Source: Xestospongia bergquistia (Eukaryota; Porifera; Demospongiae; Haplosclerida; Petrosiidae). Taken from it: a stretch of DNA of 64,000 bases. Shown in pieces: positions 1 through 64,000 of this stretch; position 1 is the first letter of the stretch, and every line of letters starts with the position of its first letter. The notes beneath the pieces are model-generated. The model searched no databases, was not told the DNA's origin, and saw nothing but the letters and a program-made list of their open reading frames with translations. A program made the translations under genes and the position numbers. Location: NCBI GenBank assembly GCA_963965975.1, contig OZ014424.1, forward strand, positions 744,001 through 808,000, in the 5' to 3' direction.

Positions 1-516
1 GTTGTAAGAACATCTCTCAATGTTGTGCGAAGTTTGTCTGGATTAACATTCACTATAGAATATTGTAAATGCATTTCACTAAATTATTTTTGGTTGCTTA
101 CCTTGACCTGTGACAACTTTTGGTTGTACTCCTATAGCACTAGCTTCACTAGCTGCTTCTATATGTAATAGCAATTGATTAATGAATGAATGCAAGACTT
201 ATGCTTCCTTACCTTGAGGAGAATTCTGTGTTTGTTGCACACCAAGATTTTGCTTTATTTCATCTACTATTGCATTTTGTTTTGCCTTCTCTAGTGCAGT
301 AATTACATCTTGCCATGAAGCATTGGGATAAACTTGTAGCCATTTATTGTAGAGTGCCCGTTTTTGACCTTCTATGTCTCCAGGATGATTAATCTCAATT
401 TTTTCAATATCACATCCTTCAATTTCTGGTAAAAAGGCACCAAAGTCTTGCCACTTATTCAAAGAGCCAAGCCATAAAATCAACTTGTCAAACTCAGGTT
501 TAGATGATAGAGACAT
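1..516 (-). CDS. Death-domain protein, 5' part (runs off left edge)
   Basis: Three exons are visible on the minus strand: about 516-213, 158-102 and 53-1. They join in phase with GT-AG borders. Exon 1 encodes a six-helix Death-domain-like fold of about 95 residues that starts MSLSSKPEFDKL and carries the W..F..FLPEI and NASWQDVITALEKA patterns shared by the other local copies. Exon 3 begins a second helical domain (VNPDKLRTTLRDVL) that matches the start of exon 2 of the copy at 7109-7826, which resembles a CARD/death-fold segment. I chose the Met at 516 because the paralogues start there; an in-frame Met 11 codons upstream also exists. Function is unknown. An adaptor role in death or immune signalling is inferred from the domain class. 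The 3' end lies outside the window. Confidence 0.7.
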
Positions 517-549
517 TGCTGCTGGTATACCATTTAGTATTGTCAACAA

Positions 550-2421
550 TCACAAGACAACTAGTCAACATACTCAGCACTAGTGATCACATGAGACACA
601 GAGAGAGCATTGAACCAAACAAGAACCCTATACTGTCTGTTATTGTGTAGAATACAGTAAATCTTATTAAGGTATTCATGTATTGTGTATATGATTAAAG
701 AGTTCAATTAATGATGACTACCAAGAAATGAGAGATACACAAACAGACCACACACCTCACACACAGTGACAGACAACAAGACATTACAAAATTGAACATA
801 TTAACAGTGTAAGTGTAAGTTTGTTATGCTTATACTTTATAAACAAAATCCATTGATATGAAAACATAGACAATATCAAGAACAGTTTGGATATATACAT
901 CTAATGTAATTATGATGATAAATGTTGGTAATAAGTATTAGTATTATGTATAAATTATATTGATGAAATAACATAATTTAGGTTGAAGATATGTCTCATC
1001 ACAAAAATCAATTACAATATTATATTCGTAATTAGCATATTAAAGCTTGGATGTGTCATGTAATGAACTAATACTGTCATAGTTAGATCTATAGTAACCT
1101 AACACATTAACTATTTAGCTGAACATACTTAGAACTTAGAACGACAACTCCTTTAATGATATGGGATAGAGAGCTGCTAATGATGTTAGAGCAATGAATG
1201 AGGGAGTTCATACTTGTCATTTAATTATGTCGTTACTACTTTGGTCTCCTATCATGTCATTTTACAATTCAGTCTTAGTGACTAGACATTAACAATCTGT
1301 ACTAATTAAATGTTGTACTCTTATTGTACTCTAAGCATGATCCATTGACATGCAAAGAACATGACATGCCCAGTTCAGTTTGAAATATACTTCATCAAAT
1401 AATGAGAATGGATAAGTATTATGGGTAGTGATATATTGACAAAAATCTGAAATCATAAACAGTTTCCTGGAACATCAAATATCAACTTCATTGCTAAGTT
1501 TATGTGTCTTTAAGATTCCACATAACATAATAATTGTAAGTATATATATTTGAAATTAATTGTCCAGTCAAGTGTGGCCACCAGACTTTACACACATACG
1601 TAGACATTTGCCATGATTCAATGTTATAGGTTTTCAGATATTGGATCATAAGTGGTGTCTGTTGAGTACTGATCTCATTTTGCTGAAAATAGTCTAGTCC
1701 AGTCCCACCTTCCCAACCCACTCCAATAGTCATGTTGGATGATAATCGTATTGAGAATATGTGCAATAACAATTTTGTACTAACAATTTTAGGTAGAGTG
1801 TATGAGTAGAGAATGAACTAAGATTACTAAAAGTAAAAAATGATTTGTTGTTAATTCTTTCTTGATCAGCATAAACTATTGCACTATATAACAAATCTAT
1901 ACACAGGTCTTTATGAATATAAGATACTGATATGAAGATTGAATATTATTAATATATCACATGAGGTGTGGTCAATATTATTCATAGTATAACTCAGTTT
2001 GTGGATGGAGAAAGGTTATAATTTTGACCAAATATGTACAATAGTGTCTCGTGTACTTGTCATATGAATATATATAATAATACATGAATATATTATATTA
2101 AATGTAGCTAATCTGTTTGAGACAAACAGCGCTGTCTTTGTAAACTCTAAACTAACAAACTGAAACAGTGCATTCAGTGAATTTGTTTGTTCAGTTCTAC
2201 ATGTATATATATATCAAAACATATGAGTACCTTTCACACTAAGCAAATCATGTCATAGTTATGTTACAAAATATGATAGGAGTTGACAATTGACTCAGAC
2301 TTAAATTTGCATGAAAAAGTCATATTACAGCAAATCACATTTTAAATTGTTAGCATTGCATGAACATAAGTAGCAATACATTACTATATACATGCTATAA
2401 TTTTAACTATAATAAAGACAA
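550..2421. other. Intergenic: duplicated promoter flank and NAGPA EGF-exon relics
   Basis: No intact gene is seen. Positions 600-800 match 6440-6620 and 7920-8100 and are the shared upstream flank of the Death-domain copies. Positions 840-1100 match NAGPA exon 7 and the following intron (8940-9270), but the Cys codons are partly destroyed and no reading frame survives. A second, more decayed match to the same exon lies near 1330-1410. Nothing recognisable is seen at 1430-2421. Confidence 0.6.
840..1100 (-). pseudogene. NAGPA EGF-like exon relic
   Basis: The stretch around 845-915 is clearly similar to 8945-9015, the NAGPA EGF-like exon with the C-x-x-x-x-C-SGHG pattern, and the similarity continues into the flanking intron. 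The transmembrane exon that should lie between it and the Death-domain flank is missing, so this is a deleted duplicate. The relic shows that the leftmost Death-domain gene arose by the same segmental duplication as the copies at 5968 and 7109. Confidence 0.65.
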
Positions 2422-3389
2422 TCAGCCAGTCTCAATCTCAATACAACTTAAAATTGATTGCTTTGACTTGTGAGGAAGCAAATGTCCTATTAGTATATAA
2501 AGTCCTTCAATAGTAGTTGCATTCCATGGACCATGTAGCTCAATTGTAATACGGGGCATGTTTGATAAATTGGCTAGATGTGGAAAATATATACTTTTCA
2601 ATTTTTCTTTGAGTTCTTTCACTGTAGTTGAGCAACGAAATGTATTAGCTTTATCCATATGTTCTTTAAGTTGACTGACAAGGTCTTTGTCTCCAAAGCA
2701 TTCATTATTGAGAAACTCTTCACTCATATCAACAATTAATTCACAGTCTAAGAAGTCAAAATATGGATGTAGTTTCTTGAAAAGCTCATTTAAATCAGTG
2801 ACATCACTCAGTTCTCCTACCCACTTTATCTGATGTTCAATCCATCTAATAAACTCCACTAGTACTAGTTGTTGATGTTGTAGCTTATGATCTAGGGCTG
2901 ATCGAACAGCTACCATTAATACACTAAAGTGTCTTTGTTGATTTTGTAGAATACATTGAACTTCTCTTTCTGTCTCCTTATTTTCTAGCTCTATTATTTC
3001 ATGCATGCAAGCTGCATCTGCTATAAGGAGTGATAACATGATGATTTTGATGAAGTCATGTATACAATACCTTTAGAAGTGTTTGAAATTGTTAATAAGG
3101 TTGTACTAAGTTTTTGGTAGACTTTTGATGCTAGAGAATATTCTTGTGACTTTTCTAGCGCATACAACACATCCTGCCATGATGCCTCAGGATGAACATG
3201 GAGCCATTTTGAAAATAGAGCAGCTTTTTGTTGGTTGAATCTTATATTTTCACATTCAATTACTTGGATTTCCTCTCTCTTAATTCCAGGTAAGAACATA
3301 CCAAATGCTTGCCAATTGACTAGACTATCTAGTAATTCTATTAACTGGTCATACTGTGGTCTATTAGACAAAGCAGGATCTACTGACAT
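2422..3389 (-). CDS. Death domain + uncharacterised helical module
   Basis: Two exons, 3389-3071 and 3020-2422, join in phase 1 across a 50-bp intron. Exon 1 gives a Death domain (PQYDQLIELLDSLVNWQAFG, then PEASWQDVLYALEKS). Exon 2 gives about 195 residues of mostly helical sequence ending in a short alpha/beta part (ITIELHGPWNATT, LIGHLLPHKSKQ). The same module occurs in the gene at 3795-6321 and, more distantly, next to the Death domain in the two RBR ligase genes near 50.5 and 55.5 kb. It has no name I can assign. The protein is cytosolic by appearance, with no signal peptide or membrane segment. The role as a Death-domain adaptor is inference. Confidence 0.65.
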
Positions 3390-3794
3390 TATTGAGAAAC
3401 TGTTTTTCTACATAAATATCAGTTGCTATCATTATATTATATATGAGTATGCTACCATATAGGTCACATGAGACAGGAAAACAACGAATATTATTATAAT
3501 GTGTATAGTTCACACTATTCTCAGGTTATTATTTAAATGAAAATTAACAGTATATGAATTTAATTGTTATACCAGACAATGAATATTTTTATGAAGTCTA
3601 GGTCAATGCACAAAGTTGTTATTTAAACCAGTGAATTTAACTGTTTTACTCATACCATATATAACCAGTGACCATTTGTCTCATGTTTCTCCTGTTGCAA
3701 TGTGGAGCTTAAAAGTAAAAACAAATTTGTAGCAAAATTTACATTTCACGATTACAATATTTTCATTCAAATTTATCATAAAACTTTCATGAAA
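3390..3794. other. Intergenic, nothing recognised
   Basis: AT-rich spacer between two minus-strand Death-domain genes. It must hold the promoter of the gene at 2422-3389 and the 3' end of the gene at 3795-6321. I see no further gene or repeat. Confidence 0.4.
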
Positions 3795-6321
3795 TTAGGA
3801 TTCATTGCAAATTCTATCAATTTCAATTTTCTTCAGAATCAATTGCTTTGACCTGTGAGGAAGTAACTGTCCTATTAGTACATAAAGCTTTTCCTTAGTG
3901 GATTCTCTCCACAGATTATGCAACTCAAAGTAAGTGTTTGGCATGTTTGATAAATCTCCTCGATGTTTTTTGTAGATGGTTTTCAATTTGTTTTGAACTT
4001 GTTTCACTATACGTGAACAACAAAAGACCTTAACCTTATCCATGTACTCTCTAGCTGCACTAACAAGAATCTTATCTTCCTTGATAAATTCTTCACTTAT
4101 ATCCACAATCAGTCCACATTCTAAGAAGTTGAAATATTGAGAGATTTGGATTTTCATGAAAAGCTCTTTTGAATCTTCTATATTACTCAGTTCACCAACC
4201 CTAAGCATTTGATGTTCAATCCATCTGGTAATGTCCACAAGTTTCAGTTGTTGTTGTTGCAATTTATCATCAAGCGCTGACTGAACTTTTAGCATTAACT
4301 TTGTAAAATCTCTGCTTAAACTTTCTAGAGTGGTTTGAACAAATTCCTCATCCTCAGCACATACAAAATTTATTTCTACTACCTTTGATTGATGAACATC
4401 AGCATCTATGGTATATGAGTGTAGGTCTGTGCATGCATACAATTTAATTTACCTTGAGAAATACTTGAACATGTGGTAAAGATTCCAATTTCTGATGTTG
4501 TTTTGTGATCTCCCTTAAACCCAGGAATCAACACCTGATGCAATGATGCTTCAGCATTAATACTAAACCATTTTGAAGAATGACCATTTTTTTGCAAATG
4601 AAACTCTTTCTTTTCATAATTAATAACATATGTTAGGAATTTAACAGCTTCATCATTGTCAAATTGTGAGGCCTTTTCCAATGCTTGGTGAAAAGAAAAT
4701 TTTTCTTTTTCAGTCTTTTTTAAAATGTGTTCATCATTGACAGTCAACTCAAAAATACCAATCAGTGATGCAAAATCTTTCTTTACATTTCCTAGTTTTG
4801 AGATGTAGTCTACTTTTGATCGAGGTACAAGTAGAGTGACGCATATTGACCCTTCTTCCACACGAACATGACTCATCCTCTGACGGAACATGTGGTTAAC
4901 AAGTGTTTCAAAGTTCTCCAATGTTTTCTTTCCCCATGGACGATTAAGTTTGATAACCACTTTACAAGTAGCTGCAGTGACCTCTGGATTTGGAATGAAT
5001 GGTTCTACTGCATTCTTAAATTCATTAAGTGTTGTTGATGTTTTGAACTGTTCAAGCTGTTGTTTGTAAGAACACATGTCCTTCTGTAATTTTTCTTGAA
5101 TATGAAAGTCTTTGTTTTTAGTGATAACTTCTAATACCTCACAGTTAAGGTAACTGTAATGAGGCCAAAGGCCCTGAAACAATGCATGAATATCAGTAGC
5201 ACTTGTTAGTCCTTCCACTCTGAAATATTCTCCAAGATAACTCGCAATGTCAATGAGTGTATAAGTTCCATTTTCAATTAACTTGATTAGTGCCCGTTTA
5301 ATATTTTCCACTAAGTTTATGAATTCACTGTAAAGACTCTTCAATTTTTCAACTAAATCTGGATCATTTGGTGTGATCATTAATTCTTGAAATTGGGAGG
5401 ATGAGTTGGGCATTGGGGGATATGTTTGCCTTTGTATGTCTAATTGATCTGTTTCTACATTAGAATAGTCTCTTTGTTTACTGTTTGTGTTTTCTTTATT
5501 TAGTAAAAGATAGAATTTCAATGAAAATAACTTGTAACTTACCTTCATATTGATATTCATTTACTTTTTGAGCTGGAGAATTTCTTGTATCACAGCTAAA
5601 CATTTCTATATATTTTGATATGAAAGATCATAGCATGATAATTCCTTAACCTTGATTCTCCTGTTGCTGTTTGGATAGTCCAGGGGTGGGATAAAACTTT
5701 TTTCTTCGTCCTATGGGACGATGTTTGACATCCTCCTTTTCTATCTTCTCCTCTAGGTTTAGAAAGAAGAATATAACTTTATTGTATTCACATTAACTTA
5801 CTTCCAGAATTGCAAGCAGTAACTATCTCCAATTGACTTGCTTGAGGAAGACAAAAAGTAGAATCTGCATCACTGCTAGTCTTTCCTGAATTATATAGTA
5901 TCAAGGAATAGTATGATTTAATTTTGTCTTAATATTCAGTACACATATACATGTACAGGTGCATTTACTATATTATTAGTTGCTTCTTACCTTGGTCATA
6001 AAATGAACTCACTGTTATCTGTGTTTCTGCACATGTACAAGTAAGTTTTTTATGTATTTCTTCTGCCAAAGCATTTAATTCTGCCCGCTTCAAGGCAGTA
6101 ATTGCATCTTGCCAAATGGCATTAGAATAAATTTCAAGCCATTTATCATAGAGAGCTGCCTTCCGTTTCTCAACACTTGCATTTTCACTCTCTATTTTTC
6201 GAATATGTTCTCGTTTTATTTCTGGTAAAAAGGTGGCAAAGTTTTGCCATTCAATCAGACCTTTAAGCCAGCTTGTCCAATCATCAAACTCAGGTTTAGA
6301 TTGTAGTGACATAATGCTCAT
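3795..6321 (-). CDS. Death domain + two copies of the helical module
   Basis: Six exons on the minus strand, approximately 6321-5991, 5885-5812, 5752-5651, 5608-5544, 5492-4453 and 4405-3795, all with GT-AG borders and matching phases. Exon 1 is a Death domain (SKPEFDDWTSWLKGLIEWQN). Exons 2-4 encode a low-complexity linker with a basic stretch (GRRKKF). Exon 5 carries a full module: helices with DIASYLGEYF and LWPHYSYLNCEVLEVI, then an alpha/beta part with VVIKLNRPWGKKT and a strand VEEGSICVTLLVP. Exon 6 carries a second, shorter module ending LLPHRSKQLILKKIEI before a TAA. The gene looks intact. It is upstream and in the same orientation as the 2422-3389 gene, whose module is closest to exon 6. 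Function is unknown. Confidence 0.7.
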
Positions 6322-6737
6322 GGAATCCTGAGACTACTGTCAACTAGCTGGTACCAACACTGTCATCATCAGTCACTGTGATCTGTGACACTCAAGTTCA
6401 ACTTAATCACATGATCTCATAAGACAGAGAAAGAGGTCACACAAACAAGAGCCTCTGTATCGTCTATTATTGTAAGGAATGTTAACAATAAATCTTATTA
6501 AGATATTCATATATTATGTATATGATTAAAGTGCCCAATGAATGACTATACCAAGAAATGAGAGATAAACAAACAGACCTCACACACACACATACAATGA
6601 CATACAACAAGACCAGTAAAAAACTGAACATAGTAGCATATTATAATACAATACAATAAATAATATAATGAATGTGTCCATACTAATGCTAATCACATGA
6701 TGTACATGTGTGCATAATGTTCCTATCATGTGACATG
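6322..6737. other. Duplicated upstream flank of a Death-domain gene
   Basis: This stretch matches 550-800 and 7850-8200, including the blocks around 6460-6600. It presumably carries the promoter of the gene at 3795-6321. No gene is seen. Confidence 0.5.
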
Positions 6738-6960
6738 TTATCCAATCTCTGAGTCACTGCTCCATCTAGTACATTCTAATACTAACTGTTGCCATTCTTG
6801 TCTTTCCTTTACTTCTTTTTTTATTTCAGCTTTCTTAAGAAAGCTTAAATAAAAGACCCCACCCATTACTTTATGACATCGACAGTACATATTAAGAGCA
6901 CATGGTCTTATATGAACAGCTATTGATACTATAAGAATATCAAAGTCAATTACATAATAG
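6738..6960 (-). pseudogene. NAGPA last-exon relic (membrane helix and tail)
   Basis: The minus-strand reading ends EWQQLVLECTRWSSDSEIG followed by a stop, almost the same tail as the true NAGPA last exon (ending at 8207). The upstream IVSIAVHIRPCALNMYC matches its membrane helix. Small insertions separate the blocks and there is no connected EGF region, so it cannot make NAGPA. It is a by-product of the Death-domain segmental duplication and sits just upstream of the 5968-6321 Death-domain exon, the same spacing as in the parent locus. Confidence 0.75.
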
Positions 6961-7108
6961 TAACTCAACATTATAAATGGCAAAATAATATTGATTCTCA
7001 TTATTCTGTAGCAACAAAAATGCAGGCAGAAATGATACATGACTAATACCTATGTTTTTACAAAATTATCGTTAGATAAAACTTTATAATTATGTTGTAG
7101 TGTTATTA

Positions 7109-7826
7109 CTAAGCACTCAAGTTTAATAATATACCAAATTCTTCTTTTACATTCTTTTTCCATTCTTCTGATAAAAGTTTAGCTGCTTCTTCCACCGGAC
7201 CACGTTGAATGGAGAGGCTATTCAGAAATGATTGACAATGCTTCTCTAACTTTTCAACACTTGTCTTAAATTGCATTCCATTTTCAAATTCACCAATCAC
7301 ACTATCATATGTTGGCTCATCTTTACAGGGCTGAGATATCAGTCCTTCAGAAAACATTTCTGCAGCAACACATGCCAGGACTTTAGGTTTCAATACTTTG
7401 CTTAAATCTGCATATTTCCTCTTAATTACGTCTCTTAATGTCTTACACAGCTTGCCTATATTAACTTCCTTTATACAAGTAGGTCCTACATAAATAAAAT
7501 TGGCTATAATAAGTAATACACTACAATTAGATTACCTTGAGTTCCCATAGTTTGGCCAAGTTTTTTCCTTATTTCAGCTGCTAAAGCATTTTCTTGTGCA
7601 GTTTCAAGTGCAGTAATCACATCTTGCCATGTGGCATTAGGATTAACTCTGAGCCACACATCATAGAGTTCTGATTTCTGATGACCTATGCCTCTACTGT
7701 CAATCTGTATGCTCAGAATATGTTCTCGTTTAATTCCAGGTAAAAGATGCCAAAATTTTGCCAGTTAATCAGAGGACGAAGCCATAAAGTCAACTTGTCA
7801 AACTCAGGTTTAGATGATAGAGACAT
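7109..7826 (-). pseudogene. Death domain + CARD-like gene, frameshifted
   Basis: Exon 1 (7826-7536) starts MSLSSKPEFDKLTLWLRPL like its paralogues, but one base is missing near 7745 (aligned with 432 and 6225), which shifts the frame and meets a stop. After the gap the frame resumes with LPGIKREHIL and NATWQDVITALETA. Exon 2 (7485-7109) is open: about 125 residues, largely helical, with VLACVAAEMFSEGLIS and SVEKLEKHCQSFLNSL, resembling a CARD/death-fold segment. The break may be a real disabling mutation or a sequence error; the rest of the gene is well preserved. It lies immediately downstream of NAGPA. Confidence 0.65.
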
Positions 7827-8206
7827 TGCTGCTGGTACACCATTTAGCATTGTCAGCAATCACATGACAACTAGCCAACATACTCAGCACTGATCATATG
7901 AAACAGGGAGAGAGCGATGAACCAAACAAGAACCACTATAGCGTCTGTTATTGTATGGAATGCAGTAAATTTTATTAAAGTATTCATATATCATGTATAT
8001 GATTAAAGAACTTAATGAATGATGACTACCAAGAAATGAGAGATAAACAAACACACCTCACACACAGTGACAGACAACAAGAAATTACAAAATAACACTT
8101 AACATACTATAATACAATATATTAAATAATATAATGAATGTGTCCCTACTAATGATACTAATCACATGATGTACATGTGTACATAATGTGACTATCATGT
8201 GACATG

Positions 8207-9835
8207 TTATCCAATCTCTGAGTCACTACTCCATCTACTACTTTCTAACACTAACTGTTGCCATTCCCGTCTCTCCATTAATTCTCTTTTTATTTCAGCC
8301 TTCTTAAAGACCACACCCATTTTGTTACGACAGTGCATAGTAAGAACACATAATCCTATATGAACTGCTATTGATATTATAGCTGTTATGATGATGATAG
8401 CTGTAAGTTGACTTTCAGGAGTATAGTAATATGTCCTATGAAAAGAAAGAATATTGTATGAAAAGATGGATGGATGAACAGATAGAAAGGTAGGTGGATG
8501 AATTGAAGGATATGTGAAGGATTAATGATATGTTGGGTGAGGTGGATGCAATGAAGGAATTAAGGGAGAGAAAGAGGACAGACTTACCCATTCATACTAG
8601 TAGTACATATCGATGGTAATATAGTCACATTATTACTAGTTTTACTAACATCATGTATTAATGAAGGTAATATAGATAGTTCAGTAGATATAATATGATA
8701 GGTACTCTCTGTTATAGAGAGAGGGCTGATAGAACTCTCCTCTATCTCCTTTAATATCATTGTTATATTACATGATATACCAGTCCATCCCTATTATATT
8801 AGAAAGAGACCAATTAATTAATACAATCACAATATGTAGTGCATTAATATGGTAATATACTAATAGGAATAATGGTACCTTATATTATTAACTAATACTA
8901 TTGAACTATTATAGTATTAAATGTAATGTTCTTTTACTTACTTTATTACAAAGACAAGATCCATTAATAGGAGAACATAGACCATGTCCAGAACAGTTTG
9001 GATATATACATCTAATATAATAATGATGATAAATGTTGGTAATAAGTGTTAATATCATATATTATGATGATGACAAGTATTAATATCACATATTATGACG
9101 ATGATGAAAAGTGTCAATCAGAAATCATAAAGATGTCAAAGTTAAATAGACCAATAGTTTTATCTGGTTAGTAAAGATATATTCCATTACAAAATCCATT
9201 ACTGTAATTATATTCATAACAAGTTAATTAAAGCTTAGGGTGTGTCACTTAATTGAAATGATACTCACTTGTTTAAACAGTTAGCTCCATAGAAACCTTT
9301 ACTGCATTCTAATATGATGAGAAATAAGAAAGTCAATGTTACACAATAAACTGCATGTATTAATCAGTGCTATTAATTAATGTAAAATATAATTTAATAG
9401 AATATAATTATAACTAATTATTTAGACACTTTATGAGATAATAATAACTAATAGTTTCTTTATAAATCAACTAATACATCATTAATATATTAATAAAAAA
9501 CAATAAATAGATCATACTCTTAATGAGTCAAACAAGAGCTAATTGTATGTGGTAGCAATATTTCTTATTATGGACTTACTTCTATAGCAACCAAATCCAT
9601 AGTAACCAGGAGGACAGATACATTTACCATTAATTGGATCACAATGACCTCTGCCATAACAGTAACAGGAAAACTTACAACCTGGTCCATAATGATTAAA
9701 AGAACATGCTATAAAAGATAGTAAGTGTTAGTTAATTAATATAGTTAGTATATCTATGAACTTACGTTTATCACAGAACTCTCCTGACCAGCCAGCATCA
9801 CATTGACATTGTCCTATTAAGGAAATTAAAATGAT

Positions 9836-9885
<50 letters not shown>

Positions 9886-12096
9886 TTTACACTCTCCACG
9901 ACTACTGCAATTCACTAGGGAACAATTCAACAAGTCACATATTTCTCCAACCCATGGCTGATCACATGAGCATGTTCCCATGTCACATGACCCATGACCA
10001 GAACAGTCAGGCTCCAAACACTCTACATCATGTATGCATAAAATGGTAGAGACAGCACGAGGACAACGATATTCAGAATGAGATTTACTATAAGGAAGAG
10101 AAACAATAACTGGTTACAATATACTAATTAAACTAGTTTAACTGGTTACAATATACTGTTAAACTAGTTTGATTAGTTATTAACTTACCAGTGATCAGAG
10201 GGATAGTTCATAAGGAGTCCATTTTCTACTAAGGTATTTGATCCTCCTCCATCTAAATTTATAGCATTAATTACACCTCTTCTAATTAATATATCAGCAA
10301 ATTCATATAGATTAGCTCTAAATGGTTTGTGAGTAAGAGAGAGAGAGAGAGAGTAGTGAGCTAGATATAGGCTATTACTACTAATATATACATTAATAAT
10401 GATAATCTATCATTTGTTATATCTCTATTAGTAAAAATATGTAGCAAAAAAATTAGTAAGGTCTTTAATGTACTCATAATACAAGTACTTACTATCTATA
10501 TATAGTAGCCATATTAAGTGTAATTAAATGTTAACTTAGACCTCATTAACCACAGGTAGAGTAAGTATAACAATTAATTAACAACATTTAATTATTGTTC
10601 TGAAAGTGTAGTCAGAAGTTAGTCTAGTAATAAAAGTCAGAGAACTAAATATTAACATTTAAAGAAACATTTTATTGCTAACTTATATAACTAATTAACA
10701 CATGAACATTCTAAATTAGGAAATGGTTTGTATTTTTAATTATAAACTAAACATTTTATTAACTTTCTATAATAGCAATAAATTAATATACAGTCCATTA
10801 ATCAATAAACAAGACAGTCCATAAAACCATAAAGTTCATTAAAGGTTTATTATTTAAGTGGTTTCTTTTGTTGGGATTTGTAAAGTGACAAATACAGTAA
10901 ATTAAATTGTATAAAAAATTTAAATTTACATCAATTAAATATGCTAGACAGTTTTTTTAAATTACCAAATCAAAAAATAAAGCCTTGATCACATGATATG
11001 GTATCTAATATTAATGAGATTGAAAAATACCTTAAACCTACTTTGTATGGACTTATTTTAATAACTACAACACTTGTTACACAATAAATCTGAACTTATA
11101 AAAATTACTAAATTTAACAGCTGCAATTAACAGTAGTCTTTATTAGTAGAAGGTTTGGTTAATGTAATAATTCCTTGTCATTAAAGGAACTTACCCTCTA
11201 CGATGGGTCTGTCCTTCAACTCTCGCCATGACTAGCCTTCCATCTTTATCATGACCAATAGCACTTCTTGCTGAGATTACATTGACAAATGTCTCCATTT
11301 TACCAGTCTCCTCATGTTCAGAACATTCTAGATACATACTTTCATTAACATAATTGGTCCCATTTCTCACCAACCATATCACACCAGTAACCAGTTGTCT
11401 AAACGGGTTTGATGAGTTATGTAACTCCTCCTCTGTGATATACCCAACAATAATAGTACCATCTTCACGAATACCAAAATTAGCATTTTGTACACCCTCA
11501 CTGGATTGAACCAGATGTCCATTAGAAACAATGTTACCAAGGCAACGACCATTGGCAACATTAAAGTAGCCAGCATTAGCAGCTACTCGGCAGCCATGTT
11601 TTCTTTTAGCAGCTGTTTCTAAAACAGTGCTTTTGGTTGTTAAATAATACTTTGTTTGACAAGCACCTTTATGAGATGGTTCCAATATTGATAATGTGTA
11701 GTATGGATTATTAACGAAAGTGATTGTACCAACTGCATATCGTCTTCTTAAAGGTCCTTGATGGACAACATCAGCAAATTTTAAAGTTTTATAATCAACT
11801 GATTTTGATGATGGTGACTTCGTTGATATTTTAAATACTTCTACTGTTCTATTTTCCCATGTTGTATAAACACATCTACTAATTTCACGTGATGTCCTCG
11901 TGCTGCCATGTTTGTCCAATGGATAAGGAGTCAGGATATCACCCGGGAAAGGATCGTAATCTGATTGGTCAGTTAGAACTGACTGAGTGGTTGTAATCCA
12001 TAAAGTTACTAGAAAAAATATATCTGAGGAGTATTTTCTTCTTCTTCTCTTCGAAAAAGGCACCAATCTCAAGATGAAACCCAAAATAGCTTCCAT
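8207..12096 (-). CDS. NAGPA: N-acetylglucosamine-1-phosphodiester alpha-N-acetylglucosaminidase
   Basis: The 'uncovering enzyme' removes GlcNAc from GlcNAc-P-mannose on lysosomal hydrolases in the trans-Golgi, exposing mannose-6-phosphate. Nine exons: 12096-11190ish, 10317-10189, 10087-9882, 9813-9766, 9709-9580, 9308-9269, 9011-8942, 8790-8588 and 8435-8207, with matching phases. Exon 1 holds an N-terminal hydrophobic segment and the catalytic fold (NAGYF, CLGNIVS, GVIWLVRNGTNY, NVISARSAIGHD). Exon 2 continues with INLDGGGS and NYPSDH. Exons 3-7 encode EGF-like repeats (CSGHGSC, CQCDAGWSGEFC). Exon 8 is a Thr/Ser-rich stalk. Exon 9 has a membrane helix and a short tail ending SSDSEIG. The domain order matches vertebrate NAGPA. 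The start at 12096 is supported by the relic copy of this 5' end at 14190. The large intron 10318-11189 contains no recognised gene. Confidence 0.93.
9838..9880. repeat. (CT)n tract filling most of a 68-bp NAGPA intron
   Basis: A pure CT/GA dinucleotide run of about 42 bases makes up most of the intron between NAGPA exons 3 and 4 and abuts the 5' splice site, which reads GTGAGAGAG on the minus strand. Length changes here would alter intron size but not the donor core. Confidence 0.85.
10318..11189 (-). other. Large NAGPA intron
   Basis: An AT-rich intron of about 870 bp, the longest in this gene. A short (GA)n run lies at 10339-10353. No coding or RNA gene is recognised in it. Confidence 0.6.
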
Positions 12097-12417
12097 GACA
12101 TATTACAGCGCTTGATATGCAATGGGTGGAGCTGAATAGTGAGCACATGATCACAGCCCAATAATTATGAATAATTATTAACTCTGACATATTGACTGCT
12201 TTGTGCTAACAAGACCGTCCAAGTCCTCACAGTGTCTGGTTAGGTAGCATCCGCACTAGTTTACTTATTCAAACAATAAAACTAAGCAGTCAGTCTACAA
12301 TATACATACATAGTATTAGCTTACTGAGTTTATAAGTCTATTACAATTATCATATATTGCTAATAAGATGTTTACACAGTGCAGCTTTCCAGGCAGCTGC
12401 CTGGAATGAAAGATCAA
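12097..12417. other. NAGPA promoter region
   Basis: Holds the upstream region of NAGPA. The stretch 12055-12200, covering the first NAGPA codons and upstream DNA, recurs at 14180-14300, next to the NSMAF start. No gene is seen. Confidence 0.5.
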
Positions 12418-13578
12418 TCATTTTATGTACAGTTCCAGTAAATCGATAGGAACATCTTCATCCCATGACCCATATAGTAAGTATAATCTTACTTCGATGG
12501 CATCATTGGTGGTTTCAGGAAGACTCTTATAAAACCATGGCATGTTGGGATGGCCAGTACAACAAGGACCTTCTAAACTAAGACAATTCTGTCCATCCCA
12601 TAGTACATCACTAGCATAAAGAAGCCCAGTAAAACTATGTCCAAGAGGCAGTCCTGCCTCACAGTAGTAATCATTACCGACAAATGGTGGAGGAGCATTA
12701 TAAGAGTAACCTGTATTACAAGGACAATCGTAAAGATATACCCCATTCTGATGTATTCCACCAGCATAAGTCCAGATGTGTTTACGTGGGTTACTTCCGT
12801 GTGTAATAGAATATCCACAAACATAGTTACTATCAATACCTGCACCATTTAAGTATCCGTGAAATGCATCTGGTGAGTGATATTGATACCCCCTCATTTG
12901 TCCACAGACCTTGGAGTAATTAAACCCATTCACAGGAAAAAATATTGAATTGCAATCACCTTGAGCACTAGGACTGCTTCCACACAGGTTATGATTAATA
13001 TTGTTATAAGTTAATTCAGTCATTCCATTAGGACATGTGCCACCTGGCTCAGTCATATTTACATAGGCTACTCTCATCCATCCTCCTTCTCCATCACAGT
13101 AGTTGGTATCCATTTTGCAATAAACTTGTTGTACTTCTCCATTTAAACCATATATAGAATAGTTTCCAGACTGAGCTGAAGGATTAGTCTCAAGAATATG
13201 TTTGCAAGAAAATTTTTTGGCATTAATTTCTGAATTAATTGTACTGCTGATGTTGAAGAGAAACTGCATTACTTCATCTGATAGCTGTGTTGTGTTATCC
13301 CCACAGTTATTGTCCTCAACTATTTCGATAAAACACTCTGCTTTCTCTATTTGTCCTGAATAGGGAGAAGTATAACATGATGGAGCTGCACTAGTACTAC
13401 TGACATTAGCTAGTAGTGTTGCAGTAAAGTCCTCAAGTTCATACTCTGGTCTAGAGTAATTAGCATCACAATATGAAGTACAGTAGACATGAACATCTTG
13501 TTCTTTCACTTGAAGCTGTGCAGCACAAGCGACAATCAGTGCTAAGAATAAGGCTCGAAAAGACATTATTAATTGCAT
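12418..13578 (-). CDS. Secreted fibrinogen-related/intelectin-like protein
   Basis: A 386-residue single-exon protein. The start used is either the Met at 13578 or MSFRALFLALIVACAA four codons later; both leave an N-terminal signal peptide and no membrane anchor. Residues from about 130 carry SCKHILETNP, GNYSIYGLNGEVQQVYCKMD and GEGGWMRVAYVNMT, the pattern of a fibrinogen-like C-type fold start, followed by a Cys-rich region (VCGQMRGYQY, YVCGYSITHGSNPRKHIW, CPCNTGY). Many N-glycosylation motifs are present. Families of this type are expanded in sponges and are usually proposed as lectins or pattern-recognition proteins; ligand and role are not visible from the sequence. It lacks introns, unlike its flanking genes, and separates NAGPA from its former neighbour NSMAF. 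Confidence 0.7.
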   Translation of the reverse strand: MQLIMSFRALFLALIVACAAQLQVKEQDVHVYCTSYCDANYSRPEYELEDFTATLLANVSSTSAAPSCYTSPYSGQIEKAECFIEIVEDNNCGDNTTQLSDEVMQFLFNISSTINSEINAKKFSCKHILETNPSAQSGNYSIYGLNGEVQQVYCKMDTNYCDGEGGWMRVAYVNMTEPGGTCPNGMTELTYNNINHNLCGSSPSAQGDCNSIFFPVNGFNYSKVCGQMRGYQYHSPDAFHGYLNGAGIDSNYVCGYSITHGSNPRKHIWTYAGGIHQNGVYLYDCPCNTGYSYNAPPPFVGNDYYCEAGLPLGHSFTGLLYASDVLWDGQNCLSLEGPCCTGHPNMPWFYKSLPETTNDAIEVRLYLLYGSWDEDVPIDLLELYIK

Positions 13579-14189
13579 GCAGTGCTATTATGCTAGTACT
13601 GATATATAGTTGACTTATTGAAGTTTATGTAATGAAAAATTTACATATATATTCCTGAAATAAAAATTATTCATGACAAACTATACAATACTAATGAAAT
13701 TTGGTCTAACTGTTTGATCATCATCATGAATATTAATTAATAATAATTTACAGGAAGAGACCTCACACATATAGATTGCTATTATAGAAACAACAGACTG
13801 GATGAAAACTGCGTGAAACAGAATCAGAAAATGACCACTGAGTAAGAGCATTTATATGACAGTTCTGTTCACTGTTGTGAAGCTATGGACTGAGCACCAT
13901 GACATCACTGGCAACTGCTCACTCAGTGTCATGATCAAAGGGAATAATCATACAGAAAGTAACTATAATGGGTATGTAGTTTTATTGAACAAAAGTATTT
14001 GAAATCATGTGATCCAAAACAGTCTTAAGACTGCTTGGCATAAATAACATACAAGCAGAAAAGATTATAGTTACAAATTAATCTACTTGAAAGCATATTA
14101 GCTATGATGGATTTTCCTTTCTACTTTATGTTTCAACATTCACATCTAGCCACATTATAAGTACTGAAGTGGTTGATCTGCGTTGTATT
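13579..14189. other. Intergenic, nothing recognised
   Basis: Upstream region of the fibrinogen-like gene. No coding or repeat structure is recognised. Confidence 0.4.
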
Positions 14190-14300
14190 TTCAAAGGGCA
14201 CCAATCTCAAGATAAAAAGATGCATAGTAGATTCCATGACAGTTATGTTTGAAAATGGGTGGAGCTGAGCAATGAGACATGCCCTCAATTATGAAAACCA
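14180..14300 (-). pseudogene. Relic of the NAGPA 5' end
   Basis: On the minus strand, an ATG at 14235 is followed by codons for FILRLVPF, matching the NAGPA N-terminus (GFILRLVPFSK). The upstream DNA, with its GGGTGGAGCTGA block, matches 12125-12145. Similarity ends after about 15 codons. It indicates that NAGPA and NSMAF were once divergent neighbours. Confidence 0.75.
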
Positions 14301-14320
14301 TAGTTAACTCCGCCTTTAAG

Positions 14321-17009
14321 ATGGCGACCAAGAAGACTGGTCCTTGGTCCAGTGAAAACACACTTGTAACAACACGTAGAAGTAGTTTTACTTCAGAAAG
14401 GTAAGTAAAAAGATGAAAATTAGTATTTAGAAGAAAAAATGTCTGCACTGTTGTTATGTAATGTGTTACACGTTGCTATCAATGCGATCATGTGATTATT
14501 ATATTTGCAGGTTTTCACTATTATTACTGGAGTTTGGTGAGATATATTTTGAGGACTTTAGTGCTAACTATTACCCATCATCACCTAGTGATGCAGAAGC
14601 AGTTGAAAGGTGAACACTTAAACATTGTTATCTTGCTAGCATCTTTAAAAAGTTACTGTCCTTTTAATTAGGAAGCAACGAGGACGTTTAAAATTATGTT
14701 CAGGTTCTCTCCTGTTTGATCCGTTAGAGATAACACATCCTATTGTTAAAGTAATGACACTCATCTCTTTAACTATTTAGTTCTAATTGAGTTATTATGT
14801 CCGCTTGTCTCCTTACATATATTATAATAAATGTCTCCATTCACTGACCTACAAATCTATTCATTTAGATATCCTTCAAAGACTGCAAGACAATACGAAA
14901 TTACAAACCACAAAGACAATCAAAGTATGTGAGGCTATATAACAGTGGTACATGTAGTATGTAGAATATATACTCATATAATGGAGAAATGTACATATAT
15001 ATGTACACATACATATATATGTATGTGTATATAGTCCAGTTGTGTTTCTATCTAAACAATAGATGTGTTAATAACTGTTAATATCAACAGGTAATACTTG
15101 TGAATAACTGTTAATAGTATAACTAATCATTGAGAAGAATGAAGTCTGTATATTTGCAATATAAATTGACTAATAATTAAAGATAATTTAAGTAAAAATT
15201 TTGATAGTATAATTCTAAATTGAAACTGTTACTTAAACTATTCTTTCTTGATATTTTTGATAAATATATTATAACTAATACAAGTTTGTTTTCATATAGA
15301 GCTCTCTCTTTCTCTTTCAGAATTCCAGAAAATACTTTCATTGTTATTGCTACTCAAGTGACAGAGATGTTAGAACGGAATATTATCGCTCCTTATCAAT
15401 TCATTAAAGTAGGTGAAGTCTATTATATGATGTCATAATGATGTCATTTATTTAGGAGGAGAGACGATTGATGTTTTCGTTAACATATGGTAATATAGAT
15501 GCTGTATTATCTCAAATATTAACAGTATGTAATATATAGTATATATAATTTATATTAACAGTATGTAATATATAGTATATATAATTTATATTAACAGTAT
15601 GTAATATATAGTATATATAATTTATATTAACAGTATGTAATATATAGTATATATAATTTATATTAACAGTATGTGATATATAGTATATATAATTTATATT
15701 AACAGTATGTAATATATAGTATATATAATTTTTTATGAAGGCTTTGTTTATTGTAGCTTCAAAGAGCAACAAAATTACCTAGAAGAGATCAAAATTCTCT
15801 TGTAAGTCAATAAATAATTTCTGGTTACTCTCTCTCTCTCTCTCTGTGTGTCTCTGTCTCTGTCTGTCTGTCTGTCTGTCTGTCTCTGTCTGTCTCTGTC
15901 TGTCTCTCTCTCTCTTTCTCTCTTAGATTGAAAGTATAGTTTCCAGTCGAGAGTCAGAAGTTTCTTTCAACACAAGTTGGTTGGAAAACCTGTATGAAGA
16001 ACTCGTTTTAGAAACATATGGTTGGTACACAAAATTATATGAAAGATCATGTGACTTTGAGTTCATTGTCATGTGACTTCTGTAGGTGAGCGTGTGACTC
16101 CATTAGTATCTAATCCTGGTCGCATTATGCTGACATCATCGAGAATATATTTTCAGCCATTTAATAATGTAGAAGTGGTAAGTTAATTAACAGTTAATTA
16201 CAAGGGGCCTGGTTATTATGAGTTAATATTACAGGACCCAGTGGTTAAATTAGAACTCTCTTCACTCACATATGCAATGAAACGTCGTTATATGTTAAGA
16301 CACGTAGTAAGTCCTCTAATGAACAGGGGCTCACCCATTTTATTTTCATTCAATAATTATAGGGGCTAGAATTATATACTCGTGGAGGACAAAATATTTT
16401 CTTGGTCTTCCCATCCCCCTCTAAGAGGAACTCCCTGTATGATAAGCTAATTAATATAGAAGAGGTCAAATTAGAGACGACAGATTTAATAGAGAAGACC
16501 CAACAATGGCAGACTGGAGAAATATCTAATTACAACTACCTTATGTTCTTAAATTTGTAAGCAGTTAAATAATTATTTTTAATAACTATACTAGTTAATT
16601 AAATAACTGTACTGGTTAATTAACTATTATTTTATTATATAGTATGGGTGATAGAAGTTTCAGTGATATAATGCAGTATCCCGTAATGCCTTGGATCATT
16701 GCTGACTATACCAGTGATACATTAGGTAAAATGTCTGCCTATTTTTTATTTATTTGCTATATCTATTGATCTGTCTATCCTCTTATCAGATTTGACAAAT
16801 CCTAGTACATTTAGAGACTTAACTAAACCGATAGGAGCATTAAGTGAAGACAGATTAGAGTTTTATAAAGTTGGTTCATTTTCCTGTATATTAACAGTAA
16901 TGATGTATTCTTGTATAGAAACGTTGTTCAGAAATGTCTGGTAGGAAGTTCCTCTATGGTACTCACTACTCGGCACCTGGTTATGTGTTATATTTTCTTG
17001 TAAGGACAG

Positions 17010-17043
<34 letters not shown>

Positions 17044-20012
17044 TTTACTTTATTATTTTTGTCCACCCACTAGCTCCTGAGTGTTTATTATGTTTGCAAA
17101 ATGGAAAATTTGATCAAGCTAATAGATTATTTCACAGGTTATATTATCAACAATACTACTAATATCATTATTATCACATACATGTACTATTTAGTGTGGC
17201 TACAACGTGGGAAAATGTCCTTACTGATCATGCTGATGTTAAAGAGGTCAGTCCAATCACATTATATATGATACTAGTATCATTGCATCATGTTTACAGC
17301 TTATTCCAGAGTTTTATCAACCTCCTGGTGACTTCTTGTTAAATCTTTTGGTATATAATATATGCCTCTCTTGTTATATATATATATATATATTGGTATA
17401 ATAGGGTCTTAATCTTGGAATAAGGAGTGACGGTGTTCGAGTCAATGATGTTGTCCTACCACCTTGGGCAAAAGGTAAGGAACGAGATAACACCCCCTTT
17501 CTTATCTAGTATCTACCTCCTTTCTTTCTTTTTCACAGATGCTCGGGATTTCTGTAAGAAGTGTCAAGCAGCTCTTGAATGTGACTATGTCTCTGATAGA
17601 TTACATCATTGGATTGATCTTATATTTGGTTACAAACAACAAGGACTTGAAGCAGAAAAAGCTGATAATGGTCAGCAAAAAATAATATTAAAAATGACTT
17701 ACTCCTTTTCTTACAGTCTTCCATTATCTAACTTACGAGTCTTCTTCAGCCATTGAACAGTATGTATTCTATGATGCTGTTCACTTACAAACACTTCTCC
17801 TTTAGAATGACTGATCCTGAGATGAGAGCAGCTATTGAACTACAAATTAAAGAGTTTGGTCAGACACCAAAACAGCTGTTTAGAAAACCTCATCCCAAAC
17901 GAAGAATAAGAACCAAATCACCAGAACCAAATAATAGAACTGAGTCTGAATCTAACTTGGTTGATGGTATGAGATTCAGTCCAAGTGACTCACTCTCTAG
18001 TAATTCAGATTGGGTCTTTGTTCAAGGTATGAGAATATGGGAATGAGTCCTATTGTACTATATTCTCATAGTACCATCTAATGAAGAGCTAGAAATCAAT
18101 ACAAATATGATATTAAAGTTAAAAACATTACAGAGAGCACACAAAGAGTATGTCCCTGTTATTATGTATAGGGTGTGGTTTATTGTGATCATTTTTGTAG
18201 ACCAATATCTTCTATAAAATTATCACATGATTGTAAAACTGTCTTCTCAGTTTCCCACGGTAAGATTGGGTTGGAAGAATAGATGGATCAATAGATATTT
18301 GAAGTCAACTTGTATACTTATTTCCCTCCTCAGATAAAACTCTTAAAGTACATCAAATCAATGACTGGGAAATGTTAAGAAGTGCTTCAATATCAAGTCT
18401 TGTTAGTTGAATGATAACATAGTCATCCATTTTTAACAGCAATGTATCTATTCTCTGAGCTATGTATCCATTCTTACCTTCTATATATCCATTTACAGCC
18501 ACTCTCTAGTATTGCTACATTTCCTGATTCTAAAGTAGTAGCTGTTGGTTCCTGGGACAATAATGTGTATGTAATCACATGTTTGTCATGTGATGATCAT
18601 GTGATCACTATATACTCTACAGATATTTATATTCGATTGAGTTTGCAGCTGTCGTAAGTTCTTGTTATGCTCATGATAGCTCAGGTAATGGATACATAGA
18701 ATGATAAATGGACGTATAGATATTATAATGGATTGATGTTTTCTCTAGTAACTTGTCTGTGTTGGAAAGGTGATCGGTTAGCTACTGGATCCTGGGACTC
18801 TACTGTTAAGGTACATATGTGTCATATGATACATGTATTGTAGTCATGTGATCATTGGAGCAGGTTTGGGATGTGCCTTCGTGTAATAAACCTCCTCCTC
18901 CTGAAATGATTGTGAGTAATCCCCTTAGTTATTAATGATTAATTAATTTAACTTATTATAGGCTGAGCTGGATCATGATAATGAAGTAAGTTATGATTGA
19001 GCTATTTAGTAACAGCTTCTAAAAATAGAAATTATTGTATAGTATGAAAAGCTATTAATAGTAACAGTTACTATAATTATAACAGTAATATTATTTTCAG
19101 GTGACATCATTAGATATGAATACTGATGTATCTCTTGTTGTATCAGGAGTATCAGATGGTAAGAGAGAGAGATCATAATACATTCTATTTATCATAATCA
19201 GGTTTTGTAGCTGTATGGAGTATTGAACATCAAGCGAAAGAATTTGAAATCAAAGGTAGACACGCCCACTATACAATAAAGTACTATCTTTATAATAGCA
19301 CATGATGGAGAAGTATTGTCAGTAGTTTTCAGTCCTGGTAAATATCAATACTATTAATAACTTATATTATATTTTAATATAATGTCAATAGATGGGACTA
19401 ATATATGTACTACTGGTAGTGATGGATATATTAAGTTAATAAGTGTTGGAGAACGATGTGAATTGATAACAATAAAACAAAAGGAGCCATACCAGTGAGT
19501 TCATCCATTAGTTGTTATGTATCCATGGTAACTGATTATCTCCATTGTGATTGGTTTGTCTATCCATTGTGATAACTTTTTTTCTCCATTTTTAATAAAC
19601 TATTTGTTGTTATTAGCTGTGTAGTGTGGAGGGAAGATCGTCTAATATGTGGTGGACAATTAGGTACTCTCTCAATACTAGACAGTACAACTTTAAATGT
19701 GATTAATTCTGCTAAGTCTCATACAGGTAAATCAAGACACAGACCCATACCAGTACATGGAAATATAGAAATATTAAACTCATTCCTATACTATTATTAC
19801 TTCTTTAAGTCTCATTCCTATACCAGTACTTATAGTAGTATGTTTTGCTTCAGACAGATTCCCATACCTACTGAAAACAGAAATATTATTGTAAATTAAA
19901 TCTCTGCCCATTTTCTCTAGGTACCATCACCAGTATAGACGTCTCCTTGTCCAATAATTTAGTGGTAACTGGTAGTAAGGACAGAGCAATAGGGGTGTGG
20001 TCTATTAGCTAG
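14321..20012 (+). CDS. NSMAF: NSMAF/FAN: GRAM-BEACH-WD40 protein
   Basis: Orthologue of FAN, the adaptor that in mammals binds the TNF receptor and neutral sphingomyelinase-2 activity. About 35 exons, from 14321-14400 to 19921-20012, with nearly all borders GT-AG and phases consistent. The N-terminal part has SERFSLLLLEFGEIYFEDF. A GRAM/PH-type region (exons 8-11; ERVTPLVSNPGRIMLTSS, IYFQPFNNVE) is followed by the BEACH domain (about 16643-17759) with YPVMPWIIADYTSDTLDL, NPSTFRDLTKPIGAL, LYGTHYSAPGYVLYFLVR, LIPEFYQPPGDFLLN and HHWIDLIFGYKQQG, then FGQTPKQLF. WD40 repeats follow (18072-20012; GSWDNNVYLYS, LATGSWDSTVKVWD), ending GVWSIS. The start is the first in-frame ATG, within AAGATGGCG. 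Introns are typically 45-110 bp. Cytosolic adaptor; sponge partners are unknown. Confidence 0.96.
15525..15731 (+). repeat. 36-bp intronic minisatellite containing the 5' splice site
   Basis: Five full copies and one partial copy of a 36-bp unit start exactly at the donor after NSMAF exon 6. Each unit ends in ATTAACA and is followed by GTATGT, so the exon end and donor are reproduced six times. One copy has GTGATA instead of GTAATA. Confidence 0.95.
15825..15925 (+). repeat. (TCTG)n/(CT)n polypyrimidine tract in NSMAF intron
   Basis: A simple-sequence run of CT, TCTG and TGTC units directly upstream of the acceptor of NSMAF exon 8 (15927). It doubles as an extended polypyrimidine tract. Confidence 0.9.
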
Positions 20013-20331
20013 CTATAACTTCTCATCGTCAAACAATATCAAGAATTTGACATATCTCATCTCCTGCAGTTTAATTTATAATGTATTATATCTTAATTCC
20101 TTTTGTATTTTGTGTTCGGACAGGTTCTGCCTTCCCACTCTGTATAATTTATTTTGTTTAGTATTGTAACTATGGTTACTAATAGCCTATGATATAGGTG
20201 ACATATAAGTTGATTGTAGATCACTATGACAACTAAGGTCTAGATGAGTAAACATCAGTACTTAACCACAGTGACCTAGAATAGCAGTTGTCATAGCAAC
20301 ATTAATGATTTAAATACTATAATACAAAGTT

Positions 20332-20977
20332 CTACGAATTCTTTTCAATATAATCTCTTATTTGTTGTAATAGTTCCTTTTTTACATAGTCAGGTACTAA
20401 AGCTATAAAAGTGTGGTAATAGTCACATGATTAATGATATTCATAGCATGTACCTCGTGCTTTCGGTGTGATTTCATCCACTAATCCATCTACTGTTACA
20501 TTACTGAGACCTTTGCGATTAATAATTTCTAAAAAAAAGAATTCAAACAAATTTAATAAACTAGCTATACATTTCAATATGACAAAGAACTGCACTTATC
20601 CAGTCATTGAGTGGGAAAAATGCCAAGATTCCAGACTACAGATAACGATAGTATTGTAACTTACTAGTATATTTTGTTTTTTCCAATGTATATTTAATTG
20701 TTAATGTACCTTTACAATGTTCCTTTAAGTTATCTCTCCAGCCTGATTCCCGTAATCTCATTCTCAGCAACTCTTTCAACCTAGGTAGCAACAAGGGAGG
20801 ATAATCATAAACCACACCCACTAATTATGTACCTTTCTTTCTCTCCACTTTCCTCTAATTTTTGGTTAATTTGTGTTTTCATTTGAGTCTCCCGCTTCTT
20901 CCTTTCGCTCTGAAAACTGAAGAAAGGGAACAAAAAAATTGGAAAGAGTTTTAGAAACACACTCACTCAGCAGACAT
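20332..20977 (-). CDS. ENY2: ENY2, SAGA/TREX-2 subunit
   Basis: Small subunit of the SAGA deubiquitinase module and the TREX-2 mRNA-export complex. Minus-strand exons: an 11-nt first exon 20977-20967 (ATG TCT GCT GA), then one with KTQINQKLEESGEKER, one at about 20780-20727 with RLKELLRMRLRESGWRDNLK, one at about 20534-20453 (NRKGLSNVTVDGLVDEITPK), and a last one with VPDYVKKELLQQIRDYIEKN before TAG at 20334. These are the standard helices of the roughly 100-residue family. It is head to head with GOT2, with 54 bp between the start codons, and tail to tail with NSMAF. The very short first exon is inferred from phase and could be placed differently. Confidence 0.9.
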
Positions 20978-21031
20978 GATTATTTTAGGGGGTGTGGTAA
21001 AACTAGTAACGCCCCTTTATTCTGCACAAAG
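20978..21031. promoter_or_regulatory. 54-bp shared ENY2/GOT2 promoter core
   Basis: Only 54 bp separate the two divergent start codons. It contains GGGGTGTGG and a GCCCC box. Transcription starts must lie here or inside the first exons. Confidence 0.6.
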
Positions 21032-23358
21032 ATGGCTTTCAGTAGACTTTCCTCAGCTCTAAGACCTTTTTGCAACAGATCTTGGCTAACAGCAGCAGCT
21101 AGAGCAAGGTAACATAGTCGATACGTCATCATTTACTTGTTAAAATTCCCAAAGACTCCCTAAAATAGTTGCATTTAAATTGGGCACTGTACATATATTT
21201 CATTTATCTATTCATATGAGTATCAGGTCCCTTTTTCTCTAGTTCCTGGTGGTCACATGTTGAGGTTGGACCTCCCGATCCCATATTTGGTCTATTAGAG
21301 GCTTATAATAAAGAACAAAGGTCACCCAAAGTTAATTTGACTGTGGGGGCGTACAGGGATAATGAAGGAAAGCCATATGTCCTCGACGTTGTTCAAAAGG
21401 TAAGTCATGTGATATTGTTAATAGATCATGTGACTTATATTGCAGATTGAGAGAGCACATTTAGAGAAGCACAATGAGAAGGAATATGCTGGTATATTAG
21501 GATATCCAGCATTTCATAAAGCAGCCATTGAATTTGCGTTAACAAAAGAAGAGAGACATGTCCAAGAAAATTTAGTGAGGACATTATCTGTTTGTTAGTT
21601 TATCCATTAATTAGCCCATCCATCTATTGATCCATCTATTCATCCATTTGTCAATCCATCTGTCCATTTATCCCTCCATTCATCCATTGTAGTATGTATC
21701 CGCTCAAGCTGTGGGTGGTACTGGTGCACTAAGAATCATTGCTTTGTTTCTGGTATGGATTAAGCACATGATTATCACATGATATACACACATCCTGTAT
21801 ATATAGGGTAGGTTTTATCCTCATGGTAAGACCATATATGTACCAGCACCTACCTGGGGGAACCATTCTCCTGTTTTCAAGTAAGTACCCTTCATCCATT
21901 ATTAGTACATATGCATCCATTGCGTCTATTGTTGTTTTTATGTGTCCATTTTAGAAACTCTGGTCTTGAGGTCGAGTATTATCGTCACTTTAAACCTGAA
22001 ACATGTGGTTTTGATGCTGAAGCTTGCTACGAAGATCTAAGAGTGAGTATATCACATGATCAATCATGTGATAGTCATGTGGGACTGTTATCTGATATAA
22101 TTTTTAATCTTCTAGAAAATACCAGATCGTTCCATGATATTGTTCCATGCTTGTGGTCACAATCCTACTGGTATTGATCCTACGGTAAGTCATACAAGAG
22201 AAAGGGACAATACACATTACCCCTGTAATTATCCTATTTAATTGACTGCTCCATTATCTAGTTGGATGAATGGGCAGAGTTGTCAAAAATATGTAAGGTA
22301 AAGAACCACTCCATATTGAGCACATTATATATGCTAAACTTACAGGAGAAACAACACTATGTCTTCATTGATATGGCTTATCAAGGATTCTCTACTGGAG
22401 ATCTTGACAGAGATGCTTCAGCTTTGAGGTTGTTTGTAAGAGATGGTCATAAACTTTCATATGCTCAATCATTTTCAAAGAACATGGGTTTGTATGGTAA
22501 GTATTTGTTAAATGGGATCAATTTATTGTTTATCTATGCATCCATTGTTTGTTTTATATGTCCATTCCTTTTAACCATTTATCCATTCATTTAGGTGAGC
22601 GTGTAGGAGCAGTCACTATATTATGCGATAATGAGCAGGAACGTCAAGCTCTGGAGTCCCAGCTAAAGATAATAGTCCGACCAATGTACTCTAACCCTCC
22701 AATTCATGGAGCTAGAATTGCTGTTGATATTCTTACTAATCCTGAATACAAAAGTCAATGGTAATACTGTTAGCTATGTATATATTTGTGTGTGTGTGTG
22801 TGTCAACATTATATTGTATAATTGACTCATTATATCAATAAACTGTCAAATGTTATTGTTCCTATACAAATAACAGATCATTGGTCATATAAAGGATAGT
22901 TAGTTATATTTATGACATAACTACTTAATGTATCTAATTATATTATATTAGGTTGGTAGAGATGAAAGGTATGGCAGACCGTATTACTGAAATGAGGACA
23001 GCTTTAAAGGACTCATTAGCTAAACATGGTAGGCTGTATTATGATGTGAGTATGTGTTATGATATGTAATGGTTGGTATAGGGTCTATAAAAGACTGGTC
23101 TCATGTCACTAAACAGATTGGTATGTTCTGTTATAGTGGACTATCTGCTGAGCAGGTTTGGATGAATGAATGGATGGAAACAGTTTTGCTTGATGGTAGA
23201 GAGCAAGTATTACACATCTCTCTTTCTCTCTTTAGGTTGACTTACTTCGTACAGAGTATGCTATCTATATGACAAGAGATGGTAGAATATCTATACCAGC
23301 TCTATGTTCAACTAATGTTGACTATGTTGCTAAAGCTATCCATGAGATCACTCAATAA
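21032..23358 (+). CDS. GOT2: Mitochondrial aspartate aminotransferase
   Basis: PLP enzyme that interconverts aspartate/2-oxoglutarate and oxaloacetate/glutamate in the mitochondrial matrix (malate-aspartate shuttle). About 14 exons, beginning 21032-21108, 21243-21399 and 21446-21574, and ending 23236-23358. The N-terminus [18 protein letters not shown] is Arg-rich without acids, a mitochondrial presequence. It is followed by [63 protein letters not shown] and [15 protein letters not shown] with the Schiff-base lysine, then NPPIHGARI with the substrate-binding Arg. Full length (about 420 residues). A tandem paralogue follows at 23624. A polyadenylation signal AATAAA lies at 23487-23492. Confidence 0.97.
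21600..21690 (+). repeat. Degenerate (CATT/CATC)n repeat in GOT2 intron
   Basis: Tetranucleotide-rich CCAT-CCAT pattern just before the exon at 21693. Similar tracts lie at 24040-24180 and 25430-25530 in the paralogue. Confidence 0.8.
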
Positions 23359-23486
23359 CTGACTACAGCTGCAGTAGTATTTGATAGTTCATTCAGTACT
23401 AGTTAGATTTAATATTTTCAATTGACTGAGACAGCTGAATTTTCTCTCTTATTAATTTTGTTAAATTGTTATAATTTAGAAAATAC

Positions 23487-23492
23487 AATAAA
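23487..23492 (+). promoter_or_regulatory. GOT2 polyadenylation signal
   Basis: AATAAA 129 bp downstream of the GOT2 stop codon. Confidence 0.6.
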
Positions 23493-23623
23493 GATTATAG
23501 AAGTTCAGTAGATTTATAACTTTGTTGAGATAAATGATTTCATTGTTATTTTATATAATTCAATTATTACTATGGTAATACAGTTAAAACAGCTGAGGTC
23601 ACACTATCATAGGCAGAGGCAAG

Positions 23624-26600
23624 ATGGCAGGAGGTCAGACAAAGTAAGGATAATGACCTATCTAAGATGTACTGTCTAGTTACGTGTGTAGACCTAATAA
23701 CTCTCTCTTCTCTGAGGCTCCTTGCATACCTCACTGTAGTTTGTTAGCTTGTTATTAGAGTATTGTACTTGCATATGATGTTAGTGTCTAATTGTCTTAT
23801 AGATACTTTGCCTGTTTTAGTATCTGAATAATCTTATGTACTCGTTCTCTTTAGTCAATCATGGTGGTCACATTTGACAATGGCACCAAAAGATGCCATT
23901 TTTGGTTTGCAAGAAACTTGTAGACAAGATCCTAGATCTCCTAAAGTTAATTTTGCTATCGGAGTATATAGTAATGATGATGGTACACCACATGTATACT
24001 CCATTGTACAAAAGGTAAAATAGTCTGTCTATCCTATCTTTCTGTCCATCCATTCATTCATACATGTATCTGTCCATCCATCCAATCATTCATTCATGTA
24101 TCTGTCCATCCATCCATTCATTCGTCCATTTATCCACATCCATCCATCGATTTATTCTTGTATTTATCCATTCATTGAAGGTTGAAAGGGCATTACTTGA
24201 TAAAAAATTAGACAAAGAGTATGCTGGTATTATGGGGATAAAATCTTTCCATAAAGCAGCCATTGAATTTGCCTTAGGGAAAGAAAATCCAATAGTCACC
24301 AATAATCTGGTACATTAATTATATAATGTTCTTTTTCAATAGCTAATATGTTTCCGTTATAGTACGCAACAGCTCAAACTATTGCTGGAACAGGTGCTCT
24401 TCGTTTTATTGCAGCATTTTTGGTGCTTGGTACTCATTTCTTTATTATTTATTATTTATTTTTCAGGCCAAGCATTATCCTTATAACAAAATTGTATATA
24501 TGTCAGACTACACTTGGCCTAACCATGCTCCTATATTTAGGTAATTTAAAGACTGATACCTAGACTAGAATATTGAGACTGAGAATGAGACCTGTGTATT
24601 GAAATGAGTATGAAATGTACCTAAACACAGTTTGATAATGAATGAAAAAATATTTAAAGACTGAGATCAAAGTTTTTGAGAATTAGTTCAAATGTTTAGA
24701 AATTACTGTTATCATTTTTAGGGAAGCTGGTCATCAAATAAAATATTACCGTTATTACGATCCTAAAACTGGTGGCCTAGACAGTACAGGATTATATGAA
24801 GATCTCAAGGTACTCTAACTTTTAGTATATGTCATGTCGTCATCTCTTTCTCATGCTCTGCTCTTTCTATTAGACAATACCTGCTAACTCAATTTTGTTG
24901 TTTCAAGCTTGTGGTCATAACCCAACTGGAGTTGACCCTAATGTAAGTTGACTATAATATAGAAATAAGTTACCTATAGATAAAACAGTACTACTTATAT
25001 AAGAATTACTTATGGTATAGGACATCCCTTGTCTCTTTAGTTAATGTTGTCATTTATATATCATTCTTTCTTATTTGTTATGACATTTCATGGACTCCAT
25101 TAAATTAAATATTTTAAACTCTGTTCCTTTGTATTCGTTGTTTTATTTTTCTCTTAGTTGGAAGAATGGGGTGAGATATCTCGTATATCAAAGGTATCAT
25201 TACTTAATTTATAACCTGTTTCAGAAACTGGTTTGTTTAATAGGAACGTGGTCATTTCATTATTATTGATAATGTGTATCAAGGGTTTGCTAGTGGTAAT
25301 GTAGATGATGATATGGCTGGTTTGAGACTACTTGTTGCCGATGGACACTTGTTGGCTATTTGTCATACCTTCTCTAAGAATATGGGTTTATATGGTATGA
25401 ATTGATGATGAATGAAGAGATGTGATAGACAGATGAATGGATGGATGGTTGATAGATTGATAGATGGATGAATGAATTGATGGATGGTTGATGTGATGGA
25501 CTTATAGATTAATGGATGGATGGATAGAGTAAACAAAAAGGTCCATACAGAGGCAAAGTGACTGATCAGTAAATACCTTGTATCAGTCAATAGTAGAGAG
25601 AATAAACACAATATTTCTATTTTCTTTGTCTTTAGGTGAGAGAGTTGGTACAGCTACTCTTTTGTGTAGCAGTGTTGAAGAGCGACAATTAGTAGAGTCA
25701 CAAATGAAGCTTATTATACGACCAATGTGGTCTAATCCTCCTATCAATGGAGCTAGAATAGCTATAGAATTGCTCACCAATTCAGAGTACAAAGAGGAAT
25801 GGTAAGTTTCTCTTAAGTTAGGGCCAGTTAGTAGTTTTGTTTTGTTTAGGCTAAAAGAGTTGAGGGCTGTGTTTGATGATATTTTAAAGAAAAGACAATG
25901 TTTTTATGATGCACTGGTAAAAACAGGTTAGTCTATAAAATACTTGAGTTTACTACAATACATATAATAGCAGACTACATCACTTTTGTTTTTGTGAACA
26001 ATAAACTCAGACATATAATGTATTTTGTATAAATTATATACTGATTGTTGTCTGTAGCAAGTCAGCCCTGATACCACTATACCATGATGTGTATTGTCTG
26101 TCATCATTCTAACCTGTGCTCTATGCTATTTCCAATTTACTGAAGTAATTATTTTATTTATACTTAGGATCTCAGCGTGATTGGTCTCATATTTTAAAGC
26201 AGAAAGGCTGGTTTTGTTTCCCTGGAATTACACAAGACCAGGTAAGACAAAAATAGATCCTTTTTTAAGTAAACACTCTCAAAGGCCAATACTAACTAAC
26301 TTCTTTGCGTGGTTTCATCCTTTGGTTCTTTTCTTTACCTTCTTTTACTTTTACTGCTATAGTTTTCTTTTTTACCTTCATCATGTACTATGATATCCTT
26401 AATACCTGTATGCTATGTCCAATAATTGCCATTGCAGTCAAGGACATGTTGTCAGTAGTTTCAGAAAAAGTACCCTCTGTTATTTTAGTAGTAGGCACCA
26501 AAGCCAGAAACTTATTGAGCTTAATCTTGATTTACTGGTATTGTTTATAGTTAATCCTTTTATTAGGCTGAGAGATTGGAAAGAGATTATGCTGTTTTCA

Positions 26601-26692
26601 TGACTAAAGATGGCCGTGTCCCTGTAGTTGCTTTACGCACTAAAGATATTGAATATGCAGCTAAATCAATAAGTGAAGTGATAAAAGACTAA
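23624..26692 (+). CDS. Divergent aspartate-aminotransferase-like paralogue
   Basis: Class-I aminotransferase, tandem duplicate of GOT2 with the same exon order. Exon 1 is only 20 nt (MAGGQTN); exon 2 begins QSWWSHLTMAPKDAIFGL. Retained: TWPNHAPIF (Trp that stacks on PLP), [11 protein letters not shown], the Asp and Tyr of [25 protein letters not shown] with the PLP lysine, and NPPINGARI. Differences: G to P after the PLP-stacking Trp, A to V before the PLP-binding Tyr, and a changed C-terminus (DGRVPVVALRTKDIEYAAKS). The Arg-rich presequence is gone, so it is probably cytosolic; no clear targeting signal is seen. It could be active with shifted substrate preference. The stop is TAA at 26690-26692, with AATAAA at 26716 and 26754. 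Confidence 0.9.
24040..24180 (+). repeat. (ATCC/ATTC)n simple repeat
   Basis: Degenerate tetranucleotide repeat filling the intron before the exon at about 24181. Confidence 0.85.
25400..25530 (+). repeat. (GATG/GATA)n simple repeat
   Basis: Degenerate GATG/GATA/TGAT repeat within an intron of the aminotransferase paralogue. Confidence 0.85.
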
Positions 26693-26715
26693 ATTTAGGA
26701 TAAAAATAATGCTGA

Positions 26716-26759
26716 AATAAATTATGTATTCCGATATATTAATTTAATGTATAAATAAA
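26716..26759 (+). promoter_or_regulatory. Two polyadenylation signals of the GOT paralogue
   Basis: AATAAA at 26716-26721 and again at 26754-26759, just after the stop codon. Confidence 0.6.
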
Positions 26760-27037
26760 CCTTATAAAGCAGCTGATTATGAAACAATATTTATGTACAG
26801 ACTAAGCAGTGAAGCAATCATTAGAATAATTAATAAAAAAATTTCTCTCAAATATCTTTGAAGCAAGCATGAAATTTATTATTAAAATATGTACAAGCTT
26901 TTAACAGCAAAATAAAGATAACAATATGTTTGGCGATCTAGTAACTTGTTCATTGTCTTTACAAAAAAAATTTAAAACTAGTTGCAGCATGCAGCATAAC
27001 GTATTACTAAAGAAACATTGACCAGCACAATGTTTAG
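26760..27037. other. Convergent 3' spacer
   Basis: Tail-to-tail spacer between the aminotransferase paralogue (plus) and the first GH2 gene (minus). No gene is seen. Confidence 0.5.
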
Positions 27038-29983
27038 CTATTCATTGAACTTCATTGATCTCTTGGCTACATTCAACACATTATGTGTGACAATATCAGT
27101 AGTTACTGGAATAGTCACAGTTGAACTACCCACACCAGGAGCAGATACCTCTACTACAATACTGTCTGCAAACTTTGAGGGTGATGATACTCCTGGATGT
27201 CTAATATGTGTATGAATACCACCATCTCTATCAATCTGTAACAGACGATGTCGATGTTGTGATGATGAAGCATGATCTTCTGTCACTTGGACTACAACTC
27301 GAGCTAGACCATGATAAGCACTCCTCCACGATGCATGGTTAGGTTCATGACATGCTGGATCTCCATTGCCTACTCCAATGATCCGTCCAGGACCACTTAC
27401 AATCCTAAATGATACATTATGTGATGCAGATGGAACTACTTGACCTGTTGAATCTACAATGGAAGCTCGAACAAGACCTGTGTCTTGACCATCTAGAACA
27501 AGGGCAGATCCAGTTCCAGTCTTCTCACTAGGGACATCAATACTAGCTATGATCTTAGCTGGAGAACCACTAGTTAATATTGTATGTGTGGCCATGACAA
27601 CATGCTGATCAGAGATAGCAGTAGCTGTTAGATTTCCAGAAGCAAATGTAACACTCCATTGAGCCCAGCCCTGCCAAACCAGTTGTTGTACACCCTGTGA
27701 TTTACCATTGATAAAGAGTTCAGCCATGGGAGCATTAGTATAAACATGGATAGTACGAGTGTTAGCATTAGGGTGTGGTTCCCAATGTTCTACAATATGT
27801 ACCAGATAACCATCTTTAGCATTATCTTGAGATGGAGCACTATCTTGATTAACAAGTGATGGAGGATTGATTGGATAATCATTACCACCTGTAGAATGGT
27901 TCATCATTGCATTATACAGCCACCATGATCTAAACCAATAGGCAGAAGCCTTGGGAAATCCAGCTAAATCAATGGATCCAAAGGAGGATGAGACATGTGG
28001 CCAGCCAAAAGGATGTGGTTCACCATAATAGTCAAATAATGTCCACACCATACATCCAGCAACAAATTTACGATTGAGTTGATATTCTGTTTGTGCACTT
28101 AAACAGTCTGCATTAAAATTACCCAGCACTGGTATGGATTTGTCAGCAAAATCTTCTCCTCTTTGAGTAACACATGAACAACATTCAGACCCTATAAGTG
28201 GTTTGTAAGGATACTGCTTGTGATAAGAGTCAAATACATCACCATTTCGATGAGAGAACCCTTGAACATCAATCACCTTCGATAGGCCGCCACCTATATC
28301 TCCATTTTGGTTAGCTGTTACTGGACGGTAAGAATCTTCTTCTTTAGAAACTTGCTTAAATTCATTGCCAATTTTTTCATCATCATTACCATAGTTACAT
28401 CCTCTCTCATTACAAAAGGACCATGCCATTACACTAGGATGGTTGCGATCACGTCTTACCATGTCCTTCTGGTTTTGAACCCAAATAGAGTTGTTACCAA
28501 ATTCCCTATTTTCATCCCACACAATCACTCCAATACGATCCAGTATGTCCAGCATAACTGGAATTGGAGGATTGTGGGACATCCGCCATGAGTTAGCTCC
28601 CACAGCTCGCATACTTTGCCCTCTAAACAGATTCACTCTATCAGGTACAGCCATACCCACACCAGTGAAATCATTATGATTATTAAAACCACGCCATGTA
28701 AAGTGGACACCATTTAAAAAGAAACCAGTATTAGGATCCCAATGAGTTTGTCGTACACCAATTGTTACATTAACCTCATCTATAACAGACCCATCCAATA
28801 CTTGACATTGAAAAGTGTAGAGGTAAGGACGTGCTGGAGTCCATAGCTCCACTTTAGCAACAAAATAGCTAGTAAAGACTGTGATGGTGTCACCTCCACC
28901 CATCGTGTTTGGAGGTGTAGTATCATTCCCTACTATTTTACCATTTTCATCATAAAGCACTGAGTAAAAGTATACCTTATTTTCATCACTCTCTTCATTG
29001 ACTATTTCAGCAGTGATGGTGAAATGGGCTGTACCAGCGTACATGCCTTTGGAAATGTCATTAGGATCGTGATACTTAATTTCACCTGTGATATTTGTAA
29101 CACCATAGAGGCCATCTGGCACAAAGTGGGCTAGATTTGTACTAACAAGATAGGTATGTCGGTAGATACCTCCCCCTTCATACCACCAACCTGAACCACC
29201 ATTAGAAGCTGCTCTAACTGCAATAACGTTTTCATTCTCCTTACCATCTCCATAAAAGACATTTGTTGCATTATCAAGACGAACAGCAAAACTAGTGTAA
29301 CCAGAATCATGATAGGTCAACAACTGTCCATTAAGGTAAGTGGTTGATGCTCGGAATACTCCTTCAAAGTATATCCAAATAGACCTACCCTTCCATTCTG
29401 TAGGCAGATTAAAGTGTTTACGATACCAAGTGACATTCTTAGGTAAGTAAGCTTGCTTTTCTGGACCATTTTCCTTGTTATATACTCCGGTAATTAAACC
29501 ATCATGAGGAACATCAATAACTTCCCAAGAGCTGTCATCAAAATCCCTTGATGTGGGGCCATTTGTGACAGGAGGTAGTGGTTTAGCTGGGACATCTCTC
29601 CCTCCACCAACCCATGTATCATCTTTGTGACTACAGTCACTGCTCTGTCCAATCCAACACCCAGCTTTGTTAGAATATTGCCATATAGCACACATGATAT
29701 CTCCACAACAAGCACCACGACAATCATCAGCATTACTGGCACTATTAGACTTAAGTCCACGACATTCTACTGAAGTGATATTATGTGGGAAGGTACTTTC
29801 AGGGCAATGCACTATTGTACCCTCTTCTCCTAAAAAGAACTTCCAAGCAAAATCAAAGTTGATGGTTTCTCTTGGTGGTAGGTCTTGTGACTGACTGAAA
29901 GACAGAGGAGAGGCTGAGGTAAGGAGAGCAATGAAGAATAATATATTATAAAAAGGCAAAAGAAGCTTCATCTTTTCTAACAA
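27038..29983 (-). CDS. Secreted GH2 glycosidase (beta-galactosidase-like), copy 1
   Basis: A 981-residue single-exon protein. An N-terminal signal peptide (LLLPFYNILFFIALLTSASP) is followed by the GH2 sugar-binding domain, interrupted at about residues 70-125 by a Cys-rich PAN/apple-like insert (DDCRGACCGDIMCAIWQYSN). The GH2 Ig-like domain follows, then the TIM barrel with DENREFG, the acid/base Glu526 in FCNERGC and the nucleophile Glu600 in IGSECCS. C-terminal Ig-like domains resemble DUF4982 (TIHVYTNAPMAELFINGKSQ) and GH2 domain 5 (VRASIVDSTGQVV, GNGDPACHEPNHASW). Both catalytic acids are present, so an active secreted or lysosomal exo-glycosidase is expected; the exact sugar cannot be read. 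It is head to head with copy 2. The lack of introns contrasts with neighbouring genes. Confidence 0.88.
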   Translation of the reverse strand: MLEKMKLLLPFYNILFFIALLTSASPLSFSQSQDLPPRETINFDFAWKFFLGEEGTIVHCPESTFPHNITSVECRGLKSNSASNADDCRGACCGDIMCAIWQYSNKAGCWIGQSSDCSHKDDTWVGGGRDVPAKPLPPVTNGPTSRDFDDSSWEVIDVPHDGLITGVYNKENGPEKQAYLPKNVTWYRKHFNLPTEWKGRSIWIYFEGVFRASTTYLNGQLLTYHDSGYTSFAVRLDNATNVFYGDGKENENVIAVRAASNGGSGWWYEGGGIYRHTYLVSTNLAHFVPDGLYGVTNITGEIKYHDPNDISKGMYAGTAHFTITAEIVNEESDENKVYFYSVLYDENGKIVGNDTTPPNTMGGGDTITVFTSYFVAKVELWTPARPYLYTFQCQVLDGSVIDEVNVTIGVRQTHWDPNTGFFLNGVHFTWRGFNNHNDFTGVGMAVPDRVNLFRGQSMRAVGANSWRMSHNPPIPVMLDILDRIGVIVWDENREFGNNSIWVQNQKDMVRRDRNHPSVMAWSFCNERGCNYGNDDEKIGNEFKQVSKEEDSYRPVTANQNGDIGGGLSKVIDVQGFSHRNGDVFDSYHKQYPYKPLIGSECCSCVTQRGEDFADKSIPVLGNFNADCLSAQTEYQLNRKFVAGCMVWTLFDYYGEPHPFGWPHVSSSFGSIDLAGFPKASAYWFRSWWLYNAMMNHSTGGNDYPINPPSLVNQDSAPSQDNAKDGYLVHIVEHWEPHPNANTRTIHVYTNAPMAELFINGKSQGVQQLVWQGWAQWSVTFASGNLTATAISDQHVVMATHTILTSGSPAKIIASIDVPSEKTGTGSALVLDGQDTGLVRASIVDSTGQVVPSASHNVSFRIVSGPGRIIGVGNGDPACHEPNHASWRSAYHGLARVVVQVTEDHASSSQHRHRLLQIDRDGGIHTHIRHPGVSSPSKFADSIVVEVSAPGVGSSTVTIPVTTDIVTHNVLNVAKRSMKFNE

Positions 29984-30242
29984 AGTTGTTTTCCTGACCT
30001 TTAGAAATGAATATCATTTACAATATGATGAATATTATTAATAAGTATGGTAGAGAATATTATTAATAAGTATGGTAGAGAATATTATTAATAAGCATGG
30101 TAGAATAATTAAGTAATTGACTGGAAGTTTGCAATATGGAAAACACTAACTGATTAGCCTTTAATTAAGTTTTAATATCCTGTTTATTAACATGTGGTTA
30201 AAGAAGCTTTGATAATTATCTACTCAGCAAATATTAACAAGA
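29984..30242. promoter_or_regulatory. Bidirectional GH2 promoter with triple 26-bp repeat
   Basis: The 259-bp spacer between divergent GH2 start codons. Three copies of a 26-bp unit (AATATTATTAATAAG...) lie at about 30030-30105. The same spacer recurs at 34480-34686 with a single copy of the unit. Confidence 0.7.
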
Positions 30243-33161
30243 ATGAACTTATTGATTGTTTTACTCTCTATAAACCTCTATATGACTTCTATTATCACTT
30301 CATGTAATATATCAAAAAGAGAAGTCATCAACTTTGATTTTGGTTGGAGATTTTCTCTTAACGGAGAAGGGTCGATAGTTGAATGTCCTGAAAGTGAATT
30401 TCCACATAATCTTACAATGGCAGAGTGTTATGGTCTAAGATTTTTTTATGCCAACAATGCTGATGATTGTCGTGGTGCTTGTTGTGCTGATATTACATGT
30501 ACTATATGGTTATATTCAAACAGTGATGGATGTTGGATTGGTCGAAGTGATGATTGTAGTAGCAACACTAAGTCAATGAAAATGGGTGGAAAGAGAGACA
30601 TTCCAATTAAACCATTGAATTTTACAACTAATGGTGCTACATCAAGAGATTTTGATGACAGTTCTTGGGAAGTTATTGATGTTCCTCATGATGGTTTAAT
30701 TACTGGAGTCTACTACGAGAATGGTCCTAGAGGACAAGCTTACTTACCTAGGAATGTCACTTGGTATCGTAAACATTTCAATCTTCCTATAGAGTGGAAG
30801 GGTAGGTCTATCTGGGTATACTTTGAAGGAGTATTCCGGGCATCAACCATTTACCTTAATGGACAAAAGTTGATATATCATGATTCTGGCTATACCAGTT
30901 TTTATGTTCGTCTTGACAATGCAACAAGTGTCTTTTATGGAGATGGTAAGGAGAATGAAAATGTCATTGCCATCAGAGCTTCTTCTAATGGTGGCTCAGG
31001 TTGGTGGTATGAGGGAGGAGGTATCTACCGACATACCTATCTTGTTAGTACAAATCCTGCCCATTTTGTACCAGATGGTATCCATGGTGCTTCAAATGTA
31101 ACAGGTGATATTCACTATCATGATCCTAATGATATATCCAAAGGTATGTATGCTGATACAGTTATGTTCAAGGTTACTGCTGAAGTAGTCAATGATGCCA
31201 GTGAAGAAGTGAAACTATATGTTCGTGCCAACTTGCTTGATGAAAATGGAAAGATGGTTGCAAATTCTTCTACTCCTCCAAACACACTGAATGGTGGAGA
31301 AACTATTACTACAGAGAATGACTTCTCTGTGTCTAATGTCGAGTTATGGAGTCCTGCTCGTCCCTATCTTTACACAATACAATGTCAAACATGGGCGGGT
31401 TGTGTTTTAGAAGAAGTTAATATAACAATTGGTGTCCGACAAACCCATTGGGATGGTAATACTGGTTTCTTTTTAAATGGTGTTCACTTTACATGGCGTG
31501 GTTTTAACAACCACAATAATTTTGCTGGTGTAGGTGTAGCAATACCAGACAGGATCAACCTGTTTAGAGGACAAGTTATGCGAGCTGTGGGTGCTAACTC
31601 ATGGCGGATGTCCCATAATCCTCCAATTCCAGTTATGTTGGACATACTGGATCGTATTGGAGTGATTGTATGGGATGAAAATAGGGAATTTGGTAATACC
31701 CCTATTTGGGTTCAAAACCAGCAGGACATGGTAAGACGTGATCACAATCATCCTAGTGTTGTGGTATGGTCCTTTTGTAATGAAGCAGGATGTAATCTTG
31801 GAGACAATGTAGAGGATATAGCAATAGAGTTTAAACAAGTGTCTTACAAAGAAGACATGTATCGTCCAGTTACAGGCAACATGAATGATTACTTTGGAGA
31901 TGGTTTAACTTCACAGGTTGACATTCAAGGAATGTCACACCAACCTGGTGATGTTTTTGACTCTTTTCACAGTAAATTTCCCACTAAGCCAACCATTGGT
32001 TCTGAGTGTTGTTCTTGTGATACTCAAAGAGGTGAAGACTTTCCTGATAGTTCCAATCCATCCAGACCTACCATTGGTAATTTTAATGCAGACTGTTTAA
32101 GTGCAGAAACTGAATATACACTTAATCGTAAATTTGTTGCTGGGTGTATGGTGTGGACATTATTTGACTATTATGGTGAACCACATTTTGGCTGGCCGCA
32201 AGTCTCATCCACCTTTGGATGCATTGATCTAGCTGGATTTCCCAAGGCTTCTGCCTATTGGTTTAGATCATGGTGGTTGTATAATGCAATGATGAACCAT
32301 TCTACAGGTGGTAATGATTATCCAATCAATCCTCCATCACTTGTTAATCAAGACAGTGCTCCGTCTCAAGATAATGCTAAAGATGGATATCTAGTACATA
32401 TTGTAGAACATTGGGAACCACACCCTAATGCTAACACTCGTACTATCCATGTTTATACTAATGCTCCCATGGCTGAACTCTTTATCAATGATAAATCTCA
32501 AGGTGTACAACAACTGGTATGGCAGGGCTGGGCTCAATGGAGTGTTACATTTGCTTCTGGAAATCTAACAGCTACTGCTATCTCTGATCAGCATGTTGTC
32601 ATGGCCACACATACAATATTAACTAGTGGTTCTCCAGCTAAGATTGTAGCTAGTATTGATGTCCCTAGTGAGAAGACTGGAACTGGATCTGCCCTTGTTC
32701 TAGATGGTCAAGACACAGGTCTTGTTCGGGCTTCCATTGTAGATTCAACAGGTCAAGTAGTTCCATCTGCATCACATAACGTATCATTTAGGATTGTAAG
32801 TGGTCCTGGACGGATCATTGGAGTAGGCAATGGAGATCAAGCATGTCATGAACCTAACCATGCATCATGGAGGAGTGCCTATCATGGTCTAGCTCGAGTT
32901 GTAGTCCAAGTAACAGAAGATCATGCTTCATCATCACAACATCGACATCGTCTGTTACAGATTGATAGAGATGGTGGTATTCGTACACATATTGGACATC
33001 CAGGAGTATCATCACCCTCAACGTTTGCAGACAGTATTGTAGTAGAGGTATCTGCTCCTGGTGTGGGTAGTTCAACTGTGACTATTCCAGTAACTACTGA
33101 TATAGTCACGCATAATGTGTTGAATGTAGCTAAGAGATCAATGAAGTTAAATAACCATTGA
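30243..33161 (+). CDS. Secreted GH2 glycosidase, copy 2
   Basis: A 972-residue single-exon protein with the same domain order as copy 1. Signal peptide MNLLIVLLSINLYMTSIITS; PAN-like insert with DDCRGACCADITCTIWLYSN; barrel with acid/base Glu514 (FCNEAGC) and nucleophile Glu588 (IGSECCS); two C-terminal Ig-like domains. The N-terminal two thirds resembles copy 3 most, while the last third is nearly identical to all other copies including the oppositely oriented copy 1. A His pair (NNH) ends the protein. Expected activity is beta-galactosidase-like on host or microbial glycans; inference only. Confidence 0.88.
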   Translation: MNLLIVLLSINLYMTSIITSCNISKREVINFDFGWRFSLNGEGSIVECPESEFPHNLTMAECYGLRFFYANNADDCRGACCADITCTIWLYSNSDGCWIGRSDDCSSNTKSMKMGGKRDIPIKPLNFTTNGATSRDFDDSSWEVIDVPHDGLITGVYYENGPRGQAYLPRNVTWYRKHFNLPIEWKGRSIWVYFEGVFRASTIYLNGQKLIYHDSGYTSFYVRLDNATSVFYGDGKENENVIAIRASSNGGSGWWYEGGGIYRHTYLVSTNPAHFVPDGIHGASNVTGDIHYHDPNDISKGMYADTVMFKVTAEVVNDASEEVKLYVRANLLDENGKMVANSSTPPNTLNGGETITTENDFSVSNVELWSPARPYLYTIQCQTWAGCVLEEVNITIGVRQTHWDGNTGFFLNGVHFTWRGFNNHNNFAGVGVAIPDRINLFRGQVMRAVGANSWRMSHNPPIPVMLDILDRIGVIVWDENREFGNTPIWVQNQQDMVRRDHNHPSVVVWSFCNEAGCNLGDNVEDIAIEFKQVSYKEDMYRPVTGNMNDYFGDGLTSQVDIQGMSHQPGDVFDSFHSKFPTKPTIGSECCSCDTQRGEDFPDSSNPSRPTIGNFNADCLSAETEYTLNRKFVAGCMVWTLFDYYGEPHFGWPQVSSTFGCIDLAGFPKASAYWFRSWWLYNAMMNHSTGGNDYPINPPSLVNQDSAPSQDNAKDGYLVHIVEHWEPHPNANTRTIHVYTNAPMAELFINDKSQGVQQLVWQGWAQWSVTFASGNLTATAISDQHVVMATHTILTSGSPAKIVASIDVPSEKTGTGSALVLDGQDTGLVRASIVDSTGQVVPSASHNVSFRIVSGPGRIIGVGNGDQACHEPNHASWRSAYHGLARVVVQVTEDHASSSQHRHRLLQIDRDGGIRTHIGHPGVSSPSTFADSIVVEVSAPGVGSSTVTIPVTTDIVTHNVLNVAKRSMKLNNH

Positions 33162-33700
33162 CAACACTTCTGTCATGCTACTTATTAAAGAACTAGCTAA
33201 CATTAGCTGTTGCATTTTATATTTTTGCTCTTTGCATTTTTCTGCTGTTACATTTAATCATAATTAGTTATAACTAATAATGATCTTATTAAATTAAATT
33301 ATAGATTAGAAGATGCTATAACTAGTTGTGTTCAGTTTCTGCTACCAATTTACTTAATATTACATAATCTTTTTGTCTCCTAACTCCAGTTGCTTTCCTT
33401 TAAATGCTGCACTCTACGAGATTACAACATTCAAAAAACAAGAGTACATTTAAGGTGTTTCCCATTATTCTTAGATTTCTTCTAAATTTTTACATCATAA
33501 TTTTCTTCTTGATAAGGTATTATTATATTTTATTATTGTATGTTTTATTAACCCATGTTGTTCATCGTTCTATGTGAATAACATTTTTAATTATTTTAAA
33601 ATTTAAACAAGGCAAACAACAGCTACTAATCAGCAAAATTTTCTGTTTGTTTTAATGTCCAGTTATATATTTAATTTGTGTTTATTTTAATGGTACCTGA
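33162..33700 (+). other. Duplicated 3' flank of GH2 copy 2
   Basis: AT-rich 3' flank nearly identical to 37609-38180 behind copy 3, marking the end of a tandem duplication unit. No gene is seen. Confidence 0.7.
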
Positions 33701-33970
33701 ACAAATACCATTGAGTTCAATATTAACCATTTTAATGATGTTTAATGTTGCTTGAACTAATGTAATTGGACACCATACAAATAGTTCCTATGGTGCCCAA
33801 TGGTGTTTCCATATAAACCACTTCTATGGTGGCCAATTGTGCTTGAAGACACACCATTGGACCGTAGAAACCATTTCTATTGTGCCCATTGTGCTGTGAG
33901 CAAGCATTGTCAGGCACCATAGAAATGTAATCTAAAGTGCCCAATGATACCTGAACAAACACCATTGAAG
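33700..33970. repeat. Short inverted-repeat family (GGCACCATAGAAA / TTTCTATGGTGCC)
   Basis: Several degenerate units of roughly 55-60 bp. Each contains an imperfect palindrome built from CACCATAGAAA and its complement, separated by links such as TGTGCTTGAAGACAC. The same family is at 38150-38450. It is non-coding and MITE-like in appearance, with no transposase. Confidence 0.8.
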
Positions 33971-33976
33971 TGTTTA

Positions 33977-34480
33977 TGATACCAAGTGACATTCTAAGGT
34001 AAGTAAGCTTACTTTTCTGGCCCATTTTCCTTATACACTCCAGTAATTAAACCATTATGAGGAACATCAATAACTTCCCAAGAGCTATCATCAAAATCCC
34101 TTGATGTAGGGCCACTTGTGGCAGGAGGTAGTGGTTTAGCTGGGACATCTCTCCCTCCACCAACCCATGTATCATCTTTGTGACTACAGTCACTGCTCTG
34201 TCCAATCCAACACCCAGTATTGTTAGAATACTGCCACATGATATGTCCACAACAAGCACCACGACAATCATCAGCATTACTGGCACTATTAGACTTAAGT
34301 CCATGACATGCACTATTGTACCCTCTTCTCCTATAAAGAACTTCCAAGCGAAATCAAAATTGATGGTCTCTCTTGGTGGTAGGTCTTATGCTTGACTGAA
34401 GGAAAGAGGAGAGGCTGAGGTAAGGAGAGTAATGAAGAATAATACATTATAAAAAGGCAAAAGAAGCTTCATCTTTTCTA
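33977..34480 (-). pseudogene. Truncated 5' copy of minus-strand GH2 gene
   Basis: Matches 29415-29985, the signal peptide through the start of the sugar-binding domain of copy 1. It has several deletions, and the reading frame is broken by a stop shortly after the signal peptide. Its 3' side ends at the inverted-repeat family. It sits head to head with copy 3, as copy 1 does with copy 2. Confidence 0.88.
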
Positions 34481-34686
34481 ACAAAGTTGTTTTGCTGACC
34501 TTTAGAAATGAATATTATTTACAATATGATGAATATTATTAATAAGTATGGTAGAATAAATTGACTGGAAGTTTGCAATATGGAAAACACTAACTGATTA
34601 TCCTTTAATAAACTTTTGATATCCTGTTTATTAACATGTGGTTAAAGAAGCTTTGATAATTATCTACTCAGCAAATATTAACAAGA

Positions 34687-37608
34687 ATGAAGTTATTGAT
34701 TGTTTTGCTCTCTATAAACCTCTACATGACTTCTATTATCACTTCATGTAATATATCACAAAGAGAAGTCATCAACTTTGATTTTGGTTGGAGATTTTCT
34801 CTTAATGGAGAAGGGTCGATAGTGAAATGTCCTAAAAGTGAGTTTCCACATAATCTTACCATGGCAGAGTGTTATGGTCTAAGAACATTTTATGCCAACA
34901 ATGCTGATGATTGTCGTGGTGCTTGTTGTGCTGATATTACATGTACTGTATGGTTATATTCAAACAGTGATGGATGTTTGATTGGTCGAAGTGATGATTG
35001 TAGTAGTAGCAACACTAAATCAACAAGAATGGGTGGAAGAAGAGACATTCCAATTAAACCATTGAATTTTACAACTAATGGTGCTACATCAAGAGATTTT
35101 GATGACAGTTCTTGGGAAGTTGTTGATGTTCCTCATGATGGTTTAATTAATGGAGTCTACTACAAGAATGGTCCTAGAGGACAAGCTTACTTACCTAGGA
35201 ATGTCACTTGGTATCGTAAACATTTCAATCTTCCTATAGAGTGGAAGGGTAGGTCTATCTGGGTATACTTTGAAGGAGTATTCCGGGCATCAACCACTTA
35301 CCTTAATGGACAAAAGTTGATATATCATGATTCTGGCTATACCAGTTTTTATGTTCGTCTTGACAATGCAACAAGTGTCTTTTATGGAGATGGTGAGGAA
35401 AATGAAAATGTCATTGCCATCAGAGCTTCTTCTAATGGTGGCTCAGGTTGGTGGTATGAGGGAGGAGGTATCTACCGACATACCTATCTTGTTAGTACAA
35501 ATCCTGCCCATTTTGTATCAGATGGTATCCATGGTGCTTCAAATGTAACAGGTGATATTCACTATCATGATCCTAATGATATATCCAAAGGTATGTATGC
35601 TGATACAGTTATGTTCAAGGTTACTGCTGAAGTAGTCAATGATGCCAGTGAAGAAGTGAAACTATATGTTCGTGCCAACTTGCTTGATGAAAATGGAAAA
35701 ATGGTTGCAAATTCTTCTACTCCTCCTAACACACTAAATGGTAGAGAAACTATTACTACAGAAAATGACTTATCTGTGTCTAATGTCGAGTTATGGAGTC
35801 CTGCTCGTCCCTATCTTTACACAATACAATGTCAAACATGGGCAGGTTGTGTTTTAGAAGAAATTAATATAACAATTGGTGTCCGTAAAACTCATTGGGA
35901 TGGTAATACTGGTTTCTTTTTAAATGGTGTTCACTTTACATGGCGTGGTTTTAACAACCACAATGATTTTGCTGGTGTAGGTATAGCAGTACCAGACAGG
36001 ATCAACCTGTTTAGAGGACAAGTTATGCGAGCTGTGGGTGCTAACTCATGGCGGATGTCCCATAATCCTCCAATTCCGGTTATGTTAGACATACTGGATC
36101 GTACTGGAGTGATTGTATGGGATGAAAATAGGGAATTTGGCAACAACTCTATTTGGGTTCAAAACCAGCAGGACATGGTAAGACGTGATCACAACCATCC
36201 TAGTGTTATGGCATGGTCCTTTTGTAATGAAGTAGGATGTAGTCTTGGAGACAATGAAGAGGATATAGCAATAGAGTTTAAAAAAGTGTCTTACAAAGAA
36301 GACATGTATCGTCCAGTTACAGGCAACATGAATGTTAACATTGGAGATGGTTTAACTTCACAGGTTGACGTTCAAGGAATGTCACACCAAACTGGTGATG
36401 TTTTTGATACCTTTCACAGTAAATTTCCCACTAAGCCAACCATTGGTTCCGAGTGTTGTTCTTGTGATACTCAAAGAGGCGAAGACTTTCCTGATAGTTC
36501 CAATCCATCCAGACCTACCATTAGTAATTTTAATGCAGACTGTTTAAGTGCACAAACAGAATATCAACTCAATAGAAAATTTGTTGCTGGATGTATGGTA
36601 TGGACATTATTTGACTATTATGGTGAACCACATTTTGGCTGGCCGCAAGTCTCATCCAGTTTTGGATGCATTGATCTAGCTGGATTTCCCAAGGCTTCTG
36701 CCTATTGGTTTAGATCATGGTGGCTGTATAATACAATGATGAACCATTCTACAGGTGGTAATGATTATCCAATCAATCCTCCATCACTTGTTAATCAAGA
36801 TAGTGCTCCATCTCAAGATAATGTTAAAGATGGATATCTAGTACATATTGTAGAACATTGGGAACCACATCCTGATGCTAACACTCGTACTATCCATGTT
36901 TATACTAATGCTCCCATGGCTGAACTCTTTATCAATGGTAAATCTCAAGGTGTACAACAACTGGTATGGCAGGGCTGGGCTCAATGGAGAGTTACATTTA
37001 TTTCTGGAAATCTAACAGCTACTTCTATCTCTGATCAGCATGTTGTCATGGCCACACATACAATATTAACTAGTGGTTCTCCAGCTAAGATTGTAGCTAG
37101 TATTGATGTCCCTAGTGAGAAGACTGGAACTGGATCTGCCCTTGTTCTAGATGGTCAAGACACAGGTCTTGTTCGGGCTTCCATTGTAGATTCAACTGGT
37201 CAAGTAGTTCCATCTGCATCACATAATGTATCATTTAGGATTGTAAGTGGTCCTGGACGGATCCTTGGAGTAGGCAATGGAGATCCAGCATGTCATGAAC
37301 CTAACCATGCATCATGGAGGAGTGCTTATCATGGTCTAGCTCGAGTTGTAGTCCAAGTGACAGAAGATCATGCTTCATCATCACAACATCGACATCGTCT
37401 GTTACAGATTGATAGAGATGGTGGTATTCGTACACATATTGGACATCCAGAAGTATCATCACCCTCAAGATTTGCTGAAGGTATTGTAGTAGAGGTATCT
37501 GCTCCTGGTGTGGGTAGTTCAACTGTGACTATTCCAGTGACTACTGATATTGTCACACATAATGTGTTGAATGTAGCTAAGAGATCAATGAAGTCAAATA
37601 ACCATTGA
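34687..37608 (+). CDS. Secreted GH2 glycosidase, copy 3
   Basis: A 973-residue single-exon protein, the closest relative of copy 2. Signal peptide MKLLIVLLSINLYMTSIITS, PAN-like insert (DDCRGACCADITCTVWLYSN), acid/base Glu515 (FCNEVGC), nucleophile Glu589 and the two C-terminal Ig-like domains are all present. Differences from copy 2 are scattered, mostly conservative changes. One Trp of the insert is replaced (DGCLIGRSD in place of DGCWIGRSD), which could affect that domain. Same upstream spacer as copy 2, with a decayed divergent partner. Confidence 0.88.
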   Translation: MKLLIVLLSINLYMTSIITSCNISQREVINFDFGWRFSLNGEGSIVKCPKSEFPHNLTMAECYGLRTFYANNADDCRGACCADITCTVWLYSNSDGCLIGRSDDCSSSNTKSTRMGGRRDIPIKPLNFTTNGATSRDFDDSSWEVVDVPHDGLINGVYYKNGPRGQAYLPRNVTWYRKHFNLPIEWKGRSIWVYFEGVFRASTTYLNGQKLIYHDSGYTSFYVRLDNATSVFYGDGEENENVIAIRASSNGGSGWWYEGGGIYRHTYLVSTNPAHFVSDGIHGASNVTGDIHYHDPNDISKGMYADTVMFKVTAEVVNDASEEVKLYVRANLLDENGKMVANSSTPPNTLNGRETITTENDLSVSNVELWSPARPYLYTIQCQTWAGCVLEEINITIGVRKTHWDGNTGFFLNGVHFTWRGFNNHNDFAGVGIAVPDRINLFRGQVMRAVGANSWRMSHNPPIPVMLDILDRTGVIVWDENREFGNNSIWVQNQQDMVRRDHNHPSVMAWSFCNEVGCSLGDNEEDIAIEFKKVSYKEDMYRPVTGNMNVNIGDGLTSQVDVQGMSHQTGDVFDTFHSKFPTKPTIGSECCSCDTQRGEDFPDSSNPSRPTISNFNADCLSAQTEYQLNRKFVAGCMVWTLFDYYGEPHFGWPQVSSSFGCIDLAGFPKASAYWFRSWWLYNTMMNHSTGGNDYPINPPSLVNQDSAPSQDNVKDGYLVHIVEHWEPHPDANTRTIHVYTNAPMAELFINGKSQGVQQLVWQGWAQWRVTFISGNLTATSISDQHVVMATHTILTSGSPAKIVASIDVPSEKTGTGSALVLDGQDTGLVRASIVDSTGQVVPSASHNVSFRIVSGPGRILGVGNGDPACHEPNHASWRSAYHGLARVVVQVTEDHASSSQHRHRLLQIDRDGGIRTHIGHPEVSSPSRFAEGIVVEVSAPGVGSSTVTIPVTTDIVTHNVLNVAKRSMKSNNH

Positions 37609-38150
37609 CAACACTTTTGTTATGCTACTTAATAAAGAATTAGCTAACATTAACTAATGCATTTCATATTTTGCATTTGTTCTGTTGTTACATTTAATCA
37701 TAATTAGTTATAACTAATAATGATCTTATTAAATTAAATTATAGATTAGAAGATGCTATAACTGGTTGTGTTTAGTTTCTGCTACCAATTTACTTAATTT
37801 TACATAATCTTTGTCTCCTAACTCCAGTTGCTTTCCTTTAAATGCTGCACTCTACTAGATTACAACATTCAAAAAGCAAGAGTACATTTAAGGTGTTTCC
37901 CTTTATTCTTAGATTTCTTCTAAATTTTTTCAAAAATTTTTACATCATAATTTTTTTCTTGATAGATAAGGTATTATTATATTTTATTATTGTATGTTTT
38001 ATTAACCTATGTTGTTCATCATTTAATGTAAATAGCATTTTTAATTATTTTAAAATTTAAACAAGGCAAACAACAGCTACTAATCAGCAAAATTTTCTGT
38101 TTGTTTTAATGTCCAGTTATATATTTAATTTGTGTTTATTTTAATGGTAC
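37609..38150 (+). other. 3' flank of GH2 copy 3
   Basis: Near-identical to the copy 2 flank at 33162-33690. No gene is seen. Confidence 0.6.
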
Positions 38151-38445
38151 CTGAACAAATACCATTGGGTAGATTATTAACCATTTTAATGATGCTTAAT
38201 GTTGCTTGAACTAATGTAATTAGGCACTGTAGAAACCTTTTCTATAGTGCCCATTGGTGCTGCGAACAAGCATCATCGGGCACCATAGAAACCTAATCTA
38301 AAGTGCCTAATGATACCTAAACAGACACCATAGGGCATCATTGAAACTGTTTCTATGGTGCCCAATTGTGCTTGAAGAAACACTATTGGGCACCATAGAA
38401 ACCATTTCTATGATCCCAAATGCTGCCTGAACAAACACCATTAAG
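38150..38445. repeat. Second array of the CACCATAGAAA inverted-repeat family
   Basis: Contains a perfect 14-bp-arm palindrome family: GGGCACCATAGAAA, a 3-base loop, then its complement, separated by about 25-bp links. It corresponds in position to 33700-33970. Confidence 0.85.
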
Positions 38446-38610
38446 CAAAATCAAAATTGATGCTTTCTCTTGGTGGTTGGTCCTGTAATTGAAAATTAAT
38501 TGTAATTGTAATAAATTGTAATTAACTGGTCAAGAGAGGAGATGATGAAGCAAGAAAAGTAGAGAGAAAGACTGTACAAAATGCAAACTAAATTTCATCT
38601 TGTCTAAGTG
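38446..38610 (-). pseudogene. Remnant of a third minus-strand GH2 partner
   Basis: The first block matches 29845-29890 (the codons just after the signal peptide of copy 1), and a second block ending in AAATTTCATCTTGTCTAAG matches its start-codon region. Only about 150 bp survive. It occupies the head-to-head position relative to copy 4. Confidence 0.75.
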
Positions 38611-38887
38611 ACAAAAAGGTGTTAATTGACCTTATACCTAAAAATGAATTTCATTTACAGTGAGATGAATATTAGTAATTAGTGCTATGAACTTGCATAA
38701 TGTTTGCCTTAAATGGTAGTTGATACTAATTCATTATCAGGGAAAGATTTGACATGTACTGTGAAAAATGTATTATTTTATAAAACAATATTCATTGTAT
38801 TAGCATGTAACAGCTTATTGCTCAACTGGCAAGTGCTGATAAAAATCAGCTTATACAAAAGGTCAGCAAGTCTATGCTACAAGTAAG
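38611..38887. promoter_or_regulatory. Upstream region of GH2 copy 4
   Basis: Partly similar to the other GH2 divergent spacers (ATGAATATTAGTAATTAG block near 38665) but without the tandem 26-bp unit. Confidence 0.4.
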
Positions 38888-41827
38888 ATGAGATTCTTTT
38901 CACCATTCTGTACTGTGATCCTCCTGAATGGCCTGCTTTGCTTGTCCTCTCCTCTCTCCTTCAGTCAAGTAAAAGATTCACCACCAAGAGAAACAATCAA
39001 GTTTGATTTTGGCTGGAGGTTTTTTCTTAGTAACCAAGGTTCAATAGTGCCTTGTCCTGAGAGTGAATTCCCACACAATCTTAGCAACATCCAATGTTTA
39101 GGGTTAAATGAATTTTCTGCCAGTAATGCTGATGATTGTCGTGGTGCTTGTTGTGCAGATATTATGTGTGCTATATGGCAATATTCTAACAGTGATGGAT
39201 GTTGGATTGGTCATAGTAGCGACTGTAATCATAAAAATAATGTCTGGGTTGGTGGAGGGAGAGATGTCCCAGCAAAACCACTACCTCCTGCCACGAGTGG
39301 CCCCACATCAAGGGATTTTGATGACAGTTCTTGGGAAATTATTGATGTTCCTCATGATGGTTTAATTACTGGAGTCTACTACAAGAATGGTCCTAGAGGA
39401 CAAGCTTACTTACCTAAGAATGTCACTTGGTATCGTAAACACTTTAATCTGCCTACAGAATGGAAGGGTAGGTCTATCTGGGTATACTTTGAAGGAATAT
39501 TTCGAGCATCAACCACTTACCTTAATGGACAGTTGTTGACATATCATGATTCTGGTTACACTAGTTTTGCTGTTCGTCTTGACAATGCAACAAGTGTCTT
39601 TTATGGAGATGGTAAGGAGAATGAAAATGTCATTGCCATCAGAGCTTCTTCTAATGGTGGCTCAGGTTGGTGGTATGAGGGAGGAGGCATCTACCGACAT
39701 ACCTATCTTGTTAGTACAAATCCTGCCCATTTTGTACCAGATGGTATCCATGGTGCTTCGAATGTAACAGGTGATATTCACTATCATGATCCTAATGATA
39801 TATCCAAAGGTATGTATACTGATACAGCAAATTTCTTCATCACTGCTGAAATTGTTAATGAGGTTGATGGTGAAAACAAAGTGTATTTCATGACCATGTT
39901 GTACGATGAAGATGGTAAAATGGTAGGAAATTCTTCTACTGCTCCAAACACAATGAATGGAGGAGAAACAATCACTGCAGTAAATAGCTACACACTGTCC
40001 AATGTAGAATTATGGAGCCCTGCACGTCCTTATCTTTATGTGCTATGGTGTCAGGTGTGGGTTGGAATTACTATTGATGAGGTTAATGTAACAATTGGCA
40101 TACGACAAACTCATTGGGATCCTAATACTGGTTTTCATTTAAATGGTGTCCACTTTACATGGCGTGGTTTTAATAATCATAATGATTTCACTGGTGTAGG
40201 CATGGCTGTACCTGATAGAGTGAATCTGTTTAGAGGGCAAAGTATGCGAGCAGTGGGAGCTAACTCATGGCGGATGTCTCATAATCCTCCAATTCCAGTT
40301 ATGCTGGACATACTGGATCATATTGGAGTGATTGTGTGGGATGAAAATAGGGAATTTGGTAACAACTCTATTTGGGTTCAGAACCAGAAGGATATGGTAA
40401 GACGTGATCGTAACCATCCTAGTGTTATGGCATGGTCCTTTTGTAACGAGGCAGGTTGTTATGTTGGTGACCAGGAAGAGGATGCTGCCAAACAGTTTCG
40501 ACAAGCCTCTTATGAGGAGGACTTATATCGTCCTGTAACGGCAAATATGTTTGGTAATTTAGGAAAAGGTTTGGCATCACAAATTGATGTGCAAGGATTT
40601 TCACATCAAGGTGGCAATATCTTTGACTCTTTTCACAGTAAATATCCTGATAAACCAACAATTGGCTCAGAATGTTGCTCCTGTGTAACTCAAAGAAGTG
40701 AAGACTTTCCCAATGGATCTGATCCTTCCAATCCAACTTTAGGGAACTTTAATGCAGATTGTTTAAGTGCACAAACTGAAAACCAACTCAATAGAAAATT
40801 TGTTGCTGGATGTATGGTGTGGACATTATTTGACTATTATGGTGAACCACATTTTGGCTGGCCTCACATATCATCTTCTTTTGGATGCATTGATCTAGCT
40901 GGATTTCCCAAGGCTTCTGCCTATTGGTATAGATCATGGTGGTTGTACAATGCAAAGACGAACCATTCTACAGGTGGTAATGATTATCCAATCAATCCTC
41001 CACCTCTTGTTAATCAAGACAGTGCTACATCTCAAGATAATGTTAAAGATGGGTATCTAGTACATATTGTAGAACATTGGGAACCACACCCTAATGCTAA
41101 CACTCGTACTATCCATGTTTATACTAATGCTCCCATGGCTGAACTCTTTATTAATGGTAAATCTCAAGGTGTACAACAACTGGTATGGCAGGGCTGGGCT
41201 CAATGGAGTGTTACATTTGTTTCTGGAAATCTAACAGCTACTGCTATCTCTGATCAGCATGTTGTCATGGCCACACATACAATATTAACTAGTAGTTCTC
41301 CAGCTAAGATTGTAGCTAGTATTGATGTCCCTAGTGAGAAGACTGGAACTGGATCTGCCCTTGTTCTAGATGGTCAAGACACAGGTCTTGTTCGAGCTTC
41401 CATTGTAGACTCAACAGGTCAAGTAGTTCCATCTGCATCACATAACGTATCATTTAGGATTGTAAGTGGTCCTGGACGGATCATTGGAGTAGGCAATGGA
41501 GATCCAGCATGTCATGAACCTAACCATGCATCATGGAGGAGTGCTTATCATGGTCTAGCTCGAGTTGTAGTCCAAGTGACAGAAGATCATGCTTCATCAT
41601 CACAACATCGACATCGTCTGTTACAGATTGATAGAGATGGTGGTATTCGTACACATATTAGACATCCAGAAGTATCATCACCCTCAAAGTTTGCTGATGG
41701 TATTGTAGTAGAGGTATCTGCTCCTGATGTGGGTAGTTCAACTGTGACTATTCCAGTGACTACTGATATTGTCACACATAATGTGTTGAATGTAGCTAAG
41801 AGGTCAATGAAGTTAAATAACCATTGA
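38888..41827 (+). CDS. Secreted GH2 glycosidase, copy 4
   Basis: A 979-residue single-exon protein. The signal peptide ends CLSSPLSFS, like copy 1 rather than copies 2 and 3. Its PAN-like insert and linker (GGGRDVPAKPLPPATSG) also match copy 1, while the sugar-binding domain from about residue 170 to 300 matches copies 2 and 3: a mosaic. Acid/base Glu521 (FCNEAGC) and nucleophile Glu595 (IGSECCS) are intact. The C-terminal third is nearly identical to the other copies. It is next to the metacaspase-like gene at 42005, convergent with it. Confidence 0.88.
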   Translation: MRFFSPFCTVILLNGLLCLSSPLSFSQVKDSPPRETIKFDFGWRFFLSNQGSIVPCPESEFPHNLSNIQCLGLNEFSASNADDCRGACCADIMCAIWQYSNSDGCWIGHSSDCNHKNNVWVGGGRDVPAKPLPPATSGPTSRDFDDSSWEIIDVPHDGLITGVYYKNGPRGQAYLPKNVTWYRKHFNLPTEWKGRSIWVYFEGIFRASTTYLNGQLLTYHDSGYTSFAVRLDNATSVFYGDGKENENVIAIRASSNGGSGWWYEGGGIYRHTYLVSTNPAHFVPDGIHGASNVTGDIHYHDPNDISKGMYTDTANFFITAEIVNEVDGENKVYFMTMLYDEDGKMVGNSSTAPNTMNGGETITAVNSYTLSNVELWSPARPYLYVLWCQVWVGITIDEVNVTIGIRQTHWDPNTGFHLNGVHFTWRGFNNHNDFTGVGMAVPDRVNLFRGQSMRAVGANSWRMSHNPPIPVMLDILDHIGVIVWDENREFGNNSIWVQNQKDMVRRDRNHPSVMAWSFCNEAGCYVGDQEEDAAKQFRQASYEEDLYRPVTANMFGNLGKGLASQIDVQGFSHQGGNIFDSFHSKYPDKPTIGSECCSCVTQRSEDFPNGSDPSNPTLGNFNADCLSAQTENQLNRKFVAGCMVWTLFDYYGEPHFGWPHISSSFGCIDLAGFPKASAYWYRSWWLYNAKTNHSTGGNDYPINPPPLVNQDSATSQDNVKDGYLVHIVEHWEPHPNANTRTIHVYTNAPMAELFINGKSQGVQQLVWQGWAQWSVTFVSGNLTATAISDQHVVMATHTILTSSSPAKIVASIDVPSEKTGTGSALVLDGQDTGLVRASIVDSTGQVVPSASHNVSFRIVSGPGRIIGVGNGDPACHEPNHASWRSAYHGLARVVVQVTEDHASSSQHRHRLLQIDRDGGIRTHIRHPEVSSPSKFADGIVVEVSAPDVGSSTVTIPVTTDIVTHNVLNVAKRSMKLNNH

Positions 41828-42004
41828 CAACACTTCTGTCATGCTACTTATTAAAAAACTAGCTAACATTAACTGTTGCATTTTATATTTTTGCTATTTG
41901 CATTTTTTCTGCTGTTACATTTAATCATAATTAAATTAAAATAGTTATAACTAATAATGATCTTATTAAGATTATTGATTAACAACAGTGTATATCTGAT
42001 ATCA

Positions 42005-42886
42005 CTATTTTTTGGGAGCTAAAAGGAACTTGAATGCAGTAAGGTCAATTATATCAGCATTATAGTACATCTGTGGGAAATACCTGGTGCCATATTTGTC
42101 AGGGTTATCCTTACCATTTTGTGTGATGATATCAAACGTTTCTTGGTAACTTGGCCATTCTGATGGATCCTCCTTTTGAAGGTATGGTTTAATGATATTA
42201 TCTTGTAACCATACTGTAAGATCTTGGCGGGAACCTTCTCCTTCAATTTTTGCGTTTATATTCGGATCAACAGAGGTCAAAGCAATCCCTACACCCTTAT
42301 ATGGACGTGGAACTGGACCTGCATTAGTAAACATGGATCCACTATGACATGCATGAAACAGGATTGTTAAGTTAACTTTTTCAAAAGGGAGTTGAAGTTG
42401 ATTTATGATGCTATGGAACTCAAAGTCATAAAACACGTCCAAGTATTCATTTCTACCACCATCATCCTTGAGGGTTTTTAAAAAACCCCAACTTTTGTTT
42501 CCGCTTACTTCTCTTTGGTAGTAAACTTCATTGTTATTATCCCACCATGCTCCTCCATGCCCACAATAATAAAACAATAGTAAATCACCTTCTTTGGCAT
42601 TTTCTATCATAGCTTTTAGAGCAGCCATGACATTTTCCTTAAATGGCAGTCCATATTGCACACCAAGACCACTAGGAACAGATGAAATGGTGTAGTCTGT
42701 TAGGAAAAGACATTTCTCTTCAGTGAGACCTGTTTGTTTAACTCCAAGAATATTATTCATAAATTTTTTGGCATAAATACGAGGAGGGTTACCCAAGGTA
42801 ACAGCATGAGTGCAGTTGTTATATGATATCCCAACAAAAAGAGCTTTGACACGAGAAAAGTCAATCTGGGGGTATACTGAAGCCAT
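42005..42886 (-). CDS. Metacaspase-like C14 peptidase, copy 1
   Basis: A 293-residue single-exon protein made of one caspase-fold domain. KALFVGISYNN is the first strand, the catalytic His110 is in FYYCGHGG, and the catalytic Cys180 is in HACHSGS. The C-H-S-G tetrad and the YxGHGG form are metacaspase/paracaspase-like rather than caspase-like (QACRG). The acidic residue usually found two positions before the Cys in metacaspases is His178 here, so Arg/Lys specificity is doubtful. No prodomain is visible, though an upstream exon is possible because an AG acceptor precedes the ATG by five bases in both copies. Metacaspases are rare in animals. It lies downstream of a broken copy of the ligase gene and convergent with GH2 copy 4. 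Confidence 0.85.
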   Translation of the reverse strand: MASVYPQIDFSRVKALFVGISYNNCTHAVTLGNPPRIYAKKFMNNILGVKQTGLTEEKCLFLTDYTISSVPSGLGVQYGLPFKENVMAALKAMIENAKEGDLLLFYYCGHGGAWWDNNNEVYYQREVSGNKSWGFLKTLKDDGGRNEYLDVFYDFEFHSIINQLQLPFEKVNLTILFHACHSGSMFTNAGPVPRPYKGVGIALTSVDPNINAKIEGEGSRQDLTVWLQDNIIKPYLQKEDPSEWPSYQETFDIITQNGKDNPDKYGTRYFPQMYYNADIIDLTAFKFLLAPKK

Positions 42887-43290
42887 AGCTACTAAAAAGA
42901 CAACTTACTCTCTCAAGATATTTTACATATAAAGGTAGGTGGCGTATACTGTATTCCAGAAATTTTCAAGCATATACTTACAGCTAAAGCATATATCATG
43001 GAAGTTAATAGTGTTACTATACCACTATTGATTGTTAATTGATAGTGAGATGTCATACTAGCTGAGAGCATACATGAAATGATTTTGAACCAGATTTGAA
43101 CTTACTTTAAACAACTGTAATGTATTGTAATTTATTAGTTAGCTAGTCAATAAAGTATACTATACTCATTTTATGACCACAATTTACATGTATATCAATA
43201 CTACTGTTTATCAAGATTATTAATAGAAAATAATATTAAAATTAGACAATAGCAATGTACTTGTTTATAGATTAATATCATCTTTATGTT
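42887..43290. other. Spacer duplicated at 45290-45800
   Basis: Sequence nearly identical to parts of 45300-45800, the spacer between the second peptidase and its ligase. No gene is seen. Confidence 0.6.
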
Positions 43291-44072
43291 AATAAAGTGG
43301 TCGTTGTGCCTTTATATACTAAATCAATAGAGATTAAAAAGATGTCATTATAAAACAATTGATATTACTAAATAATAATAACTAACATCTTTTAATCTTT
43401 GGCGATAAAAATATCCAAGTTCAAACATTCTTTTTGGCTGTTCAGGTAGTCCCTCTCTCTCCATCAATTGTTTCAGTTCTTCCACTGACATCATGTCAAC
43501 TGGATCTAATTCAGATGCTGTTATTCTTGTGACCAAATAATCTTTATAATGTGTCCTAGTTATATAAAAGATTAATGTATATATTAAATATATCTTGTTG
43601 TCATACCTGCACAATCCACAACAACCAAGAAGTGGTTTATTTTGACACCAAGTTCTCTCCATACCCCATCTGCAACAACTAGGCTGTTTCGCAATTTCTT
43701 CTAGCCCAAATGGTCTTTCAGATTCTGTTAAATTATTAAAGATACATTAACAGTCACAACACTAACGAGCTCACCATCATCATAATAGTCCTCTACTTTA
43801 TCTGAAGTAACCTCATCAAAGGTTCATGTGAGTCTTTAAGAAATTTCTTGATTCATTCAAATGGAAATCTAGAAGATAATAACAACAATTCCATGGATGA
43901 TGAGCATGAAACCCCTTCATGTCACAGTTTGATGACACCTAACATTTCTAAGATATTGTAATATCAACGTTTCACATATACAGCTTACCTGCTCTTGTTT
44001 GAATGGTTTCTTGCAAAAGCGGCAAAAGTTATACTGACAGTTGGTGCAGTGGAAGTGATCACAACCAGCTGG
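43291..44072 (-). pseudogene. Truncated Death-domain/RBR ligase, LDD end only
   Basis: Contains copies of the last five exons of the ligase at 45805-51423: the YIKAQRPLY end exon, the THYKDYLVTRI exon (about 43550-43386), the CCGLC exon, the LDD exon (HHPWNCCYYL region, about 43800-43945) and part of the RING2 exon. The LDD exon has single-base deletions relative to 46291-46465, so the frame is broken. It stops abruptly inside the RING2 exon, where GH2-derived sequence begins. Confidence 0.88.
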
Positions 44073-44230
44073 GTAAATAGCTACACACTGTCCAATGTAG
44101 AATTATGGAACCCTGCTCATCCCTATCTTTATGTGCTACGGTGTCAAGTGTTTCAGTAACTACTGATATAGTCACACATAATGTGTTGAATGTAGCTAAA
44201 AGATCTATGAAGTTAAATAACCATTGACAA
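44073..44230 (+). pseudogene. Chimeric GH2 fragment
   Basis: Positions 44073-44150 match an internal part of GH2 copy 4 (39981-40058). From 44151 the sequence jumps to the very end of a GH2 gene (matching 41755-41827), including the stop. An internal deletion of about 1.7 kb joins the two. The 3' flank to 44404 matches 41828-42004. Confidence 0.9.
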
Positions 44231-44404
44231 TAGTTCTGTCAATGTAGCTTTTTAAAGAATTAGCTAACATAAATTGTTGCATTTTATATTTTGCTGTTTG
44301 CATTTTTTCTGCTGTTACATTTAATCATAATTAAATTAAAATAGTTATAACTAATAATGATCTTATTAAGATTATTGATTAACATCAGTGTTTGTCTGAT
44401 ATCG

Positions 44405-45286
44405 CTATTTTTTCATGGCTAAAAGGAACTTGAATGCAGTAGGATCAATTTTATCAGCGTTATAGTACATCTGTGGGAAATACATGGTGCCTTCTTTGTC
44501 AGGGTTATCTTTACTATTTTGTGTGATGATATCAAACGTTTCTTGGTAACTTGGCCATTCTGATGGATCCTCCTTTTGAAGGTATGGTTTAATGATATTA
44601 TCTTGTAACCATACTGTAAGATCTTGGCGGGAACCTGCAACTTCAATTATTGCATATATATTTGGATCAACAGAGGTCAAAGCAATCCCTACACCCTTAT
44701 ATGGACGTGGTACTGGACCGGGGTTAGTAAACATGGATCCACTATGACATGCATGAAACACCATTGTTAAGTTAACTTTTTCAAAAGGGAGTTGAAGTTG
44801 ATTTATGATACTATGCAACTCAAAGTCATAAAAGGCGTCCAAGTATTCATTTCTACCACCATCTTCCTTGAGGGTTTTTAAAAAACCCCAACTTTTGTTT
44901 CCACTTACTTCTCTTTGGTAGTAAACTTTATTGTTATTATCCCACCATGCTCCTCCATGCCCACAATAATAAAACAATAGTAAATCACCTTCTTTGGCAT
45001 TTTCTATCATAGCTTTTAGAGCAGCTATGACATTTTGCTTAAATGGCAGTCCATATTGTACACCAAGATCACTAGGAACAGATGAAATGGTGTAGTCTGT
45101 TAGGAAAAGACATTTCTCTTTAGTGAGACCTGTTTGTTTAACTCCAAGAATATTATTCATTAGTTTTTTGGCATAAACACGAGGATAGCTATCCAAGCTA
45201 GCAGCATAAGTGCAGTTGTTATAGGATATCCCAACAAAAAGAGCTTTGACACGAGAAAAGTCAATCTGGGGGTATTCTGAATCCAT
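44405..45286 (-). CDS. Metacaspase-like C14 peptidase, copy 2
   Basis: A 293-residue single-exon protein, about nine tenths identical to copy 1. His110 (FYYCGHGG) and Cys180 (HACHSGS) are both present, as is the unusual His178. Changes are scattered (for example HAVTLGNPPRI to YAASLDSYPRV) and the frame is fully open, which suggests it is still under selection. It follows the ligase at 45805-51423 on the same strand, about 520 bp downstream of that gene's stop. I tested joining the ligase's last exon to this ORF; it fails by frame or meets a stop, so I treat it as a separate gene. Confidence 0.85.
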   Translation of the reverse strand: MDSEYPQIDFSRVKALFVGISYNNCTYAASLDSYPRVYAKKLMNNILGVKQTGLTKEKCLFLTDYTISSVPSDLGVQYGLPFKQNVIAALKAMIENAKEGDLLLFYYCGHGGAWWDNNNKVYYQREVSGNKSWGFLKTLKEDGGRNEYLDAFYDFELHSIINQLQLPFEKVNLTMVFHACHSGSMFTNPGPVPRPYKGVGIALTSVDPNIYAIIEVAGSRQDLTVWLQDNIIKPYLQKEDPSEWPSYQETFDIITQNSKDNPDKEGTMYFPQMYYNADKIDPTAFKFLLAMKK

Positions 45287-45804
45287 AGCTACTAAAAAAA
45301 CAACTTACTCTCTCAAGATATTTTAAGGTAGATGGCGTATACTGTATTCCAGGAATTGCATGAATATACTAATTGCATGCTGAACTCATGTTATACTCGT
45401 GCTAATTAACATCATCTATGTTTCTTAGAGTGCAGATTGTCCAGACAATAATAGTTACTAGTTAAGTAGAAGCTATATAAAGTCGTTACACTTACAGCTA
45501 AAGCATATATCATGGAAGTTAATAGTGTTACTATACTACTATTGATTGTTAAAATTTATGGTGAGATGTCACACTAGCTGAGAGCTTACATGCAATGATT
45601 TTGAACCAGATTTGAACTTACTTTAAACAACTGTAATGTATTGTAATTTATTAGTTAGCTAGTCAATAAAGTATACTATACTCATTTTATGACCACAATT
45701 TACATGTATATCAATACTACTGTTTATCAAGATTATTAATAGAAAATAATATTAAAATTAGACAATAGCAATGTACTTGTTTATAGATTAATATCATCTT
45801 TATG
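45287..45804. other. Spacer between ligase A and peptidase 2
   Basis: Includes the presumed peptidase promoter. Most of it matches 42887-43290; 45375-45490 is extra relative to that copy. No gene is seen. Confidence 0.5.
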
Positions 45805-48800
45805 TTAATAAAGTGGTCGTTGTGCCTTTATATACTAAATCAATAGAGATTAAAAAGATGTCATTATAAATCAATTGATATTACTAAATAATAATAACTA
45901 ACATCTTTTAATCTTTGGCGATAAAAATATCCAAGTTCAAACATTCCTTTTGGCTGTTCAGGTAGTTCCTCTCTCTCCATCAATTGTTTCAGTTCTTCCA
46001 CTGACATCATGTCAACTGGATCTAATTCAGCTGCTTTTATTCTTGTGACCAAATAATCTTTATAATGTGTCCTAGTTATATAAAATATTAATGTATATAT
46101 TAAATATATCTTGGTGTCATACCTGCACAATCCACAACAACCAAGAAGTGGTTTATTTTGACACTGAGTTCTCTCCATACCCCATTTGCAACAACTAGGC
46201 TGTTTCTCAATTTCTTCTAGCCCAAATGGTCTTTCAGATTCTGTTAAATTATTAAAGATACATTAACAGTCACAACACTAACGAGCTCACCATCATCATA
46301 ATAGTCCTCTACTTCATCTGAAGTAACCTCATCAAAGGTTTCATGTGAGTCTTTAAGAAATTTCTTGATTCGTTCAAATGGAAAATCTCGAAGATAATAA
46401 AAACAATTCCGTGGATGATGGGCATGAAACCCCTTCATGTCACAGTTTGATGACACCTGACATTTCTAATATAATTGGAAGTAATATTATCATTTCACTT
46501 GTACAGCTTACCATTCCTTGTTTGAATGGTTTCTTGCAAAAGCGGCAAAAGTCATACTGACAGTTGGTGCAGTGAAAGTGATCACAACCAGCTGGATCTT
46601 GTTCAAACGAACTCTCACAATTTGGACAAACTATTAAGAAAAGATTGATATAAATAATTATCATTTAATTATTCATTCAATCCTAATTACCTATATGAGT
46701 AATTTTGATAAACACAGCAATGGTTTTCATTGTTTGTTTGTCACTCTCCAATGTTGCAATGTTTCTACATGAGTTATTTTGACAATCCTCATCTCCTTCA
46801 CACTGCATATATATAGTAATGGTTTTTATTGCTATAATGCTGTTTTATCTCACCCTTTGTCCACATTGAGGACACATGTATACACTACATTTAAAATTTG
46901 GACATTGAACCTTTAAACAATCCAATCTTTCCTTCAAAAATGGTTCATAACACTGATAATGAAGTAAGCATTTATTATACAAATAGTAGAAAAGGAACTT
47001 ACTTGAGGACACCATATAAGTTGAACATTAGGTATATTCCTGACGGTATATTCTGCAAGTTTCTTCAGAAATAACTGGTACACTTCTTCTACATATCTCT
47101 CTACCTACAAAACGATGACACCAGGAACACAAGCATTAATTTGTTAGATTATTATTATCTTCCTTTACTTACCAATCTTGAGAGAGACCAGAAATATTTC
47201 TGTGCTTCTCGTGACAAAGGTCCATAAGAGATTTCAGGTTCACCACATACTGGACAAGTGAAATGTTGTATAGCTTTTTCTGTGATTGTTATTGTGAAGT
47301 GATCTCTGAAACAATCATTGCATATAGAGTGGGTACAGCAAACCATCTCTACCATCTACAATGAAGAGGTTATATGTATTCATTATAAAAACAATGTACA
47401 TACTTTATATTTTTTGTATGAATCCGTACAAATAGGACACTCAAGCACTTTTTCTTCTTGATCTTCAATTTCTAGATCTTGTGAATCATCTGTAGTACTA
47501 CTAAGAGAAAGCTCATTCAAACATTCACTTTCCTTGCAGAAATGTGTAATTTTTTCATCACACTATAATAACAAATAAGAACAAAGTCATTGAAGTTTAT
47601 AGCTATACCACTTCTTCTCCACAATGAATACATATGTAAGTTTGGCAATTTGGACATTTGGCTACAAAACAGTCTAGTCTCTCTTTTAAGCCTGGTTCAT
47701 GACACTACAATAATAAAATCATTCAAAAGGAAGGAGCTCCATAACATTAAATGAGACTCACATTAGGGCACCATATTAGTTTAGCATTTTGTAGATTATA
47801 TGACCAATATTCTGTTAATTTATGAAGAAACAGCTGATAAACATCTTCGTTTATATATGTCTTAACCTGTAAAGGTACATTAGGCATTTATAACTATACA
47901 TCTTTACATATAAACTACTTATATTATGTAACTAAAAATTTTGCATTACATTTGATTGAGTTAGAGATATTAATTAAGACTGTTACTGTAAAAAATCATT
48001 TTGAAGCTGTTTTTGTTGCAATAACATATTAAGGTTTGCTTAGAATTGAGAGTCAACAAATCAAATATATAATGAATTAAAGCTCTTACCAGTCAAGCAG
48101 TCATTGTCTGTCACATTGTTCATCTTGTCCCCAGTCCCAGATCCTCCCACATTTCCTGGAGGTGTGTTGAGCTAGGGACAAGACTAGGCACTTGTGTCAA
48201 AGGTAACCAGTCATTATATATTAGAATATTCTTTTTAATAGCCACATATTCTGACAAAGATGGACATACACACATACATTATAAAATAACTACAGGGTTG
48301 CCTAGCACCCAGTGTGCCAAGTAGAAAAATCATTATTATCTTACTAAATAAGAGAGATGTGCAAAGTAGATCTGATTTCTTGTGGAAATGGGTCTATTAA
48401 AAGGAATGACAGGTTGACTACATTCCTGACAATGGAAGTAATGAATGGTCTTCTCAATGATGATAGAAGTGAACTGGTCTCGAAAGCAAACTTTACAGAG
48501 AGCATGATTGCAATGAACCATATTAACCATCTGTAAATTATTAACGCTAACTAATTTTGTTAATATATCAACTAACCTCGTAACCTGTGTATAACATTAT
48601 ACAATTTGGACACTTTCTCTTTCCACTTGTATTCCATGTTAAAGTTTGAACATCTGTCATAGTAGTAGAACTAGGCAAAGTGGAGGAGCCTTTCGTTCGG
48701 AGTACTACTTCCTCTCTCAAGACATCAATTTGAAATTGCTTTTCTAACACTTCATTCCTTAAAGAACACACTTCATTCTTTAGAGAACACACTTCATTCT

Positions 48801-51423
48801 TAAGAGAATGAACATCTTCCTGTAGGTAACAATAATAAACAATAATTATTATACAGATTGAGTACTTTAAGGTATAATATAAAATGGCTAGATTGCTGAA
48901 AACGACTTTCAAAAACACGTCTCTCCTCCAGCAACATCTGACGGAATTCATTAAACACTGACACAGGTATAGTTGGTTCTTCCCCATAAAAAGGTCTATT
49001 ATTAGAATAAAAGAAAAATGTAATGACATTGGTGCTAACCTTTGTCTTGCAGCAATACCACTGTCACCAGTATACCTATATGGTCCCATCCTATCATGGG
49101 TGTATCTATGTTGCCCAATACCACTTTCGCCAGTATACTTATGTAGTCCAATACCACTGTCACCAGTATACCTATGTGGTCCAATACCACTATCACCAGT
49201 ATACTTATGTAGTCCAATACCACTGTCACCAGTATACCTATGTGGTCCCATCCTGTCATGGGTATACCTATGTGGTCCCACACCACTCTCACCAGTATAC
49301 CTATGTAGTCCAATACCACTCTCACCGGTATACCTATGTGGTCCAATACCACTAGCACCAGTATAGCTATGTGGTCCAATACCACTCTCACCAGTATACC
49401 TATGTGGTCCAATACCACTCTCACCCGTATACCTATGTGGTCCAATACCACTTGCACCAGTATACTTGTAGGGTTCAATACCACTGTCACCAGTATACCT
49501 ATGTGGTCCCATCTTGTCACGGGTATACTTATGTGGTCCAATACCACTCTCAATGACATTCTTATAAGGTCTGCTCTCAACATCATCATCAACAGAATGC
49601 AACTTTATTTCTGGTAAAGGTTGTTGAATTGTTCTTGGTGTGGGCACAGGCACTTCAGTGAGTTCTCTTCTTCTTAGCCTTGGCTTAGGTACAGGCTTTT
49701 GTAAAATAGGCACCAATTCTACTGCACTTGCAAGGTTCTCTGAAGACGATGTTAATGATCCTTCATCAGACTATATAAATTATAAGCATGTATTGATAGT
49801 TATCATTATAATAAGTTAATTGCTTGCCTGTAAAGGACTTTCTACATTAGAAACATTGTCAATATCATTTTCCACAAAAAAAGGCTGTGAGTCTGGTTTA
49901 GTTGGACTAAAAATCTGTATATGATTTGTGTGTATGTGTGTGTGCAGGGAGATAGACAACAATGATATAAATTGATATAAATATTCTAGTCATAATGTTT
50001 CATACATTTAGTATATTGGCAATAACAGTTTATATATTAAATACATTGGAGTATAGAATTTCAGTGTTAGCACTGTAACCACAGTATATTATTAACTTAC
50101 TGTCGGTGGTGTAAATGAAAAAACAACTTCATTGCCTACTGTCAGAGAAAGAGCACCATTGTTAAAGAGGAAATCAATTTTTGCTCCAACAAGATCAGCT
50201 ATGACAGTTGTTAGGTGTGCAGGAAACTCCCAGCTCACAACAACAGAGCCAGAGGAAACAGAAAAATGTAGAAGCACATTTTTGTGGACACGAAACACGT
50301 CATACATGAGCTTTTCAAGAGCTTTTAAAGTACAATCTAGCCACTGTTCATTGAGTACAAGATGAAGGATTTCATATTGTGATCCACTAGGCTGTAAACA
50401 TTTATCAACATCTTGCTTTAATTCTCGGAGTGAGGTGCTCTCAAGAAACACATTCAAAGATATTTCATAGTTGGCAATGCATTGGTTTGCTTGACGATTA
50501 GGTGATGTTTGAAATACATGTTGTGATAGTATCATTTTCAGAGCCTTGACACGAAACATATCCACTAATTCAAGTACTTTGGCATAAATCTCATCAAATG
50601 TCTGGCACATAACAAAACATTCCATGCAAAAAAAGCCTGCTAGAAATCTTTTAAGATCACTGGTCTTCCTTTTTTGGTGGAAGAATGGACTACGTAAGTG
50701 ATCTTTGATCAATCTTCCTAGGGTAGCTACTAACTGGCCATATCTAGCTTGTAGATCCATGAGACGTTCATGGACATCAGAGTTGACACGTATTAAAGGA
50801 GGAACAGGTAAAGAAATGGGATCAGAGGTGAGAGTACCATCACCTATTAATCAAATAGTGTATATCAAATTGTAATCAAGTAGTTTATTTTTAGTTTATT
50901 GAACATAAATTACCTAGTTTTGTATCATGGGCAACTAGGGATGAGACTACTCCAGCTGGTAGCCCATGTTAACTTAGAACTTTATATTATGAATAGTCTA
51001 ACCTTGGAGATAGCATTAAACTTAACGTTATAAAAGTCATTATAAATATCTACATTTACATAATTACTAGACAACTTGTTCTCTTACTAGACAACTTGTT
51101 CTCCTTACCTCTTCCATCTGAGTATGTTCTTGAGCAATACTTGGAAGCCAAGTTAGTTGCTAGTTCACACTCTGAAGAGTATTTCAATGCTGCAGCAATT
51201 TCAGCCCAGTTTGCATTAGGATTAGTGTCAAGCCAGATATCTAGCATCTCTGTGAGACATCTCATAGGGTCAGAATATTGTTGACTAATTTTATTGAGCT
51301 TGGCCTTAGAGAGATTTAATTGAATACCCAAATTGAACCAATTCACCCCGTCGAGTTCTCTGACCAATACAGCTAGATCCATGCTATTTTGACCTGTTGA
51401 TTCCCTTGACGTTTGGTGTGTAT
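45805..51423 (-). CDS. Death domain - double RING/IBR - HOIP-like RBR ubiquitin ligase (copy A)
   Basis: About 19 exons in consistent phase. Order: Death domain (51423-51109; VLVRELDGVNWFNLGIQLN), uncharacterised module (50846-50101), linker exons, an exon with fifteen 10-11-residue repeats (49770-49040), coiled-coil exons with NEVCSLKNEVCSLRNEV, a first RING1-IBR (48.6-47.6 kb; VHCNHALCKVCFRDQFT), a second RING1-IBR (47.5-46.7 kb; CPICTDSYKK, CTHSICNDCFRDHFTI), RING2 (46630-46512) with the catalytic Cys codon at 46584-46586 in PAGCDHFHC, and the LDD (HAHHPRNCFYYLRD, THYKDYLVTRI). RING1-IBR-RING2-LDD matches HOIP/RNF31, which makes Met1-linked ubiquitin chains. A likely last exon (45834-45805) ends YIKAQRPLY. 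The first exon seen in copy B (MASLLTLK) has lost its ATG here, so translation may begin at Met 51382. Cytosolic. Confidence 0.85.
49050..49552 (-). repeat. Coding 33-bp minisatellite (fifteen SGIGPHRYTGE-type units)
   Basis: Inside ligase copy A. Units read SGIGPHRYTGE with substitutions at a few positions; three units are one codon shorter (RMGPHRYTGD type). The array ends at the exon border. No equivalent exists in copy B. Rich in Gly, His, Tyr and Thr; probably a flexible or binding linker. Confidence 0.92.
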
Positions 51424-51613
51424 CTATAAGAAAATAGATGACATTTACAAGAACATAACTTTTTGAATTACTTTCAAGTGAGTTTGCTGAACAATCTATT
51501 TCAATATTTCAATAATATCATTGCTAAAAAAGGAAACTGCTATCCGGTCAAGGTACACACAGTGGTTATTTTAAGTCTTCTTTTATGATAACTATTGTTC
51601 AATAATTATTAGT
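51424..51613 (-). other. Decayed first exon and promoter of ligase copy A
   Basis: Aligns with 56935-57110 of copy B. The start codon of the first exon is changed from ATG to ATT and the codons are degraded. Confidence 0.55.
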
Positions 51614-51779
51614 TCCATGAATACCACAATAATTTAATTGGTAATAGAGTTTCTAATTGTTAATTTTGAACTAAATGGATAAAATTTAATTGGTAATAGA
51701 GTTTCTAATTGTTAATTTTAAACTAAATGGATTAAATCCAGCAGTTTGTAAAGCATTAAAAAACTACGACAAGGTCTAT
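51614..51779 (-). pseudogene. NDUFAF6 last-exon relic
   Basis: Matches 57130-57245, the last coding exon of NDUFAF6, including the FNPF and TIRNSLLP codons. An internal segment of about 50 bp is duplicated in tandem. No other NDUFAF6 exon is present here. It marks the edge of the tandem duplication that produced two ligase genes. Confidence 0.88.
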
Positions 51780-51841
51780 CTAAAATGACAGTGTAAAGTA
51801 ATAATAAATAAGTAGTATTAAAATCATAACAAATTTAAACT

Positions 51842-51922
51842 TTATTATTAGCTCAGATCTAGAGCTAAGACTACAATAGCTTTGACATGAGAGAAGTTAA
51901 TTTTTGGATATTCTGACACCAT
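51842..51922 (-). pseudogene. Metacaspase 5' relic fused to an MVD exon fragment
   Basis: On the minus strand, an ATG at 51922 opens MVSEYPKINFSHVKA, matching the N-terminus of the two C14 peptidases (SEYPQIDFSRVKAL). The similarity stops after about 15 codons. The remaining 40 bp (51842-51881) match the intron-exon border of MVD exon 3 (61974-62010) on the plus strand, apart from a 6-base insertion. Confidence 0.75.
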
Positions 51923-52185
51923 AGGAACTGAAGAGATAATTTGCTGTCTTATAGAGTATATATGATAATTAATGGTGGTATCATATTACTATTGGTAATA
52001 TGTCATTGATAATATACATGTAATGCTATATCTGTTTAATGAGCAAGCATGCATTTTAATTAAAATCCATTATTAAGTTTAACAGATTACTCACTAAAAC
52101 ATGAAATTATTTTCACATTAACATGACTACAAAGTTTAAGTGTCATATTTCATATTATATGTATTGTATGGCTATTAATATTATC
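51923..52185. other. Spacer downstream of ligase copy B
   Basis: AT-rich; contains decayed similarity to the peptidase upstream spacer. No gene is seen. Confidence 0.4.
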
Positions 52186-55100
52186 CTATTTAGTCATATA
52201 ATAATGTATAATTACAAAAAGTACAAACCAAAAAATCAATAACAAAGTTAGAAAAAATTGTAGAGAGGTCATTTTTGGTTGATATAGTGGTTGCTGACTC
52301 TTTATATACTATAACAATAGAGATATTGCAAATATCAAATAACTAAGCAACTAACATTTTTTAATCTTTGATGATAGAAATATCCAAATTCAAATCTTCC
52401 TTTTGGCAGTCCAGGTAGTTCCTCTCTCTCTATCAATTGTTTCAGTTGTTCCACTGACATCATGTCAACTGGATCTAATTCAGCTGCTTTTATTCTTGTA
52501 ACCAAATAATCTTTATAATGTGTCCTAAATATAATAGATTAATATATATATATATATATCCAACTAGTAAACAGTGGTGTCATACTCGCACAATCCACAG
52601 CAATTAGGATGACATTTCTTTCCACACTGTGTTCCTTCTATTCCCCATTTGCAACGTTCTGCCTTATTTTTTTGTTTCCTTTGTGGTCTTATAGATTCTG
52701 TAAAACATTCAAATTTAAATTAATCTTGACAAATCAGTTCACCTGGTAGCTGATTCGGAGTGTCCTCTTCAAAGGTTTCATATGAATCCTTAAGAAATCT
52801 CTTAATGTGTTCAATAGGAAGATCTCGAAGATAATAAAAACAATTCCTTGGATGATGGGCATGTAAGCCTTTCATTTCACATCTTGGTGACAACTGGCAT
52901 TGCTAAAGGAATAATTTTGACTATACAATTATTACCAAAAGAGTTTATAACAAACCTTTCCTTGTTTGTATGTACTCTTGCAAAAACGGCAAAAGTCATG
53001 GAAACAGTTGGTGCAGTGGAAGTGATCACAACCAGCTGGGTCTAGTTCAAATACACACTCACAACTCGGACAAACTATTAAAGGAAATTGAAACAAGGAA
53101 AAAGGAAGTATTTTATTATACCTATATGAGTGATGTTGATGTATTTAGTTATGGACATTGGAGCTTTCCTGTCCCTTTTAAAAGCTGTCTTGATTCTATA
53201 CATCAAGTAACTACAATAATGTTCATACTACAATTGAAATAAATATAAGTTACAATGTATCTATAGACAACGAATTCACCTTTTTTCCAGATCGAGGGGA
53301 CATATATATTCTACAATTGACATTTGGACATCTTACTTTGAAGCAGTTTGAGTTCTCTTTCAAAAATGGTTCACAACACTAACAGGCACAGATACAGTAT
53401 TTTGTTAACAGATTAGCACTTTAGCATACTTGAGGACACCATATAAGTTTATCATTTGGTATAGTCCTAGCAGTAAATTCCGCAAGTTTCTTCAAGAGTA
53501 ATTGGTACATTTCTTCTCCTACATACTTTTCTACCTATATGGAATGTGAAATTCCACTAACAGTATATACATAATACTACTTACTAATACTGACAGGGAC
53601 TTAAAATATATCTGTAGTTCTGTTGACAGGTCTCCATGTGAGATTTCAGGTAGGCCACATATTGGACAAGTAAAATATTGAATGCTTTTCTCCTTGATTA
53701 CTATTGTGAAGTGAGCTTTAAAACAATTTTTACAGATGATATCAGAACAATTAATCATCTGTATCATCTGTAAGAATTAGAAATAATATTCAACAGTGAT
53801 TTAATACTGAAATACATGAAACATACTGCATCCTCTTTGTAAGAATCCATACAAATTATACATTCGAGTAGTTTCACTTCTAGGACTGGGGTCTCTTGTA
53901 AATCTGTTGCATCACATTTCTTGCTGGTCACAGCACATATTTCTCTCCAAGATAATGGCTCTTGGCAATCGTAATCACTTGCATAAGGACATTTTACTTC
54001 AGACTCTTTGCAATCAGTAATTGTTCTTTGCAAACAGTTCCTATAAGTTACCAGTCCACTCATTTCTTATGACATGCTTTTTTTAATGCTTACATGCAGA
54101 TTGTATGAAGGCATCCTCTTAATCTAATCCCATCACCAGGATCAATATCAGTAAGACAAATGGGACATTTAAACATCTCTTCATTGGTTACCACTGAAAG
54201 TTTGTCAGTTTTCAACAATCTCAAGTAGTTCTCTTCTGCTTCCAGTTGTTCCTGCTGATGTTCCAACTCAAGAAACTGCCAAGATAGATATATCGATAGC
54301 AAAGAAAGTTTCATTTTTTCAAAATATGAAATATATTTTCTTACCTGAACTATTTGTTCTTCAGCTTCTTTATCTTTTTCCAAAATCATTCTTTCATCAA
54401 CAGTGGGAATGATATCAGGAGGAGGAATATAACTGTTTGGTCGTGTTGAGCCACACATTTCACAACCAGGACGATATGGTGTATTACAAAATGTGCATTC
54501 TTTACATAACCATCCAACTTTATACTTGGGCAGAGGAGGAAGTTGTTCCTTTTCAATCACATCCTTTCGTCCCTCTTCTGCCGTATAGCCTCCTTTAGCT
54601 CTAACTTCCTCTCCTCCTTCTCCTACTGTATCCTTTCTATCATGGCCTGAATCTTCTTGATAGCCTCCTATATCTCTAATGGGCTGTAAGTGATCCTGAA
54701 TATTTGTAACAGACCTAGGCATAGAAGATCTCCTCATTTGAAGTACTTCATCTTTCAAAAGACCAATCTGTGCTAATATATCATTCCTTGAAGAGCGAAC
54801 ATCATCCTGCAAGCAACAATTCATAAAAAATGCGGTGATAAATGTTTACCTGAAGATATAATATCAAATTGTTAGTTTGCTGAAGTTGATGTTCAAATAT
54901 ACGTCTCTCCTCCTGTAACATCTGATGGAGCTCATTAAAAGCAGACAAAGGTATTGTTGGTTCTGAATGAGCTGACAATTTTACAGCAAGGTCTTCTTGA
55001 GGTGATGCTAATGGTTCTTTGTCAGACTAAAATTTGAAAACATATAATAATTTACTTGTTATTGTTACAATAATTCTTGCCTCCAGAAGAGTCTCTTCAC

Positions 55101-57015
55101 TTGAAATGTTCTCACACACAACTTTCTTAAAAGATGAATAATCTGTTAATGTTTGTTGGTCTGTGATAGTAACCTGTTGGAAAAAATAGAAAAAGAGGAA
55201 GATTTAAAGAGAGTGAAATAACAGCTGCAATAACTACTTTGATTTACCATAATTGGTGGAATCAAGACTTTTTTGCCTATTGCTAGACAGTGAACACCAT
55301 TGGCAGAGAGGATATCAATCTTTGATTTAACGAGATCAACTATGATAGTTGTAAGGTGTGCAGGAAACTCCCAACTCACATGAAGAGAACCAGGGGAAAT
55401 AGAAATATTTAAAAAGACATTCTTGTGAACAAGAAACACTTCATGCATAAGTTTATCAAGAGCTTTCAAAGTACAATCCAGCCATTTTTCTTTGAGTACA
55501 AGATGAAGGCACTCAAACTGTGATCCACTAGGCTGTAAACAAGTATTGACATCCTGCTTTAATTCTCTAAGTGAAGTGCTCCTAAGAAATACATTTAAAG
55601 AACTTTCATATTCACTAATACATCTGTTTGCTCGACTGTTTGGTGAGGCAAGAAAGACATGTCGTGATATAACTGTTTTCAGAGCTTTGATACGAAACAT
55701 GTCCACAAATTCAAGTACTTTGGCATAAACCTCATCAAATGTCTGGCACATGAGAAAACTTTTTTATCGAAAAACCCTGCTAGAAATGTTTTAAAATCAT
55801 TCATCTTTCTTCTTTGACGAAAAAATGGCTGCCTTAGATGACTTTTAACTAATCTTCGTAGGTCAGCTACTAACCGACCATATCTAGCTTGTAAATCTAA
55901 AAGGCCTTCGTAGATATCAGAATTAACACGTATTAAATGAGGACCAGGTGATGGTGTGGGACCAGGAGTAGAACTATCATCATCTAATAGTAAAACAATA
56001 TATACTTATAATAAAGTACATATTTGTTAAATCTTTCATAGGTAACTAGATATAAGGATAGCCTGGGATTTTCATAAAGAGGATAAGGCACTGCATTCAT
56101 TCCCTCCTTCCTCTTCCCCACCAAGCACCCTCTCCCCAAAAATTAGAAATGTAACAAACACAATACATAGGATTACACTTTGACAAATGAATTCATTATC
56201 ATTCATTTTATTGTCATAAAGTCATATATCATAATAATATATGTAGGAGGATTTTACATACTGTACTATGATGTTTATGTAGCTGACAAAAAGTGTTAGA
56301 AACACATTTTGTCTTGAAATTGTTTTAAGGATGAATAAACTATATGACTGAGTCCTGGTCAGATGGGATATGAACCTGGGACATTCTGAACACTAGTCAA
56401 ATGTTCTATAGATAATTGTCTTAAGAATAATTGGATTTCTATTTGCACCCTGTATATCTTGAAACATTATCCCACATCCTACACATTCCAATGTAACACA
56501 GGACATGTGGATGTAATATTTACTTGAACCAATTGAGCATGCATTGATTGACATGACAGACTTATACCAAAGGCTTATTAGATAAGTACTAATTACATGC
56601 TCCAATCTTCTTTTACCTTTTTCCTCTGTATTTACACTTGAGCAATACTTGGATGCCAAGGTTGTTGCTAGGTCACCCTGTGAGGAGCGTTTCAATGCTA
56701 CAGCAATTTCGGCCCAGCTTGCATTGGGGTTAGCACGAAGCCAGAAGTTTAACATCTCAGTCAGACACTGTATAATATCATAGTAATATTGCCGATAAAT
56801 AATTCTGAGTTCAGTTTGAGGGACATTTAACTGAGTGCCCAGTTCAAACCAATCCACTCCCTTTAGCTCTCTGACCAAGACAGGGAGGCTTAGACCACTT
56901 TGTTCAGTTGACTCTCTTGGGATTAAGTCCACATCTTAAAATAAAATAAAAATAAACAACCTTGAAAATATTCACAATAAAACAATTTACCTTTAAGTGT
57001 CAGTAAACTAGCCAT
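52186..57015 (-). CDS. Death domain - HOIL-type NZF/RING - HOIP-like RBR ligase (copy B)
   Basis: About 17 exons in matching phases. Order: MASLLTLK (57015-56991), Death domain (56934-56617; VLVRELKGVDWFELGTQLN), uncharacterised module (55983-55258), linker, coiled coil (EERRIFEHQLQQ), an NZF finger (GWLCKECTFCNTPYRPGCEM, about 54490), helical linker, a HOIL-1L/RBCK1-type RING (54275-53827; RLRGCLHTICMNCLQRTI then CPYASDYDC and SWREIC), HOIP-like RING1 (CIICMDSYKED, CSDIICKNCFKAHFTIVIKE), IBR, RING2 (53074-52956) with the catalytic Cys codon at 53028-53030 in PAGCDHFHC, and LDD (HAHHPRNCFYYLRD). A linear-ubiquitin ligase function is inferred. Oddities: one base is missing near 55757-55770 relative to copy A, breaking the module frame; several IBR zinc ligands are replaced (YMSPRSGKK for YMCPQCGQR). 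It is either recently disabled or affected by a sequence error. Confidence 0.8.
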
Positions 57016-57115
57016 TTTAATTGTGAAAAATCACTGCAGTATATATAAATTGAACATTGAAGCCATAATCCGGTCAACATCAACACTTGTAAGTTTTCGT
57101 TTGTAATAATTCTTT

Positions 57116-58648
57116 CTAATAACTTTTTTTCCAAGAATACCACAATAATTTAAATGGTAATAAAGAGTTTCTAATTGTTAATTTTGAACTAAATGGATTA
57201 AATCCAACAGTTTGTAAAGTATTAAGAAAAGTACGACAAAGTACCTAGGAGAAACACAGATTAAAACTTAACTCATGATATTGACTTACAGCTGGCAAGA
57301 AAGCATTCATTGCTGCTGAAGGTATCTGTTTTACAAGTGACTGAGACTGAAACAAATCACTATAGCAACCTAATTATTTTAAATTATAGCCTACTTTCTT
57401 CAAATGTGCATCAGCTAAGCTAGCAAAATCAAAGACACAATTTTCAATTGTTTTGTTCATATCACCTCGAAGGAAATCTTCTTGACTGGCACCATGCTAT
57501 AAGAAAGAAGGCAGTTGCCATAGAGTTAAGTGTGTAACTCACTCTTGTAATAATGTCCATAGGTATGAAGACATTTCTTTTAGCTCTGTGGTAAGGTGCA
57601 GCACGTATAAGAGTAACAATACCTTCTGCTTTGCCAATATGACTAGCAGCATGATCAGCTTGGACATCATGTATACCTGAAGGGACAAAAAGATGGAGGG
57701 AAGGAAGGAAAAGGGGTAAGGCAAAAGGAGAGGACTGCAGATGTCATATAGATCATATGATGTAATGTATGTACTGTTTACCTAGTACTTCTAGAGTAAG
57801 ATAAAGTAATGAAGAGAAAGTCTTTTCAGCATATGCTTCCATATCTGAAGTTTTATAGAAGACAGATGTATCAAGATCAGTTTCTCTTGCATCAATCAAT
57901 TGAGTCAACCATCTCTTGTTTAGCTTGTATATATTAACTGCCTATAAGTAGAAGAGAACATAAGATAATATAAGTATGTACGTCTATATAATAATGAGCT
58001 GGAGTGCCTAGAATATATCACTAAAAATTACATTTTAAATATCATTGATCTATTTTCTATTCCTATGTGTATGTTAGACTCATACCTGTGCTATCATTCC
58101 TATGTGTATGTTAGACTCATACCTGTGCTATCATTCCTATGTGTATGTTAGACTCATACCTGTGCTAATGAGAGAGCTACTGGATGATTAGGAATGGATG
58201 TTCCCTATAATATAATAACATCATAATTAATTAATTTAATTCAATGTACTATAAATAACTTACCTTAAAAATTGAATCAATGGCCTCTCTCCAAAATTGT
58301 AGTCTCATTTTACCAATGTGTTTCTCAGATACAGAATCTCTCACCTATTGTTAATATCAACAAATAACTTCACATATATATATATGTACATGTAAATGCA
58401 TATGTAATGCATGAATGTAATTTTATTCATAATTTACCAACCAAAGCTACTTCAACGTTATATGCTCTCAGAGCAAACACAGCTGGTTGAGCTGGTTTAG
58501 GTAATAATAGTGTACATAAGTAATGATCGTAGTCATGTTTTCTAGAGAATAAAGGGTTAATTATTATTATTTCTACACAATTTCCTACTTGACTAGTTCT
58601 AGGCAATAACTTGATGATTGTTGATTTTTGGCACGTGATGAGAACCAT
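57116..58648 (-). CDS. NDUFAF6: Complex I assembly factor, phytoene/squalene-synthase-like
   Basis: Mitochondrial assembly factor needed for ND1 insertion into complex I; a member of the squalene/phytoene synthase fold without known catalysis. About seven exons, minus strand. The first carries a basic N-terminus and [30 protein letters not shown]. Then [81 protein letters not shown] and [11 protein letters not shown] follow. The last exon (about 57246-57116) ends [17 protein letters not shown] and TAG. The start at 58648 gives a plausible presequence. The 3' end of this gene was copied to 51614-51779. Confidence 0.93.
58070..58165 (-). repeat. 37-bp intronic minisatellite containing the 5' splice site
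   Basis: Nearly three copies of a 37-bp unit just downstream of the NDUFAF6 exon ending SLAQ. On the minus strand each unit contains GCACAG followed by GTATGAG, so the exon end and donor are repeated three times. Confidence 0.93.
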
Positions 58649-59061
58649 CTTCTTGTGAGGACAGCTCTTATTCTTGTTATCATTACTAGAGAGTATACAG
58701 CTGAGTATACGGTTTCTTTAAGTTAACGATATTCATGACCATTAAATTAAATTGTGATATTAAGTGCTTGAAGTTTTTGGTTTAGTTTGTAATTAGAACC
58801 AAACGTCTATTAATGATTAATTACAAATACATTTACCAAATTAATAACATGATGAGTTATTTAGTTAACTGATACATGTTGAATAAATTATCATATTTGT
58901 AATAATTTTTTAAGTTCATTAGTCTTTGTCCCATTGTGTGTTGTTATAATCATTTTAGATTTCAGTTGTGTGAAATAAAACTCAGAATAGACCCAAAAAG
59001 AAGCAAATTCCATGATCTATAATATATATACCTTAAATGTAAAATGTTCATTTATATTGCT
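58649..59061. other. Spacer between METTL17 and NDUFAF6
   Basis: AT-rich. It must contain the NDUFAF6 promoter and the METTL17 3' end. No further gene is recognised. Confidence 0.45.
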
Positions 59062-61192
59062 TTACAGATCAGTGCATGGAATTCCATGTGGTAAATTATT
59101 GTCATTATCATCTATTACTGCATTATTGGTACTCTTAAGATACAAATCAGATGGTACAGCTAAATTGTCTCCCCACTGCTTCTTACGAGCTTCTCTATAT
59201 AGTTCCCTAAATAAAAATAAAAAACTAAATGATAAACGATGTAAGCCATCATCATGTACTTTTGTTTTGTTTTAGTAAGAACAACTTGAGGTGCACTACC
59301 TATAATAATAAAATATTATAAGTTATTAAAGGGTTAAAAATACTACATGCTAATGATGACAATTCAATTACACAATTGTCAGGGGTACATACCATTTGGT
59401 GTACATAGTCTACAGATGACATGTCTTGTTCTCTTCTTGACAGGTAGTAATAAACGTGATTCAGAGGGTGTGGTCTCTCTAATACCCTTCTTAAAAATAA
59501 CATATGAAAATGGTTCAATATGAAAACCAAATTTACGAAGATTAGTGGAGTGCTGAGAGAGAAAGAGAAACAAGAGAGAGTAAGTAATAATAACAAAATG
59601 AGTAATTCTACTTCTGCTAGAGATAGTTGAACTCTTTGACCAAATCGACAAGGAGATTTATCACCAATAAGAGGACACCATTGATCATGGGGACACTAAA
59701 ATCATATACATATTAAACAACATCACCATCTACATTCATTTATTTACAGGTGCTACCACATATCCCTCCAATGTAGATGAAGACATTGTATTATCACTAC
59801 CATCAGTTGTAGTACTGCCCCAAGTATGTGCCTTTTTGACAGAGGAACCACTCACAATGTACATAACATTTTCTGCTATAAACTTACTTTTAATAAGAAC
59901 TCACGTGCTTCAGATATTATATCAAATCCAGCTTGTGTCCCAAGCTCAACTAATACCTATTACATAAAAACAATAGATAGTTTGTAAAATAATATAGATT
60001 ACTATACTTACAAGGTACTGTTTGGTTTTCTTCCACAGTGAGGCCAAACTTTGTTTCCATAGTGACAGCGTTGGAATCTCACTAAGAGAATAAGCTGATA
60101 CTACCAAATCATAACGTACCTGTAGAAATTATTCAAAGAATTTAAAAAATGTTATCATTATTTTCTATACCTTATTTGAAACTGAAAGATATTGTCTAAA
60201 ATATACACCTGAGATAATTTCACTAGAATCTTCTCTTCTGGCATTGTTGCCATCTGTAGAATATGAATTCAATTCCTCACCACCTATACGATATTACACA
60301 TGCTAAATGAACAATAGTCTCATACCAATTCTTAAGACTTGTGCCAGTTCTCCCATGTCTGGGGATGAGTCTATAGTTTGATACTCATATATTGAGTTGC
60401 CCCAAACTGAATAAGCTGCCCTGAGAAGGATGAGATAAGGAAGGAGGATAAGCAAGACAAAATTAAATTGTCTCACATACCAAACAGCTGTACCCAAACC
60501 AGAGCCAAAATCTAACATAGTCTCTGGCTTAAATGTAGGATCAATATCTGCTACCTACAATGGACAAATCTCTATTTCCTTCTCATCAACTCTATACCTC
60601 TTTAAATACCCGTAATGTCACCCCATAATTGGCATTAACACGACTAGCAGCATAAGCAATAGCTTCCCTATGACCATATCTCAAAGGAGCTTGAACAGAT
60701 GAAGACAAACTTGGTTTATCACTATACTGGAGACCTAAAGTACAAATCTCCTGCGTCATTTATCAAGTGCTAATGTACTTGGTGTCACTCTTATTTCTCG
60801 TTTCTTTCTTCTCTGTTCTTGAGCTCGGGTCAAAGGTCGTCTGTTATGTACATACCTTATCATTGCTAATCCATCTTGTACTAGAGGTTTCTTAGGGTAA
60901 CCTATGGATATGGTTTCCATGACAACTACTATATGTACTCAAATATATTACATGATAGGACTTTATCAAGAGATTTTTGAAGTGATTCCGGTAAAAATAC
61001 AGTTGGAAGACAAACATTTGTATTGTTGTTGTTGTTACTTGAAGTGAAATGTTTGTTGTTGTCTTTGGAAGTGTCCTGGGCTTTGGTTATAGAAAGTAGA
61101 GACTGATCTGAGGCATTGCCTGTCAGTGATGAACAAAATGATCTTCTCTGAAAGAAAAGAAGTTGAAATAATGATGTTCTCTGCAGCTTCAT
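59062..61192 (-). CDS. METTL17: Mitoribosome assembly methyltransferase-like protein (Rsm22 family)
   Basis: Mitochondrial Rsm22/METTL17, required for small-subunit mitoribosome maturation. About ten exons, minus strand. MKLQRTSLFQLLFFQRRSFC is a presequence. Later exons give GYPKKPLVQDGLAMIRYVHN, a SAM-binding-type motif MLDFGSGLGTAVW (about 60500), YDLVVSAYSLSEIP, LVLVELGTQAGFDII, the Cys motif CPHDQWCPLIG with CRFGQR, and a second Cys pair in VICRLCTP; family members use these cysteines to hold an iron-sulphur cluster. It ends with LPHGIPCTDL and TAA at 59062-59064. It is head to head with MVD across 195 bp. Confidence 0.9.
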
Positions 61193-61387
61193 GCCACGTG
61201 GTTTAGGGGCTGTCCCTCACGAGGTATCATGGGGTGTGTGTTTCCTTTAATTTGATTGGTTGGAGCAAAATGGTATGAACTATAGTACCATCTAAAAAGT
61301 AAGATAAATTATGTTTCTAGATGCAGTTAAATTATTAATTCTATTTGATAGATTTATTATTTATTGTTTTATGTTAATTGCTGAAAA
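61193..61387. promoter_or_regulatory. METTL17/MVD shared promoter region
   Basis: 195 bp between divergent start codons. Contains GCCACGTGG, an E-box core (CACGTG) at about 61194-61199, and GGGGTGTGTG, similar to the GGGGTGTGG in the ENY2/GOT2 spacer. Confidence 0.55.
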
Positions 61388-64000
61388 ATGGCAAAATCAG
61401 AAGTGGGTGTGGCTGAAATCAGACAAGTCACTTGCAGTGCACCAGTTAATATTGCAGTCATCAAATATTGTAAGTATATTATATTCCTCATTAATTAACT
61501 AATTAATTAATTAATCTCATTAATTAACTATGTCACATTCTCTCTTATAACTTAATAACTTCTAATTTTATTTGATAATATTATATTTCTTTTTAGGGGG
61601 AAAACGTAATGAGCAATTAATTCTTCCATTAAATTCTTCATTGTCAGTGACTCTACATCAAAATGAGGTTAATACACAGTCTCATTCTAAAACCTAATAG
61701 CTTTGGAATGAGACTATTATATAGTACATATATTTATGTATAAGGTAGTATATTAACATGTGCATTATAACTGTTCAGTATTCATTTTTATTGAAGATTT
61801 TTGTCTGAAGTGTTTACTTCATTAAAAGTATTATAACCTTAATCATGAGTTCTTTGAGTATCATTCTAAAACTGAGTGGTTTAAGAATGAGATTACTACT
61901 TGTAACTATACATATCTATGTCCAATAGGATTACATCCAGTATACTATTATTGTTATTATTTTAATGTTTTCTTTATTATTAGCTCAGAGCTAAGACTAC
62001 AATAGCTCTTAGTACTAGATTTAATGAAGATAAATTGTGGATCAATGGAAAGTAATTAATAGATTAATCAATAAATAATATATTATAATATATTATTGTA
62101 CCTTATATGTATCAAAAAATAATATAGTTAGTAATATTTTTATTATTCAATATTTTATTTTTTACGCAGACAAGAAAGTATAGATAATCCTCGAGTACAA
62201 CGATGTCTAACACAAAGTACGTGTTAATTTTAGGAATATGATTATTATTGCGTGTACATGAGTTATCATAATAACAAAACCACACTAAATACTAAACATT
62301 AAAATAATACAGTAAAGCATAGATTTCCTGTCGGACCTCTAATAAGTTTATAAAAACTCACTAAATGTCTAATAGGAATTTCATACTTTCCTGCATTTTG
62401 TAATGTTTAATATTTAGTGGGTATGGTTTTCCATAGTGATGGGTCTCTAAATAGACAACGTTTTATTTGTTTTGTTTCTCTAGTACGACAAATAGCTCAA
62501 ACGTCTTCAAAAATAGTCAATCAGGATATAATTACAAAGGGGTGTGTACATATCTGTTCTGAAAATAACTTCCCAACAGCTGCAGGCTTAGCATCGTCAG
62601 CTGCTGGCTATGCTTGTTTAGGTAGTTAATAAATAGTTATTAACAACAATATTACATTAAAGTTGTAAATGATTGTATTAACAAATTATAGACTCAAGAC
62701 ATTACATGTACTTACCCGATAGTGCTTCATCTACATGATAGACTCAGACTGGTACCATATGACGGTAGGATTGGTACCACATGTTGATAGACTCAGACTG
62801 GTACCATATGATAGACTCAGACTTGTACCGTATGATAGACTCAGACTGGTACCTCTTAAAAGCATAGTTCTTTGATACTATTACATTATTTTCATTTACT
62901 CTGTTTTTAGTTTATTGCTTAGCTCAAGTATATGGTCTGGAAAATGTAGAACTCTCAAAGATTGCCAGGTAAGAAGATCCATAGAGTTGGTATAACCATC
63001 TGTTTTCCACTATCTCGACTCATCCTCTCTCTCTCCTTTTTATCCTTTGCCTACATTTCTTCTTTCTCTCTTTCTTATAGACAGGGATCCGGTAGTGCTT
63101 GCCGAAGTATTTATGGTGGATTTGTAGCTTGGGAAAAAGGAGTGAGAGAAGATGGAGAAGATAGTTTAGCCATACAGGTAGATTGACATATGTATCCTCA
63201 ATAAGAGGTTGTCTCTTGTAAAGGTAGCTCCAGATAGTCATTGGCCAAATATGGAGGTACTCATTCTTGTGGTCAGTGATCAGAAGAAGGCAGTCAGTAG
63301 TACTACTGGAATGCAGACATCAGTCAAAACCAGTTCACTGATACAGGTAGCTACTAATAAATGTAACATTGAAGGACGAATGAGTTGACTATGAGCTTCC
63401 CTTCAAGAAAGAACTAACTAAATAGCAGATTTATATTTTCACATGAGGTGACAAACCCTGAGAGCAGGGCTAAATTAAGTGTATACTAGATAATACTCAA
63501 ATGCAAGTACAATCAGGGCCATCTACACTAATCAATGAGTCTAGTATAATCAGGGCCATCTACACTAATCAATGAGTCTATAAGTCTATAGATAATGTAT
63601 GACTTACAAATATTTTAGTTATTTTGTAAATATTACTATTGAACTTATTCACTTTAATAGTCTACCGCACAATGTAATCTATTTAAATTATATATCTCAT
63701 TAAAAAGAACAGCTGGAATTATTTTTATTTAAAAGGATACAATGTCTCTATTTTACAGTACAGAGCTAATGAAGTTGTTCCTCAAAGAATGGCTGCTATG
63801 AAAGAGGCAATTTTAAAGAAAGATTTTGACAAGTTTGGACAACTTACTATGCAGGTAAGTAAGTAGTCAGCCCAATTGTTTTAATCATGACTATTGTAAT
63901 GAACTGTAAGAAATAATTATAACGATGTTTTTATTTCTGTAACCCATCAAGTGATGTTTCCACATTATTTTTATCCCCTTGTAGGACAGTAACCAATTCC
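61388..64000 (+). CDS. MVD: Mevalonate diphosphate decarboxylase, 5' part
   Basis: Converts mevalonate-5-diphosphate to isopentenyl diphosphate; a GHMP-kinase-fold enzyme of the mevalonate pathway. Exons 61388-61469, 61597-61668, 61984-62051, 62170-62216, 62484-62621, 62911-62968, 63081-63177, 63224-63346, 63769-63854 and 63985 onward, in phase. The protein starts [19 protein letters not shown], then [20 protein letters not shown] (substrate-binding N-terminus), [18 protein letters not shown] (phosphate-binding loop), [36 protein letters not shown] and [16 protein letters not shown]. The C-terminal third, including the catalytic Asp region, lies beyond the right edge. Part of exon 3 has been copied to 51842-51881. 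Confidence 0.96.
62740..62860 (+). repeat. Degenerate 25-bp tandem repeat in MVD intron
   Basis: About four copies of a unit built around GATAGACTCAGACTGGTACC lie in the intron before the exon at 62911. Confidence 0.85.
63500..63580 (+). repeat. Two tandem copies of a 37-bp unit in MVD intron
   Basis: The block AATCAGGGCCATCTACACTA plus 17 following bases occurs twice in direct succession. Confidence 0.85.

Follow-up and report, generated by a model that had tools for sequence, protein, structure and literature searches.

A HOIL-1L/HOIP fusion gene in a sponge, lying behind Death-domain and X-domain exons

LUBAC, which makes head-to-tail ubiquitin chains, is built in mammals from the separate subunits HOIP (RNF31), HOIL-1L (RBCK1) and SHARPIN. 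PUB, UBA and UBL domains tie the complex and its partners together, and in mammals it is recruited by Death domains of the kind described below. The contribution of HOIL-1L to HOIP catalysis is hard to isolate in mammalian LUBAC. LUBEL, the Drosophila HOIP orthologue, is reported to make Met1 chains without HOIL-1L or SHARPIN (PMC5090701), and RNF31 is reported to be widely conserved in metazoans, with one proline-rich motif missing in Porifera (PMC12778051). Our literature search, mainly of open-access papers, found no description of a HOIL-1L/HOIP fusion or of a sponge LUBAC architecture, in agreement with a preliminary description of this DNA, which knew of no equivalent. The gene analysed here, copy 1 of a tandem array, is a HOIL-1L/HOIP fusion gene in a sponge, and as far as our searches go it is unreported.

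Gene organisation and tandem copies

The window, which is the whole 64,000-base stretch of DNA analysed (C14:744001-808000), belongs to a genome of 146 Mb in 21 contigs. Copy 1 consists of 17 exons on the minus strand, from 57,015 to 52,186 of the window, and encodes in this order a Death domain, a domain that we call X, a probable coiled coil, a HOIL-1L-type NZF, a HOIL-1L RING1 and a HOIP RING1-IBR-RING2-LDD. The features of copy 1 and of the two other tandem copies are as follows.

56991..57015, minus: exon 1, ATG start, 8 codons plus one base; GT donor, phase 1 into exon 2
56617..56934, minus: exon 2, Death domain
55248..55983, minus: exon 3, X domain with a one-base frameshift; no Pfam family; repeated in the genome
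55759..55775, minus: frameshift in exon 3, copy 1 one base shorter than tandem copy 2
55081..55173, minus: exon 4, GC-AG donor
54850..55026, minus: exon 5, probable coiled-coil linker (coil by eye), with a matching stretch in copy 2
54345..54806, minus: exon 6, probable coil and HOIL-1L-type NZF (about 54518-54438; PDB RBCK1 NZF match)
54094..54275, minus: exon 7, linker and first half of the HOIL-1L-type RING1, introns placed as in the separate HOIL-1L gene (L018)
53827..54040, minus: exon 8, junction: HOIL-1L RING1 end (to about 53932), linker, HOIP RING1 start (from about 53871)
53585..53767, minus: exon 9, remainder of HOIP RING1
53430..53534, minus: exon 10, helix before the IBR and first IBR zinc ligands
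53280..53378, minus: exon 11, IBR with an intact first zinc site and two second-site ligands replaced by Ser
53122..53227, minus: exon 12, IBR end and IBR-RING2 linker
52956..53074, minus: exon 13, RING2, including the catalytic Cys (GCDHFHC) and the active-site His
52743..52902, minus: exon 14, LDD zinc finger and HHPRNCFYYLRD
52586..52697, minus: exon 15, LDD
52356..52524, minus: exon 16, LDD helical part (Pfam PF18091)
52186..52308, minus: exon 17, HOIP-like last exon; extra hydrophobic tail from 52281 onward
45805..51423, minus: tandem copy 2, with Death, X, short repeats, probable coil, two HOIP-type RING1-IBR units and one RING2-LDD
43289..44072, minus: tandem copy 3, a RING2-LDD fragment that looks broken by eye

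Exons 4-17 of copy 1 are open throughout and have GT-AG or GC-AG splice sites, so that the compatible phase proposed in the preliminary description holds for these exons, but it fails in exon 3 through the one-base shift at 55,775-55,759. The introns between exons 3-17 are all of 74 bases or fewer, so that a gene boundary would hardly fit there. For exon 4, we chose the GC donor at 55081 over a GT donor at 55069, since the corresponding position in copy 2 is also a GC donor; the Pfam, PDB and 424-1349-aa protein searches used an exon 4 that was four codons longer (donor 55069).

Copy 2 keeps the Death-X-RBR order, with a Death domain at 4.9e-8 and X in frame, and a search of the genome with the NZF-RING found neither an NZF nor a HOIL-1L RING in it; the start codon and donor of its exon 1 appear by eye to be unconserved. 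Copy 1 lacks the stop codon that is used by copy 2 (and, by eye, by copy 3) and has gained a hydrophobic tail, with a 19-residue hydropathy maximum of 2.82. Among ORF ends in the window with a length of at least 27 aa, 11 of 1151 reached a value of 2.5 or more, as did 56 of the 2000 stop-free tail shuffles (obtained from 20,000), i.e., tails that are comparably hydrophobic, or nearly so, occur in about 1-3% of comparable cases. The gained tail may anchor the protein to membranes.

Identity of the two halves and origin of the fusion

Within exon 8 (214 bases), a single open frame runs from the last part of the HOIL-1L RING1 through a short linker into the first ligands of the HOIP RING1. Since the HOIL-1L/HOIP junction is thus inside a single exon, it is not a gene boundary, and a gene break at 53.8-54.1 kb, which had been raised in the preliminary description, is ruled out by the same exon spanning that interval. 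In phmmer searches of the PDB, the HOIL-1L half matches RBCK1 (7yui, 4.2e-33) and the HOIP half matches RNF31 (5edv, 5.3e-50), with RNF144A (3.1e-3) being the best other RBR ligase among the matches listed. The NZF matches that of RBCK1 (3b08, 8.8e-11, query 190-246), and the LDD matches Pfam PF18091 (4e-12). The RBCK1 match stops at query position 348 and the HOIP match starts at 368, and copy 1 is without an RBCK1-type IBR-RING2 after its HOIL-1L RING1. In the RING tree, the first RING groups with HOIL-1L and the second with HOIP, with split support of 100/100. The RBCK1 match and the tree bear out the HOIL-1L type proposed earlier for the NZF and RING; the RNF31 and PF18091 matches and the alignment do the same for a HOIP-type RBR-LDD with its catalytic Cys, and by the PDB matches and the tree the RBR does not fall outside the HOIP/HOIL clades. 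Pfam listed neither PUB nor UBA at E <= 1 on the copy 1 exons, which were searched in three pieces and in which short divergent UBAs can escape; no UBL was listed on them either, a domain for which the genome's separate HOIL-1L itself reaches only E 0.014, over a partial stretch.

The junction exon was found again in ENA contigs outside this genome, which may come from one or two other species: both of 2 candidates matched, P0014 with 94% identity (one contig, 232 kb) and P0015 with 84% (9 members, 2 contigs, the longest 4.5 kb). A search of prokaryote contigs for the junction returned one short 37% match, in Eubacterium, which we take as chance, and viral contigs gave no match. The intact fusion protein was absent from the protein database both at 424-1349 aa (11 matches among 4100 candidates, none of them this fusion) and at 461-1466 aa (2 matches among 7989 candidates scored, these being the ones sharing most words). 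Recurrence elsewhere, to which the preliminary description had looked, therefore holds for the junction exon but not for a full fusion protein of 424-1466 aa in the protein database. That the NZF-RING1-RBR-LDD fusion exists is, in our view, almost certain.

Elsewhere on the contig of copy 1 lie a separate HOIL-1L gene (about 317.9-319.8 kb for its RBR part; PDB RBCK1, 5.2e-86) and a separate HOIP gene (about 1072.4-1079.8 kb; RNF31, 1e-101), the latter with a PUB-like stretch of 27.6 bits, under the Pfam cut-off of 34.3 bits. A SHARPIN-like identity was also considered for an N-terminal stretch of the separate HOIL-1L and abandoned, since the PDB gave only designed repeat proteins and 0 significant stretches. 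OTULIN (Pfam PF16218) had no match in this genome, a negative that is uninformative because none of 14 controls had a match either. A genome search with the LDD profile gave 5 matches at four loci, namely, the three tandem copies and the separate HOIP. Segments of the fusion are 59-61% identical to the genome's own HOIL-1L and 38-39% identical to its own HOIP. Twelve introns of the two separate genes fall in the stretches that these share with the fusion, and for 11 of them the fusion has an intron in the same phase, in the identical column in 8 cases. All nine HOIP introns have such a counterpart (six in the identical column and three displaced by 1, 4 and 7 columns). Of the three HOIL-1L introns, two match in both column and phase; the fusion lacks the third, which lies at the fusion edge, and its position in the separate HOIL-1L gene is where the HOIL-1L homology ends. 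The shared introns indicate that the fusion was made from intron-bearing genomic pieces, and the presence of separate HOIL-1L and HOIP genes indicates that it is an extra, derived gene. The fusion is thus an addition to the separate genes rather than an alternative ancestral state; accordingly, the contrast that had been drawn with the separate subunits of vertebrates stands for the fusion itself but not for the genome, which also encodes separate HOIP and HOIL-1L.

The Death-X head, the frameshift and the state of the ligase

The copy 1 Death domain has the six helices of the Death fold and scores above the Pfam cut-off. X matched no Pfam family, and an AF2 model of the copy 2 X (pLDDT 70, moderate confidence only) had 0 matches among PDB folds at E <= 0.001, the best being 0.053. 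With the copy 2 X as query, at least 96 matching stretches were found in the genome, three of which are copies 1 and 2 themselves. We read five loci with X or X-like sequences (L022-L026). At L025, a Death domain (2.7e-7), an X with 31% identity to that of our gene over 121 residues (E 5e-11) and ankyrin repeats are all encoded in one open frame. Both L022 (X at E 5e-12) and L023 also have X together with ankyrin repeats; beside L022 lies a Death-like ORF with no Pfam match, and no Death domain was seen at L023. L026 and L024 each have an X-like exon and LRR, L026 having a Death domain (5.6e-8) in addition. The X-like sequences of these two loci resemble our X only weakly; the L026 domain compares with our X at BLAST E 0.002, 18% identity and a profile probability of 22%. 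Hence, the joining of Death-X to ankyrin repeats is secure at one locus, L025; a Death-X-LRR arrangement is tentative, and links of X beyond the ankyrin genes are weakly suggested. The X-like domain of the Amphimedon queenslandica protein P0012 is 60% identical to that of L026 and compares directly with our X at E 0.67; among the 74 of 525 candidates scored, no match to P0012 in this genome exceeded 60% identity. In copy 1, the ubiquitin ligase sits where the ankyrin-repeat gene has its repeats, that is, in the place of a sensor.

As assembled, the one-base shift in exon 3, which adjoins an A-run, puts the Death domain out of frame with the ligase: the upstream frame stops at 55,682, and the downstream frame is open to the gene end. 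Since the exon is otherwise intact, our reading of the shift is that it is either an assembly error or a lesion of recent date that is perhaps polymorphic. A cryptic intron at 55.77 kb that would rescue the frame was considered and dropped, as none was seen by eye and the copy 2 exon is unbroken. We consider it probable that a single protein with the Death domain is made now or was made recently. Of the one-gene claim, then, the HOIL-1L/HOIP fusion in exon 8 stands and the Death domain is put out of frame with it by the shift in exon 3; likewise, a built-in recruitment domain agrees with the gene layout and the tandem copy, but not with the reading frame of copy 1 as assembled, which is broken between Death and ligase.

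Of the 39 Cys/His columns common to three vertebrate HOIPs, copy 1 keeps 31, copy 2 33 and the sponge HOIP 34. The HOIP RING1 of copy 1 keeps seven of its eight ligands; the fourth is Asp in copy 1 and Glu in the sponge HOIP. In RING2, the catalytic Cys, active-site His and Cys ligands are all present, and the Cys and His at chinchilla positions 881, 883 and 885 are conserved, including both His of the HFH motif; the catalytic residue of human HOIP is reported as Cys885 (PMC5413910). The LDD finger is kept, one of its Cys being displaced just as it is in the sponge HOIP; also kept is YLRD, to which, by our own reading, an Arg and an Asp reported to matter for Met1 chains in LUBEL (PMC5090701) probably correspond. 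By contrast with these parts, the IBR keeps four of eight ligand columns, as inferred from the Cys/His pattern: at its second zinc site the residues are Ser, Ser, Cys and Tyr, through changes of two Cys to Ser, one Cys to Tyr and His to Cys. T786, V789 and L790 are named for the HOIP allosteric ubiquitin site (PMC12441119), and in our mapping of columns these positions look changed in copy 1. In the NZF, we read counterparts as apparently present for both T203 and R210, which are reported to matter in HOIL-1L (PMC8245127). As a HOIP RING2-LDD fragment is reported to set the acceptor's Met1 at the catalytic Cys (PMC5413910), Met1 chemistry is plausible for copy 1; we lean slightly towards copy 1 making Met1 chains, and a self-contained linear ubiquitin ligase would be plausible.

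Pairwise dN/dS (Nei-Gojobori) between copies 1 and 2 amounts to 0.30 in Death, to 0.25 and 0.36 in the two parts of X and to 0.39 in the RBR-LDD; the NZF-RING1 of copy 1 against the separate HOIL-1L gives 0.34. These five multi-exon or domain comparisons (0.25-0.39) are pair values, not specific to copy 1, and single RBR-LDD exons range from 0.16 to 0.63.

Interpretation and comparison with known systems

The best explanation as a whole, to which we give a probability of about 0.5, is a sponge-lineage HOIL-1L/HOIP fusion behind a Death-X-coil head, forming a one-chain LUBAC core. HOIL-1L NZF-RING1 would have been joined to HOIP RING1-IBR-RING2-LDD through exchange of intron-bearing genomic pieces, and the product placed behind the head. 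In the one-chain core that we infer, the NZF would bind ubiquitin, the HOIL-1L RING1 would adjoin the HOIP RBR as in the assembled complex (in real LUBAC, the former is reported to cross-link to HOIP RING1/LDD; PMC8245127), the HOIP RING1 would load E2~ubiquitin, and RING2-LDD would hand ubiquitin to the acceptor's Met1. PUB, UBA and UBL would be unnecessary for holding the two halves together, and the Death-X head would bring the ligase to sensor assemblies through Death-Death contacts. More doubtful is the full extension of this reading, a natural single-chain LUBAC whose head would plug into Death-X-ankyrin, and perhaps Death-X-LRR, sensors with no need for a LUBAC complex, and whose tail would possibly anchor it to membranes.

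Copy 1 might instead be a decaying duplicate, once a working fusion and now a pseudogene. Such decay is consistent with the frameshift, the loss of IBR ligands, the loss of a stop codon that copy 2 (and, by eye, copy 3) uses and the broken look of nearby copy 3; however, exons 4-17 are wholly open with GT-AG or GC-AG sites, dN/dS is well under 1, though not as a copy-1-only measure, and two other public sequences match the junction exon at 94% and 84% identity, making a pseudogene unlikely. The IBR changes also enter into another reading, that of a ligase-dead or altered scaffold that would bind ubiquitin and E2 and make few or non-Met1 chains. Although the second zinc site is lost and the allosteric-site residues are apparently changed, the RING2 and LDD residues are intact, seven of eight RING1 ligands are kept, and the RING2-LDD fragment is reported to place the acceptor Met1 at the catalytic Cys (PMC5413910); we find this scaffold improbable.

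If the frames are taken as assembled, their outcome would be two proteins, with Death-X apart and a Death-less fusion ligase whose translation would begin at an internal Met, within the X exon or downstream of it. An X-to-ligase intron of only 74 bases, the same order repeated in copy 2 and the Death domain before X in one open frame at L025 all speak against this division, for which we see little chance. An assembly chimera of HOIL-1L and HOIP genes has nothing to recommend it but the oddity of the architecture; we rejected it because the junction lies within a single exon and was found again in two other public sequences, and segments 59-61% and 38-39% identical to the genome's own HOIL-1L and HOIP likewise reduce its probability to almost nothing.

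The one-chain fusion is of interest because the combination of only HOIL-1L NZF-RING1 with HOIP RBR-LDD suggests which parts suffice, and it offers a single-chain enzyme for testing. As the Death-X head is common to a sensor-like gene, a possible link between linear ubiquitin and Death-domain signalling in early animals becomes testable; if true, the scheme would mean sensor-to-linear-ubiquitin signalling without the LUBAC complex in sponges.

Like LUBAC, copy 1 combines HOIL-1L NZF-RING1 with HOIP RING1-IBR-RING2-LDD, with catalytic and acceptor residues kept. Unlike LUBAC, it is one polypeptide, the halves being joined in exon 8 rather than residing in separate subunits; the HOIP RBR stands in for the HOIL-1L IBR-RING2, a Death-X head is added, the IBR is degenerate, and UBL, PUB and UBA were not detected. 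With LUBEL it shares the form of a single protein ending in an RBR-LDD, which could suffice for Met1 chains; LUBEL, in contrast, is described with B-box, NZF and UBA and, as far as that account goes, with no HOIL-1L or Death part (PMC5090701). P0012, annotated as RanBP-type and C3HC4-type zinc finger-containing protein 1-like, resembles copy 1 in having a HOIL-1L NZF-RING1 (53% identity over the shared part) behind an X-like domain, but it runs on as a complete HOIL-1L IBR-RING2 without a HOIP part, and its X-like domain is only distantly like ours. Within the same genome, L025 likewise has Death followed by X, whereas in it ankyrin repeats take the place of the ubiquitin ligase of copy 1.

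Tandem paralogue and neighbouring genes

The fusion gene is accompanied by a tandem paralogue (copy 2), in which a Death domain, X (the domain that follows Death in the fusion gene) and short GIGPHRYTGDS-like repeats stand ahead of two HOIP-type RING1-IBR units and then a single RING2-LDD, a domain arrangement that differs from that of the fusion gene.

Features of the window beside the fusion gene
51423-45805, minus strand: tandem paralogue of the fusion gene (Death, X, short repeats, HOIP-type domains)
45304-44405, minus strand: first of two caspase-like single ORFs (Peptidase_C14 match, sub-cut-off)
42904-42005, minus strand: second caspase-like single ORF (Peptidase_C14 match, sub-cut-off)

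The upstream squalene/phytoene-synthase-like gene (PF00494 match, 1.5e-36) has a copy of its last exon, recognized by eye, at about 51780-51690 (minus strand); this copy probably marks the edge of the tandem duplication. The caspase-like ORFs adjoining the tandem copies are a closely similar pair, whose Peptidase_C14 scores (16.2 and 15.3 bits) fall short of the cut-off of 21.4. Elsewhere in the window, 27038-41827 holds four single ORFs that resemble one another, each 981-994 aa long; the one scanned (27041-30013) matches glycosyl hydrolase family 2 domains (PF02836, 3.8e-19).

Separate HOIL-1L and HOIP genes

The contig that carries the fusion gene also has a separate gene for each of the two proteins.

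G000:C14:313000-322900 (locus L018): HOIL-1L
G000:C14 1066500-1080400 (loci L019/L020): HOIP

In the HOIL-1L locus, an open stretch (L018 ~9676-9080, minus strand) lies upstream of the UBL-like part and the NZF; against the PDB it matched designed repeat proteins only, without significant stretches. At L018 ~4960-4700 (minus strand), a stretch spanning the RING2 exon end and donor (GGGGACCTAAGGTAAATC) is repeated several times head to tail.

X in other genes

The X module is present in many copies and belongs to no Pfam family. It occurs together with ankyrin repeats at three further loci of this genome (L022, L023 and L025; Death confirmed in L025), and a weakly similar X-like exon accompanies LRR at L024 and L026 (Death confirmed in L026). 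In the Amphimedon queenslandica RanBP-type and C3HC4-type zinc finger-containing protein 1-like, an X-like domain is joined to a complete HOIL-1L NZF-RBR.
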